Shown: piece by piece, positions 1 through 64,000 of the stretch
How positions within the stretch are numbered: the stretch's first letter is position 1
Layout: each line of letters opens with the position of its first letter
Assembly (NCBI GenBank): GCA_030280995.1
Contig: JASXTE010000011.1
Coordinates: 24,508,817 to 24,572,816 of the forward strand
Length of the DNA: 64,000 nt
Direction: 5' to 3'
Origin: Hemileia vastatrix
Taxonomy: Eukaryota > Basidiomycota > Pucciniomycetes > Pucciniales > Zaghouaniaceae
Position numbers and translations under genes: made by a program
Notes under the pieces: model-generated
Database searches by the model: none
Told to the model about the DNA's origin: nothing
The model's input: the letters and a program-made list of their open reading frames with translations, nothing else

Positions 1-1040
1 GAGAGAAATCACCTGTCCCTTTAGAGAATTAAAGTGAGATTTACCTGCTACAGTAAATTGGTTCCTGTTTTCTAAAGCCTCTTTTCCAACACACTTGACT
101 GCCTGATCAGCCATGAAAGTAGTCTCCAGACAGACTACCAACCCAAAGAACTGAAATGTAGACCAATGTCCACACCAGAGAAAGCAATGATTCTTGATGT
201 AGGTTGCAAATCCGCACCAGAGACAGCAATAATACTTGATATAGCTTTCAAGACTATACCAGAGAAACCAGTTGCCAAGTTAAGTTAAATGAAGAACTCA
301 CCTTGCAACAAAAACAGCCAATTGTGGCCAAAAAACAGTGAAAACTGAGTGAGGAAAAAGGATATCACCTCCAGATGGTTGTATGATAACTAAAGTTGCC
401 CCACACTGTCTATTTCACTATATAAACACAGACCAGTATCTAAGAGCCCATGCACACCAACAAATCTGGGGTTTCTGAGCACCAAATTGTATAAAACCCC
501 TCTAGAAACACTTCCCAGCCTTCTAGCACCAAGGTGGGCAGTCCACCCGATGTTAGGAGGCCTGCCTGAGGTGGCTGGACCACCCTGAAACCAGAAAACC
601 TCCAAAAACCTCCAAAAATACCCAAAATACTTAGAAAAATCTACTGCAACTACTGAAACCTTTAAAACACATAATTAGGCTATATCAACATTGAGACATG
701 AAATGTAGAGAAAAATTAGCCCATTCTAATGGTAATAAGCACTTAACTCTAAGACTTAAGGTTAGCCCATAAAACACAAAAAACAAAATTAAACAGCTAT
801 CTTTTTAAATAAAAAATGAGAAAATGACCCCTTGAAACTTAGAATATGAAAAATGTCATAGACACATAAAATATAGAGAAAAACAGGGGGTATTCAATGG
901 TAGTACCCACATCCCCACAGTCCCAATATTTGCTGAATAATTCCAGAAAAACACCCAATTATTAAATAATGCCATTTAAGACATATCAAAACAACACCAA
1001 ATAGACCAACAAAGGGCTCAGCCAATGTTGGAAGACCACA
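1..1040 (-). repeat. 3' LTR of element A (partial)
   Basis: Matches 7755-8766 over its whole length; about 59 bp of its left end lie outside the window. On the element strand it starts TGTGGTCTTCC directly after the polypurine tract. A short leftward ORF (605 down to 390) has a counterpart in the other LTR. Confidence 0.9.
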
Positions 1041-1053
1041 TCCTCCCTCCAAT
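1041..1053 (-). other. Polypurine tract of element A
   Basis: On the minus strand the bases directly before the 3' LTR read ATTGGAGGGAGGA, an all-purine run after the first two bases. This is the expected primer for plus-strand DNA synthesis. Element C has the same tract at 40802-40813. Confidence 0.8.
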
Positions 1054-1131
1054 AGAGAATGTCCACATTCTCCTACATCACAACCACCATGTTTAGCTTT
1101 CTTTCCAAATCTGCTACTGACATGGGTCCTT

Positions 1132-1713
1132 GCCAATACTGCATTGACAACAATCTCATCTGTACCATCATACCACTGGCTCATCCTTACAGAACCTCCT
1201 GTGATGCCTGTCACTCTAGGAAGAAGACTTGCTTCAGACCTGGTCCATTTTCCTCTTCAACATCTTCTCCTCCTGCACAACCTGATCCACCTTCTACAAG
1301 CACCAAAAGATCCAGACCATCCATCCTGATCCCAAGACTGGTCAACAAATTACACCCTTAGAAAATGAGTGCCAACCCCACTATAATCACTAGCTCTACC
1401 ATCCCTGGTCCTTCTGATGATAAGCCCAATACTTCTTCATACCAAAATTCAATCTGACAACTTTCCAGTTTATTTCCATCCAGACACTGATGATGACAAT
1501 GTGGGAACCATTGAAACACCACCATTCAATAAATAGCCCACCATCAAGGACAAATTTCAACAACACTCTTCTAAACAAAAACATCTCATTCTAAACTACC
1601 TCCAATCCACTCCTGCTAAAGATCCACAGGAAATTAAGAAAAGAAGGCACCTCATCTACCAGTTCAAGACTAATGGTGAACACTTTGTTTCATCTCTTGA
1701 TTCTCTTCTGTAA
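1132..1713 (+). pseudogene. Antisense ORF 1 of element A (aORF1), six-cysteine zinc-cluster-like protein, broken
   Basis: This reads against gag-pol and starts about 90 bp from the 3' LTR. The open part (to 1361; it can also be extended upstream to an ATG at 1059) carries C-x2-C-x6-C-x12-C-x2-C-x6-C with the basic segment CHSRKKTC in the second half, followed by a Ser/Pro/Thr-rich stretch. The spacing is that of fungal Zn2Cys6 clusters, but the basic half comes second. After stops and a frame change the C-terminal part continues to 1713 (DPQEIKKRRHL, EHFVSSLDSLL). The same N- and C-terminal blocks occur in element C at 40883-41474, so this was one protein of about 190-200 residues. DNA or RNA binding is inference only. 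Confidence 0.6.
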
Positions 1714-1807
1714 CTTGACTCTTAATTAAACCTTTTGACTTATAAATGAAATTCTTGACCACTCTCAAGACTTCCTGGATGTAGCCAGTCATAAGAAATT
1801 CCTTATT

Positions 1808-2484
1808 TTACAGTCTTGGGGAACTCATCCTCAGTTTTATGTCTTGGGGGACTGAAATCCCTCATTTTATAGTCTTGGGGGACTCAAAACCCCCAGTTTA
1901 TAGTCTTGAGGGACTCAAAACCTAAATCAAAAATACAGAACCAGAGATCAAAACATTAAAGACCAAAGAAACAAACTAAAATTCTGCGGTAACTGTTCTA
2001 CAGAGCAGCCAGCTCATCAGTTACCCCTACACTTTCCTTGAAAAAATTCAGAGTCTCCCCCTTTGGATGCCCTCTTCCAGAGTCACAGCAACTCCCATTA
2101 TCAGTTTATAGTCCTGAAGGACTCAACCATTAATCCATCCTCAGTTTATAGTCTTGGGGAACTGTACCATTTCTCAGTTTAAAGTCTTGATGGACTGACC
2201 AATATTCAGTTTAAAGTATTGATGGACTTCCTGCAGTGTTCAGTTTAAAGTCTTGATAGACTAACAGATCCACAGTAGTAGAAAAAATTAAAATCTTGAA
2301 GAAATCTAAAAAAAAACCAGCCATGATTAAGTACTGGAGGACTACCAGATCCAAAAAAGCATAAGCCAAAATACTTGATAAAATCTTGAAAACCAGCCAG
2401 TTTAAAGTCCTAGAGGACTACTAGTGTTCAGTTTAAAGTCTTGACACTCTAACAGCAGTGATCAGTTTAAAGTCTTGACTGACT
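1808..2484 (+). repeat. Field of about 12 short hairpin repeats, element A
   Basis: A 21-bp unit, AGTTTAWAGTC followed by YTGRN and GGACT, recurs about twelve times at irregular spacing of roughly 30-160 bp. Examples are near 1868, 2108, 2143, 2177, 2240 and 2400. The AGTC and GACT ends form an inverted repeat around six bases; some copies are perfect (AGTCCTGAAGGACT). The field lies between the two antisense ORFs. Function unknown. Confidence 0.75.
1988..2025 (+). other. Conserved 38-nt stem-loop, copy 1
   Basis: An outer stem GGTAACTG/CAGTTACC encloses an inner stem GAGC/GCTC with a five-base loop. Three further copies at 41709, 44651 and 44911 in element C keep the inner stem and most of the outer one. 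It could be an RNA structure or a protein-binding palindrome. Confidence 0.6.
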
Positions 2485-2666
2485 ATCCCAGAAATTCCAA
2501 CATCTCTAGAAAGCCTGCTAGAGGGGTTCCTGACAATTACAACCCATATACTCTTTCCAGCCACCTACACCACAAAGAGCACAGTTCTTCCTTCAATCCT
2601 AACAAAAAGCAAAACCACCACCATAACCCTGACCAACCACCAGAGGCTTCTTCTTCCAGACATTAA
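2475..2666 (+). pseudogene. Remnant of antisense ORF 2 (aORF2) C-terminus, element A
   Basis: From about 2515 to the stop at 2664 the translation matches the end of aORF2 in element C (43520-43651): blocks NYNPYTLSS, LHHKEHSSS, NPNKKQ, NPDQPPEASSSR. The rest of aORF2, including its cysteine cluster, is absent here, so about 1.3 kb has been lost relative to C. A T-rich (TTTTA)n tract follows at about 2745-2805, as in C. Confidence 0.55.
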
Positions 2667-2776
2667 AATAATAATAATAATAAAATAAATTAAAAATTTA
2701 CTATATAGAGAGAGAAATAATAATTAGCAGATATATATAAAAAAAATGTGTTTTATTTTTATTTTATTTTATTTTA

Positions 2777-4367
2777 TTAATTTTTATTTTTATTTTTATT
2801 TAAACTTCTAACATACCAAAGAGAAAAAAATTTGAGATCTGAAAAATTAAAATGAAATGAATAATAATAACTTCCAGTGTCTCTTAGGTAAAATCTCTTC
2901 ACCTGATCATCAGCAACTCTCTTCTTCAAGACTGCACCATACAACTCCTCCAAAACATAAGAACCTCCAGACACTTGAGATCTGACTCTGTAAGGTCCAT
3001 TCCATCTGTCAGAAAACATTTTTCCCCACTGACTCTCCAAACTTCTATTATATACCAAAACCAAACAACCAGGTTTCAAGGGATTCCTGAGTCTATGTGC
3101 CAACTTCTTGTCCCAGTATCTGACTGATTGATTCCTTATCTTCATCATCCTAGAGTATGCCTTCTCTTGACATTCCTCTCTACATTCTAACTTTTGCATC
3201 CTGCCACATATCAAATCTTCCAATATAAGAGACTGCTTCCAAATCCACTTGTAGAGCAGCTTTCTAATCAAAAATTAATTCATAAGGGGAATAGCCAGTT
3301 GTCCTTTTCAAAGTGACCCTATCAGCAAATAACACCAAAGGTAAATAATGTCTCCATTTTTAAGCACTATCTCCACACATTTTCACCAAACCATTCTTGA
3401 TAACTTGATGGCCTCTTTCAACCATGCCTTCAGCTTCAGGATAATAAGATGTATCCACTCTGACTTTAGAACCAATACTTGCTACAGCTTCATTAAATTC
3501 AGCTCTAAACTCTGGCTGGCCATCAAAAGTCACCAACTTCATTAACCCATACCTAAACACCCATTCCTTCTTCAAAAATTCTGCCACGTTTTTGGCAGTC
3601 AAATTCAACAGAGGCACCGCCTCAACCCAACCAGACAAATCATCTCTTGCAACAATCAAGTATTTAAACCTATCCTCTTTGGTATGGACAGCATCCAGAC
3701 TGACTCTTACAAACACAGTTGTTTCACCAGTAGCACAGCCAACCTTTTTAGGTTTCAAGTGACTTCTTCTTTCAAATTCTACACAAGATTGAACCCAACC
3801 CTGCACAGCCAACTTCATACCTGGCCATCAAAATTTATCTGCTACTCTTCTAGAAGTCTCCCCAAAGCCTCTATGACCAAGGTCTTCATGAAAAGACTTC
3901 AAAACCTTCTCTTTAACCATCTTCTTAGTCAATACCACTTGAGGATTTGGATGTCTCCTCCTCATCAACCTCCTTTCTGAAACCTAAAAGCCAGCACTCT
4001 TCTTCTTGATTGCCACCCAAGTATCATCATCACAAATATCTGGCCTCTCCAAGGTTAACAGATATTCAACCATAATAAAATAAAACCCAGTCTGAACCCA
4101 GGTCTCATCTTCAAAATCTAACAAAACAACATCCAAGGGTACAACCCCTTCATCAAAATCTCCAGTGTACACATGAGCAATGTGACCAGCCCATCCAGAA
4201 CACCAATCCCTCAATTTTGGAACATCCTCTCCCTTCCACTGAATCTTATGAGAATCCAGTTCACCAACAAATATACCATTTTCAAATTTTGAGCCATCCC
4301 ATACAACAGCCCCTTCTTCATCAACAAAAACATCCTGATAACCAGAATCAAGATAAGAACCAGCCAT
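2777..4367 (-). pseudogene. Integrase region of element A pol, broken
   Basis: Three leftward pieces make up a Ty3-type integrase, which inserts the cDNA into the genome. Piece 4367-3984 is the acidic linker and N-terminal part. Piece 3818-3360 holds the end of the zinc-binding domain, where the second Cys of the C-x2-C pair is now Phe, and the catalytic core: Asp in SLDAVH, Asp in TFDGQPEF, Glu in PEAEGMVERGHQ. Piece 3271-2867 holds the C-terminal GPY-type module (WNGPYRVRSQVSGGSYVLEE). Frameshifts and stops separate the pieces. Element C (46929-45086) has the same order with other lesions. Confidence 0.8.
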
Positions 4368-4476
4368 TTTAACCTCTTGGTGGAGGAGGGAACAATCTTC
4401 CAGTTAATCCTCATGGGGGAGGAGAGAAAATTCTTCCAGTTTAGCATTATAGGGGAGGACCAAAAATTGATATTGA

Positions 4477-4742
4477 AGATCTTCTTTTGTCAAAAATTTG
4501 TGCAGTTTAACCTCTTTCTGGAGGCCCAAAAACTGATCTTGACAATCTTCTTTCTTCAAAAATTTGTGCAGTTTAACCTCTTTCTGGAGGCCCAAAAATT
4601 GATCTTGACAATCTTCTTTATTTAAAAATTTGTGCAGTTTAACCTCATGCTAGAGGCCCAGAAATTGATCTTGAGGATCTTCTTTCTTCAAAAATTTGTG
4701 CAGTTTAACCTCTTTATGGAGGCCCAAAATTTGATCTTGACA
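4477..4742 (-). repeat. 66-bp tandem repeat, about four units, inside pol of element A
   Basis: Units of 66 bp start near 4477, 4543, 4609 and 4675 and differ by a few bases. Since 66 is divisible by three, each adds 22 residues (for example KLHKFLKKEDCQDQFLGLQKEV split over two units). Element C has about 1.7 units at 48690-48810. The unit lies between the protease and RT parts of pol and, in A, abuts the RT deletion. Confidence 0.8.
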
Positions 4743-5239
4743 ATCTTCACAAAAATAATTCTTTTCTTCTTTTTTGATTATCTTCAGATTTTTTTCCTGA
4801 TTTTCTTCCGTTATCTAGAAATTTTTATTTTCTTTTCTTGATTCTTCTTCTATCCTAAAAAAATAACCACTGGTTTCCCCAATGCTCACAGAGGTGGTCA
4901 AGGTAGTGTTTTTGAAAGGCGTAGAAGAAACCCTAGCGGTGCACAATTGGAAGGATTTACTTTTAGACCCCAATGTCACCACTCCAAAGCTTTTCCGCAT
5001 ATCTTTCAATAAAGATATATAACCAATCTTCTATTTTGAACTTGAATTAAAATTAATTGAAAATCTTGAGAAAGAACAGATAATTTATAAAAAACTTGAA
5101 GAATACTTGCAGAGAAGAGAAACATTATAAAGAGAAAGTTGAAAATCCACTTGGTATATCTCCAAGGGAGCTGACCTACTACAACCTGAGATTTCCTAAT
5201 TTTGGGGAGAGGTTGTAGCACTAGGGCGATCAGCCCTCA
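4743..5239 (-). pseudogene. Protease-RT linker remnant of element A
   Basis: Leftward fragments (5221-5006, 5009-4815) match the segment between protease and reverse transcriptase in element C (49268-48850), including GSKSKSFQLCTARVSSTPFKN. No catalytic motif is present. The reverse transcriptase that should follow is missing. Confidence 0.55.
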
Positions 5240-6409
5240 TTACTCTAAAAAAGACAGACTCTTACTAGAGCCTGGGCCACAATCCAAAAAACCAGAGGCA
5301 GCACCCACTTCCCTTCTTCTTCTACAAAAATCCATGCAGTGGCACATTGAAGACAATCCAGGCCTGGTCTCCCAACCATCATCTCTAGGAGATGACAGCC
5401 TCATGTGAAGTCTTCTTTCATCTTCACCAGTCAACTCCAAACTGATTCCCATATCAAAATGATAACCAATTCTTGCCTGGAAATCCATTAAGAATGGCCC
5501 ACCCAAAAGAGCTTTTACATTACCTTTGGCAACGTAAAAATGAACCTTCCCTAAGGCTCCACCAACATCCAGCTTCACAAACTCAGATGTTCAAATCAAC
5601 TCAGTGACATGGCCACCAATCCCTCTTAAATTTCCAATAATTCCTGTCTTGATGGGGAGGCCCAGATGAGTTGCCTCAAACAAAGAAATCAGGTTAATCT
5701 GAGAACCTGAATCCACCAATGCCCTAGACTCCCTGCCATTCAGAGTGACTTTGACATAACCCAGAGGTTCAGAAAAATGAGTTTCCAACCCCTCTCCAAA
5801 TTTTTCAGCAGAATCACAAATGTATTCTTCCTCCCCAGAAAAAACCCTTCTCCTGGTCAACAACTTTTTCTGCCTATCAGCCAACCCAGGACTGATAGCA
5901 TACAACTCCCTATAAGATAGGGAAACCTGACCCTGATTCATCCTTTCCAGAACAGAGTCCATAAAATTAGATTGGCCAGAAACTACTGGCCTCTCAAAGT
6001 GAGCCCTATGGTTCACAACCTTGGTCCTAGAAGATTCTTGAGGACCACAACCACCAACAAGAATCAAACCAGATCCCTCACCAGAACCTCTAACTCCAGT
6101 AGGCTTTGGAAATGAAGCCAAAGGGACATCCTTCTCAGAGTCAGAATCAACATCCATAGGCATTGGCTCACCATTCATGTCCAATGCACCAGAACTAGGG
6201 GGGCCCATATCAGCAATCCCCTTCTGCATCTTGTAAAGCTCCTCTTTTCTGTACTTTTTCCTAGCCGCACTCAGCTTAGGATCCACTTTTGAAGCCTTAG
6301 GCTTTAGTTGGGCCTGAGAAATGCTCTTAGGCCTTCCCACCTTTCCTGCTTCTACATAATAAACACCAGCCAAGCATTCACCACTTGACTGTCCAGCACA
6401 AGAATACAA
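5240..6409 (-). pseudogene. Retropepsin-like protease region of element A
   Basis: Two leftward pieces (6409-5591 and 5578-5240) form an aspartic protease that would process the polyprotein. The active-site motif is ALVDSGSQINLIS, with the catalytic Asp in D-S-G. Upstream is an acidic linker (PMPMDVDSDSEKDVPLAS). A frame break at about 5580-5590 separates the active-site half from the flap half (GGPFLMDFQARIGY). The tail is rich in Cys and Arg, ending at 5240 as in element C. Confidence 0.8.
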
Positions 6410-7603
6410 CTACAATCCACCAAAGAAGTAGAAAAAGAGACCTTATTAACCTTCTTCCCTTTTCCCTTGACATCATCATCTTCCTTACCAGAATACTTCT
6501 CCTGATCAGGAATCTCCTCACACCTTGGCCTCCTCTGATTGAGACCACTCCTTCTCCTGACCAAATCAACAGGAGCCTGCCCCTCACTGGGCTTCACAAA
6601 TGAACCATCAGGGAACTTGAACACCCTGCCATCAAACTCCACCTTTCCCTCTGACACATCTCTGTTCAGAGCCCAACAATCATTGGACTTGTTCCCCCTC
6701 CTTCTGCAATATAAGCAGCCCCAAGGATCACTACTACCAGCCCTCCTATCAAAATCTCTAGGCTGAGAAGGAGCCTTATTGGCCTTCTTATCCTCCTGAA
6801 AAAATATGTAGCTGTTTTGTCAGATCAGCCAACTGCTTCACCACTGGGTCCCTCTCCTTTTTGGGATCCTTCACCATATTCCTCTATTTATTCTTTACTC
6901 TATTCTCCACTTCAGCCAAAGCCTCACTGACTTTTCTGACATACTTGGCACATCCCTCCTGATAGGTGTCTAAAGCCAATAACTTCTAATGGGCCTCCAC
7001 AGCCTCATTCACCTTGTCCAAGGAAGGCAACTTCTGATCCCTATTGGAAAGAGTCTTCATCAAGTCCTTCCTTGACAGCTCCTTCAACACATCCATCCTG
7101 ACATCTCTAGCCAAGGCAGACCAAAAAACATCCTTGGCAGCATTTTCATGTGCCAGCTCCTCCACTTCCACCAAATATTCCACCACAGGATCAAACTGTA
7201 GCAGAAACTTTCAGTAACTGTGCAAGGTACCAGAACCACCATGAGACTGACATGCACTGAAAACCTTGTTCAGATCCACCATAGTGAACCTGACACCCCA
7301 TCTATACACCATCTCCCTACACAATAGCTTCCAGTCCCTCTTCTTGTAGCCAGACATGGCCACAACCTACTTCTCCACTGCCCTATCACCAATGAAGAAA
7401 ATAATCTGCTTCACCATTTCCAGGTAAGAAGCACCATCCACACCAGCAGAAGTTTCATACTTCTCCAGAAACGACTTCAGATCTTCACCATTAAACTTGG
7501 TACCATCCCAAGTTTTAATCCTAACACACTCCCTAATCATCACAGCAGGAGGACCTTCCCCCCCACTGACAGTTACCAAAGGAATATAGGAATCAGAAGC
7601 CAT
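6352..7603 (-). pseudogene. Gag of element A, broken
   Basis: This is the capsid/nucleocapsid protein of a Ty3 element. It starts with MASDSYIPLV at 7603 and is in pieces (7603-7367, 7186-6986, 6657-6352) that align with the longer Gag of element C. Near 6730-6690 a zinc-knuckle-like motif reads CLYC-x4-N-x4-C, with Asn where His is expected. The start lies about 70 bp downstream of the primer-binding site. Frameshifts and stops prevent a full product. Confidence 0.75.
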
Positions 7604-7672
7604 TCCTTCAGACCAAACTCACCAAAATAGAACAACCAAAGACAGTAGAGATTCTAAAGAACTAGCAGGTTT

Positions 7673-7691
7673 GACCCCACATTGGGCGCCA
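7673..7691 (-). other. Primer-binding site of element A
   Basis: On the minus strand TGGCGCCCAATGTGGGGTC begins four bases after the 5' LTR end. TGG fits the CCA end of a tRNA. Element C has the near-identical site at 51776-51792. The tRNA species is not determined. Confidence 0.75.
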
Positions 7692-7695
7692 GAAA

Positions 7696-8766
7696 TGTAG
7701 ACAATCCTATAGTACTAGCTATATGCCTTGACTAAGGGAGTTGGATAAACCCCAGAGAGAAAATCTCCTGTCCCTTTAGAAAAATAAAGTGAGATTTACC
7801 AGCTACAGTAAATTGGTTCCTGTTTTCTAAAGCCTCTTTTTCAACACACTTGACTGCCTGATCAGCCATGAAAGTAGTCTCCACACAGACTACCAACACA
7901 AAGAACTGAAATGTAGACCAATGTACACACCAGATAAAGCAATGATACTTGATGTAGGTTGCAAATCCACACCAGAGACAGCAATAATACTTGATATAGC
8001 TTTCAAGACTATACCAGAGAAACCAGTTGCCAATTTAATTTAAATCAAGAACTCACCTTGCAACAAACACAGCCAATTGTGGCCAAAAAACAGTGAAAAC
8101 TGAGTGAGTAACAAGGATATCACCTCCAGATGGTTGTATGATAATTAAAGTTGCCCCAAACTGTCTTATTCACTATATACACACAGACCACTATCTAAGA
8201 GCCTATGCACACCAACAAATCTGGGGTTTCTGAGTGCCAAATTGCATAAAACCCCTCTAGAAATGCTTCCCAGCCTTCTAGCACCAAGGCAGACGGTCTT
8301 CCTGATGTCTGGAGGCCCATGTGAGGCGGCCAGACCACCCTGAAGCCAGAAAACCACCAAAAACCTCCAAAAATACCCAAAATCTACTGCAACTACTAAA
8401 ACCTTTAAAACACATAATTAGGCTATATCAACATTGAGACATGAAATGTAGAGAAAAATTAGCTCATTCTAATGGTACTAAGTACTTAGCCTTTAGACTT
8501 AATTTTAGCCTGTAAAACACGAAAAACATTTTTAAATAAAAAATGAGAAAATGACCCCTTAAAACTTAGAATATGAAAAATGTCATCAAGAAATAAAATA
8601 TAGAGGAAACAGGGGCTATTCAATGGTAGTACCCACATCCCTGCAGTCCCAATATTTGCTGAATAATTCCAGAAAAACACCCAATTATTAAATAATGCCA
8701 TTTAAGACATATCAAAACAAGGCCAAATAGACCAACAAAGGGCTCCGCCAATGTTGGAAGACCACA
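7696..8766 (-). repeat. 5' LTR of element A
   Basis: 1071 bp, with plus-strand ends TGTAGACAATC and GGAAGACCACA, i.e. TG...CA. It repeats 1-1040. It abuts copia sequence on the right, where the 5-bp target duplicate would be ACAAC; the partner lies outside the window. Confidence 0.9.
8173..8180 (-). promoter_or_regulatory. Possible TATA box in the 5' LTR of element A
   Basis: The minus strand reads GTATATAG here, and the other LTR has TTATATAG near 418-426. Both LTRs of element C have lost the TATATA core (GTACATAC and GTACACAC). Weak candidate. Confidence 0.3.
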
Positions 8767-9298
8767 ACAACAATCAAAATGGCAAAAGCACTTTTGTTCA
8801 AATCTAAACTACCGCTTACTTATTGAGGATAGGCAATGATGACTTCTTTCTTCATTGAAAATAGATTGCCAACTAAAGCAAATGACAACATGATGTATCC
8901 ATATGAAGCCTTGTTTAAGAAAAAACCAGACATAAGCAATCTCAAAATATTTGGTTGCCTGGCTTATTTGCTAATCAATAAACACATTTGAGGGGGTAAA
9001 TTCAATTATAATGCTGTTAAATGCTGCTTGCTTGGATTCCATGAAGAACATAAATCTTATTGTTTACTTAACTAGAAAAAAAAAGGTGTTATATTCCCAT
9101 AATGTAATCTTCAATGAGAATTTATTCCCATCCCTCAGAAATGAAAAATCATATGAGCCTACTCAAAACTTATCCAACAATATCCTTTAATTCACTCTTT
9201 TTGTACCAAGATATAAAAATCTTGACAATTCAATAGAACCTCACAATACAGAAAATTGCTCATCACCTGACGTAGACGACAAATTTAATTGTTCACCT
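8767..9298 (+). pseudogene. Ty1/copia integrase tail and linker, decayed
   Basis: With stops ignored, the plus strand encodes the end of a copia integrase: FIENRLPTKAN, PYEALFKKKPD, LKIFGCLAYL. These are typical of the C-terminal integrase region, which precedes reverse transcriptase in copia elements. The 5' part has been cut off by element A. Several in-frame stops. Confidence 0.75.
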
Positions 9299-10012
9299 TT
9301 GGCAAATGAGATTTCGGATAGCATGAGTCATGAAAATATTGAAAATGATGAACCTTCTTTTCCCACATCTAAGTACTGGGAGTACGGAATCACCAGCAAT
9401 ACAGCTCCAAAAGATATTTCTTCAAACATTGACATGAACAATATTATTTATGGTAAACATAACAGAGCCTCAAGAACACTACTATGTGATGCTGAATCTC
9501 TAGACACACTAGAATCTGCCCTTGAAGCCTATGTTACTATCTCAGAGACACATAATACCCCCTCTCACTACAATGAAGCCATGAACTCCACAAAAAAAGA
9601 AAATTGGTCAGCGGCTTTTAAATCTGAAATTCAAAGTCTTCAATCCAGAGGAGTATGGGAAGTTGTGCCATGTCCAAAAAAGATATTTGTCCAATAGGTT
9701 CCACCTGGGTGTTTAAAATAAAACTTGACCATGATTGTAAAATCAACAAGTACAAATCTTGTTTATGTGCTAAGGTATTTTCTCAAAAATATGACATTGA
9801 TTATAAAGAAACATTTGCCCCACTGGCCATCTTACAACCCTTAGATGCTTGATTGCACTTGCTTCTGCTGAATCTTGAGATTTCCATAAGATGGATGCTA
9901 AAAGTGCATTCACCAATGGATTCCCAGAAGAAACAATATACATGAAAACACTAAAAGTATTTCCATATTCACATGACATCAAACAACCCATCCTGCTTTT
10001 AAAAAATCCTTA
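9299..10012 (+). pseudogene. Copia reverse transcriptase, N-terminal half
   Basis: The open stretch 9299-9697 ends in the RT start (MNSTKKENWSAAFKSEIQSL, GVWEVV). A stop follows, and the frame at 9655-9852 and beyond gives GSTWVFKIKLD, KETFAPLA and DAKSAFTNGFPEETIYMK, all standard copia RT blocks. The CACTA MITE interrupts the next block, K-S-L-Y-G-L-K. Confidence 0.85.
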
Positions 10013-10015
10013 TAT

Positions 10016-10253
10016 CACCGCGCAATACGGGGGGCGGACTTGTTAGCAAGTCCGCAACCTTGGACTCAAATTCACCACAGATTGAACACACATTGATCTA
10101 TTGACAAAGGAACCATACAATCAGGGATGAACACCACTCAGCATAACAGTTTTTGTGGGTCTTCAAGTAGAGTTCAGTATGAGTTCAGTATGAGTTCAGT
10201 CTGAGTTCAGGTTGGGGACTTGCTAGCAAGTCCACCCCCTATATTGCGTAGTG
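10016..10253 (+). mobile_element. CACTA-type miniature transposon, copy 1 (238 bp)
   Basis: The ends are CACCGCGCAATA and, inverted, CACTACGCAATA. Terminal inverted repeats span about 45 bp with seven mismatches. Three-base duplicates TAT (10013-10015 and 10254-10256) flank it. Removing the element with one TAT rejoins the copia RT motif K-S-L-Y-G-L-K exactly. Each terminal repeat holds an 18-bp palindrome (GGACTTGCTAGCAAGTCC on the right), and tandem 11-bp units with core GAGTTCAG lie near the right end. There is no ORF, so it is non-autonomous. CACTA ends plus 3-bp duplicates are the hallmarks of the CACTA/EnSpm superfamily. Confidence 0.88.
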
Positions 10254-10256
10254 TAT

Positions 10257-11390
10257 GGATTAAAGTAAGCCTCACGCTGTTGGTATCACTTAGTGCACTC
10301 ATTCTTCATCAACAAAAATTTTTCTCACAGTTCTGTTGATTCTGCCCTCTACATTCATCAAGACTCCTCAAGGCCCTGCTACATCCACATCCATGTCGAT
10401 GATTTTTAAATCTTCAGAAAAGATATTTCATGGTTCAAAGAGCTAATTTTGAAAGAGTTTGAGATGGAAGATCTGGGTGAAGCAAAAATGATCCTTGGAA
10501 TTAGAATCATTATAAATCAAGATAATAATAAAATTCAATTATCTCAATCTTTGGAAATTAATGCTATCATAGCTACGTATCATATGACTGATTGTAAAAT
10601 TATATCATCTCCAATGGATCCAAAAATATCATTGATTCCTGCTAGTGACAATGAACATCAAAAATTTCTGAACACAGGACATAATTATTGAATTTTAATA
10701 GGACATCTCAATTATTTAGTGCAATGCACTAGGCCAGATTTAGCCTTTTCCTGCAGTCAATTATCACAATATCTGAATAAACCCAGTTAATCACACTGGG
10801 ATGCATTTCTACCAGTATTAAAATATCTTAAAGGAACTATTAACAAGGCAGTGACTTATGAATCTTCAAATAAACACCACCTCAAACTTGAAGGATATTG
10901 TGATTCTGACTGGGGATCATGTAAAGAAACAAGACGTTCAACAACAGGCTATGTATTTACCATCAACAGTAGCGCCGTCAGTTGGCGCACTAAAAAACAA
11001 AGCACTGTATCATTAAGTGTTACTGAAGGAGAATATAAATCCCTTACAGAGTCAGGGCAGGAAGCCATTTGGATTAAAAATTTACTTTATGAATTCAATT
11101 TATCATCATTGAATCTCAACAAACCAATACTCCTGCATTCCAACAATCAACAAGGCATCTCTCTGGCTAACAACTCTATCTACCATTCGCCCACCAAGCA
11201 CATTGAAATGCAAATCCACTGGATTTGCAAACAAGTTGCAAACAATAAGTTCACATTTAAATATCACCCTACAGAAGATATGCCAGCCGACATGTTAACC
11301 AAAGCTGTTCAAAGAGTGAAGCTACGCAAACATTTAAATTTCATAAAAATCAATGATGAATTACTCAACACAAGAGGGTTTCAGAAATAA
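10257..11390 (+). pseudogene. Copia reverse transcriptase C-terminal half and RNase H
   Basis: After the MITE the frame resumes with SRCWYHL and HIHVDDF (the catalytic V-D-D), then FEMEDLGEAKMILGI and TRPDLAFS. 10851-11390 is a fully open RNase H end: YCDSDWGSC, RRSTTGYVF, WRTKKQSTVSLSVTEGEY, SPTKHIEM, DMPADMLTKA. This follows the copia domain order with RT and RNase H last. Stops at 9697, 10689 and elsewhere mark it as dead. Confidence 0.88.
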
Positions 11391-12169
11391 AAACACTTCC
11401 TACTTCATCATTGATATTCCAAGCCACATCACACATTCAGTCAGCCAAGAACGTGTCCTACCATATTGAGTAACTCACCACGCGTCAATGATCTTGTTGA
11501 TAACAGTTCTAGTGATTATGTAAGAGATTGATGGAGCTGTCATTACTTTTAGTTATATACCATGTTCCATTTGTTAGTCTTCCCATCTATCTCATTATTT
11601 CTTTTCAATCATCTAGAATTATTACTTATTCAAAAGCAATACAATATTCTTTATTTTGCCTCTCACTATTGGCATTAGAGGTATAGCATTATTAGTATTA
11701 GCTTGTTCATATATTAGTGGTGTTAATATTTCTTGTTTTTTGTCAGGTTTGTTAGGATAGAATTGTTGCCACTGAATCCATTGTTATACTAATTGGGACT
11801 CATTGACTCCTGAACAAAGGTTAGAATTAATTTACCATCAATCTCATTATTTCTTTTCAATCATTTAGAATTATTACTTATTCAAAAGCAATACAATATT
11901 CTTTATTTTGCCTCTCACTATTGGCATTACAGGTTGGTTAGGATATAATTGTCGCCACGGAATCCATCATGATACTAATTGGGGTTCATTGACTCCTGAA
12001 CAAAGGCCTTCCAGGTTTTATCCAACACTGTCTTCTTGAATCTTGATCTAACTTTCTATCAAGATCATCAATCTTAGCTTTTCTCTTTAGGGGAAAAGAA
12101 AAAAATGAGAAAAAATTAATAAAAAATTAACAAACAATATAATAAATAATCAAAATGAAAAGAAATCAC
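11391..12169 (+). repeat. Copia 3' end and partial tandem duplication
   Basis: No gene seen. A candidate copia LTR runs from TGTTGATAAC (11495) to TCTCA (11665). It is followed by TGGCATTAGAGG (11670-11681), close to the initiator-tRNA primer site TGGTATCAGAG. About 100 bp of this end (11585-11690) recurs at 11845-11945, and 11750-11820 recurs at 11935-12010, so the LTR-end/primer-site segment is duplicated with a gap. 12011-12169 is AT-rich spacer. Confidence 0.45.
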
Positions 12170-12838
12170 AATTTCCTCAGCCTTAGGATTAGTGTGCACA
12201 ATAATACATTGTATTTTTCTAGATTTGGAGGTGATTGATGCCATCTCCAAAAATTTCTTAAAAATATCTTCTGAGTCTAACTAAGCTTTGTGACTTGCTG
12301 AAAACACACCGCCATGTGGTATGATAAATTTCCAAGAGACCTCTTCTTCACTGACTATTTTTCGTGCTAACTTTCCAACCTTCTCACCATTTGCAGCTTG
12401 AATTGTTGACAATGCCTTATCTTTAAATTAAATCAAATTTTTATTTGCAACATCCCATATAAATGAGAATTTGAGAGGATCTGAAGAGATTCTTTGAGTT
12501 TGGCTGGTACATTGTTTGTGTCTGCTGTTTGGTGCTTCCTATTTGCAAGGAAACAAAATGTAGTCTAAGTATATCTTAATTAAGCCAGTTACATTTTTGG
12601 GTGGTAAAGAGGCCGTGGTGAGTTCTCCAACAGATTGCTCTTGACTGAAACCTTTTGAACTCAAGCTATTAGCTAGACATTGAGAGGACCCAGAGTGAAC
12701 AGTTGCCAACATATTGTTGTAATTCATTGGAAATGGTGTTGGAGGATAAGCTGAGGTATGATGAGAATTTGTGTTGTGGCCTCCAAAGTATGAAGCCATA
12801 TTAGGAGTGCATGTCTCATCCTGAATCGGATTGAACAT
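12170..12838 (-). pseudogene. Decayed two-exon host gene, unknown function
   Basis: Exon 1 (12838-12593) starts MFNPIQDET and encodes 82 residues rich in Asn, Ser, His and Pro. A 54-bp intron (12592-12539) with GT and AG ends joins it in phase 0 to exon 2. That reads EAPNSRHKQ, FSFIWDVANKN, then, past an in-frame stop, DKALSTIQAANGEKVGKL, EEEVSWKFIIPHGGVFSA, another stop and DIFKKFLEMA. Two stops in an otherwise continuous reading suggest a pseudogene; a truncated live gene is possible. A pyrimidine-poor AG just before the ATG leaves room for an upstream exon. I do not recognise the family. Confidence 0.45.
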
Positions 12839-13730
12839 GCCTATTTTTCAGGGAGAATAAAAGTGTAAATTAGTGACTGCACAAAACAAAAGAAATTAAA
12901 TATGAAAAAAAAAATACACAAAAATATTGGCCAATGGAATAACGGAATGATAGTAGATGTTGGCAGAGCAGAGAATTGATAGCGGACAGAGGAGAGACAA
13001 AGAGTAATCCGGGTCCACCAAAAAAATGGATGAGGATAGAAGGATGCCAGGAATATGGACATGGATGGAGGGATTGGGGGGATTTCTTGGTGAGCCAATA
13101 AAAAAAAGCTAAGGAAAAAAAATTCTGATGCAAAAAATGCTGAGTAAAAAAATTTAAAGTTTATTAAATAATCAATCAAAAGCCACCAAAAATGACTGCT
13201 TGCCTAAAAATTGACTCTAATGTGACACAAACCTTATGCGGCTCAACTTTTGACGTGTCAAAATATTTTTCCCTTATTTGTGTTTTAGTCTGAATGTTTT
13301 CGGATCTAACTGTACTAGTTTGAAATAGAAAATAGATATGGGAACTATGGCCTGGTTATTTGCATGGAGATGATGGATCAAGATGACGGTTTTGAAATCT
13401 GACATATATATATATTTATGTATCTTAATCTACTTGACTGTTCAGCATGACTGGCTGGAAAATAAACTTGCTGACATTTTTTTTCAGTGATAATACGAAA
13501 TCTATGGTTCATGTAGCCCAACTGATCCATAAATTGTCTTATACATTCAAATTCTTTTCTTATGAGTGTAGTGTTAGATTAAATACATGAAGTATTTTTT
13601 GTGTCTAAGGTCTTCACATCATTTCAATTTCCAAGCATGGCATATACAATTAAATTTTAATTTTAATTTATTTTGCATCAAAAAAAAAATACTTGGGATT
13701 TAGCTTAGACTAACTGTTGTCATTTGGGAT
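12839..13730. other. Intergenic stretch between two minus-strand host genes
   Basis: AT-rich. It would hold the promoter of the 12838 gene and the 3' flank of the 15849 gene. A CCAAT-like box occurs at about 12929-12935. The hydrophobic, Phe-rich ORF at 13179-12841 looks accidental. No transposon recognised. Confidence 0.4.
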
Positions 13731-15532
13731 TCATGCCTTTATGGAAAGGTTTTGGTTAATACTTACTTTTCTTTTAGTGTTTCTTCCTAAGGACTGGTAT
13801 GAAATGAATACTCTGCTTAAATGACTATATCTCAATCCAGGAATGAATTGTGTTGTTACAGCCAATGCACTGTTATAATCAATTTCATGTTTTGATTGTA
13901 GATAGGCCCTGAGAGGGCGTCCCATCAACCCTGGAAAATTAAAACCAAGCTTTTTGAAATTAGAGCACTCAATTTTTGTTAGGGGTCGATTCATTTGCCA
14001 CTGAGAAAGATGCTCGTATACTGCATTGATATGTTCTGAAAAAAGATGTTTTGTTTCAAGGGTTCTAGCTAGCTTTTGTAAGGTAAACAACAAAAAAAGT
14101 TGTCGATGTGGCTCAGGATTTTCGGTCACAGAGGCTGGCAGCACGTCATAATCTACTTTGCGTCTGGACGGATGGGCTAGTATTTTGATCATCTCTTGTT
14201 CACTTGTAGAATCTAGCCATCTTCTTATGAGAAAAGCCAATTTCTCATATAAGTTCCGTTTTTCTTGCGCCGAAGAAATCTTTGGGCCAAGTTCCTCAAG
14301 GACCCGTTCAACATATTTGGTGCACCGCAAGGCTACGGTGACAAAGATGCCATCGCCTGTAAGCGAAAGGGTTTCAAAATAAACCCTCCAGTAAAACATA
14401 CCATCGGCAGGATCCTTGCTTTCAGGAACTATAAAACATTCAAGTATTTGTGAAATCAACTGAATATCCTGAAAAAGTAACATTTGAGCAACTTTGATAT
14501 CTTCGAGTGAATGTTTATTTTCCCGCAATCCATTCAAAAACGTTTCTATCTCTTCATAATAAAGTGCGTAGATCTCGAGAGGTCCCCTTTCTCGAGAGGT
14601 AAATTCATGTTTGCGCCAGTTCATGAAAGGCTGATCGGATAAATGATATAGCAACATAACGTGTTGCTGTATTTCTGCGATCTTGGGATCCTTCGAAAAT
14701 CCTTTTATTCTCTTTACCCACTCTGGCTGAGGATTTTCCAGAATATCATTCAATATTTTTATAGAATCTTTGTTTGTTGGCACTTTAGGCAAATATGGCC
14801 GCATGTAGAAGGAAATGTAACGTTTAGATACCTTCCAGTAACTTTTTGAAGCCACTTCCTGTTCTTTTTTGGTGTATGCATTTTGGATAACAGATATTTT
14901 AGGAATATGTCGTTTAGGAAAATTTTTTTCAAGCTCAAAAATATCATCGTCTGAGTTTTTCGATTTGCTGCTTTCCCCTATAGAATGTGTTTCAGCGCTT
15001 GGAATACTTGATTGATGATGTGTAGGATTCGTATTATGTGATAAGGATTCCAAAGTATGATACACATCCGTTTGTACTGTTCCCCCAAGATTGTCAACCT
15101 ATTTAAATTTCTTAGTTTTCTCTTCTATATGGTTGAAGATAAAAGTAACAAACCTGTTGAAAATAAGGTTGCTTTCTTTCCATGAATGAATATGAAGCAG
15201 CGCTTGGAACACTTAATTGATGATATGTAGGATTCACACCATGTGCGGAGGATTCTAAAGTACTGTATGAATTTACATGTGCGGGCCGCTCGAGATTGGG
15301 CACCTAGTGTAATTCCTTAGTCTTACCTGCCATCTTTTTGATTTAATGAAAGTCACAAACCTGTTGAAAGTAAGGAGCTTGTGAAACCGGTAATGAATAC
15401 CCTACATTCGATGACGTTGAAGCTGAGGAGCCTGCTTGAGTGTGTTCGCCTGGATAATATCCTGTGCGGTAGTAATGCTAGGGAAAGAAAAATTGCAGAC
15501 ATAATTTACCAAAAGAAATCATCTTTTGAACA

Positions 15533-15566
<34 letters not shown>

Positions 15567-15849
15567 TATTACTAACTTGATGGCTTGTAACTTGGTGATC
15601 TTGAGCGTTTGATCCGAGACCTTCTCTCTGAGTTGCACTAAAGTATTCATGGGTGATTGAACCAGTATCGCTGTCCCTCAATGGATCATTTGAAGTAGGG
15701 TGTCTATCATAGTTTAAGGAACCCAACGATAAACTTATATCAAGTTCTGGGTCAGCTCGAAATATATTTTTACTGACTGTAGGTTTTGAATAAATAACAG
15801 ATGATCGGAATAAAAATGGAAAAATGAGAAAATGAAAAGGAATGCACAT
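13731..15849 (-). CDS. Predicted secreted protein, four exons, unknown family
   Basis: Exons on the minus strand are 15849-15577, 15477-15361, 15303-15154 and 15098-13731, all joined in phase 0 by GT-AG introns of 99, 57 and 55 bp; the product is about 635 residues. I start at ATG 15849 because it opens a signal-peptide-like segment (MCIPFHFLIFPFLF, cleavage likely near residue 20). The N-terminal 230 residues are low-complexity (Ser, Tyr, Gln). Exon 3 and the start of exon 4 are diverged duplicates (TLESSAHGVNPTYHQLSVPSA and TLESLSHNTNPTHHQSSIPSA), and exons 2 and 3 both end in PYFQQ. The C-terminal 400 residues (WVKRIKGF, GMFYWRVYFETLSL, RRWLDS) look globular and helical; no known domain was recognised. 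It could be a rust-type secreted or effector candidate, by inference. Splice sites are unproven. Confidence 0.6.
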
Positions 15850-16430
15850 AATGCGGCTTAGAAAAAACAACCAATCGTTCGACCTTTTGATTTTTGTCCT
15901 ATCGCTTATGGTTAAGATTCTTCGATGTACACAAAAAAGATAAACGCAGAGCTAGAATTGATTGGAAGAATGTCTTCAAATTTTTTCATTAAAACCTTCA
16001 TATTTAGGCGGAGGAAAACTGGGCGATGAGCTAAAAAAGAGTATTATCATTTTGATTGAACTAGAGTGGCAGTAACCATGTTAGAATGCATCGTTCTGTT
16101 ATACACAAAAAAAAGTATTGAAACAACGAAAAGATAGTGTGAATTGGAGAGGATTGATTTCAGAATTAATTAACATATGCTGAGCTGTATATCACACGAC
16201 TTCATTTTCTGCATTTATTTGGTTTATTTACTTCTAAATTTTTTAATCAATTCTTTTTTTTACTTCATCATTTTAACTTTTTTTATATTCAATTAACTTG
16301 TTATTTAGCACTTACCGTAATATTTTATTTTCCATTTTTTCTAACGTCTCATTTAGTTTCACCATTTTTTATTACTTGTATTGATTGCTTTCTTGTTTTA
16401 AATTTCTTTTTTTTACATTACAGCTAAATT
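15850..16430. other. Upstream region of the secreted-protein gene
   Basis: 581 bp with no recognised gene; T-rich on the plus strand from about 16200. It would include the promoter of the leftward gene ending at 13731. No clear TATA box could be assigned. Confidence 0.35.
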
Positions 16431-16581
16431 GAAATAGGTTGGTGCAGCTTTTCAATATTTTGCTCAATATACCCAGCATTTTTGGCGGGCAACAGGCTAG
16501 CGGGATGAAATAATGTGGGAAAATGCTGGGTAAGTTGAGAAAAACTGTCGTAAGCTGCACCAACCATTTTCAATGTAGCTG
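16431..16581. mobile_element. Tc1/mariner-like MITE (151 bp)
   Basis: The two halves form one long imperfect inverted repeat of roughly 65-70 bp per arm: CAGCTAAATTG on the left against CAGCTACATTG from the right, then GGTTGGTGCAGCTT and ACCCAGCATTTT in both arms. TA flanks both ends (16429-16430 and 16582-16583). TA duplicates and CAG-type ends fit a non-autonomous Tc1/mariner element. No ORF. Confidence 0.75.
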
Positions 16582-16619
16582 TATATGTTTATTGTTTCAA
16601 TAAATTTTTTTAATTTTAG

Positions 16620-16763
16620 TCAATATTCAAGAAAGTGAAACAAGTCACCGAACCCGATCTTTGTGAAGATCCTCCCACTTCACCACCAGAACCCAGCATT
16701 ACAACCCCACAAATCAAATGTCACAAAAAAAGATTCACCAATAATTTACCTCTCACTAGTTAA
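16620..16763 (+). CDS. Possible orphan 3' exon
   Basis: After a T-rich run ending in AG at 16618-16619 the plus strand stays open for 47 codons to TAA (SIFKKVKQVTEP, EDPPTSPPEPS, HKKRF). Base composition is less AT-rich than its surroundings. No matching upstream exon was found, so it may be the end of a gene whose intron holds the MITE, or chance. Confidence 0.22.
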   Translation, partial: SIFKKVKQVTEPDLCEDPPTSPPEPSITTPQIKCHKKRFTNNLPLTS

Positions 16764-18659
16764 CTTTTTTTTTCAACTATTTTCCGTTTTATTTATTGTC
16801 CAGTACTCTTAATTCATGTCCCACCCTCTTATGTACCTACTATTTGTTATCATCCTTTTCGCCCCTTGTAGGATGAGATTGTAAGAAGAAGAAAAAAAAA
16901 TCATACGTCAGACTCATCACGAAAATTTTTCAATCCAACACCTACGCATTCTCTATCTATTCTAAAAATGCATGATTTATCAGCTAACTTATGATCTGTG
17001 CTTGTGTAGTTGGTGTTTGCAAGAAATAAATTTATAAGTGTACAATCGGGTAACCAAAGATCTTAGAGAATATCTCGGGATCACTAACTAACCTTCATAG
17101 TGGTGCAATCCAGTAATAAAAGATCCTAGGCAATAAGACGGAATCAGTAACTAAACTATAAGTAGCAAAGAAGAAAACAACGTGCAAATGAGATTTAAAC
17201 ACAAGATAATATATTGCATTAACATTGTGGTTATCCAAAGTTTAGTATGGCACTAAATATGTATGGAAATTACTTTGGGACATTCATTTAGTGGATGGAA
17301 ATGTTTATTATTGTGTTTTCTTTGGATTTATTATCATAAAGTTTGGTTGGTAAAAGTTGAAGAATTATTGCTCTAAAGATATTTTAATAGTAAAAAACAT
17401 TTTGGATTAACTCAAAATTGTATGAAAAGTGAAGATCTGGTCTCAAAGAAGCTTCTGGAATTTTTCAGAATTTTTCAGAATTTTTCTAATATTTTTTATA
17501 ATTATTATTTTTTTATTTTATGAATTTGGATAATTTACTTAATTTTAATAATTTCTTATTCATTAATTAGGGCTACACTGGCTACAGGTGTTGAAGAAAA
17601 AAAAATCAGATTTTTAGCTATCATCCCTAATTTTTCTACAATTTTTAGATTTTATATTGAGTCCAGATATTGGGGTACACATCTCGCAGTTTGCAGCAAG
17701 TGCAACAAAGGGATTGCTATGATCAATGGTTATGAAAGCGCAAAAAGGGGTGTTTTAAGAAGCACAGAAAAGTTTACTCTTGGTGCACAGTTTTTAGTGC
17801 AGTATGGAAATATAGGCCATGGCAAGCAAAAACATTAAAGGAAGTGTATACTAGACTATAAGAGAAGAGTATGGTATGTACTTGAGGAAATTGTGGATAG
17901 CACTAGAGACATAATATATATTTAGGAGGCAGCCTAAAGCAAGGGTATAGGTTTCACACTTAGATGAATGTTACAAGACTTAAACATGGGCTAAAAATAT
18001 TCATTGCTAATAGGAACAAGTAGGGGTTCCTTAAATGTGGCGCTAGAAGAACAAGTGACTAACAAGCAAGTCAAATGTGCAGCACTCAATGATAAAAAGA
18101 AATACAAGTAAGACTCTAGATAAGAGAGGGTACTTACAAAGCGTGGAAGTTTTCACAATTAGTGGATACTTATATGGAAGCACATATTTCCATAATAGGT
18201 ATGGAAGGTGGTACAGTGCTTATTATGAGGCTAAGGAACTCAGGAAGGGTAGGGTGTGTAAAGATAGGTGTAGTGTAAGGTGCTAATAGTTGATTTTGTC
18301 TCAATAATGCAAACACTATTAGAATAGACAGATACTAATGCTGTACTTAGATTACTGAGAAGGCTATATTACCATTTGATACACTTATATTAGCATTGAA
18401 CTTTTGTAGGAAATCCAGTAGGGGAAGAAGGAAGAGGGAAAGGGTGCTAGACATACAGTGTATATATAAAAGAAAACTCACTATTTGATAATGAGGTGGT
18501 GTGTGAAATAGTTAAATTAGAAAAGAATTGTTTAAATATAAGAGTATTATATTAAAGATAAAGATATGTAGATATATTTTATTTCTGTGTGCATAGCAGG
18601 TGTGCCTAGCCAGAAGTAGTGCTGTAGAGTTATTAAATTGCTGCAGTAAGGATAGAATT
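16764..18659. other. Unassigned AT-rich spacer
   Basis: 1.9 kb without a recognised gene. Near 17458-17490 a short unit (GAATTTTTCA) is repeated in tandem. From 17800 the plus strand is purine-rich. An ORF at 18077-18286 has no recognisable features and is not called. It may be decayed transposon sequence. Confidence 0.35.
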
Positions 18660-19946
18660 TATCGGCCAGTCATCTAGAAGATTGAGAAAAAGAGAGAAAG
18701 AACAAAGAAGAAGAAGAGGAAATATAGGGAGAAGATAATAAAGAATAAAGAAATAAAAAAATAATAATAAATAATTATTTTGAGAGGGAGAGACAATGGA
18801 ATTCCTTTGGACTTGGTACAGTAGTGACAGGTTTTAAATTATAATATATTTATACAAGTAAGAATTTTTTTCAATGCGCAGCAAACACTAATATTATTAT
18901 TAGACTTATTGCAACCTTTCAAGTGATTTATTTATTTTAACTTAGATTTATAATACTAATAAAAATAAAATAAATGTATAACTTTTAAAATTGTAAGTAA
19001 ATTGAGTGTATAATACGTGATGCAGTTAAAGGGGATTATCCAAGGCCCTTTTATAGACCAAGGGACCTCTGAAGCGCCACAAATCAGTAAATACAAAATA
19101 GTAATAAGCTAAAACAAGAATATAAAAGAGTAGAAATGGAACATGGATATTAAGAGAAAAATATGAAATAATTAACTAAAACCCGTGAGTAATTAACCAT
19201 TTTCCCACCATGACTTCCCAAAACACTTAATTAAAATAATTAGTAACCAAGTAAGTCTGAAACATGAGAACAATGAGTAAAATAATCCAAAACAGACATT
19301 ATAGTGACATGTAAAGGGTTTAAGTAAAACAAATAAAATTATTTTCATGCCAAAAATTCATATAAAAAATTCAACCCAGTTTAAAGCAATTTTAATTAAT
19401 TGTTTTAACTATGTAATTAATTCAATAATTAGTTTAAATGAAACATATAATTAATTTAATGATATTTGAAATTTAAAGTGGGGATTTTAATACTATGTTA
19501 TTAAATAAGTGTTATAATTTATTTAATAATTTTTCCTGACACAATTAAGGGTCAAGAGAAGCGCCCAATATTATTGTTTAATAATATATGAAGTTTTATT
19601 TAATATATAAATTTAATTAATTAATTTAATTACATTATAAGTCAATTTTACATATATAATTATAATATATGTTTGTAATTAATTAATTATTAATTTATAA
19701 TTATTAAATACATAAAAATACGCCATTATTTGTAGAATATAAAATATATTATGCTTAATTTAAATGTATAAAAAATTTATATAACAATAAAATTAATATA
19801 ACACTTATATTTAATAAGATACTTATATAATTTTATTATGCAATAAAATATTAATTTATATACATAAAATACAATTCTTACGCCCTCTTTCAGGTCCAAT
19901 AAATTAACATATCATTTACTGGGCTCCTGGTATAGCCTGGCTGACA
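18660..19946 (-). repeat. 3' LTR of element B
   Basis: On the element strand it begins TGTCAGCCAGGC beside the polypurine tract. It matches 26796-28069 and, more distantly, 56144-57289. Its inner end reads TATCGGCC, where element D has TGTCGG, so the terminal TG has probably mutated. Confidence 0.88.
19048..19055 (-). promoter_or_regulatory. TATA box in element B 3' LTR
   Basis: The minus strand reads TATAAAAG in the context GGTCTATAAAAGG. The same box occurs at 27184-27191 and 56519-56526, so it is kept in all three related LTRs. Confidence 0.65.
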
Positions 19947-19958
19947 CTCCCTCACTCT
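19947..19958 (-). other. Polypurine tract of element B
   Basis: The minus strand reads AGAGTGAGGGAG directly before the 3' LTR. It is identical in element D (57290-57301). Confidence 0.8.
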
Positions 19959-19978
19959 AAAAAAACAATAAAAAAATG

Positions 19979-20917
19979 CTAAGATATTTTCTTTTTGTAC
20001 TTTTTTAACAGAGTAGGAAGATTTGAAATCTCCTTGCCAGGTATCCATGCATCATGTTCAGATGATTTGTTCTTATATCTCAATAAATATTCAGTACCTC
20101 TTTCAGGAGTGATAATTCTATCATTGAGAATTTTATCAATTTCTGCAGATTCTGTGACTTCCTGAGGGTTTTTCTTAGGTCTTCCCCTTCTTTTAGGAAA
20201 TAAGTCACTGTTGGAAGTATAAGGCTTAAGCAAAGAAATGGGAAAAACAGGATGTTTCCTATCATATGGAGAATACAATACAACTTCTACTGCATTATCA
20301 CCAACCATTCTTTTAACAACAAATGGTCCTACAAAAGTATCTTTTAATTTGTGGTTACCTTGTAAATTGAAATGGACAGTAGAGATCAACACTTCATCAC
20401 CCTTGTTAAATGTGTATTCTTTATGGGATTTATCCCATCTTTTCTTTTCATATTCAAATGCTTTATCAATACAGCTTTGAGCATGTTTTCTGCATAGCTG
20501 TTGCATTTGCATAAAAGATTTTACACGAGGGTGTAGTTCCAACTTAGGTAATTTATTATTGAGAATCTGAGCAGGAGTGTTTGGGACATAACCTAACCAA
20601 AGCTCAAAAGGCTTTTTCTCAGTGACAGAATGAACAGTGCTATTATATGCAAATTCAAGACCAGCCAATAGAGTGACCCAGTCATGAGTAAATCTGTCAT
20701 TGTCTTTATATTCTAATCCAAAGGCACAATAACTTTTAATCATATCTTCCAGAGTTTGAATCATTCTCTCAGCTAGACCATCAGTCTGAGGATGGTGAGC
20801 TGTAGACAACTTTAACTCACAACCACAAATATCCATCAAAGAGGTCCAAAACTCAGAAGTAAATTTTGGATCTCTATCAGAGATAATGGCTTTTGGAAAA
20901 CCAATAATATTAAACAT
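19979..20917 (-). pseudogene. Integrase core end and chromodomain of element B
   Basis: 312 open codons. The piece starts inside the integrase core: the second catalytic Asp in ISDRDPKF and Glu in TDGLAERMIQT. A GPY/F-type module (FVGPFVVKRMVGDNAVEVVL) follows, then a basic linker (KRRGRPKK) and a C-terminal chromodomain (EIDKILNDRI, YLLRYKNKSSEHDAWIP, LLKKYKKK). Chromodomains steer integration toward heterochromatin in known chromoviruses. The first catalytic Asp lies in the neighbouring fragment beyond a stop. Confidence 0.88.
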
Positions 20918-20980
20918 GTAAGACCACCATAAGAAAGCTAATTCTTTGGTGGATACATCTTTGTGGATGGGAATAAATTT

Positions 20981-21670
20981 TCACATTTTTGTGAATCTAT
21001 CTACTATTACCCAACAAGAGTTATAGCTGTCTTTACCTGCAACAGGAAGACCAGTGACCAAATCCATGTTAATTATTTGCAAAGGAGCATCAGGTGCTTC
21101 AATATGTTGTAATAACTCTACTCTTTTACCTGTCAACCTTTTAGATTTTTGGCAGGAATCACAAGATTCAACATATAATTTTGTGTCTTCAGACATATTA
21201 GCCCACCAAGCAGTGTTTTTGATTCTCATCAATGTTTTTTCAAGATCAAAATGGCCAGCTAATATGTCATCATGACAAAGTTTGAGGATAGTTTCTTTCA
21301 TAGAAGGAGGAATTACAATTACATTAGTAAGCTTTCTTCTATAATATATATAACCATCTTCAATAGAAAACTTTCCTTTAATCAAAGCATTTTGATACTT
21401 TGCAGGAAGAGTTTTAATTGATGCTTGAATTGAAGCATTCTTAGGATCATTTAAGATAGTAACTAATTTATTCAAATCAGCTTCCTTATCATATGAATCC
21501 AGTATTAATTGCAATAACTCTTCTTCCATATCAAATATAAATATACCATGGATATGAACAGTATCATCTTCAAGTACAAAATCAGGATTTGAGTCATTAT
21601 TTGGCAGAGGAAATCTGGACAGCATATCAACATTGGAGTGAACATTTCCAGCCCTATGGATAATTGTCAT
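20981..21670 (-). pseudogene. RNase H end and integrase zinc domain of element B
   Basis: 230 open codons start at the end of RNase H (HRAGNVHSNVDMLSRFP) and run through a linker into the integrase H2C2 zinc domain (HDDILAGHFD, CDSCQKSKR) and the start of the catalytic core (MDLVTGLP, Asp). A stop near 20980 ends it; element D reads through at the same place. Confidence 0.85.
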
Positions 21671-22909
21671 CCGTCCTCTGTATTCTTGAACAGCAAGTTG
21701 CTACCTGAACATATGTCTATTAGGTGTTTTCAGGTTTAAGAGGGACTTCACAGCACTACAGTCAGCTACCAATTCATACTTTTGGTCATCTAGATAGTAA
21801 TGAAGCTTCTCAAGAGCCCAAACAACTGCTAAGCACTCTAATTGAGTGGCACCATATTCCAATTCACTATTTCTCAAGGTTCTTTAAATATAAAAAATTA
21901 CAACTTCTGAGGATTTATCATTAATAATTTGTTTCTGGTGGAGGGCTGCACCCAGACCAACAAAGCTAGCATCTGTATACAGGACAAATGGTTTGTTAAA
22001 ATCTGGAAGAGCTAAGATAGGGGCTGTCATTAAGCAACATTTTAATGTATCAAAAGCTTTTTGACAGTCAATATTCCAGATGAATGCAACATCTTTCCTA
22101 GTTAGTTTGGTAAGAGGCAAGGCTATGACCTGATAATTATTAATATATTGTCTATAATAGCCACACATACCCAAAAAAATTTGAATTTATCTTACAGAAG
22201 TTGGTGCCTTCACATTTTGAATTGCAGCAACTTTTTTGTGGTCTACACAGATTTGTAGGCCTGACACAACATGGCCAAGGACTTTCAAAGATTGAAAACC
22301 AAATTTACACTTTTTCAAGGACAGGTCATATTGATTTCATCCATTTTTTGGAAAACCCTATTTAAATGAACCATATGTTCATCAAAAGTTTTAGAAAAAA
22401 CTATGATATCATCAATATACACCATGAGCCATCCCGCAATCATTTCCTGATGGAAAGATTTATCCATGACTTTTTGAAAAACTGAAGGGGCATTTTTAGG
22501 GCCAAATGGCATTCTAAAATACTTATATATTCCCATATGAGTAGCAATAAGCAAAAAATTTTGAGAATTTTTCTTAACAAGAACTTGATGATACCCTTAA
22601 TTTCAATCCAGACAACAAATAAATTTTGCACCTTGCAAGGTAGCATGTATTGAATTAATTCTGGGTAAAGGATAAATATCATCAACAGTATAAGTGTTCA
22701 ATGCTCTGTAATCTCCACATAATCTAGTCTTATCTTTTTCATAAGAAATTAAGACTGGGGAGATGACATAATATTTGGGGGTGACATCCACTTTCTCAAT
22801 GATATTCATTTTTAATAATGTGGAAAATATTATCTTCAATATACTTTCTTTTTGTTGGAGAAGCAGGATATGGTTTTTTCTTAAGACTAGGAGGAATATC
22901 ACTCAAGTT
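21671..22909 (-). pseudogene. Reverse transcriptase and RNase H of element B, fragmented
   Basis: Leftward pieces align with the open pol of element D. 22902-22603 is the RT fingers (RLCGDYRALNTYTVDD). 22554-22315 holds MPFGPKNAPSVFQKVMD and the catalytic Y-I-D-D. 22174-21884 holds the connection and the RNase H start (LYTDASFVGLGAALHQ). At least three stops or frame changes separate them. Confidence 0.85.
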
Positions 22910-23659
22910 TCAGGATAAGTTAATTTTCATTTCTTCCTGAACACTTCCTAAGACATAGGAACCATGAGCAAAAGCCATTGGGAAAGAGGTAATTGAGGCA
23001 ATTATAGAATCCTTTTGTTCACTAGTTAACTGATCACCAAAAGAAGCAGTATTTATCTCATTTAATAAATCATCCATTTCAATTTTTGGTCTGCCTTTAC
23101 ACTGGATCAGTGAGTTACAAGACTTTAACAGATGCCCAGAAGGTTTTCTAGATGAGGAAATTTTGAATTTCCTTTTGCCATTCAATCCCAAGGTGAAGCA
23201 ATTATTTGCTGGGTCCAATTTCACACCAAACATGGTTAAAATATCATTACCCATAATAAACCAATTGCTTAAATTATCATTTTTCATGACAACAAATTCA
23301 CAAATAGCTCTGACAAAACCACCATTATATTTGAAGAATACAGAGGTTTTGTATTTGCCAATAGTAATTAAGGTAGAACCATACCCTCTCCATTTTTCAG
23401 AGGTTATAGGTAAAAATTTAGTCAAATAATCCTTATCTACTGAATCTAAAGCTCTTTCAGACACTAAACTTCCTCCAGCACCAGAGTCAAGAACTACATC
23501 AACATTTTTACCATTAATGATAACAGGTGCTTTCAAAGGGGATATGGCTATAGAATTGTTAGTAATAACTTTAATTATTTCAGCATTATCCACTGAAGAT
23601 AAATCCAATACACATTCTTCAGATATATTATCTAAATAATGGACATCCTGTTCTAACAT
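22910..23659 (-). pseudogene. Protease of element B
   Basis: 249 open codons with the retropepsin motif NVDVVLDSGAGGSLVSE (catalytic Asp in D-S-G) and the later NWFIMGNDILTMFGVKL. The segment ends with the PMAFAHGSYVLGSVQEE block that leads into RT. Element D carries the same segment in frame with gag and RT. Confidence 0.85.
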
Positions 23660-25474
23660 TAAAACATCTTTAACAGAGTCATTGCCATAGGAGATATTAC
23701 TTTCACAGTCACTAGAAGAATTATTGATATCAATTTCAGCCTCATCAGTGTCTTCATTTTGTTCAACAAGATGAATTTTCTTGTCACAAACATGACCCTT
23801 TTGCCATGGTTTGTTACATTTATAACAAGTATTTGTTGCATATTTTTTAGGTGCAACTGGGGCAGAGGGTTTACCAGGTTTTTATAGGGGCTTTGTAGAG
23901 GATTTATTTTGATCATGATAAGATTTAACAAAGTATTTCTTTGGTTCATATCTATGGTTGAGTAGTACCTCATTACAGATATTAATGAAAGAAGAATTTT
24001 CCCTTACATGCTCAGTTCTAGCTACAATTAAATCTCTAAGAGAATTTGGTAATTTATACAAGATTTTATCTTGCCAAATATCATAATCCATCTTTGGATC
24101 AATTGCTCTCAGGATTTTTGTTACTTTCACAAGAAAAACAATGGGTTTTTCAACAGAGGAGGATACATATCTAGTATTCTCATACAGTCTTTGCTGAGCC
24201 AACCGGAATTTTGAACCACCAAACTGATTCTCAATCAAGGATTTCCAATCATTCCATGTATAATGATTGTTATCTAAAAGGACAGATTCATACCACATCA
24301 AGGCTACATTGGAAAATAAAGAAATTAGCTTAGAAACAATTTTCTTATCAGGTACATTATAAGATCTCTTTGAATTATCAATTCTTTGGATAAAGTGTTG
24401 CCAATCAGAAGAAGAATCACCATCAAAGGTAGGATATTGGCCCAATTTAGGCCAATTTTTCTGACGTCTGGGATGTTCCATTTTTTGGTTTGAATTATTC
24501 ATCATTAATAATTCCTGAAGTTTAGCCAGGTGTTCAGAAATTTCATTATTTACAGAAACAGCTGGTACATGACCATCACAAGATTTTTTTCTAGTAGAAA
24601 AAGATTTTACAGACTCATTGTCAGTTTGTTTAATGGCTGAAATATGAGAAAGAAAGGAGGAACTCTGTTCAGGTTCTTTTTCTTTATTTTTATGCAGCTT
24701 ACGGGCAGCATTCTCATTTATACCATAATTATTGATGGTTAAGGTTGAAAATTTTTCCTGCAGGTCATACACATAGTTTCTTATCCTTGGAATTTCAGAC
24801 GTCTGGTCATTTACTTTTGCAAGAGATAAAACATTTCTGTCCTCAGAAACTGTGTATTTGGCACTCAGTGCATGGAAATCATTTTTTAGCTTTTTAAACT
24901 CATTTTGTAGAGATTTAATTTCACTTTTTAATGAATAATTATTCTCAATAAGGGGTTTCAACTCACTCAAGGTTTTATGCAGTTTGATATTCTTATCTGA
25001 GATAGATCTATGGTCACTCCTTATTTGTTTTTGTTGGCTAAGAACAATATTCATGGTTTCTTTGATTTTAAAATAAGCTGTATCCTGTACAGAAGAACTT
25101 AATTTACAATTCAAGTGCAAATTATTTAATCTATCACTCTCATGGATTAACACATCTCTCAAATGTTTGTCTTTCACAACATTAAGATCAAGGGTATCTT
25201 TCAATATTTCTTCAGAAGTTTTCTCAATTAAGGTATAGACTTCAGGGGAAACAGAATGATTCTTAATTGCAAGAGAAGGATTAATTAAAGAAGTAGAAGT
25301 CAAATGTAAAGTTTCATCAAATGATAATTTGCTAATTACATCATTGGGGCTACTCATTAAAGGAAGTTGTCTTTTTAAGGGTTTAACTGTTCTTTCACCA
25401 GAATCCACAATATTACCTGAAGAAGCTTTGTTATTATACATACCAACATGTTTATCAAACAAATCACTCACCAT
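23659..25474 (-). pseudogene. Gag (ORF2 start) of element B
   Basis: ORF2 probably starts at ATG 25474, inside the overlap heptamer ATGGTGA; the frame is also open upstream to 25639. It is open to 23882: a long coiled-coil-like region, then the retrotransposon gag domain (FDGDSSSDWQHFIQRIDN, ALMWYESVLL, FGGSKFRLAQQRLYENTRY). After a frame break the zinc knuckle follows near 23790-23840, with the chromovirus pattern C-x2-C-x3-W-x2-G-H-x-C partly changed. Confidence 0.8.
25468..25474 (-). promoter_or_regulatory. ORF1 stop / ORF2 start overlap in element B
   Basis: The minus strand reads CC-ATGGTGA-G. TGG TGA ends the ORF1 frame (…PPLPW stop) while ATG opens the Gag frame in a CCATGG context. 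The same arrangement is at 62811-62817 in D, and TTGGTAA is at 36952-36958 in F. Confidence 0.55.
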
Positions 25475-26112
25475 GGTAAGGGAGGAAACGTCCCCTATGC
25501 CTTCTTTCTTCTGCCTCCCTGATAAGGATGGGGCTGAGGAGATGGATGGTAGGTTGGTGTCCTGGATGGGCCAGGGTGTTGAGCTTGTGGTTGCTGAACA
25601 TTCTGTTGGTAATGGCTCATCAAGTAATCCCATTTCCACTGTTCCACTTGCAGAGTGCTTTGATTTTGCGTGAAGGAGCTGGGTACCTGATTGGGCTGAA
25701 TTGAGGCTGAGGCTGAGAGGCTGGGAAATGGGGAGTTTGAGCCTGTTTGGGATTTAATAATTCCTGCATCTGCTGCCAGAGTGTGTCTACCCTTGCCTTG
25801 TACTTCATGCTTTCTGCTTTCAGTTCTTTGATGTGACTGGACAGATTGTTTACTTGTTGGGTTAGAGCTATCTTATTTATTTTTATACCTTTGAGTTGAT
25901 TTTCCTGATTTATTAGAGGTTTTACTTCTTTCAGAGGTGTTTAGTGAGGGGGGTTTTCCACTTCTCTTGCCATTTCCACGTCCTGAAGGACTTTTGTCAG
26001 CTGAATAATTTCTGTAAGTTAATTTAGAAGAAACTACAGATTCAGTGTCATTATCCACTTCAATCTCATCCACATGTAAGTTATCCTTGCTGTTAGCCAA
26101 ACTACTGGACAT
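25475..26112 (-). pseudogene. ORF1 of element B
   Basis: Starts MSSSLANSKDN at 26112. The first 79 codons (acidic, then Ser/Lys-rich) end at a stop near 25873. The conserved continuation is in the +1 frame: KINKIALTQQ, NNLSSHIKELK, YKARVDTLWQQMQEL (coiled coil). A further frame change and a premature TAG follow before the VEQWKWDYLMSHYQQ and PPLPW end. Element D has the same parts with a clean second frame. No known domain; it may assist Gag. Confidence 0.55.
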
Positions 26113-26774
26113 TTAAACTGTTAAAATAGAATCAAAATTATTTAATGATTCAAATTGTTATTTCAAAAAAAAATTTATTGAATTTTAACAAAAAAAAATT
26201 TAATTTTTATCAAAAAATCAATTAATTAACAAAAATGTAATACAAATAAATTTAATTACAATTATTTATTAAGAATTAACAGTAATTAAAATGGGACCAA
26301 CAAATAAAGGTTTAATAAGTCAACCAAAATAATTAATACCAAAAATTAATATAATGGTAAAATTCGGACTAAGTACTGAGTACTATTATGGTCAACCAAT
26401 ATACAAAAAATAATAATAAAATTAATTTAATAATTTATTAAATATTAATTGTCTTCTAGGACTAAGAGTTTTACTCTATTATGGTCAACTAGGAAAAAAA
26501 AATTAAAAAAAATAATGAACCCTTACACTCAGTGAATCAGCAATTAAGCCACAAACACTTTTATTGCAGTAAAAATATAATAATATGAGTGAGAGGTGCA
26601 AAGTTTAACTTACTATAGTGATTGTAAAATCACTTCAAAATAATATATGATTTAATTTAATATAAACCTAAATGATCAAACCCAAGTTTGAAACACGGTC
26701 GCGGCAAAAGTTTACTTTTTTGGCTGGGTGGTCCATGCGCTATGTTGTTTTTGGCAAGTCCTTAGTTGTTGTCA
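26113..26774 (-). other. 5' leader of element B
   Basis: No ORF. AT-rich. It holds a block (about 26520-26640: CACTCAGTGAATCAGCAATT, then TGAGTGAGAGGTGCAAAG) nearly identical to 63893-63985 in element D, so this leader segment is conserved. Two imperfect copies of GGACTAAG ... TATGGTCAAC occur at 26366-26396 and 26459-26489. Confidence 0.5.
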
Positions 26775-26793
26775 TTGTTTGGAAAGGCCTCCA
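26775..26793 (-). other. Candidate primer-binding site of element B
   Basis: On the minus strand TGGAGGCCTTTCCAAACAA begins two bases after the 5' LTR. The TGG start and position fit a tRNA primer site; the tRNA is not identified. Confidence 0.5.
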
Positions 26794-26795
26794 AT

Positions 26796-28069
26796 TATTG
26801 GCCGGTTGTCTAGAAGAAGGAGAAAAAGAGAGAAAGAACAAAGAAGAAGAGGAGGAAATATAGGGAGAAGATAATAAAGAATAAAGAAATAAAAAAATAA
26901 TAATAAATAATTATTTTGAGAGGGAGAGACAACGGAATTCCTTTGGACTTGGTACAGTAGTGACAGGTTTTAAATTATAATATATTTATACAAGTAAGAA
27001 TTTTTTTCAATGCGCAGCAAACACTAATTTTATTATTAGACTTATTGCAACCTTTCAAGTAATTTATTTATTTTAACTTAGATTTATAATACTAATAAAA
27101 ATAAAATAAATGTATAACTTTTGAAATTGTAAGTAAGTAGAGTGTATAATACCTGATGCAGTTAAAGGGGATTATCCAAGGACCTTTTATAGACCAAGGG
27201 ACCTCTGAAGCGCCACAAATCATTAAATACAAAATAGTAATAAGCTAAAACAAGAATATAAAAGAGTAGAAATGGAACATGGATATTAAGAGAAAAATAT
27301 GAAACAATTAACTAAAACCCGTGAGTAATTACCCATTTTCCCACCATGACTTCCCAAAACACTTAATTAAAATAATTAGTAACCAAGTAAGTCTGAAACA
27401 TGAGAACAATGAGTAAAATAATCCAAAACAGACATTATAGTGACATGTAAAGGGTTTAAGTAAAACAAATAAAATTATTTTCACGCCAAAAATTCATATA
27501 ATAAATTCAACCCAGTTTAAAGAAATTTTAATTAATTGTTTTAACTATGTAATTAATTCAATAATTAGTTTAAATGAAATATATAATTAATTTAATGATA
27601 TTTGTAATTTAAAGTGGGGATTTTAATACTATGTTATTAAATAAGTGTTATAATTTATTTAATAATTTTTCCTGACACAATTAAAGGTCAAGAGAAGCAC
27701 CCAATATTATTGTTTAATAATATATGAAGTTTTATTTAATTAATTAATTTAATTACATTATAAGTCAATTTTACATATATAATTATAATATATGTTTGTA
27801 ATTAATTAATTATGAATTTATAATTATTAAATACATAAAAATGCGCCATTATTTGTAGAATATAAAATATATTATGCTTAATTTAAATGTATAAAAAATT
27901 TATATAACAATAAAATTAATATAACACTTATATTTAATAAGATACTTATATAATTTTATTATGCAATAAAATATTAATTTATATACATAAAATACAATTC
28001 TTACGCCCTTTTTCAGGTCCAATAAATTAACATATCATTTACTGGGCTCCTGGTATAGCCTGGCTGACA
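26796..28069 (-). repeat. 5' LTR of element B
   Basis: 1274 bp, matching 18660-19946 apart from scattered substitutions and a small deletion near 27740. On the element strand it starts TGTCAGCC at 28069. It contains the TATA box at 27184-27191, so R-U5 would be about 360 bp. Confidence 0.88.
27184..27191 (-). promoter_or_regulatory. TATA box driving element B
   Basis: The minus strand reads TATAAAAG within the 5' LTR. Transcription would start about 25-35 bases to the left. It is identical in the other two related LTRs. Confidence 0.65.
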
Positions 28070-28167
28070 GTATTAGAGAGAGTGCTTCAAAGTGGGAGTG
28101 ACTGAGAATACTAGTGCTTATTGAGGATAGATCTAGCCATTAGTAGATTACTTATATTTTAAATATA

Positions 28168-28788
28168 TTACTTCTTTTCTTTAAAAGTCACTTACAGAAA
28201 ATTCTCTCTTCTCTTCTTTTCTCTACCACAGCACTTAAAAATGTTTTTACACTGTATTTAAAATTAGAGTGGCTGGTGCTTCTGTATTAATTAACTTTTG
28301 GATAGGGGAACCAACCCATTTCTGAATTGTGACTATAGCTTAGTACTATAGAACTCTTTCTTTTCTACAGCCTCTGGATGAGATCTTTGGATATATGTTG
28401 ATGTCCAGATGAGCTCTGGAATGCATCTGGAGGTGGATTTTGGGTATGTGACCAGGAGATGCATACTTGAGCTGGAAAATTTGACTGTATATAAAAAAAT
28501 AAACAATTAACTTAAATAAACAGAAAAAATTAACTACCATATGTCACATAGCAATTAAAGATTTATTAATAACATTTTGAAATTTATTACTTTCTTTCTT
28601 CAAAAGTCTCTTATAGAAAATTCTCTCTACTCTTCTTTTCTCCGCCACCACACTTACAAATGTGTTTACACTGTCTTTGAAATTAGAGTGGCAGGTGCTT
28701 CTGTCTTAAGTTAGTTTTGGATAGTAGAACCAACCCATCTTGGAATTGTGTCTATAGCTTAGTACTGTAGAAATCTTTCTTTTCTACA
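28168..28788 (+). repeat. LTR-end segment of element E, present twice
   Basis: About 200 bp at 28168-28367 recurs at 28586-28788 (shared blocks AGAAAATTCTCTCT, AATTAGAGTGGC, CTATAGCTTAGTACT, TCTTTCTTTTCTACA). The right copy ends in CTACA two bases before the primer site and is the LTR end. The left copy is an internal duplication or the end of a second LTR. Confidence 0.6.
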
Positions 28789-28790
28789 AT

Positions 28791-28808
28791 TGGTGTCCCA
28801 ACAGTGGC
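28791..28808 (+). other. Primer-binding site of element E
   Basis: TGGTGTCCCAACAGTGGC follows the LTR-like end TCTACA after AT. It has a standard TGG start; the tRNA is not identified. Confidence 0.6.
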
Positions 28809-29014
28809 AACCATATTGTAAGTGTGGTTATTTTTTATTGATTTTAAGGGTTTTTTTGAAGAGGAAATAATAAAGCCATCACTTCAAGGAAGAGTCATAG
28901 AGTCAACAAAAATGGATCAGAGGATAGCGTAGGGCTGTATTGAACTTATATAGTTGATTTATTTTTTTTGTGTTTGTTACTTTTTTAAAAGACTTTTAAT
29001 TTAGATTAGGTAGT

Positions 29015-30610
29015 ATGAAACCTACAGTGACTACCTCTAAAGTTACTCTGGAAAGGGAAGAATTTCCCAACTCAACACCATTGTTGCCACTGAAGATTTT
29101 GACAATTGCTAAATTCAAGGATGAAAGCTTGTGATTCACAGGTATCAACACTAAAAAGGTTTTAAGGAGGTTTGAACAAGCAGCCGAGGTTCATGGTGCA
29201 GAAAGTGTTGTTATTTGTTGCAAATGCATTAAAGAAAAATCTAGAGGAGCTGGATAGTCAAAAAAGTTTCAACTGGATGGCTCTTAAGGGGAAGATGTTA
29301 AGAAGATGGTCAAAAGTTACTGAAGAAACTAGTTTCACAATCAAGAATTTAGTTACTATGGTAAATAACGCAAATTTAAAGGGTGTTTAAGTGACCCAAA
29401 AGAATATAAAAATTTAAGGGAATAATTTTATCAAATTGTAGAATATTTGGTAAGTAATGAATAATTTAGCAACATTAATTTGTCATCACCTTGGTTTTGT
29501 GAAGCACTAGCACCTGAGGTTGAAGATTGGGAAAAGATACATCTAGAAAGCAAAATAAATCTAGTCAAGAAGAGAGATAAGAATTATAAATATACAGGAC
29601 TAGAGGAGTTACAGACAGAAGTAGAAGCTGAAATGATGTTTTGTTGGGTAGAGCTTCAAGCAGCTAGAGTTTCTTTGGATTATGTAGAGGTGGTAGAGGT
29701 ATCATCAAGCACAGGGTCATCTTCACCAGCAGCCACCCCAAAAGTGAAGGTGTCATCTCAGGATCCAGATTCAGTAATGGCTAGGATTTATGAGCTGGAG
29801 AGGATTCACAGTGATGCAGCTAAACCTAAGCCTAGATTCACACCTCAGCTGTTGTGTTTTCCTTCTATTGTATGTTATTATTTTAATAAAGAATGTCATA
29901 CTAGGATGAGATGTAATGCACTTCAAAAAGATAAAGAAGAAAGAGTGGTTTATGAGGACAGAACAATTCTAATGTTGGAAGATGGCAATAAACAAGTTAA
30001 TGATAAGGATTGAGGAATTTGAGCAAGGGTCATCAATCACATCAATAAGAAAGCTATGGAAGGAAAATCTAGTAAAGGAAAGGCTCTGGAAATAAAAGAT
30101 AAGAATACAAAATCATTTAATTTCACAGTAAATTTCCCAGTATAAGATTTTAAGACAAAAGAAGGAGCAGTTGTGATTCCACTTATGGCAGCACAGTTAG
30201 AGATGTTTTCCATGAAGCATAAAAAGATGGCACCACTGACTGTTAACAAGCCAAGGAGGGTGGGCTCTAAGTATACAAATTCCAAGGATATTAAAGAGGT
30301 AGGATAAACTACAAGGGAGAATACTCCAGTGTCACTTGAAGATGTGGAAATGGAGAATGAAACTGGGAATAAAATGGAGTACCACATTTATCAACAGTTT
30401 GAAGATCAACCAATGATTGAGGAGCCAGAATTAGTACAGTGAAGAGCAGTACCAGAAGAAGGAATGCCTGGAGCTAGGAATAATACTCCTAAAAATCCAC
30501 CTGGAAAAGCAAAAGCTGGTACAAAGGTGGCTCAACGAAAATGGAAAATGAAGTGCCCAGTTCACTCTGAATTGCCAAAGGCAGCTGAAAATTTAGTTGT
30601 GCAATTTTTA
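29015..30610 (+). pseudogene. Gag of element E
   Basis: Starts ATG 29015 (MKPTVTTSKVTL). After an early stop the frame gives TKKVLRRFEQAAEVHGAES, as in the Gags of A and C. 29480-30013 is open for 177 codons and ends in a zinc-knuckle relic C-Y-Y-F-x4-H-x4-C, where Phe replaces the second Cys. Decayed continuation to about 30610. Confidence 0.7.
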
Positions 30611-30677
30611 TGAATGACAGTTTCAGTTTCATTGGGGGTGCTAACAGCAGTAGTGCCAAATGTAGAAAATGGAATAG

Positions 30678-31106
30678 TTGATAAGTGTAGAAAGAAAAGA
30701 GTTTCCGATAGTGCTGAGTATGATATGGCAGGACATGCATTCCAGCCAGCTTTTAGTTTACCAAACATGCCACAATTATGCAGGTCTATCAGGGAATTTG
30801 ACAATTATTATTAATGGGAAACAGATCAGAGCACTGGTAGATACTGGTTCTCAGATCAATGAGGTTTCAGCAGAAGATGCAGTGGATTTAGGTTTTCCAT
30901 TTAAAGATGGAAAAGGCACTGTCACAGGTATTGAGGGTGGTAGTTTACTAGTTATAGGGGTAGATGAGTATGTTAAGACGCAATTTTCAGGAGTTTCAAA
31001 AGATTTACACTTCTATGTTCGTATGGGTGTAGTAAAGCCTGTTTTAAGAACACCATTTTTCATGGATTATTTAACAAATATTGATTATTGCTTGAATAAA
31101 CTATAG
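30678..31106 (+). pseudogene. Protease of element E
   Basis: 142 open codons with the retropepsin motif IRALVDTGSQINEVS (catalytic Asp in D-T-G), the flap-side block GIEGGSLLVIGVDEY and the end block TPFFMDYLTNIDY. It aligns with protease of A and C. Confidence 0.8.
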
Positions 31107-31601
31107 GAATTAGTATTATGGATGCTTATGGTGTTCCAGTAATGGCAGTCTTTGTAGCATCTAAGAATGGTAGCTGGGAAACTAAGTATTTTGGAGCTGT
31201 GAGTCTAGAGAAAGAAGTAGAGTTTAATGAGGGGGAAAAAGTGGGCATCTTCCAGGAAGGAACCAATTTTTTCATTAGGAGCTAACATTTTATGCATTAA
31301 TATCTCCCAGAATGAGAAAAACCAAGATAGTTTTCAGTCAGTCTAAGAAGGGATACTAAAGTTTTTACTTCATTGGCATCTTGGTAATACTACTATAGAG
31401 TGTATTCTTCCTAGACTTTTTAACTTTTTTGATTATATATTTTTTATGCTTGCATTAAAAAGAAAAGACAAAAAAAAATGTAGGTACAACTTGAATCTAT
31501 ATTAGAAAAGGTCTAATATTAAGTAATGAAGGTAGTAGCTGGCACTGTCTAGCATCAAAGAATAAACCAGTAGTGGTTAGGTTAATTCAGTAAATTTACC
31601 A

Positions 31602-32827
31602 ATGCTGGTTTTGAATCCACCTTTACAGAAGCTGGAAATATCAAGAAAAAATTACAATACACCTTTAACAATGTTTCCACCTAAATTTCCACCCACTAGT
31701 AGGATAAAATTAGAAAAAATTCATATTGTTAATTTTGGACAAGAGGATTGGTTATTTCAAGATGAAAAGAATTTTTTGTTACATGTTATGGTACCAAGGG
31801 AAAAGCTATTGCTATTACAGAGGGAGAAAGAGTATTATTGAAGAATACTTATGGAAAGATTTATATTCTTCCAGCTATAACTCATGCACTGTGGAAGAAG
31901 AATGAATTTCCTATACCAGCGGCTATAAGAGAAGATTTTATGGAACTAATTAGGAAAAGGCTAAGTTCTGGCTTGTATGATAAATCAATGTCTAGTTTTT
32001 CAAGCCCAGTATTTTGTGTTTTCAAACACAGCATCAAATTAAGGTTTTTTCATGATTTGAAAGAGATGAACAAGGTTACAGTAAAGGATGTGCAATTACC
32101 ACCAATTACAGAGGATTTTGTGGAATTGTTTCAGGGAAAGTGTGCTATGGATTAGGAGAAATTATGGGAGGATAAAATGATCACAAGTTAGATATATTTT
32201 TAAGGCCCATGACTACATTTGTAACTCTTTTGGGGTGATTTAAATTTAAAAGTTACCCCAAGGCACTAAAAACTCTGTGGCAGTGTATCAAGCGCAGATG
32301 ATGTGAATTTTACAGGATGAAATTCCAGAATGTGTGGGAATTTTAATTGATGAGGGAAGTATAGAATTGCCAGTAACTGGTTATGATGGTGAGGTACTGG
32401 AGGAGAATTTAAGAATCACAAGATTCATTTGGGAGTATGTGATCACTCTCAAAAGGGCACTTTTTAGGATAGAGGAATCTGGATTAACAGTCTCAGGGTC
32501 AAAATTTTCATGCTGTGTGCCAGCGCAAGATATTTTTGGGCATGTCACATGTAGAAAAGGGAGGATTATTTCAGAATAACAGAAAAGCAAGTTATTTACC
32601 TGTCCATGACCAAGAAACACTACTGAAGTTAAAGGGGTTTTAAAAATTTTTATTTGTGATTTTGCCTTCTTATCTTCTCCATTAAAGCACTTGAAATGGA
32701 AAGATGTTGTATAGGATTGGCCAGAGGAATGTGAAGAATCATTCAATTTATTGAAGAGAATTTTAAGCAAAGATATTCTCTTAAGGTAATTGGAATATGG
32801 ACCAGGCTCTGGAAAGATTACTCTAGT
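31602..32827 (+). pseudogene. Reverse transcriptase of element E
   Basis: Pieces 31602-31841, 31838-32155 and 32334-32579. These hold the FPIPAAIREDF entry block, SSPVFCVFKHSIKLRFFHDLKEMNKV (fingers), and GILIDEGSIE where C has F-I-D-D, so the second catalytic Asp is lost (L-I-D-E). The stretch ends inside the RT/RNase H linker (LEYGPGSGKIT) at the MITE. Confidence 0.75.
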
Positions 32828-33088
32828 CACCACACATTATGGGGGGCGGACTTGCTAGCGAGTCCGCAACCTTGGACCCAAACTCACCACAGATTTAACA
32901 CACATTGAGCTATTTAGAAAGGAACCATACATTCAGGGATGAACACCACTCAGCAGAACAGTTTTAGGTGGGTGTTCAAGTAGAGTTCAGTATGGGTTCA
33001 GTATGAGTTCAGTCTGAGTTCCATCTGAGTTCCATCTGAGTTCAGGTTGAGGACTTGCTAGCAAGTCCACCCCGTAAATAGCGTAGTG
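32828..33088 (+). mobile_element. CACTA-type miniature transposon, copy 2 (261 bp)
   Basis: Same family as 10016-10253: ends CACCACACATTA and, inverted, CACTACGCTATT, about 45-bp terminal repeats, and the GGACTTGCTAGCAAGTCC palindrome. AGT flanks both sides (32825-32827 and 33089-33091). Joining the flanks with one AGT restores the RNase H reading of element E (KITLV-VNSSV). It is 23 bp longer than copy 1, mostly because it has about six rather than four tandem 11-bp units. Confidence 0.88.
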
Positions 33089-33091
33089 AGT

Positions 33092-34387
33092 GGTGAACTC
33101 AAGTGTGTCTGCAGTAGGCACAGTCTTGATTCAAGAGGATGAGGAAGTTAATGATAGGCGTGTCCATTATGAATATAAGACTTTTACAAAGGTAGAGTCT
33201 AGGTACTCACCATATAAATTGAATTTATGTGTAGTTGCAAAGATTTTGAAGAAGCTGCAATGGATGCTTTGGGGGCAAAATTTTGAGTTGCAGGTTGATG
33301 TGCTATCACTAGTGCAGATGCTTAGTAGTACAAGCTTTCCAGATGGGACTATGACTATATGGGTGGCACAAATTAATTTATTTTCTTTTGAGTTGGTTCA
33401 TAAGCCAGGAAAAATTTTTACAATGCCAGATTCTTTATCTAGAAGGCTGTTGGGTGAAGAAGATGCTGAAGTGGAAGAATTTGAAGAAGATAAAGATTGG
33501 CAAAATGAATTAGACTATTGTTATCAGAGTTTTAGGAATAACGTCCATGAAAATGTAAAACTAACAACCCTGGTTGGGTAGAGGCAGCACCTCTTATTAA
33601 TTTGAATGCCAGGAATGTGGAAGATTTTTTGAAGAAAAATTGGGTATATAGGTATGGAGTGATGAAGTTGGTAATGGTTTATGGAGGTCCTGAATTTAAG
33701 ACTGAGTTTAAGGAGGCTATATTTAAAGTTGGATCAAAGGTTAGGGTAGAAATCCCATATTATCCTGAAGCTTAAGGAATGGTGGAAAGAGGGAGTCAAG
33801 TTATGAAGGATGCTTTAGTTAAAATTTGTGGAGCAAGTGCTAAATTTTGGAGGCACTATTTACCATTAGTTTTATTTGCTGACAGAATCACTTCCAAAAG
33901 GACAACTAAATATTCGCCTTATGAACTAGTTTTTGGAAAGAAAAAAGTTTTACCAATTGATCTAGAGGCCAAATCATATTTTGGAGTAGATTGGGATATG
34001 GTTAGAACTACTGAAGAGCTACTACATGCAAGAGTGGTTCAGTTGAAAAAGAAAGAAGAAACTCCAGAGACGGCATATTCAGGAACTGTGAACATTTGAA
34101 ATCAGTCAGTCAGATATTGGGATAAGAGGTTGGCTCATGTATTAAGGTAACATTTGAAAAATGGAGATATAGTCTTGGTGTATAATAGGAGTTTGAAGAG
34201 TCAGTGGGGAAAAATGTTTGCTGATAGGTGGAATGGGCCATACAGAGTCAGAGATCAAGTATCTGGTGGTTCATATCTGTTAGAAGAGTTGGATGGAGTA
34301 GTATTGAAAAAGAGGGTAGCTTCTGACCAAGTCAAGCAGTTTGATCCTAGGGGTTCCAGGTGTGCCAAAGTTTCACACAAAAATTAG
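33092..34387 (+). pseudogene. RNase H and integrase of element E
   Basis: 33090-33581 is RNase H: VNSSVSAVGTVLIQEDE, VDVLSLVQM, FELVHKPGKIFTMPDSLSRR. Most of the integrase linker and zinc domain seen in C is missing. The core follows with WVEAAPLI, VYGGPEFKTEF (second Asp changed to Tyr) and Glu in MVERGSQVMKD. 34154-34387 is the GPY-type C-terminus (WNGPYRVRDQVSGGSY). Stops throughout. Confidence 0.75.
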
Positions 34388-36407
34388 GATAAACTACCAA
34401 CCATTTTCTATGAATATTTACTCTTCAAAAGAGTTTAAACTAAAATCTATCATTAAAAATAATGATAATTAAAATTTCAAATGTTGATAAAGTTTATGGT
34501 GAAGAATTGTGTTGGGATGTATTTATTTTTTGTAGAGTTGTTCACAGAGAAACCTTCAAAATTTGATATTGGATAGTTTTTGGGTAATTGATGGGCTGGC
34601 TTCTCAATACACAATTACCCCACAATTTATTTTACTGAAATTTCCCTGTTTCTAGTTGAATCCTGGCTTTGTTTTTGTTATATAGTGTGTTCTCTACAAC
34701 TATAAAATGGATCACATGACATTACAAAACCTAATTTCAGCCTAGGTATTCCCAGGACTGCGTATTTCTTATGTTTAAAAAAATATAGCCTTAATAGAAT
34801 TAAGATTATATGTAAAAATTATGCTTATTATACTTATATATATATTTATTACACTATTATATAACTTATATGAATTTAAATGGCTTATCCATAGAGCTAT
34901 AATACTTATTAAGGTGCTAATGGAGTCATAATATATTTATCTTAAGTAATATTAAGTAATTATAGACATACATAAGCTTATATGAATGCATAAAACTCAT
35001 ATTCAGTGAAATATGTAGTTATATTATGTATATATAGGTCTATAAGCAGGTTTAAGCCTCTAAATAGCCTGTAATATTTATTTTTCTGCTTATTTTAGTT
35101 CATATGGATGTATTCAATGGACTCACCAAGTCTACACAAGCATATACACCTTTTTCAGGTGCATATATCCAGTTTGGACAGCTTAATCTGCTTCCTTTGA
35201 TAGACTTTCATGGATTTATTGGTTGGGATATGATTACTGGGTTAATATGGATTCTTGTGGATTTTATTGGGGGCTTATAAAGTTGATTTGTCTCCTTTAT
35301 ATGCTTTGTTTTTCATTTTATTCTTTTTGGATGAGTTATTTTACCTGTTTCTTTATGGTATTGGCTTTTATTTGATTTCTCTATTTAAGGTATGGGTTTA
35401 TGATACCATTAATTGTGATGGGGGGTCGTTATTGGAGGTCTGGGTGTTTAAACTTCTTTAAATGGAGCCCATGGTGAAGTGATGGGCCCTCACAGTGCTG
35501 TAACTGTGGGGGATATCAGGGACATCATCTGGATTGAAGGTCTCTGCACTCCAGTGGATTTTGGTATAAGTAAGGGAGGATTTGAAGGGTTATCAATCAA
35601 TCAATCACTTACTTACTACAGCTAAAATAAACATCATAAAACAATTATTATCATATAAAAATATATTTAAAAGCCTTTATAAATTGATATTATATTTATA
35701 TTAGCTATAACTATATTTTATTAACCTCTTTTCCACCACTAGCCCACACCAATCCAAATATTGTGAGTTAATATTGAGCACAACTATTTTATTAGTCTTT
35801 CCCTGAGGCTTAATCACTAAATAATATATAAATAATTTTTAGGGCCATTAATATTTACTATTAAATCATACTTAAATACTAGCATACACTGACAATTGGG
35901 AGTCTTTCCTAAATTATAACTTATTATTTAGTATAAGCCTTAGGACTTGATTTTTTTTATATACTATAGCTCATATAAACCAAATATTTGTGTCTTCAGC
36001 ACATTATTGGGTCATAATATCTCAGTAATTGTGGAAAAGAACCCTTATAATAATTTTACTAACTTTGAAAAAATAAAAATTAGGTATTTACAGTAGTAAC
36101 TGTACCCAATATAAATTTGATTTCACTTGGTATTTGGTCACCAATACCACACCCAATTAAAGTGGTATTTGGTTAAAGCTTGGTAAGCTAATTACTCACA
36201 CTTATAAAGGTCTAGTTTAACTTATTATCTAATTATTAACTGATTTTTTTTGAACTTTTATTATATTTTATTTAAATAAATATAAATATAAATTCAGGGT
36301 AAGCTCCAGTGCTTTTGTTAGTATTTATATTACTAATATTTTTTATCTTCTGATTACCATACAAGTTTTCCCTTTTGTTGGTATGTAAAATAGTTATTTT
36401 AGACACT
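34388..36407. other. Spacer between relics E and F
   Basis: 2 kb, very AT-rich, with no recognised gene. It should hold the 3' end of E and the LTR/leader of F, but no convincing LTR boundary was found. 36140-36185 repeats TGGTATTTGGT. A less AT-rich block at 35100-35560 has no readable protein. Confidence 0.35.
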
Positions 36408-37217
36408 ATGAGTTCTCCACAGGACAATGTAAGTGATAAGCCTGCTTTTAATACCAGGTCTAAATTTAAAAACAATGTACCAGGACATAACTATGAAAGT
36501 ACAGTCTTATCCCCAGCCAGACAAAATGAGCATAGAGGAAAAAGACACGCTCCTAAAGAAGATAACTATAAAGAAGACATCAACTCCTCTTCAGGATCAG
36601 CTGTCCCACTTGGAAAAACAAGCTCTGAAGCTGGAGGAGTCAAAGTCTTCTATCATAAAAGAGGTGGAAAAAGTGGTAAACAACTTCAGGATAGGACTCC
36701 AGCAACCAAACAAAACTCTGGCAGAGCTGGAGGGAGTACAGCTAAACCAGCTACCCCCTACCTAAGGAGGATCATGTCAGTATCAGGACAAGATCTTGGT
36801 GGAGAAATGGAAATGGGATTGTTGTCACCAACAGTGGGCCAGTCACAACTGCAGCAGGGATCCATCCCCTTATCAGACCACTTCAAATTGCCCTTACAAG
36901 CCAAAGCAAAAGCATCAAAAACCAGGGCTTGCTCCTATCCCTTGGTAAGTAGATTGCCTTTTAAGATTACAAATAATACTGATTATTACAATGCAGGTAA
37001 TTTAATTTATGTGAAATCTGTCCAGAAGATTGAGGAGGATTTGAGGCAATTGTGTTTTGATGTAGATACACCTGACTTATATTTTTTCAATAAAAATATT
37101 ACTATTTATAATAATGATACAGTTAACTCTCAGTTTCCATCACATATTAGTGAGTTGAGAGATTCAAGAAATATTGAAAAATTTGAGAAGCAAGATGTTG
37201 AGTATTTTAATAAAAAT
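36408..37217 (+). pseudogene. ORF1 and Gag start of element F, two overlapping frames
   Basis: Frame a starts MSSPQDNVSDK at 36408 and is open for 269 codons. It includes MEMGLLSPT and the Gag-like IEEDLRQLCFDVD. The +1 frame (within 36433-36765) encodes the coiled coil seen in D (QDQLSHLEKQALKLEESK) and later WKWD and PIPW-stop at 36955. So two frames overlap as in B and D. TTGGTAA replaces ATGGTRA at the junction. Confidence 0.55.
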
Positions 37218-37256
37218 TAAACTGTCTATAGAATTTTTTCACCATTATGGAATAGA

Positions 37257-38520
37257 ATGACTGAGTGTGAGGAAAAGGCAATTAAGCTCACAAGTGAAAC
37301 AATTTTTCCTTTAACATTGAATATTTCTCAATTAGAAACAATAAATAAAGAATTTGATAAAGAACACTTGTCTCTATCTCTTAAATATGATTCTTTAAGT
37401 AATAAATATAGTGAACTTTTAAAAAAATTTAGTGAGTTAGAAAAATTGTAGGAAGCAAATTTATTAAAATATGAATCAAGAACAAAGTTATCTTTTGCAC
37501 AAACAAATAAAACTGTCTCTGATTTGTTACAAAGATTAACTAAGGTTGAGATTGAAACTGCCAATCCACTAATGAATAAGGATAATCACAAGTATACACA
37601 AAATAATAATAATCCTTTCATTTGGAAAAAGAAATCTCAATCATTACCATTGCCACCAAAAATAAAAACATCTGGTGGAAGTTTCAAATCTGAAAGAAAA
37701 AATGTTAGTCAAAAATCAGTAAAAGAGTGAATACAGGACAATTTATCTAAAGTAAATGAGTTATTAAATTTTCCCAGGATTAGTGAGATTAAACCTAATC
37801 AGAAGAGTTGGCTAAAAATTGACCAGTACCCAACTTATTATGGGGAATCCAGCTCTGATTGGCAACATTTTATTCAAAGAATTGACAATGTACAATTCTC
37901 ATATATTTTACCATACGAAGAAATAACATCAAAACTAATTTCATTATTCAAGGATTTTGCTTTATTATGGTTTGAAGCTCTATTAAGTGAGGGTAATGAT
38001 TACTTTTGGGCTGAATGGAAACAACTAATTGAAAAAAATTTAGAGGTTCTAAATTCAGACTAACCCAGCAAAGATTATATGAGAAAACAAGCTACAATCC
38101 ATTGAATGGTGACAAAACTATTGTATTCTTAATGAATTTAAATAAAATATTAAAAGCAATTGAGCCAAAGATGGATTTTAACTTATGGAAAGATAAAATA
38201 ATATATAAATTAGCTATATCTGTGAGAGACATTGTTGTAGCTAGAACAATAATGGTTAATTAATACTCTGAATTTATTAATATTTGTAATGAAATACTAT
38301 TAAACCACAAGTATGAAGCAAGGTAAACCACTTATAATCAAAATAATGAACCTGTGAAAAATTAGATTTTAAAACCACTCTGGGAAAAGCAGAAAAAACC
38401 TACTGCACCTGTAGTACCTAAAACGTATGAGACAAATACTTTTTATAAGTGTAATAAGCCTTGGGTTAAAGGTCACAAATCTGATAAAAATATAAATATT
38501 GTTGAAAATCAGCAATAATC
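37257..38520 (+). pseudogene. Gag of element F
   Basis: Coiled-coil-rich pieces (37257-37451, 37524-37730), then the gag domain with stops ignored: GESSSDWQHFIQRIDN, KLISLFKDFALLWFEALL. A damaged zinc knuckle near 38436-38475 has W-x2-G-H left, but the first and last Cys are lost. Confidence 0.7.
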
Positions 38521-38559
38521 TGCAAATGAAACAGAAAAAAGTAAAGATTAAGTGATTTT

Positions 38560-39270
38560 GACAGTAATATCTCATATAGTGATGGAAATAAGGTCTGTAT
38601 GTTTGTAGATAATTTGTCCATCTTTAAAGATCTAATATTAAGTATGGACTCAAATGTATCATTAATGAATTTTGAAGATGCTGAGATCATTAAGGATATA
38701 CAAGCTGATAACTTATTAATGACACCTATCAAGGTTCCAGCAATAATTTCTGGAGAAACTGTAAATATAGTATTGGATGCAGGAGCTGTTGGTTCTGTTG
38801 TTTCTGCATATAAATTACAGAAAATTGATACTGATTATGAATCAAAGCTTGAAGCCCTTCAAAGTATAAATTGGAGAGGGTTTTTATCAGTAATACACCC
38901 CATTGATAGATATAAAGCTGCTTCCTTCTTTAAACATTAACATGGTTATGTTAGAGTAACTTGTGACTTTGTAAGAATGGATAATACTAATTTTAGTAGC
39001 TGTTTTATCATTGTTAATGAAATTCTGACAAATTTTGGTGTGAAATTAGACCCTTCTAATAATAATTTTACAATTGGAATGAATGGTAAAATTAAATTTA
39101 AAATAAATTCTTTTAACACAGTCTTACACATTGAGTCAGTAATAGATATTCCTTGCAAAGGAAGAGAAACCAGTGAGATGGAACTTCTGGAGACAGAAAT
39201 TTCAAAAGCATCATTTGGAACTCAGATAAGTGAAGCTGAGAAGAGAAATAATTTGGACTTAATTTAGGCT
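38560..39270 (+). pseudogene. Protease of element F
   Basis: 38599-38940 carries NIVLDAGAVGSVVS, where D-A-G replaces the D-S-G active site. 38977-39267 continues with IVNEILTNFGVKLDPSNNNF. A stop at 38938 separates them. It aligns with B and D. Confidence 0.75.
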
Positions 39271-39276
39271 TTTCCA

Positions 39277-39701
39277 ATGGCTTTTGCCCATGGAACTAAT
39301 GAACTTGGCTTTGTGAAAGATCATGAGATGAAAATTAGTTTAACCTGTGAAATGGATAATATTCCAACTAGTCTTGAAATTAAACAATACCCTGCTTCAC
39401 CAATGAAGAGGAAATACATAGAGGGTAATATTAAGATGTTTTTAAACATGATCATTATTTAAAATGTAGAGACTACACCAAAATAATGTGTAATATCATC
39501 AGTGCTAATTTCTTATAAACAAGATAAAGCAAGGCTGTGTGGTGATTATAGAGCATGCAATACATTTACAGTAGATGATAGTTATCCCTTTCAAAATATT
39601 ACCTCTATAAATGCTACCCTTAAATGTGCTAAATACATAAGTTTCCTAGATGGAAATTAAAGGTACCATCAAATTTCTTTTTTAAAGAACTCACAGAAAG
39701 T
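39277..39701 (+). pseudogene. Start of reverse transcriptase of element F
   Basis: MAFAHGTNELGFV, then LCGDYRACNTFTVDDSYPF, KYISFLDGN, a stop, YHQISF. The sequence is cut at 39701 by the LTR of element C, before the catalytic Y-x-D-D. Confidence 0.75.
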
Positions 39702-40801
39702 TGTAGACAATCCTATAGTAATAGCTATAGGCCTTGACCAAGGAGTTGGAGTAAAACTGGAGAGAAAACCCCCTGTCCCTTTGAGAAAATACCAGGTGAT
39801 ATTAATTTTCTACAGCAAATTAGAGACTGTTACTATACCCCTTCCAACACACTTCTTGACTGCTTAACAAGTCAAGACAGTAGCCAATAGCAGACCACTG
39901 AGAACCAAAGAACCAGAAACCTGACATGCAGAAAGATCCACAGCCAAAAAACAAAACCCTGTTCACTTGTTGCACAGAAATCAGCAGTAATACTTGATGC
40001 AGGTTGCAAAGCTACACCAGAGAAACCAGTTGCCAAAGTTGAGTTAAATGAAGAACTAACCTTGCAACAAACACAGCCATTTGTGGCCAAAAAATGGTGA
40101 AAACTGAGTGAGAACAATGATATCACCTCCAGATGTTTGTATGATAATAAAAGTTGCCCCAAACTGTCTTATTCAGTATGTACACATAGACCACCATCTA
40201 AAAAATCCACGCGCAGCAACATATATGGCAATTTTGGCAGCAAAATCGAATAAAAACCCTCTATAAACGCTCCCCATCCTTCTACAACCAAGGCGGGCAG
40301 GCCACCCAACACGGACGGCCTTCCTAGAAGTAGCCAGACCTCCCTGAAGTCAGAAAACCACCAAAAACCTCCAATAAAGCCCAAAATACTTAGAGAAATC
40401 CACCACAACTACTAAAGCCTTTAAAACACAAAATTAAGCTATGACAACATTGAGACATAAAATATAGATCCAAATTAGCTCTTCTATATGGTACTAAGCA
40501 CTTAACCCTAAGACTTAAGGTTAGCCCGTAAAATACAAAAAACAAAATTAAACAGCTATCTTTTAGAACTGAAAAATGAGCAAGTAAAACCTAGAAACTT
40601 AGAATATGAAAAATGTCATCAAATCATGAAATATAGAGAAAAACCGGAACTATCCAATGGTCGTACCCACATACTCATAGTCCCATTATTTACTGAATAA
40701 AACCAGAAAAACACCCAATTATTCAACCAATGTCAATTAAGACATACCAAAACAGCTCCAAACAGCCCAACAAAGGCCTCTGCCAATGTTGGAAGACCAC
40801 A
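39702..40801 (-). repeat. 3' LTR of element C
   Basis: 1100 bp, plus-strand ends TGTAGACAATC and GGAAGACCACA. Homologous to 51797-52745 and to the LTRs of A. A leftward ORF at 40408-40169 ends in the same residues (LDGGLCVHTE) as one in the other LTR. Confidence 0.9.
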
Positions 40802-40813
40802 TCCTCCCTCCAA
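40802..40813 (-). other. Polypurine tract of element C
   Basis: The minus strand reads TTGGAGGGAGGA directly before the 3' LTR, as in element A. Confidence 0.8.
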
Positions 40814-40882
40814 TTGAGAATTTCCGCATTATCCTTCACCAAAACCACCATTTTCACACATTTTTCAAAACCCATCTCTAAA

Positions 40883-41474
40883 ATGGGTCCCTTTAAATAC
40901 TGTATTGACCATAACCTCATCTGTACCATAAAGCCACCAATCCATCCATACAGAACTGCTTGTGACTCCTTCTACTCCAGAAAGAAATCTTGCTCCAGAC
41001 CTGGTCCATCATCATCTGCAACAGATTAAACTCCCCCTCAACCTGGTCCATCTTCCAGAAAAAACAAAAGATCTAGGTCTTCCATCTTGATACAGAGATT
41101 AATCAACAAGTTAAAACCTTCTAAAAAGAGTGCCAACACCACCACAACCACTAGCTCTATCATACCTGGTCCTTCTGATGGTAAAACCAATGCTTCTCCA
41201 TACTGAAATTTAAGCTGATGAATTTCCAGTTCATTCCCATCCAGACTGTGATGATGACAATGTGGGAACCATTAAAACACCACCACCCAATCAATTTCCC
41301 ACCATCAAGGACAAATTCCAACAACACTCCTCTCAACAAAAACATCTCATTCTAAAAGACTTCCAATCCACTCCTGCCAAAGATCCACAGGAAATTGAGA
41401 AAAGAAGACACCTCATCCACCAATTCAAGACTAATGCTGAACACTTTGTTTCATCTCTTGATTCTCTTCTGTAA
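40883..41474 (+). pseudogene. Antisense ORF 1 of element C (aORF1)
   Basis: Starts ATGGGTCC at 40883, 70 bp from the polypurine tract, and reads against pol. The cysteine cluster is damaged: the first Cys of each C-x2-C pair or its partner is replaced (F-K-Y-C and C-D-S-F), unlike the intact cluster in A at 1132. After a stop (41028) it reads through a Ser/Thr-rich linker and a frame change into the C-terminal block (KFQQHSSQQKHLILKDFQS, DPQEIEKRRHLIHQFKTN, SSLDSLL) ending at TAA 41474. That block is the most conserved part between A and C. Function unknown. Confidence 0.6.
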
Positions 41475-41520
41475 TTGATTCTTGCCTGAAATTCTTGACT
41501 TAGAAATAAAATAAAAAAAC

Positions 41521-41960
41521 TCCTCAGTTTAAAGTCTTGGGTGACTCATCCTCAGTTTTAAGTCTTGGGGACTAACAGCCCTCATTTTATAGTCTTGGGG
41601 GACTTAAAAACCCTCAGTTTATAGTCTTAGGGGACTCAAAACCTAAATCATAAAGACAGAACCAGAGATCAAACCATTAAAGACTAAAGAAAATAAACTA
41701 AAATTCTGGGATAACTGTTCTAAAGAGCAGTAAGCTCATCAGTTACCCCCACACTTGCCTTAACTAAATTCAGAGGCTCCCCCTTTGGATTCCCTCTGTC
41801 AGAATTACACAAACATCACATTATCAGTTTATAGTCCTGAAGGACTCAACCATCAAACCATCCTCAGTTTATAGTCTTGGGGGACTATACCATTTTCAGT
41901 TTAAAGTCTTGATGAACTTACCAGTGTTCAGTTTAAAGTCTTGACGGACTCTTCACACTT
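41521..41960 (+). repeat. Field of eight short hairpin repeats, element C
   Basis: Units AGTTTAWAGTC-N5-GGACT start near 41525, 41553, 41586, 41617, 41826, 41863, 41897 and 41928. Two more, looser copies lie at about 44561 and 44819. Each unit has AGTC and GACT as an inverted repeat. Same field as 1808-2484. Confidence 0.75.
41709..41747 (+). other. Conserved stem-loop, copy 2
   Basis: GGATAACTG with one bulged A pairs with CAGTTACC; inner stem GAGC/GCTC around AGTAA. See 1988-2025. Confidence 0.55.
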
Positions 41961-42060
41961 TGCATAAAACAATCAGAGCCATTTCCATGCACAATACTCT
42001 GAAAACACCCTACTTAACTTCCACTTTCTCTTAATCATATACACATCACTGATAAAAAAA

Positions 42061-42104
42061 TTTCTTTTATCTCTTTTCTCTTCATTGTTTTCCCATCACA
42101 GATA
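42061..42104 (+). promoter_or_regulatory. Possible 3' splice site just before aORF2
   Basis: A long pyrimidine run (TCTCTTTTCTCTTCATTG, then TTTTCCCATCACAG) ends in CAG three bases before the aORF2 start codon at 42105. This is the form of a fungal intron acceptor and would fit a spliced antisense transcript. No convincing donor was identified. Confidence 0.4.
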
Positions 42105-43651
42105 ATGGCCAGATCCCCAGACTTTGACCCATCAGATCTTCCTTGTTTCACTGATCCCAAGGACTATGCTTGCAAACAGTGTATCCACATGTGCAGACCT
42201 TGCACTTTCACTCTTCCAACTCCTGAAGCCAAAATGTACAACAGGGCTTGTGATTTTTGCAACTCCAAAAAGAAAAAGTGTGACAGAGACCCCAATTATC
42301 CTATACCACCACCTTCACCTTCACAAAAATACACCTCTATATCTCCTACCAGATCTCCAGAACTAGGTCCTGCTTCCTCCTCTCTATCTTCTTCTCCATC
42401 CAGAAGATCATGCCGCTCGGTCCCCAGAACTCTCTCCAAAAGACCTTCCCTATCATCCCAAGAAACAGCCTTTATCTCAGCAAATACGGCTAAAACAGCT
42501 TCAAAATCAGCTCCCAGGCTTCTAGACCCCATCAAGGCGGCCTGTCTGCCATTCTAGAAAGCGGAAATCAGGCTCAAAACTTCAAAATTCAACCAGAAAA
42601 CAGCCAAAATCCACCATTAAACAACAACAACTCCACGCAACAACCTCCTAGTGCTCCCAGAGCAATGCGCACAAAAATTTCTTCATCAAAAATTACCAAA
42701 AACTCTAAAACTTCTAGAAGACCTGAAAAAGGACCTCAAGAAGGAACCATAGCACCCAACACTTCCCCCAAACAAAAATCCCCCTCTCAATCAAGAGGAA
42801 TTAACTAAGCCTCTCCTCTTCCAGAAAATTACTCCTCTGAAAGTTTCATTTCTTCCAGATCTTCATCCAGAAGATCCCAATCAGCTTCCAGGTCACCTTC
42901 TCCTGGTCCATCCTACAACAAACCTGGCACTCCTCCACCATTATCAAACCAAACTGGGTCAAGCAACAATACCAACAACAACAACAGCAGCCCTGCTGCT
43001 CCAACCAGGACACAGGAACACCCTCCTTCTAGTCCATCTTCACAACACCATTTAGAGATTGATCATGAGAATCCATACCTTCATCTGGTTGATCCTCCTA
43101 CAACATGCATTCAGAATTCTTCAACAGCTCAAATCCTGGCTGCTTACAAATTTGATGAGCTCCCAATCTGTAAGTACCAAATTGATAAATTCAATTTCTC
43201 TAACATAGAACAATTACTGATCCAATTCTTCTGTTTAGTTGGAACCCCCCCTCCTGAAACTGAAATTGGGATTGGCCAACCTCTAGAAACTACCTTAACC
43301 TGGATTACACCAACATGAAACAACACCTAAGCATTATGTGTTCTAACATGCTTAAGATCTTTCTCTTCATGGTCCGTTGAATGATTTGAAAAGAATCTGA
43401 GGAAACAGCTCCTTGATGACCACTGGAAGATGTCTAGAATAATCAAGCACACCTTCCAACACTCTATCCCTGCTTCTTCGACTTCTTCCCAAAAATCACC
43501 TTCTATTCCAGTCCCTGACCATTACAACCCATATACTTTTTCCAGCCGCCTACATCACAAAGAACACAGTTCTTCCTCCAATCCTAACAAAAAGCAAAAA
43601 GGCCACCATAATCCAGACCAACCGCCAGAGGCTTCTTCTTCCAGAAATTAA
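42105..43651 (+). pseudogene. Antisense ORF 2 of element C (aORF2), zinc-cluster-like, about 515 codons
   Basis: Starts MARSPDFDPSDLPC. Residues about 23-65 form C-x2-C-x6-C-x16-C-x2-C-x6-C with the basic segment CNSKKKKC. The first 150 codons are intact (to 42557). After a frameshift near 42530-42557, one in-frame TAA (about 42807) and a second frame change near 43320, the reading continues: a Ser/Arg-rich stretch (SSRSSSRRSQSASRSPSP), a poly-Asn run, a probably folded region (HENPYLHLVDPPTTC, LAAYKFDELPICKYQIDKF, FFCLVGTPPPETEIG) and the C-terminus HHKEHSSSSNPNKKQ, NPDQPPEASSSRN. The last part is kept in A. The layout (cysteine cluster, SR-like linker, C-terminal domain) suggests a nucleic-acid-binding protein, by inference. 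Confidence 0.6.
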
Positions 43652-44650
43652 GATAAAAAAAGAAATTAATGATTCACTAAATAGAGAGAACAATAATAAT
43701 TAGCAGATGTATATATAAAATTTGTTTTATTTTTATTTTTATTCTTATTTTTATTCTTATTTTTTTTTATTTTTATTTTTATTTATATTTATATTTTTAT
43801 TTTTATTTTTATTTTTATTTTTATTTTTATTTTTATTTTTATTTTTATTTTTATTTTCATTTTCATTTTTATTTTTATTTTTATTTAGACTACTAACATA
43901 CGTAAAAAACTTGAAAATAATTAAACAAAATTACCCAAAAAAATATGAGAGCTAAGAAATTTAAATGAAATGAATAATAATAATTAAAAATGGTATCCCC
44001 CAGCCAATTGATGAGCTGATCCCCTGATATCTTAGCAACATCCAGTGCACCTTGATGTGGATACACCTTTAAATAATTTCTAAATGAATTGAGATAAAAA
44101 AATAAATTAAGAAAAATAATATCAATAATAATAATAAAAATGAAATAAATAGAAATCAAAAAAGATAATAAAAAATTAGATAGAGATAAAAAAGATAATA
44201 GAATTTCCTGGCTAATTGATGAACCTTTCCCCACCAATGCTTGCCCACATCCAGGTGACCCTGATGTGATTACACCATATAATATAATTTGGAGATTTTT
44301 CCACTTTTATATCCTAATAACCCCCATAGAAAAAATAAAAGAAAAAAAGGGAAAAAAGAAAATAATCTAAAACTACCATCTAACACAACCATAGACACAA
44401 AGATTTAAGAAAAGAAAAAGTCCAGCTCCATAGAAAGTCCAGTCCAAGGAAATGATCACTGGGTGGGCTCCCTCCAATAAGTAAAAATGATGGGAGACCA
44501 CCAGTGATCCACCACCAATCCAAATAGACCAAAGAAGCCAGTTCCAAGCCAGTAAGCCAGTTTAAAGTCATAGTGGACTTGAAACCTAAATAAAAGGACC
44601 AGAACTAGGATTCAAATAGTACAACAAAATACTTGAAACAGACTTTATGG

Positions 44651-44688
44651 GGTAACGTTTCTATAGAGCAGCAAGCTCATCAGTTACC
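44651..44688 (+). other. Conserved stem-loop, copy 3
   Basis: GGTAACG against CAGTTACC with weakened inner pairs; inner stem GAGC/GCTC around AGCAA. See 1988-2025. Confidence 0.5.
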
Positions 44689-44910
44689 CCCACACTTTCC
44701 AAAATATAATCTAGAAGTCTCCCCTGGGTACTTTCTAACAAAAACACAAAATCCAACACAATAAACCAAAACCAATAAGTGTGAAGAGTCCGGCACTTGA
44801 AGACCAAAATAATTTCCAGTTTTAAGTCATAGAGGACTAAAACCTGTGAAGTAAAACCAATACTAGGGTTAAATCAAATTAAGAGAAGGGGTTGGAAACA
44901 GAAAATCTGG

Positions 44911-44948
44911 GGTAATTGTTCTACAGAGCAACTAGCTCACCAGTTACC
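44911..44948 (+). other. Conserved stem-loop, copy 4
   Basis: GGTAATTG pairs with CAGTTACC using one G-U wobble on the plus strand; inner stem GAGC/GCTC around AACTA. See 1988-2025. Confidence 0.55.
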
Positions 44949-45085
44949 CCTACACTTGCCAAGATAAAATACAGAAGCCCCGCCCATGGGTACCTTCTAA
45001 CAAAAAGTCTCCAACAAAACAGATGCACAGAATCACCAAAATCCAAAATTTAAAGAATGGTCTGTAGTTTATCCTCATTGCAGAG

Positions 45086-46929
45086 TCAATCTTCTTCACT
45101 TCTAGTGCCTCTAGGGTAAAATCTCTTCAACTGATCAGCAGCCACTCTCTTCTTTAAGACTGCACCATCTAACTCCTTCAAAACATAAGAACCTCCAGAC
45201 ACCTGAGATCTGACTCTGTAAGGTCCATTCCATCTGTCAGCAAACATTCTTCCCCACTGACTCTCCAAACTTCTATTATACACCAAAACCAAACAACCAG
45301 GTTTCAAGGGATTCCTGAGTCTATGAGCCAAATGCTTGTCCCAGTATCTGACTTATTGATTTCTTATCTTCATCATTCTAGAGTATGCCTTCCCTTGACA
45401 TTCCTCTCTACATTTCAACTGTTGCATCCTGTCACAGGTCAAATCTTCTGTCTAGCACACATCATCCCAATCAATTCCAAGATAAGAGACAGCTTCCAAA
45501 TCCAATGGTAGAACAGCTTTTTCCCAAAAATTAATTCATCAGGGGAATAGCCAGTTGTCCTTTTCACAGTGACCCTATCAGCAAATAACACCAAGGGTAA
45601 ATAATGCCTCCATTTTTCAGCACTATCTCCATACATCTTCACCAAAGCATCCTTGATAACTTGAAGGCCTCTTTCAACCATGCCTTCAGCTTCAGGATAA
45701 TAAGATGTATCCACTCTGACTTTTGAACCAATACTTGCCACAGCCTTTTTAAATTCAGCTCCAAACTCTGGCCCACCATCAACAGTCACCAACTTCATCA
45801 ACCCATACCTAAACACCCATATCTTCTTCAAAACTTCTGCCACTTTTTTGGAAGTCAAATTAACCTGAGGTACTGCCTCAACCCAGCCAGACAAATTATC
45901 TCTGGCAAAAATCAAGTATTTATACCTGCCCTCTTAAATATGGACAGCATCCAAACTGACTCTTCCAAACACTTTTGATTCACCAGTAGCACAGACAACC
46001 TCATTAGGTTTCTAGTGACTTCTTCTTTGACATTCTTCACAAGATTGAAACCAACCCTGTACAGCCAACGTCATACCTGGACAACAAAATCTGTCTGCTA
46101 CTCTTCTATAAGTCTCCCCAAAGCCTCTATGACTAAGGTCTTCATGCAAAGACTTCAACACCAATTCTTGACCCTTCTTCTGAGTCACCACCACTTGAGG
46201 ATTTGGATGTCTCCTCCCTATCAAAATCCTTCCTAAAGCATAGAAGCCAGGACTCTTCTTCTTGATTGCCACCCAAGTATCATCATCACAAATATCTGGC
46301 CTCTCCAAGGTTAACAGATATTCAACCATAATAAAATAAAACCCAGTCTGACCCCAGGTCTCATCTTCAAAATCCAACAAAACAACATCTAAGGGTACCA
46401 CCCTATCATCAAAATCACCAGTGTACACATGAGCAACATGACCAGCCCATCCAGGACACCAATCCCTCAATTTTGGTACATTGTTTCTCTTCCACTGAAT
46501 CTTTGGAGAATCCAGTTCACCAACAAAAACACCATTTTCCAATCTTGAGTCATCCCAAACAACAGCCCCATCTTCATCAACAAAAACATCCTGATCACCG
46601 GAATCAAGATTAGATCCAGCCAGTTTAACCTCTTGGTGGAGGAAAGAACAATCATCCAGTTTAGCCTCATGGGGGAGGAGAGAAAAATCTTCAGCACCCT
46701 TTGTGCAAGCCCTAACCACTGGAACATCTTTGTCAAATTCTTCAGAGTCTGAATCTTCATCTGTGGGTGATCTCCTTGATAATCCATCTGGAATTGTAAA
46801 AGTTTTTCCAGGTTTGTGTACCAGGTCAAAAGAAAAATGCTGAATAAATGCCACCCACCTAGTCATTGGAGCATTTGGAAGACTAGGTGTATTTATCATT
46901 TGAACCAAAGATTTTGCATCCACCTGCAA
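45086..46929 (-). pseudogene. RNase H end and integrase of element C
   Basis: 46929-46012 begins in RNase H (VDAKSLVQM, DLVHKPGKTFTIPDGLSRR), passes an acidic linker with KL-repeat relics (LLPHEAKLDDCSFLHQEVKL) and ends in an intact integrase zinc domain (LHEDLSHRGFGE, CEECQRRSH). 45915-45439 is the catalytic core with Asp in VDGGPEF and Glu in EAEGMVERGLQ; the first Asp (about 45955) is in another frame. 45331-45086 is the GPY-type C-terminus (WNGPYRVRSQVSGGSY). Two frame breaks split the domain. Confidence 0.85.
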
Positions 46930-46944
46930 CTCAAAATGCTGCCC

Positions 46945-48039
46945 TTAAAAAACAGTTTGCAGCTGCTTCAAAATTTTTGCTACACCACACAATTCCAACT
47001 TGGGTTGAAAATATCTAGATTCAACCTCATTAAATACCATGGACTCATAACTTACTGGCCTGACCCTCCCAGTTTTATCTTCCTGAGACAACACAGCACC
47101 AGCCTCAATATAACTTGAGTCCACTTCCAGATAAATTTTTCCAGAACCAACACCATAATCTAACTTGTGAAGAATAATATCTTCACCTACCACCTTTTTC
47201 AACTTCTGAAAAGCCTCTTCACACTCTTCAGTCCATATCCACTTTGCGTCTTTCCTGGTCAGCTTCCTCAAAGGTGAAGCCAAAAAAGAAAAATCTTTAA
47301 TAAAATTTCTGACATACACACAAACCCCCAAAAATCCCCTGACTTCAGTAGTATTTTTAGGCCTTGGCCATGACTGAATTTTATTAACTTTCTTCTTTAC
47401 CATAATTCTTCCCTCTTTACATACCACATGATCCAAAATTTCCAGAGCAGAAACACAACAACAAAACTTTGACCCAGAAATGGTCAAACCAGCCTCTTCA
47501 ATCCTAAACAATACTCTCTCTAGATTAATGGAATATTCCCAAATAAATCTCCTTATACCTGGGTTCTCCTTCAGCACCGCACTTCCATAATTAGTGGAGG
47601 GTCCTTTGATTCCACCATCATCAATAAAAATACCAGAATGAGTAGGAACCTTGTCCTGTAAAGTCCAAGATTTTTGTGCTTGATATACTGATACTGAATT
47701 AGCTGCTCCTTGAGGCAACATAGTGAGCTGAAATCATCCCAGAGTCTCAAAAGTTGTAAGTGGCCCTGAATTGGTGTGAAGTTCCCTTTCATCATAACCA
47801 CCCATAATATAACCCAAACCATTACACATCCTTCCAGCAAAGGCTACCTCAAAGTCCTCCACACTTGGAGGCATCCCCACATTCTTGATAGTGACTCTAT
47901 TCAAGGCCCTAAGATCATGCACCACCCTCAGCTTCCCATTCTGCTTCTTTACACAGAAAACTGGACTTGAGTAACTAGATGTTGATTGTTTGTATAAACC
48001 AGTCCTGACTCTTTCTCTAACAATCTCTAAAAAAATCAT
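46945..48039 (-). pseudogene. Reverse transcriptase and RNase H of element C
   Basis: 48039-47734 holds the RT fingers (SPVFCVKKQNGKLRVVHDLRAL) and the block GLGYIMGGYDERELH. 47721-46945 (258 codons) holds LPQGAANSV, the catalytic F-I-D-D within GIFIDDGGIKGP, EVRGFLGVCVYVRNF, and the RNase H start (LEVDSSYIEAGAVLSQED). A stop and frame change near 47730 and a break near 46940 divide it. F-I-D-D instead of Y-x-D-D is, to my knowledge, typical of a large basidiomycete Ty3 group. Confidence 0.85.
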
Positions 48040-49057
48040 CCCTAATAGCAGCTGGAATTGGAATAGGTTTGATTTTCCAAGGTTTGTGACAAACCAGAGG
48101 AATCAAGAAAGGTTCCCCATAAGAGTGTTTCAACACACCCCTTTCCTCCTCAACAAATTCCACTGCTTTCTCCCTCAGCACAATAACGTGCAAAAACAAC
48201 TTCTTTTCCTCATCAGACAACCATCCATCAGGACCAAAATTAACAACTTTCAACCTTTCCACAGTCACCATAGCAGTTTCCACAAAATCAGGTAGATTCT
48301 TCACCAGAGGAGTACAGTATGGATCTCTTGACAAAGGTGCTCTCTTCAAAGGAGGATTCAAACCTACCAGCATAGGCTCATTGACAGGCCTAATATTCTG
48401 TGTTACCTTCTTATACCTTGCAGCTCCGCCTTCAACTTGAGGGATCATCAGAACATCTTCACCACCAGACCTGGAACAAAAACCAAGGGTTTCCCCATTG
48501 CTCACATGTGTGGCCAAGGTAATTTTCTTGAAAGGTGTAGAAGAAACCCTAGTATTGCACAATTGGGAGGACTTAATTTTATTCCCCAATCTCACCACTC
48601 CAAAACTTTTCCGCAATTCCACATCTTCATCCTGGCTTCCATCTTCTAAATCTTCAAATCTTGATTCATCTTCTGAATCACATCTTCTAAAATTGTGCAG
48701 TTTATCCTCATTCTGGAGGCCCAAAAATTGATCTTCCTGATCTTCTTTCCTCAAAATTTTGTGCAGTTTGACCTCATTCTGGAGGCCCAAAAATTGATCT
48801 TGATGATCTTCACAAAAATAATTCTTTTCTTCTTTCTTGATTATCTTCAGATTTTTTTCTTGATTTTCCTCATTTATCTTGAAATTTTTCTTGTCTTTTC
48901 TTGAGTTTTCTTCTATCCTACAAAAATAACCAGGAGTTTCCCCAATTCTCACAGTGTTTTTGGAAGGCATAGAAGAAACTCTAGTGGTGCACAATTGGGA
49001 GGACTTACTTTTAGACCCCAATCTCACCACTCCACAGCTTTTCCACATATCTTTCAA
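48017..49057 (-). pseudogene. Protease-RT linker of element C with 22-residue repeats
   Basis: 346 open codons. The N-terminal 60 are basic. Residues about 80-125 hold about two copies of the 22-residue unit found fourfold in A (DQFLGLQNEVKLHKILRKED). Then come acidic residues, a second copy of the SFGVVRLGNKIKSSQLCNTRVSSTPF block that also opens the ORF, and finally the lead-in to RT (FLIPLVCHK, IPIPAAIRDDF). The block duplication inside one linker is notable. Confidence 0.7.
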
Positions 49058-49286
49058 GAAAGATATATAACCAATCTTCTTTTTTAAATTGAATCAAAAA
49101 TAATTGAAAATCTTGAGAGAGAACAGATACTTGATAAAAAACATGAAGAATACTTGCAGAGAAGAGAAACATTAAAAAGAGAAAGTTGAAAATCCACTTG
49201 GTATATCTCCAAGGGAGCTGGCCTACTACAACCTGGGATTTCCTCATCTTGGGGAGAGGTTGTAGCACTTGGGTGATCAGCCCTCA

Positions 49287-50546
49287 TCACTCTAAAAAAT
49301 TCAGACTCCCTCTAGAGCCTGAGCCACACTCCAAAAAACCAGAGGCAGCACCCACTTCTCTTCTTCTCCTACAACAATCCATGCACTGGCACATTGAAGA
49401 CAAACCAGGCCTGGTCTCCCAACCATCCTCTCCTGGAGATGATAAACTCATGTGAACTCTCTTTTCATCTTCACCAGTCAACTCAAAACTGATTCCATCA
49501 TCAAACTGATAACCAATTCTTGCTTGAAAATCCATCAAGAATGGCCCACACAAAACAGCTTTTACAGTGCCTTTGGCAATGTAAAAATGAACCTTCCCTG
49601 AGGCTCCACCAACATCTAACTTCACAAAATCAGATGTTCCAACCAGTTTAGTTACATGGCCACCAATTCCTCTTAAATTCCCACCAATACCTCTCTTGAT
49701 GGGGAGGCCAAGATGAGTAGCCTCAAACAAAGAAATCAGGTTAATCTGAGAACCTGAATCCACCAATTCCCTAGCCTCCCTGTCATTCAGAGTGACATTT
49801 ACATAACCCAGAGGTGCAGAAAAATGAGTTTCCAACCCCTCTCCCAATTTCTCAGCAGAATCACCAATGTATTCTACCTCCCCAGATGAAACCCTTCTCC
49901 TGGTCAACAACTTTTTCTGCCTATCAGCCAGCCCAGGACTGATAGCATACAACTCTCCATAAGTAAGGGAGACCTGACCCTTATTCATCCTTCCCAGGAC
50001 AGAGTCCATAACATTAACTTGACCAGAAACCACTGGCCTCTCAAAGTGAGCTCTTTGCTTCACTACCTTGGTCCTAGAAGATTCTTGAGCACCAGAACCA
50101 CCAACAGATTTATCATCAACAGGAATCAAACCAGATCCCTCACCAGAACCTCTAGCTCCAGAAGGCTTTGGCAATGAAGCCAAAGGGACATCCTTCTCTG
50201 AGTCAGAATCAACATCCATAGGCATTGGCTCTCCCTTCATTTCCAATGCTCCAAAAGTAGGGGGGCCCATATCTGCCATACCCTTCTGCATTTTATACAG
50301 CTCCTCTTTGCTGTACTTCTTGCTAGCTGCACTCAGCTTAGGATCCACCTTTGAAGCCTTAGTCTTTGGTTGAGCCTGAGAGATGCTCTTAAACCTTCCC
50401 ACCTTTCCTGCTTTGACATCATACACACCAGCAAAGCATTCCCCACTTGACTTTCCACCACAAGAATACAACTCCAAAACACTGAAGGAAGATTTAAATG
50501 AGACTCTATTAGCCATTTTTCCCTTTCCCTTCCCATCATCTCCACC
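49287..50546 (-). CDS. Protease part of Gag-protease of element C
   Basis: 409 open codons from 50516, in the same frame as Gag and separated from it by one TAA (50549-50547). Retropepsin motif RELVDSGSQINLISLF (catalytic Asp in D-S-G) at about residue 255, glycine-rich flap-side block IGGNLRGIGGHV, end block GPFLMDFQARIGY. The tail ends in CQCMDCCRRRR and FLECGSGSRG. Element A has Lys where C has the TAA-adjacent codon, so the stop is probably a mutation rather than programmed readthrough. Confidence 0.8.
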   Translation of the reverse strand, partial: GGDDGKGKGKMANRVSFKSSFSVLELYSCGGKSSGECFAGVYDVKAGKVGRFKSISQAQPKTKASKVDPKLSAASKKYSKEELYKMQKGMADMGPPTFGALEMKGEPMPMDVDSDSEKDVPLASLPKPSGARGSGEGSGLIPVDDKSVGGSGAQESSRTKVVKQRAHFERPVVSGQVNVMDSVLGRMNKGQVSLTYGELYAISPGLADRQKKLLTRRRVSSGEVEYIGDSAEKLGEGLETHFSAPLGYVNVTLNDREARELVDSGSQINLISLFEATHLGLPIKRGIGGNLRGIGGHVTKLVGTSDFVKLDVGGASGKVHFYIAKGTVKAVLCGPFLMDFQARIGYQFDDGISFELTGEDEKRVHMSLSSPGEDGWETRPGLSSMCQCMDCCRRRREVGAASGFLECGSGSRGSLNFLE

Positions 50547-51689
50547 TTAACCAGAAGAAGAAGCCTCATTAGGCAACTCTTCAAATCTTGGCCTCCTTGA
50601 GTTAAAATTATGTCTCCTCCTCACCAAGTCCACTGGAGCCTGACCATCATTAGGCTTCACACAAGAACCATCTGGGAACTTAAACATTTTCCCATCAAAT
50701 TCCACCTTTCCTTCAGACACATCCCTATTCAGTTCCCAGAAATTGTTGGACTTGTGGCCCTTCCTGCTGCAAGAAGAGAAGACCCAAGGATCACTCCTAC
50801 CAACCCTCCTTTCAAAATCTCTAGGCTGAGAAGAAGCCTTATTGGATTTCTGAGCTTCCTGAACATAAATATGTAGCTTTTTTGTCAGATCAGCCAACTG
50901 CTCCACAACTGGGTCAACCTCTTTAGGCTTCTCAGTAGCCTTCCCCTTGTTTACACTTTTCTTCTTCCTAGATTCCTCCACATCTTCAGCAAAAGCTTCA
51001 CTTACCTTGAAAACATACTTGATGCTAGCTTCCTGGCAAGAATCCACTTCCAAAAGTTTCAGATGTCCCTCTAAAAACTCCTTCACCACAGAAAGAGCAG
51101 GAAACGTTTGATTACCATTAGGAAGAATCTTCATCTTATCCTTCCTTGCTAACTCCTTTAACACATCAATCCTAACATTCCTGGCCAAAGCAGACCAGAA
51201 AATATCCCTTGCAGATTCAGTACTCTCCAACTCCTGCATATCCACCAAATAATCCACCACTGGCTTCAACTGATCCAGAAACTTCCTATAAGTGTGGAGG
51301 TTATCAACACCTCCATAAGATTTCCATTCACTAGCAATCATATTGAGATCCACCATTGAGTATCTGGATCCCCACCTGTCTGTCATCTGCAGACACAACT
51401 TTTTCCAATCTTTCCTCCTATGATCCTCCAAAGCAGCAACCTCCTTCACCAGAGCCCTTTCATCAATGTAGAAGATTACTTGCTTCACCATTTCCAAGTG
51501 AGAAGCCCCATCCACATTCCCAGAAGCCTTAAACAGCTCCAGAAACAACTTCACATCCTCCCCCATAAACATAGGCCCCTTCCAGGACTTGATCCTGACA
51601 GAAGGCCTAACAGAAACAGGAGGATTACCATCATCAGCAGCACCAACAGTGCCACTACCACCACTAGAGAAAGAGGGTCCAGAAGCCAT
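50547..51689 (-). CDS. Gag of element C
   Basis: 380 open codons from ATG 51689 (MASGPSFSSGGSG). It is the structural protein that packages element RNA. The gag domain covers about residues 25-200 (GPMFMGEDVKLFLELFKA, WKKLCLQMTDRWGSRYSM, YRKFLDQLKPVVDYLVDM). A basic, Lys-rich stretch follows, then a damaged zinc knuckle near residue 315 (C-S-R-K-G-H kept, first and last Cys replaced by Phe). The start lies 87 bp from the primer site. Best-preserved Gag of the A/C/E group in the window. Confidence 0.85.
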   Translation of the reverse strand: MASGPSFSSGGSGTVGAADDGNPPVSVRPSVRIKSWKGPMFMGEDVKLFLELFKASGNVDGASHLEMVKQVIFYIDERALVKEVAALEDHRRKDWKKLCLQMTDRWGSRYSMVDLNMIASEWKSYGGVDNLHTYRKFLDQLKPVVDYLVDMQELESTESARDIFWSALARNVRIDVLKELARKDKMKILPNGNQTFPALSVVKEFLEGHLKLLEVDSCQEASIKYVFKVSEAFAEDVEESRKKKSVNKGKATEKPKEVDPVVEQLADLTKKLHIYVQEAQKSNKASSQPRDFERRVGRSDPWVFSSCSRKGHKSNNFWELNRDVSEGKVEFDGKMFKFPDGSCVKPNDGQAPVDLVRRRHNFNSRRPRFEELPNEASSSG

Positions 51690-51775
51690 GGTCCAATAGA
51701 TTCCAGAAAACCAATCTCCAACTACAGAAGAGAGTCCAAAAGTAACAGAAAGTCCAAAAATCTAACTAATCCTCA

Positions 51776-51792
51776 CCCCACGTTGGGCGCCA
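51776..51792 (-). other. Primer-binding site of element C
   Basis: The minus strand reads TGGCGCCCAACGTGGGG four bases after the LTR end. Confidence 0.78.
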
Positions 51793-51796
51793 GAAA

Positions 51797-52745
51797 TGTA
51801 GACAATCCTATAGTACTAGCTATAGGCCTTGACCAAGGGAGTTGGAGTAAAACTCGAGAGAAAACCCCCTTTCCCTTTGAGAAAATACCAGGTGAGATTT
51901 ATTTGCTACAGCAAATAAAAGACTGTTACTATACCCCTTCCAACACAGTTCTTGACTGCTTAACAAGTCAAGATAGAAGCCAATAGCAGACCACTGAGAA
52001 CCAAAGAACCAGAAACCTGAAATTCAGAAAGATCCACACCCAAAAAATGAAACACTTTGCACTTGTTGCACAGAAATCAGCAGTAATACTTGATGCAGGT
52101 CGCAAAGCTACACCAGAGAAACCAGTTTCCAAAGTTGAGTTAAATGAAGAACTAACCTTGCAAAAAACACAGCCAATTGTGGCTAAAAAACCGTGAAAAC
52201 TGAGTGAGAACATTGATATCATCTCCGGATGGTTGTATGATAATTAAAGCTTCCCCTAAATGTCTTATTCAGTGTGTACACACAGACCACCATCTAAAAA
52301 TCTATGCACAGCAATGAATTTGGCACTTTTGGCAGCCAAATTGAATAAAAACCCTCTAGAAGCGCTCCCCAGCCTTCTACAGCCAAGGCGGGCGGCCCGC
52401 CTAGAAGCGGCCAGACCTCCCTGAAGCCAGAAAACCACCAAAAACCTCCAATAAAGCCCAAAATACTTAGAAAAATCCACCATGACTACTAAAACCCTTA
52501 AAACACAAAATTAAGCTATGACAACATTTAGACATAAACTATAGAGCCAAATTAGCTCTACTTAATGGTACTAAGAACTTAACCCTAAGACTTAAGGTTA
52601 GCCCGTAAAATACAAAAAACAAAATTAAACAGCTATCTTTTAGAAATGAAAAATGAGCAAATGACCCCTTGAAACTTATAATATGAAAAATGTCATCAAG
52701 ACATGAAATATAGAGAAAAACCGGGGCTATCCAATGGTAGTACCC
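51797..52745 (-). repeat. 5' LTR of element C, truncated
   Basis: Matches 39702-40801 from TGTAGACAATC but stops at CAATGGTAGTACCC; the outer roughly 155 bp (the U3 start) are missing. The next base belongs to unrelated relic sequence. ORF 52483-52265 reads leftward within it. Confidence 0.85.
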
Positions 52746-52746
52746 T

Positions 52747-54584
52747 TTAAATTATTATCATTTCCTTTCTATAATCCCTTCTTCCTATTTCCTGCTACTC
52801 CTTTCCATTTTCTTCTCTTTCTTCTAGACAACCCGCCGACAAGGAGACTTTCCAGGAGGGTCCAGGGGGGTAAATGCTTTCCCTGCACCATCCACCTTTC
52901 CATATTCTGCCTTCCCCTCCTTTTGGAGCCATTCATATTTTATTTGGTCCTCTCTGGTGCTCCCTGCTGGTGTCTCATCCCCAGCCTACTGCTTAGAATC
53001 AATAGAAAGCATCAGTTCTGGCAGCATGTCAACTGAAGATAACAAAAAATCAGAAGACTTTCCAGGATGGGACCCTGACCCCTGAAGGGTAAAGATGCCA
53101 ATACTTTAGTGCCAGAATTTCCTTTAATTCCCATCTGAACCTTCTTTTCCTTCCAGTCAATGTGTGGGTTGTATTAGTCCAGCCATGTCATAACCAGTAC
53201 CATGTTGTACCGGTCTTTCAGGTTTTTTGCATATCCCTTGCATTGAGACTCCCTTCCATCACACAAGAATCTGGAAAAAAACTTCTCTTTTACTCCTCCT
53301 CCCCAACTTGAGGATCTTTCAAACATAATTAAATTCCTGGGGTGGTCCATTTTTTCCATTTTTTTAGTTTATTTCTCTGTAAAAACTTGTTAGAAATAAA
53401 ACAGTCTGTGGCCCCACAGTCAAGTAGGGCTCATAAATTTGTTGTGGTGTCAAGGGTCATTAAAGGCAAGTTCAGTATAATACAATTTTTATTTACTTCA
53501 AGAGGCTTACACACTGATAATTCTTCTACTAAATTCCCCTTATTTTTTCCCTCTAATCTGCTTAAGGAGGGAACATCCTTCACTCCTGAGTGCTGTCACT
53601 TACCTGAAACTTACCTGTGCTATATTCCACCTCACTATCCCTAATTTTCCCCTTACACTCCATTGCTAGATGACCACCACTCCCACGTCAGAGTCACAGA
53701 ACTCTGCTCATATTCCTCTAGTATTTCTCATCAGATAGTCTCCTCTTCCCACTAGTGCCACATGAATTGACTGCATAAATGTCCATGGTGTTTGGGTCCC
53801 TGGAACTGGCCCTGCTTGATGAGGCATGGTTGCACCACTGATGAGAACCACTCTAATTATCCATTCACTGATGTGTAAATTCATCATTGATTTGGATGGC
53901 CAGTCCCATGAGCACTTTGAGGGAGGTTGGACAAGGGTTACTGATTAGGGTGTTCCTGATTTTTTGTGAGAGACAATTACTTAAGTAAAACACAAGTGCT
54001 CCTTCTCCCCATGTTGTAACATAACTGGTTTAGCCCCACAATTCTGACAAATACTCAGCATCAGAGTGTTTCTGTTGTAACTGGTTGAGAGCATGCTCTG
54101 ATGTTGTGGTCACATTGGGGTCACCAAACACTAATTCAAATGCTTCCATGAACTTTCAGAAATCTGTTGCCTACTTTCCATTCCCAAGGATCTCCTTTGT
54201 GTATGGATTTTCCCAGTTTTCTGCCTCATCCATGATGTAAAAGATTGTGGACCCAATTTTTGATTGCTTGTCTGGAAACTGATGACTGTTGAGCAGGAAA
54301 TAAAGTTTTACCTGCAATGTGTACTGATCTGCTCAGGGGCCTTGCTTTCCATCAAAGATTTCTGGGACCACAATCATTGGGCCTTTAACAAGTGGCACTG
54401 GTGTTGTAGGAAGTGCCTTTGCCTTGGCTTCAGAAGCACCCAGCTCTTCTTCTGTGGGGCCACAATATGGGAGCTGTTCCTCTGCTAGATGTTCCATGAG
54501 TCTGTAGTTTTGTTCTTGAAAGTGTGCTATTTTCCCTTTCATTGCAGCAAGGATTGTTACCTCAGGTTGACCTGAGGGGTTCAT
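52747..54584 (-). pseudogene. Relic G: Ty3-type Gag-protease of a third family
   Basis: Starts at ATG 54584 (MNPSGQPEV); the first 83 codons end in IFDGKQGP, a standard start of the gag domain. Ignoring stops, later parts read GSGGHLAMECK (half of a zinc knuckle, near 53680), ALLDCGATDCFISNK (protease active site, D-C-G for D-S-G, near 53400) and MTWLD ... YNPHIDWK (the block before RT, near 53160). It resembles the Tf2-like Gag-Pol group common in basidiomycetes. Ends at the junction with element C; RT is not seen. Confidence 0.65.
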
Positions 54585-55154
54585 TATTCTTCAGTAGTGG
54601 GCCAATTAAGATTGGACAAAATGTTAAGACCTAAGAAGGCTGACTAATACTGGAACTAACACTTACCTGAGATGGGAGTGACTATACTGAGTACCGCAGT
54701 GAGACTAACTAAGACTTACTATGTTAAGACTATAAAAAATGAGAGAAGGTGGGACTGACTATGGTGGATACAGCAGTGAGACAAGAGAATAATTAGATTA
54801 TTAGATAATTTATCCAGGGAGGAGCACTTCACAGCACTTCCACCATATAACCCCCTTATGCAACACAATGCATAGTTCCTATAGTGCTCCTCCTAGTCCT
54901 CCTCCTCACTCCTAAACCAAATCCTAAGGTCACTTCAAATCCTATTAATAAGTTAAAAAGTGACTGAAAGATAAAAAAATAATATTTCTATTTGAAATCA
55001 AATGATAATAAACTTTGGCATTACACTTCAAGCAAAATAGATATACCCCCATCTTAGGTAGATTCTAAGGGGGTGCACATGAAGTAAATATATATATATA
55101 TATATTTCCAATTTGTCAAAAAATAAAAAATAAAAAATTCCCACACCACACTGA
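54585..55154. other. Upstream flank of relic G
   Basis: No gene. Probably part of the leader or LTR of relic G. 54670-54700 and 54745-54785 share GGGA(G/C)TGACTAT ... GCAGTGAGAC, a short direct repeat. A (TA)n run lies at 55090-55106. Confidence 0.35.
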
Positions 55155-56062
55155 TTAAAAAAAATATAAAAATAAAACAAAAATAAAATTAAAATTAAAA
55201 ATAAAATTAACATTAAAAATAAAAATAAAAATGAAAATTAAATTAAAATTAAAAATTAAAAATTAAAATTAAAATTGAAATTAAAATGAAAATTTAAATT
55301 AAAATTAAAATTAAAAATTAAAATTAAATTAAAATTAAAATTAAAAATTAACATTAAAATTAAAATTAAAATTAAAAATTAAAAATTAAATTTAAATTTA
55401 AAATCTAAATCTAAATTTAAATTAAAATTAAAATCTAAATTTAAATTAAAATTTAAATTAAATTAAAATTAAAAATAAAAATAAATTAAAATTAAAATTA
55501 AAATTAAAAATTAAAATTAAAATTAAATTAAAATTTAAAAATTAAAATTAAAATTAAAATTAAAAATTGAAATTAAAATTATATTTAAATTTAAAATTCA
55601 AAATTTAAATTAAAAATTAAAATTAAATTAAAATTAAAATGAAAATTAAAAATTAAAATTAAAATTAAAATTAAAATTAAAATTAAAATTAAAAATTAAA
55701 ATTAAAAATTAAAATTAAAATCTAAATTAAAATTAAAATTAAAATTAATATTAAAATTTAAATTTAAATTTAAAAATAAAATTAAAAGCTATATTCTAAA
55801 TTAAAATTAAAATAAAAAATTAAAATCTAAATTAATATTAAAATCTAAATTAAAATTAAAATAACAATAAAAATTTAAATTTAAATTTAAATTTAAAATA
55901 AAAATTAAAATTAAAAATAAAATAAAAATAAAAGTTAAAAATAAGAATTTAAATTAAAATTAAAATAAGAATAAAAATAAGAATAAGAATAAACAATAAG
56001 AATAAAAATTAAAAATTAAAAATTAAGAATAAAATAAAAAAATAAATAATAAAAATTAATAC
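55155..56062. repeat. A/T-only low-complexity block, about 0.9 kb
   Basis: Nearly every base is A or T, built from AAAATT, AAAAATT and TTTAAAT units with rare C or G. No period is constant. It lies between relic G and the 3' LTR of element D and has no coding potential. Confidence 0.85.
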
Positions 56063-56143
56063 ATATGAAGATTCTTTTCAACATAATGTCTTAAAGAAAA
56101 ATACTCAACCTACCAGATGAATATAATACCCATTCAAGATATA

Positions 56144-57289
56144 TGTCGGTCAGTCGTCTAGAAGAGGGAAGAAGAAGGGGAAGAAAGAGAGGAGGACAAG
56201 GAGAAAAGGTTATTTGAGAAATAAAAGAAATAAAATATAATAAAATTATTTAATTTATTGAAGAGGAGCAATGACGAGTTTCTTGAGAGATGAGACAACA
56301 ATGGAGTTCTTATTAAATAACAATATTATTTTAATGGTAAGGGTTCTGCGTGGCAAACACTATGATCACTATCAGACTTAAGGCAACCTTTTAATTGTTA
56401 TATAGAATTTCAATTAGAATTTTGATACTAATAAAAAAATAATATAAACGTAATAAAATTATATTTAAGTTGTTGAGTGTATAGTAAGTGATGAGGCTAC
56501 AGGAGATTATCCAAGGCCCTTTTATAGGCAATGGGTCCTCTGAAGCGCCACTATATTTGTAAATACAAGAATTATAATAGGATGAAACAAGAATATAAAA
56601 GAATAAGTGAAACATAACAATGTAGAGAAAAATATGAAACAAATAATTAAAAACCCCAATTAAGAATCAAATTTTCCCACAATTAATTCCCAAATCAGTA
56701 AGTAAAAATAGTGAATAACTAAACAAGCCTGGGACATAGGAACTATGAGAAAAATAATTCAAAACAGATGGTAAAGTCAGATTTAAGGATTTTTAAGTGA
56801 AACAAAAAATATTTTGACGCAACAAAATATGTAATTAATTTCAATTTAGTATAAATTAGTTAATTTTTTTTTCCTGACACAATTAAAGGTAAAAAGAAGC
56901 GCCATTAATTATTTTTTAATACTATATGAAAGGTTTTTATTTAATATATAAATTTAAATAATTAATTTAATTATATTATAAGTCAATTTTACACTTATAA
57001 TTATAATATATGTTGTTAATTAATTAAATATTAATTTATAATTATTAAATACATAAAAAATGCGCCATTATTTGTAGAATATAAAATATATTATGCTTAA
57101 TTTAAATGTATAAATAATTTATATAACAATAAAATTAATATAACACTTATATTTAATAAGATACTTATATAATTTTATTATGCAATAAAATATTACTTTA
57201 TATACATCAAATGCAATAATTTATGCCCTCTTTCAGGTCCTATAAGTTAACATGTCATTTACTGGGCTCCTGGTATAGCCTGGCTGACA
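56144..57289 (-). repeat. 3' LTR of element D
   Basis: 1146 bp with plus-strand ends TGTCGGTCAG and GGCTGACA. It is clearly related to the element B LTRs but shorter and diverged, so D and B are separate lineages of one family. Confidence 0.88.
56519..56526 (-). promoter_or_regulatory. TATA box in element D LTR
   Basis: The minus strand reads TATAAAAG; same position relative to the LTR start as in element B. Confidence 0.65.
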
Positions 57290-57301
57290 CTCCCTCACTC
57301 T
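57290..57301 (-). other. Polypurine tract of element D
   Basis: The minus strand reads AGAGTGAGGGAG directly before the LTR. Confidence 0.8.
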
Positions 57302-57322
57302 AAAAAAAACAATAAAAAAATG

Positions 57323-57736
57323 CTAAGATTTTTTCTTTTTGTACTTTTTCAATAGAGTAGGAAGATTTGAAATCTCCTTTCCAGGTATCCATGCATCATG
57401 TTCAGATGATTTGTTCTTATATCTCAATAAATATTCAGTACCTCTTTCAGGAGTGATAATTCTATCATTGAGAATTTTATCAATTTCTGCTGTTTCTGTG
57501 ACTTCCTGAGGGTTTTTCTTAGGTCTTCCTCTTCTTTTGGGAAATAAGTCACTGTTGGAAGTATAAGGCTTAAGCAAAGAAATGGGAAAGACAGGATGTT
57601 TCCTATCATAAGGAGAATACAATACAACTTCTACTGCATTATCACCAACCATTATTTTAACAACAAATGGTCCTACAAAAGGATCTTTTATTTTGTTGTT
57701 ACCTTGTAAATTGAAATGGACAGTAGAGATCAACAC
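57323..57736 (-). CDS. Integrase C-terminus and chromodomain of element D
   Basis: 137 codons: GPY/F-type module (FVGPFVVKIMVGDNAVEVV), basic linker KRRGRPKK, chromodomain (EIDKILNDRI, YLLRYKNKSSEHDAWIP, LLKKYKKK). It is out of frame with the main pol ORF because of a one-base deletion near 57803; the element B copy reads without that break. The chromodomain would direct insertion to marked chromatin. Confidence 0.85.
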   Translation of the reverse strand: MLISTVHFNLQGNNKIKDPFVGPFVVKIMVGDNAVEVVLYSPYDRKHPVFPISLLKPYTSNSDLFPKRRGRPKKNPQEVTETAEIDKILNDRIITPERGTEYLLRYKNKSSEHDAWIPGKEISNLPTLLKKYKKKKS

Positions 57737-60700
57737 TTCATCACCCTTGTTAAATGTGTATTCTTTATGTGATTTATCCCTTCTTTTCTTTTCATATTCA
57801 AATCTTTATCAATACAGCTCTGAGCATGTTTTCTGCATAGCTGTTGCATTTGCATGAACAATTTTACACCAGGGTGTAGTTCCAACTTAGGTAATTTATT
57901 ATTGAGAATTTGAGCAGGAGTATGTGGGACATAACCTAACCAAAGCTCAAAAGGCTTTTTCTTAGTGACAGAATGAACAGTGCTATTATATGCAAATTCA
58001 AGACCAGGCAATAGAGTGACCCAATCATGAGTAAATCTGTCATTGTCTTTATATTCTAAACCAAAGGCACAATACCTTCTAATCATATCTTCCAGAGTTT
58101 TAATCATTCTCTCAGCTAGACCATCAGTCTGAGGATGGTGAGCTGTAGACAATTTTAACTCACAGCCACAAATATCCATCAAAGAGGTCCAAAACTCAGA
58201 AGTAAATTTTGGATCCCTATCAGAGATAATGGCTTTTGGAAAACCAATAATATTAAACATGTAAGACCACCATAAGAAAGCTAATTCTTTGGTGGATACA
58301 TCTTTGTAGGTTGGAATAAATTTGCACATTTTTTTGAATCTATCCACTATTACCCAACAAGAGTTAAAGCTGTCTTTACCTGCAACAGGAAGACCAGTGA
58401 CAAAATCCATATTAAAGATTTGCCAGGGAGCACTAGGTGCTTCAATATGTTGTAATAACCCTGCTCTCTTACCTGTTAACCTTTTAGATTTTTGGCAGGA
58501 ATCACAAGATTCAACATATAATTTTGTGTCTTCAGACATATTAGCCCACCATGCAGTGTTTTTGATTCTAATCAATGTTTTTTCAAGATCAAAATGACCA
58601 GCTAATATGTCATCATGACAAAGTTTGAGGATAGTTTCTTTCATAGAAGGAGGAATCACAAGTACATTAGTAAGCTTCCTTCTATAATATATATAACCAT
58701 CTTCAATAGAGAACTTTCCTTTATTTAAAGCATTTTGATACTTTGCAGGAAGAGTTTTTATTAATGCTTGAATTGAAGCATTCTTAGGATCATTTAAGAT
58801 AGAAACCAATTTATTTAAATCAGAATCCTTATCATATGAATCCAGTATTGATTGTAATAACTCTTCTTCCATATCAACTATAAATATACCATGGATATGA
58901 ACAGTATCATCTTCAGGTACATAAGCAGGATTTGAGTCATTATTTGGCAGAGGCAATCTGGAGAGCATATCAACATTGGAGTGAACATTTCCAGCTCTAT
59001 GGATAATTGTCATCCATCCTCTGTATTCTTGGACAGCAAGTTGCCACCTGAACATATGTCTGTTAGGTGTCTTTAGGTTTAAGAGGGACTTCACAGCACT
59101 ACAGTCAGGTACCAACTCAAATTTTTGGTCATCCAAATAGTAATGAAGCTTCTCAAGAGCCCAAAAACCTGCTAAGCACTCCAATTGAGTGGCACCATAT
59201 TTCAATTCACTATTTCTTAAGGTTCTTGAAATATAACAAATTACAACCTCTGAGGATTTATCATTAATAATTTGCTTCTGGTGAAGGGCAGCACCCAGAC
59301 CAATAAAGCTAGCATCTGTATATAGGACAAATGGCTTGTTAAAATCTGGAAGAGCCAATATAGGGGCTGTAATTAAGCAACTTTTTAATGTATCAAAAGC
59401 TTTTTGACAGTCATTATTCCAGAGAAAAGCAACATCTTTTCTGGTCAGTTTTGTAAGAGGCAAGGCTATGACCTGATAATTTTTAATATATTGTCTATAA
59501 TAGCCACACATACCCAAAAAACTTTGGATTTCTCTTACAGAAGTTGGTGCTTTCACATTTTGAATGGCAGCAACTTTGTTATGGTCTACACAAATTTGTA
59601 AGCCTGACACAACATGGCCAAGGACTTTCAAAGATTGAAAACAAAATTTACACTTTTTTAAAGATAAGGTCATATTTATTTCATCCATTTTTTGGAAAAC
59701 TCTATTCAAGTGAATCATATGTTCATCAAAAGTTTTAGAAAAAACAATAATATCATCAATATAAACCATGAGCCAACCTTCAATAATTTCTTGATGGAAA
59801 GTGTTATCCATAACTTTCTGGAAAACTGAAGGAGCATTTTTAGGGCCAAATGGCATCCTAACATACTTATATATTCCCATATGAGTAGCAATAAGCAAAA
59901 AATTTTGAGAATTTTTCTCAACTGGAACTTGATGATAACCTTCATTACCATCCAGACAACTAATAAATTTAGCACCTTGCAAGGTAGCATGTATTGAATT
60001 AATTCTGGGTAAAGGATAAATATCATCAACAGTATAAGTGTTTAAAGCTCTGTAATCTCCACATAATCTAGCCTTATATTTTTCATAAGAAATTAAGACT
60101 GGGGAGATGACACAATATTTGGGGGTGACATCCACTTTCTCAATGATATTTATTTTCAATAATGTATCAATATTATCTTCAATATCCTTTATTTTTGTTG
60201 GAGAACCAGGATATGGTTTTTTCTTAAGAGTAGGAGGAATATCACTTAAGTTACAGGATAAGGTAATTTTCATCTCTTCCTGAACAATTCCCAAGACATG
60301 AGAACCATGAGCAAAAGCCATAGGGAAAGAGGTAATAGAGGCAATAATAGAATCCTTTTGGTCACTAGTTAACTGATCACCAAAAGAAGCAGTATTTATT
60401 TCATTTAATAAATCATCCATTTCAGTTGTTGTTCTGCTTTTACACTGGATTAGTGAGTTACAAGACTTTAACAGATTCCCAGAAGGATTTCTAGAAGAAG
60501 AAATTTTGAATTTCCTTTTGCCATTCATTCCTAAGGTAAAGCAATTATTTGCTGGGTCCAATTTCACACCAAACATGGTTAAAATATCATTTCCCATAAT
60601 AAACCAATTTCTTAAATTATCATTTTTCATGACAACAAATTCACAAATAGCTCTGACAAAACCACCATTATATTTGAAGAATACAGAGGTTTTGTATTTT

Positions 60701-61887
60701 CCAATAGGAATTAAGGTAGAAACATACCCTCTCCATTTTTCAGAAGTCATAGGCAATAATTTTCTCAAATAATCCCTATCTACTGAAGCTAAAGATTTTT
60801 CAGACACTACACTTCCTCCAGCACCAGAATCAAGAACTACATCAACATTTTTACCATTAATGATAACAGGTGCCTTCAAAGGGGATATGGGTATAGAATT
60901 GTTAGTAATATCTTTAATTATCTCAGCATTTTCTACTGAAGATAAATCCAATACACATTCTTCAGAAATATTATCTAAATAATGGACATCCTGTTCCAAC
61001 ATTAAAACATCTTTAACAGATTCATTGTCATAGGAGATATTACTTTCACAGTCACTAGAAGAATTACTGACATCAAGTTCAACTTCATCAGTGTCTTCAT
61101 TTTGTTCAACAAGATGAATTTTCTTGTCACAAACATGACCCTTCTGCCACGGTTTGCTACATTTATAACAAGTATTTGTTGCATATTTTTTAGGTGCAAT
61201 TGGGGCAGAGGGTTTACCAGATTTTTCTGGGAGCTTTGTAGAAGGTTTATTCTGATCATTATAAGATTTACCAAGGTAATTCTTAGGTTCATATCTATGG
61301 TTGAGTAGTACCTCATTACAGATATTAATGAAAGAAGAATTTTCTCTTACATGCTCAGTTCTAGCCACAATCAAATCTCTAAGAGAATTTGGTAATTTAT
61401 ACAAGATTTTATCTCTCCAAATATCATAATCCATCTTTGGATCAATTGCTCTTAGGATTTTTGTTACTTTCATAAGAAAAACAATGTGCTTTTCAACAGA
61501 GGAGGATACATATCTAGTATTCTCATACAGTCTTTGCTGAGCTAACCTGAATTTTGAACCACCAAACTGATTCTCAATCAAGGATTTCCAATCATTCCAT
61601 GTATAATGATTGTTATCTAAAAGAACAGATTCATACCACATCAAGGCTACATTGGAAAATAAAGAAATTAGCTTAGAAACAATTTCCTCATCAGGTAGTT
61701 TATAAGATCTCTTTAAATTATCAATTCTTTGGATAAAGTGTTGCCAATCAGAGGAAGAATCACCATCAAAGGTAGGATATTGGTCTAACTTAGGCCAATT
61801 TTTCTGACTACTGGGATGGTCCACTTTTTGGTTTGAATTATTCATTATTAATAATTCCTGAAGTTTAGCCAGGTGTTCTGAAATTTA
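57730..61887 (-). CDS. Gag-protease-RT-RNase H-integrase polyprotein of element D
   Basis: 1371 open codons from ATG 61845; the true frame begins further upstream, beyond the nonsense codon at 61887. Domains in order: gag domain (DWQHFIQRIDN, residues 1-190); zinc knuckle C-x2-C-x3-W-x2-G-H-x-C near 225; protease VVLDSGAGGSVVSE near 338; RT 570-760 with MVYIDDIIVF near 696; RNase H with LYTDASFIGLG near 843 and HSNVDMLSR near 975; integrase zinc domain near 1080-1115 (HDDILAGHFD, CDSCQ); core with Asp near 1147, Asp near 1210 (SDRDPKF) and Glu near 1244 (LAERM). All catalytic residues are present. The last 20 codons are off frame after the deletion. Confidence 0.93.
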
Positions 61888-62817
61888 ATTATTTACAGAA
61901 ACAGCTGGTGCATGACCATCACAAGATTTTTTGCTAGTAGCAAAAGATTTTACAGACTCATTGTCAGTTTGTTTAATGGTTGAAATATGAGGAAGAAAGG
62001 ATGAACTTTGCTCAGGTTTTTTTCCTTTATTTTTATGCAGCTTATTGACAGCAATCTCATTTAATTCATTATTGATGGTTAAGGTTGAGAACTTTTCCTG
62101 AAGGTCAGACACATAGTTTCTTATTCTTGGAATTTCAGACATCTGGTCATTTACTTTTGCAAGAGATAGAACATTTCTGTCCTCAGAAACTGAGTGTTTG
62201 GTACTTAGTGCATGGAAATCATTTCTTAGTTTTTTAAACTCATTTTGCAGAGATTTTATTTCATTTTTGAATGAATAATTTTCTTCAATAAGGGGTTTCA
62301 ATTCACTCAAGGTCTTATGTAGACGGATATTTCTATCTGAGATAGCTCTATGGTCACTTCTTATTTGTTTTTGTTGACTAAGAACAATATTCAAGGTTTC
62401 TTTGATTTTTAAATAAGCTGTATCTTGTACAGAAGAACTCACTTTACTTTGCAAGTGTAAATTATTTAATCTATCATTTTCATGGATTAACACATCTCTC
62501 ACATGTTTGTCTTTCACAACATTAAAATCAAGGGTATCTTTCAATATTTCCTCAGAAGTTTTTTCAATTAAGGTATAGATTTCAGGGGGAACAGAATCAT
62601 TTTTAATTGCAAGAGAAGGATTAATTAAAGAAGTAGAAGTTAAAGGTAAAGTTTCATCAAATGACAATTTGCTAATTACATCAATAGGGCTACTAGTTAG
62701 AGGAAGCTGTCTTTTAACAGGTTTAACTGTTCTTTCACCATGTTCAATAATATTACCTGCAGAAGAAGATTTATTAGAAAACATACCCAAGTGACTATCA
62801 ACCAAATTACTTACCAT
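61885..62817 (-). CDS. Gag N-terminal part (ORF2 start) of element D
   Basis: I start at ATG 62817, which overlaps the ORF1 stop; the frame is open upstream to 63144 as well. The product is Ser/Thr-rich at first, then a long coiled-coil-like region (EEILKDTLDFNVVKDKHV, SQQKQIRSDHRAISDRNI, NEFKKLRNDFHAL). It ends at TAA 61885 where element B has GAA and reads on into the gag domain, so this stop is a mutation. Confidence 0.7.
   Translation of the reverse strand: MVSNLVDSHLGMFSNKSSSAGNIIEHGERTVKPVKRQLPLTSSPIDVISKLSFDETLPLTSTSLINPSLAIKNDSVPPEIYTLIEKTSEEILKDTLDFNVVKDKHVRDVLIHENDRLNNLHLQSKVSSSVQDTAYLKIKETLNIVLSQQKQIRSDHRAISDRNIRLHKTLSELKPLIEENYSFKNEIKSLQNEFKKLRNDFHALSTKHSVSEDRNVLSLAKVNDQMSEIPRIRNYVSDLQEKFSTLTINNELNEIAVNKLHKNKGKKPEQSSSFLPHISTIKQTDNESVKSFATSKKSCDGHAPAVSVNN
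62811..62817 (-). promoter_or_regulatory. ORF1 stop / ORF2 start overlap in element D
   Basis: The minus strand reads GCC-ATGGTAA-GTAAT: TGG TAA closes ORF1 and ATG opens Gag in a CCATGG context. GTAAGT is also a perfect 5' splice-site core. See 25468-25474 and 36952-36958. Confidence 0.55.
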
Positions 62818-63492
62818 GGCAGAGGTGGAAACTTCCCCTGAGACTGGGTTTGGGATTGTGTTTGGGCCTTCTTTCTCCTGCCTTGTTGGTAGGGATGAGG
62901 AGGTGGATGGAAATTGGGTGTTCTGGATGGGCCAGGCTGATGATGAGGAGGGTGTTGCACATTCTGTTGGTAGTGACTCATTAGATAATCCCATTTCCAT
63001 TGCTCTACTTCCATAGTATTTGGATTTTGGATGGTTGAGCTGGGTGGCTGTGAAGGTTGAGCCTGAAACTGAGGCTGATTGGGAGGCAACTGAGGAGGGG
63101 CCTGGGCCTGAATCTGGTTCCTGAGTTCTTGAACCTGATCCCAAAAGGTGTCTACCTTTGCTTTGTACGTCATATTTTCTGTCTTCAACTCTTTTATATG
63201 ACTGGACAGGTTGCTGATTTGTTGTGGCAGAGGAAGCTTTTTTATTTTAAATCCTTTTGGAAGACCTTCTTGAGGTACTAGAGGCTTTACTTCCTTCTGT
63301 TGTGCTGGGGGAAGGGGGTTTGGTTTGTTTACATTTCCTGTCATTTCCACATCCTGAATTATGTGAATTTTTTGTGTTAGCATAAGATTTTTTATGTCCA
63401 ACTTTAGAAGAACTCACAGTATCAGCATCATAGTCAATTTCAATTTCATCCACTTGCATGTTATCCATTTTTTCAGCCAAATTGTTGGACAT
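62811..63492 (-). CDS. ORF1 of element D, spread over two frames
   Basis: The first frame starts MSNNLAEKMDN at 63492 (acidic, then Lys/Ser-rich) and stops at 63247. The second, +1 frame is open from 63401 to 62811. It encodes a coiled coil (NLSSHIKELKTENMTYKAK, DTFWDQVQELRNQIQ), a Pro/Gln-rich stretch, VEQWKWDYLMSHYQQNVQ, more Pro/His/Gln and the end PPLPW. Conservation with B and F is in the first frame at the N-terminus and in the second after it. No known domain; it could be a Gag cofactor. How the frames are joined is unresolved. Confidence 0.55.
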
Positions 63493-64000
63493 AATAGTGG
63501 GAAGATTAATTAACTTTTTAAAAAAATAATAAAAGTTAGTTAATAATTGCTCCAAATATAAAAATTTTTATTAATTAAATTATAAAAAAAAAATTTCAAT
63601 ATAAAGTAATAATTATAAAAAATTAATTTTTAAAAAATGGATTGCAAGGTTAAATTGGGAATAAACAATCAATTTAATTCAACCAATTAATTACCAATAT
63701 TAAATATGGCAATATATTTGGGACTAAGCACAAAGTACTTTTAAGTCAACCAAAATTAACAATAATTAATAATAATAAAAAATTAATTTAATAATTCAAT
63801 TTGTATTAATAATAATGTCAATTCTTCTAGGACTAAGAGGATTTAACACTCTATAATGGTCAACTAGGAAAAAAAAATTAATAATTGAACACTTACACTC
63901 AGTGAATCAGCAATTAAGCCACAATCACTGTTATTGCAGTAAAAATATAGTAATATGAGTGAGAGGTGCAAAGGTGAACTTACTATAGTGATCGAAAAAT
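63493..64000 (-). other. 5' leader of element D
   Basis: No gene; AT-rich. The block at 63893-63985 matches the leader of element B (26520-26620). The reading can be extended upstream of MSNN to an ATG at 63555, but that extension is absent in B. Confidence 0.5.

What the first reader, a model, noticed from the sequence alone, without database searches (positions are those of the whole stretch)
40883..43651. Antisense two-gene module inside a Ty3 retrotransposon
Seen: between the pol end and the 3' LTR, elements C (40883-43651) and A (1132-2666) code on the strand opposite to gag-pol. aORF1 begins 70-90 bp from the polypurine tract. aORF2 converges on pol. Both ORFs keep recognisable blocks in the two diverged copies (DPQEI-KRRHL ... 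SSLDSLL; HHKEHSSS ... PDQPPEASSSR), while the bases around them drift. Known: antisense genes started from a 3' LTR exist in some retroviruses and plant LTR elements. I know of no fungal Ty3 family with two zinc-cluster-like antisense ORFs. Inference: the element may encode its own regulators.
Basis: partly seen in the sequence, partly recalled or inferred. Interest (0 to 1): 0.86.

Follow-up and report, generated by a model that had tools for sequence, protein, structure and literature searches.

The report
Retrotransposon carrying backwards regulator genes
A very abundant jumping element in what looks like a rust fungus carries, on its reverse strand, two intron-bearing genes that look like gene switches, next to a row of repeated DNA sites of the kind such switches bind, which suggests that the element brings its own control circuit.

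Summary
Element C is a decayed Ty3 copy. Between its pol end and 3' LTR, on the opposite strand, lie aORF1 (40883-41474) and aORF2 (42105-43651).

On a tree of 43 rows, internal-branch changes favour third codon positions in both ORFs (not in 42375-42620) and are flat between them; terminal branches show little of this. dN/dS between subfamilies is 0.16-0.63, against 0.84-1.00 between the ORFs. Both genes contain conserved antisense-strand introns. A relative of aORF1, 34-35% identical in protein with almost no alignable DNA, sits at the same place in a related Ty3 family.

The proteins start with a fungal Zn2Cys6-like zinc cluster whose halves are swapped. Between the genes lies a conserved array of AGTC-N6-GACT inverted repeats: 15 in the window, 0.56 expected. 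An extended form occurs 50,498 times genome-wide, against 14 for the reversed pattern.

Best reading: the element carries its own spliced antisense DNA-binding regulators and their sites. Coding and selection are well supported; expression, DNA binding and its direction are inferred.

The parts
39702..40801 (-). 3' LTR of element C (1.1 kb)
   Evidence: repeat of 51797-52745; LTR pair 89.5% identical over 39694-40668 / 51791-52745; start TGTAGACAATCC at 39702 and 51797; inner edge set by the polypurine tract and by element A, whose LTR copies align to 1040/8766
40802..40811 (-). polypurine tract next to the 3' LTR (sense GGAGGGAGGA)
   Evidence: sequence, same at 1041 in element A
40883..41180 (+). 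aORF1 exon 1: swapped Zn2Cys6-like cluster; in this copy with a stop at 41027 and lost cysteines
   Evidence: internal-branch changes by codon position 42/37/81; Pfam Zn_clus halves in swapped order in relatives
41181..41229 (+). aORF1 antisense intron (49 nt, GT...CTGATGAATTTCCAG)
   Evidence: splicing keeps the frame; GT in 36 of 40 and AG in 35 of 40 rows, no internal-branch change at the four splice bases
41230..41474 (+). aORF1 exon 2: conserved C-terminal block ending SSLDSLL
   Evidence: codon-position changes 28/12/43; block also conserved in the diverged homolog L059
41521..41960 (.). array of AGTC-N6-GACT inverted repeats (sites 41533, 41591, 41623, 41833, 41873, 41905 with one mismatch, 41937), unit about 32 bp
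   Evidence: lowest internal/terminal change ratio of 13 sub-regions, 0.111
42105..42557 (+). aORF2, first frame: MARSPDF..., swapped Zn2Cys6-like cluster, S/R/P-rich stretch; no codon signal beyond 42374
   Evidence: codon-position changes 25/17/74 over 42105-42374, 56/58/56 over 42375-42620
42558..43169 (+). aORF2, second frame: S/R-rich part and start of the C-terminal domain; how the two frames are joined is not resolved
   Evidence: overlapping open frames in several copies; changes 93/95/134 over 42623-43168
43170..43238 (+). aORF2 antisense intron (69 nt, GTAAGT...TTACTGATCC...TTCTGTTTAG)
   Evidence: GT 35 of 41, AG 35 of 41 rows; no internal-branch change at the four splice bases; changes inside it are uneven but not at third positions of the coding frame
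43239..43651 (+). aORF2 last exon, ending PDQPPEASSSRN; this copy has breaks in it
   Evidence: codon-position changes 29/48/105; protein alignment
44566..44579 (.). further AGTC-N6-GACT site near the pol end
44825..44838 (.). further AGTC-N6-GACT site near the pol end
45086..51761 (-). broken gag-pol of element C: gag by position only (50547-51761, no Pfam match), then protease, RNase H and integrase
51776..51792 (-). primer binding site, sense TGGCGCCCAACGTGGGG (lysine tRNA type; type recalled)
51797..52745 (-). 5' LTR of element C, outer ~130 bp missing
1122..1713 (+). aORF1 of element A (all six zinc cysteines present, but with stops; intron donor GT changed to AT)
1812..2484 (.). motif array of element A (7 exact AGTC-N6-GACT sites and 5 with one mismatch)
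2526..2666 (+). remaining 3' end of aORF2 in element A (zinc half deleted)

Best explanation
The segment is an accessory regulatory module of a high-copy Ty3 family. Two genes run antisense to gag-pol from the 3' LTR side. Each is a spliced gene whose protein begins with a fungal-type Zn2Cys6 binuclear zinc cluster with its two halves in reverse order. The proteins (at least aORF1) most likely dimerise on AGTC-N6-GACT sites, which are arrayed between the two genes and repeated near the pol end. By binding there they control transcription of the element itself: most likely they switch on or keep open their own antisense promoter and the adjacent LTR against host silencing, in the way VANC proteins work in Arabidopsis VANDAL transposons. 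Shown: antisense coding capacity, purifying selection, conserved introns, swapped zinc-cluster motif, conserved array. Inferred: expression, zinc and DNA binding, dimerisation, and activation rather than repression.
For: (1) Coding selection: internal-branch changes at codon positions 1/2/3 are 42/37/81 (aORF1 exon 1), 28/12/43 (exon 2), 25/17/74 (aORF2 zinc part) and 29/48/105 (aORF2 last exon), against 94/82/78 in the 624 bp between the genes; third-position ratios on terminal branches are 0.97-1.19 in these four (43 rows). dN/dS between subfamilies: aORF1 0.24-0.48, aORF2 0.16-0.63, control 0.84-1.00. (2) Introns on the antisense strand, which the sense RNA that is reverse-transcribed would not lose: the eight splice bases show no internal-branch change. 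(3) A homolog in a related Ty3 family at the same place, 34-35% protein identity (tblastn 3.7e-8 and 6.3e-7), with almost no alignable DNA and in-frame intron candidates, one of them GTAAGA...CTTCTAG. (4) Zn_clus: L059 27.4 bits, above the gathering score of 21; first part of aORF1 matches profile 17-36 and second part of aORF2 profile 1-16, both under the cut-off; best solved structure PPR1 (1pyi, E 0.0055, weak), halves swapped. (5) Array: 15 exact sites in the window, all in the modules of A and C, 0.56 expected, 0 of 100 shuffles with 15; of half-site pairs 0-15 bases apart in 39 copies, 217 of 232 have a 6-base spacer; lowest internal/terminal ratio of 13 sub-regions, Fisher p 3.6e-20 against non-coding flanks, half-sites plus GTTTA against spacer plus outer flank p 0.011. 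(6) Paired change of both half-sites: AGTC/GACT 36,510, AGTC/GACC 5,281, GGTC/GACT 215, GGTC/GACC 7,234 genome-wide. (7) PPR1 recognises an inverted repeat with a 6-base spacer (recalled; one search gave no paper that I read).
Against: No transcript data were available. No copy seen has every part intact. Each zinc half taken alone is a weak match, and four of the half-length pieces scanned gave none; of 10 proteins scanned, 3 matched Zn_clus, none above the cut-off. AlphaFold models are poor (mean pLDDT 49.1 and 54.4). Two aORF2 queries found no relative in the large protein collection (at E 1e-3, at E 1), although pol did; aORF1 was not searched there. The stretch 42375-42620 of aORF2 shows no codon signal in either frame, and the joining of the two aORF2 frames is unresolved. 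With one mismatch allowed the window holds 30 motif matches against 16.2 expected, a weaker excess. AGTC is not the CGG half-site usual for Zn2Cys6 proteins (recalled). Site counts are copies of few ancestral repeat units, not independent events. The related family shows array and aORF1 but no aORF2 that I could recognise in the 3.7 kb read; 2 of the 5 pol-picked copies with aORF1 (L051, L054) also lack aORF2.
Confidence: 0.6

Rival explanations
1. The proteins are real DNA-binding regulators, but repressors: they bind the array to limit transcription or copy number (self-restraint or exclusion of relatives).
For: All evidence for coding, zinc cluster and array applies equally; the array lies inside the antisense module, where binding could shut it off.
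Against: The family has probably reached thousands of copies (7366 and 7840 first-look candidates, not confirmed copies; 50,498 extended motif sites), which does not favour strong self-restraint, though it does not exclude it.
Confidence: 0.22
2. The antisense RNA is what matters (double-stranded RNA with the sense transcript, or a long non-coding RNA); the open frames are by-products.
For: Antisense non-coding transcripts are known from several retrotransposons (review PMC7264820, passages read).
Against: Third-position bias on internal branches, dN/dS below 1, and a diverged relative kept at protein level are not expected of an RNA-only function.
Confidence: 0.05
3. The ORFs are fragments of host zinc-cluster genes captured once and carried passively.
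For: Zn2Cys6 genes are typical fungal host genes (recalled); I saw no copy with every part intact.
Against: Selection has acted between subfamilies and between two families; terminal branches look close to neutral, as expected of dead copies of a family that was once active.
Confidence: 0.03
4. The AGTC-N6-GACT array is an unrelated tandem repeat (satellite-like or small-RNA source), and the antisense proteins act elsewhere, e.g. on host genes or as RNA chaperones.
For: Array units are tandem duplicates; no binding data.
Against: Array has the lowest internal/terminal ratio although its terminal rate is ordinary; two families amplify different units (32 bp; 40 and 76 bp) around the same core; paired change of both half-sites.
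Confidence: 0.15

Closest known systems
Boty-like Ty3 retrotransposons of Botrytis cinerea with antisense gene brtn (Zhao et al. 2011; only the title in reference lists and passages of PMC8365987 and PMC4227169 seen)
   Same: Fungal LTR element with an additional gene antisense to gag-pol.
   Different: Boty's pol has a chromodomain (PMC4227169 passage); here the six frames scanned gave no chromodomain match (the last pol frame 45086-45331 was not scanned), there are two spliced genes with zinc clusters, and there is a site array. Whether brtn has any of these could not be checked because the paper is not held.
Plant aORF-3R elements (maize Grande gene23, rice RIRE2, Silene Retand, PvRetro13; PMC7264820, passages)
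   Same: [quoted passage not shown] some products nuclear; a regulatory role suspected.
   Different: The review states that no clear similarity to other proteins has been described for those proteins; here the proteins carry a known DNA-binding motif and sit beside a site array.
VANC proteins and motif arrays of VANDAL DNA transposons (PMC5735166, passages)
   Same: Transposon-encoded DNA-binding protein with short motifs arrayed as tandem repeats in the element's own non-coding parts; arrays grow by tandem duplication.
   Different: Different element class, different protein, motifs in one orientation rather than dyads; binding and anti-silencing are reported for VANC, only inferred here.
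Fungal Zn2Cys6 transcription factors (PPR1, GAL4; Pfam PF00172)
   Same: Two CX2CX6C halves, the basic half CDxCxxKKxKC; inverted-repeat sites (recalled for the known factors).
   Different: Order of the halves is swapped; half-site AGTC instead of CGG (CGG recalled).
HTLV-1 antisense gene HBZ (recalled; antisense HTLV promoter mentioned in PMC7264820 passage)
   Same: Spliced antisense regulator read from the 3' LTR side of a retroelement (recalled).
   Different: HBZ is a leucine-zipper protein of an animal retrovirus without such a site array (recalled); sequences were not compared.

Membership tests
Ty3 LTR retrotransposon | LTRs, PBS, PPT, order protease - RNase H - integrase | tested here: met
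   the reverse transcriptase domain itself gave no Pfam match in the six frames scanned of this broken copy
Fungal Zn2Cys6 (PF00172) | score above the gathering cut-off | tested here: inconclusive
   met by the homolog L059:193-384 (27.4 vs 21); element A 20.9, just under; window aORF2 16, under
Fungal Zn2Cys6 (PF00172) | six cysteines as two CX2CX6C halves | tested here: met
   A aORF1, L059; all six present in 12 of 36 aligned aORF1 copies, each single cysteine in 25-33 of 36
Fungal Zn2Cys6 (PF00172) | basic half first, as in GAL4 and PPR1 | tested here: not met
   halves in reverse order; so 'works like', not an ordinary member
Fungal Zn2Cys6 (PF00172) | binds two zinc ions and DNA | not testable with these tools
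   no structure of useful confidence
Antisense aORF-3R of LTR retrotransposons | gene between pol and 3' LTR, antisense to gag-pol, in most copies | tested here: met
   7 of 10 pol-picked copies hold part of it (3 span both genes); the other 3 break off before it, 2 at other transposons and 1 unidentified
Antisense aORF-3R of LTR retrotransposons | antisense transcript | not testable with these tools
   no RNA data
VANC-type anti-silencing system | protein binds its arrayed motif and lifts methylation of its own element | not testable with these tools
   array present; binding and methylation unknown
Boty brtn | sequence similarity to BRTN | not tested
   paper not held; I had no BRTN sequence

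The most novel reading that the evidence does not exclude
A fungal LTR retrotransposon lineage carries a complete, portable transcription circuit antisense to gag-pol: spliced genes for zinc-cluster proteins with swapped halves and the dyad sites they bind, the two evolving together across families. By its amplification the element has seeded the host genome with tens of thousands of such sites, a possible source of new host gene control.
Probability: 0.5. Interest if true: 0.92.

Novelty: new variant of a known kind. Interest (0 to 1): 0.84.

Why it matters
Antisense accessory genes of LTR retrotransposons have been known for years with roles not yet determined (review PMC7264820, passages). 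Here such genes carry a recognisable DNA-binding motif and lie beside a conserved set of dyad sites, so the question of what antisense genes of retrotransposons do becomes directly testable with RNA, methylation and genome data. It would add a retroelement to the transposons with their own sequence-specific regulators, offer a natural case of a zinc cluster with swapped halves, and mean that about 50,000 potential binding sites have been spread through a 748-Mb genome.

Tried and rejected
Foldseek was not run: both AlphaFold models are too poor. Protein searches with aORF2 pieces gave nothing; the pol control gave 149 hits, 120 listed, many from Austropuccinia psidii, so the collection does hold rusts. 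A phage search gave nothing, as expected. Rfam gave four hits, all under the gathering score, two of them on or next to the array. A sense-strand hairpin next to the array contains a CUGAUGAG box that recalls hammerhead ribozymes, but the rest does not fit and Rfam reports none: rejected. I considered that the GTAAGT stretch of aORF2 is read through as protein, since it is open in several copies; rejected because internal changes there (3/5/16, counted from 43170) do not peak at third positions of the coding frame, which hold 5 of the 24. A candidate intron joining the two frames of aORF2 (42367-42557), worked out by hand, has a weak donor and stays unproven. The upstream in-frame extension of aORF1 (from 40730) shows no third-position excess; that flank is uneven, 61/81/49 counted from 40600. 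TSDs of element C cannot be tested because its 5' LTR is truncated. Rows dropped before counting: L041 and L047 (near-duplicates of L040 and L037); L047 alone; L034, L035, L045 and L046 left out of the dN/dS groups. In one search the outer flank was set at offsets -10 to -6 and 18 to 25; offsets 14 to 17, which hold 16 internal changes, were in no group.
Full report
What was checked. The window holds two copies, A and C, of one Ty3 family on the minus strand. In element C the 3' LTR runs 39702-40801 and the 5' LTR 51797-52745, with a primer binding site at 51776-51792 and a polypurine tract at 40802-40811. The 5' LTR lacks about 130 bp at its outer end. Between the pol end (45086) and the 3' LTR lie 4.3 kb with open frames on the plus strand.

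The host. The genome has 747.6 Mb in 791 contigs and no name. A rust fungus is likely; this is inference.

Family copies. A search with 40883-43651 reported 41 matches, C itself and one split piece included, the others at 80-90% identity; 40 of 7366 first-look candidates were scored. I fetched the 39 other places. A second search with pol alone scored 40 of 7840 candidates. I fetched the first 10 of the 39 other copies. Five contain the aORF1 region (L050, L051, L054, L055, L056), of which L051 and L054 lack aORF2; two more (L053, L057) contain only the later part of aORF2; three break off at about 44.2-44.3 kb, L048 and L049 at sequence of other Ty3 elements seen in the window and L052 at sequence that I did not identify. 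None of the 10 joins pol directly to the LTR. The module is part of the family, not a private insertion.

Coding. In the 39 copies the antisense strand of the region carries open frames of 110 aa or more (up to 369) in 39 of 39, the sense strand in 5 of 39. I aligned 43 rows (37 fetched copies after dropping two near-duplicates, plus C, A, L050, L054, L055, L056) and counted parsimony changes on a tree, separating internal branches (the active lineages) from terminal branches (mostly post-insertion decay). Internal changes by codon position were 42/37/81 in aORF1 exon 1 (p 1.9e-5), 28/12/43 in exon 2 (1.7e-4), 25/17/74 in the aORF2 zinc part (2e-11), 93/95/134 in 42623-43168 (0.007) and 29/48/105 in the last exon (6e-12). 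In the 624 bp between the genes they were 94/82/78 (0.44). In 42375-42620 they were 56/58/56, so this part of aORF2 shows no codon signal. Third-position ratios on terminal branches were 0.97-1.19 in the exons; position counts on terminal branches are uneven in aORF1 exon 2 (220/116/164), but without third-position excess. Pairwise dN/dS between three subfamilies, which still includes neutral decay, is 0.24-0.48 for aORF1, 0.16-0.63 for aORF2 and 0.84-1.00 for the stretch between them read in three frames.

Introns. aORF1 is interrupted at 41181-41229 and aORF2 at 43170-43238 by stretches with GT and AG ends, branch-point-like CTGAT or TACTGAT and a pyrimidine-rich end. GT and AG are kept in 36 and 35 of 40 rows, and in 35 and 35 of 41 rows, with no internal-branch change at the eight splice bases. 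An intron on the antisense strand makes sense for a retrotransposon: the sense RNA that is copied back to DNA does not splice it out (inference).

A distant relative. In another Ty3 family (L058 and L059, adjacent stretches of contig C2; over 127 bp of its pol end it is 80% identical to the window's element near 34.3 kb and 77% to element C) the same place, just inside the LTR end, encodes MSSKELVAPCELCARYQVPC...CDLCRVKKVKC and, further on, a block like the aORF1 C-terminus. Protein identity to aORF1 is 34-35% in both parts (tblastn 3.7e-8 and 6.3e-7). DNA of L059 aligned to the window only at the LTR end, in one array unit and in a 44-bp stretch matching 17226-17267. Six in-frame GT-AG intron candidates lie between the two parts; the best-looking, 566-652, is GTAAGA...CTTCTAG. 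This copy has stops. Conservation of protein with almost no alignable DNA is the strongest sign of selection on aORF1.

The domain. Pfam finds the fungal Zn2Cys6 cluster with its halves in reverse order: the first part of aORF1 matches profile positions 17-36, the second part of aORF2 matches 1-16. These scores lie under the gathering score of 21; of 10 proteins, 3 matched at all, and four half-length pieces gave no match. L059 passes, 27.4 against 21, and its best solved relative is PPR1, again with halves swapped, E 0.0055. aORF1 and aORF2 share the layout and may descend from one gene; that is inference. All six cysteines of aORF1 are kept in 12 of 36 copies. The C-terminal part of aORF2 matched nothing. 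AlphaFold gave no usable model. A listing of 20 of 158 papers for permuted / Zn2Cys6 / zinc cluster showed none using 'permuted'.

The array. Between the two genes the sequence GTTTAwAGTC-N6-GACT recurs. In the window 15 exact AGTC-N6-GACT sites exist, all in the modules of A (7) and C (8); 0.56 are expected by chance and 0 of 100 shuffles reached 15. With one mismatch there are 30 against 16.2 expected, largest shuffle 26. In 39 copies, 217 of 232 AGTC...GACT pairs with spacers of 0-15 have exactly 6. The array (41521-41960) has the lowest internal-to-terminal ratio of 13 sub-regions, 0.111, against 0.27-0.33 in the non-coding flanks and 0.16-0.30 in the coding exons. Against the non-coding flanks Fisher p is 3.6e-20; within units, half-sites plus GTTTA against spacer plus outer flank gives 7 internal changes in 91 positions against 27 in 133, p 0.011. 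Genome-wide the extended motif occurs 50,498 times against 14 for the pattern read backwards. The related family builds its array from other units, 40 and 76 bp instead of 32 bp, around the same core, and has units in which both half-sites changed together to GGTC/GACC. Genome-wide AGTC/GACT, AGTC/GACC, GGTC/GACT and GGTC/GACC with the same left flank number 36,510, 5,281, 215 and 7,234: G on the left goes with C on the right in 97%, while the mixed form AGTC/GACC is not rare. These are copies of few units, so no probability is attached. Dyad sites with a fixed spacer are what a Zn2Cys6 homodimer would bind; PPR1 uses a 6-base spacer (recalled).

Reading. The module is a set of antisense regulator genes with, most likely, their own binding sites. 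The order aORF1 - array - aORF2 places the sites about 155-570 bp upstream of aORF2 and 0.7-1.15 kb from the 3' LTR, fit for control of aORF2 and of the nearby LTR. Since element A, L051, L054 and the L058/L059 copy keep aORF1 and motif sites without a whole aORF2, aORF1 plus array seems the core. Whether binding activates or represses is open; the closest worked-out analogue, VANC with its tandem motifs (PMC5735166, passages), argues for release from silencing.

Literature. Antisense genes are known in plant elements and in Botrytis Boty (brtn) (PMC7264820 passages; PMC8365987 and PMC4227169 passages; the brtn paper itself is not held). Judged by titles and beginnings of abstracts, searches listed no paper describing zinc-cluster antisense genes in a fungal Ty3 element; I read no whole paper.

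Limits. No expression data; no fully intact copy seen, and the copies were chosen for similarity to an old one (LTRs of C 10% apart); joining of the two aORF2 frames unresolved; binding not shown.

Noticed in passing
window 41715-41765, 44645-44690, 44900-44950, 1985-2030: A repeated hairpin (sense strand GGGGUAACUGAUGAGC...GCUC...GUUACCCC) accompanies the motif sites and the pol end of this family; folding z-scores -1.4 to -2.7. Function unknown; it resembles part of a hammerhead but does not fit one.
   Followed up: partly
window 36354-39701 and 39702-52745: Element C lies directly next to, and seems to interrupt, a different Ty3 element on the + strand (36354-39689, about 65% identical to 22571-24464).
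   Followed up: no
window 18659-26630 and 56347-64000: Two copies, about 89% identical, of a different Ty3 family whose pol end has the frame ...EYLLRYKNKSSEHDAWIPGKEISNLPTLLKKYKKK, which looks chromodomain-like (recalled resemblance). No exact AGTC-N6-GACT site in them.
   Followed up: no
window 13731-15098: 455-aa open frame on the - strand with no Pfam match at E 0.01, perhaps a host gene.
   Followed up: partly
window 61885-63246: Gag-side frame of the second Ty3 family has a weak, sub-threshold match to the Tup N-terminal coiled coil (19.5 bits against 28.7).
   Followed up: no
window 4428-4814 and 48689-48877: 66-bp tandem repeats in the stretch between the protease and RNase H frames, five copies in A and two in C as listed.
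   Followed up: no
window 55036-56069: About 1 kb of tandem repeats with 12-19 bp spacing.
   Followed up: no
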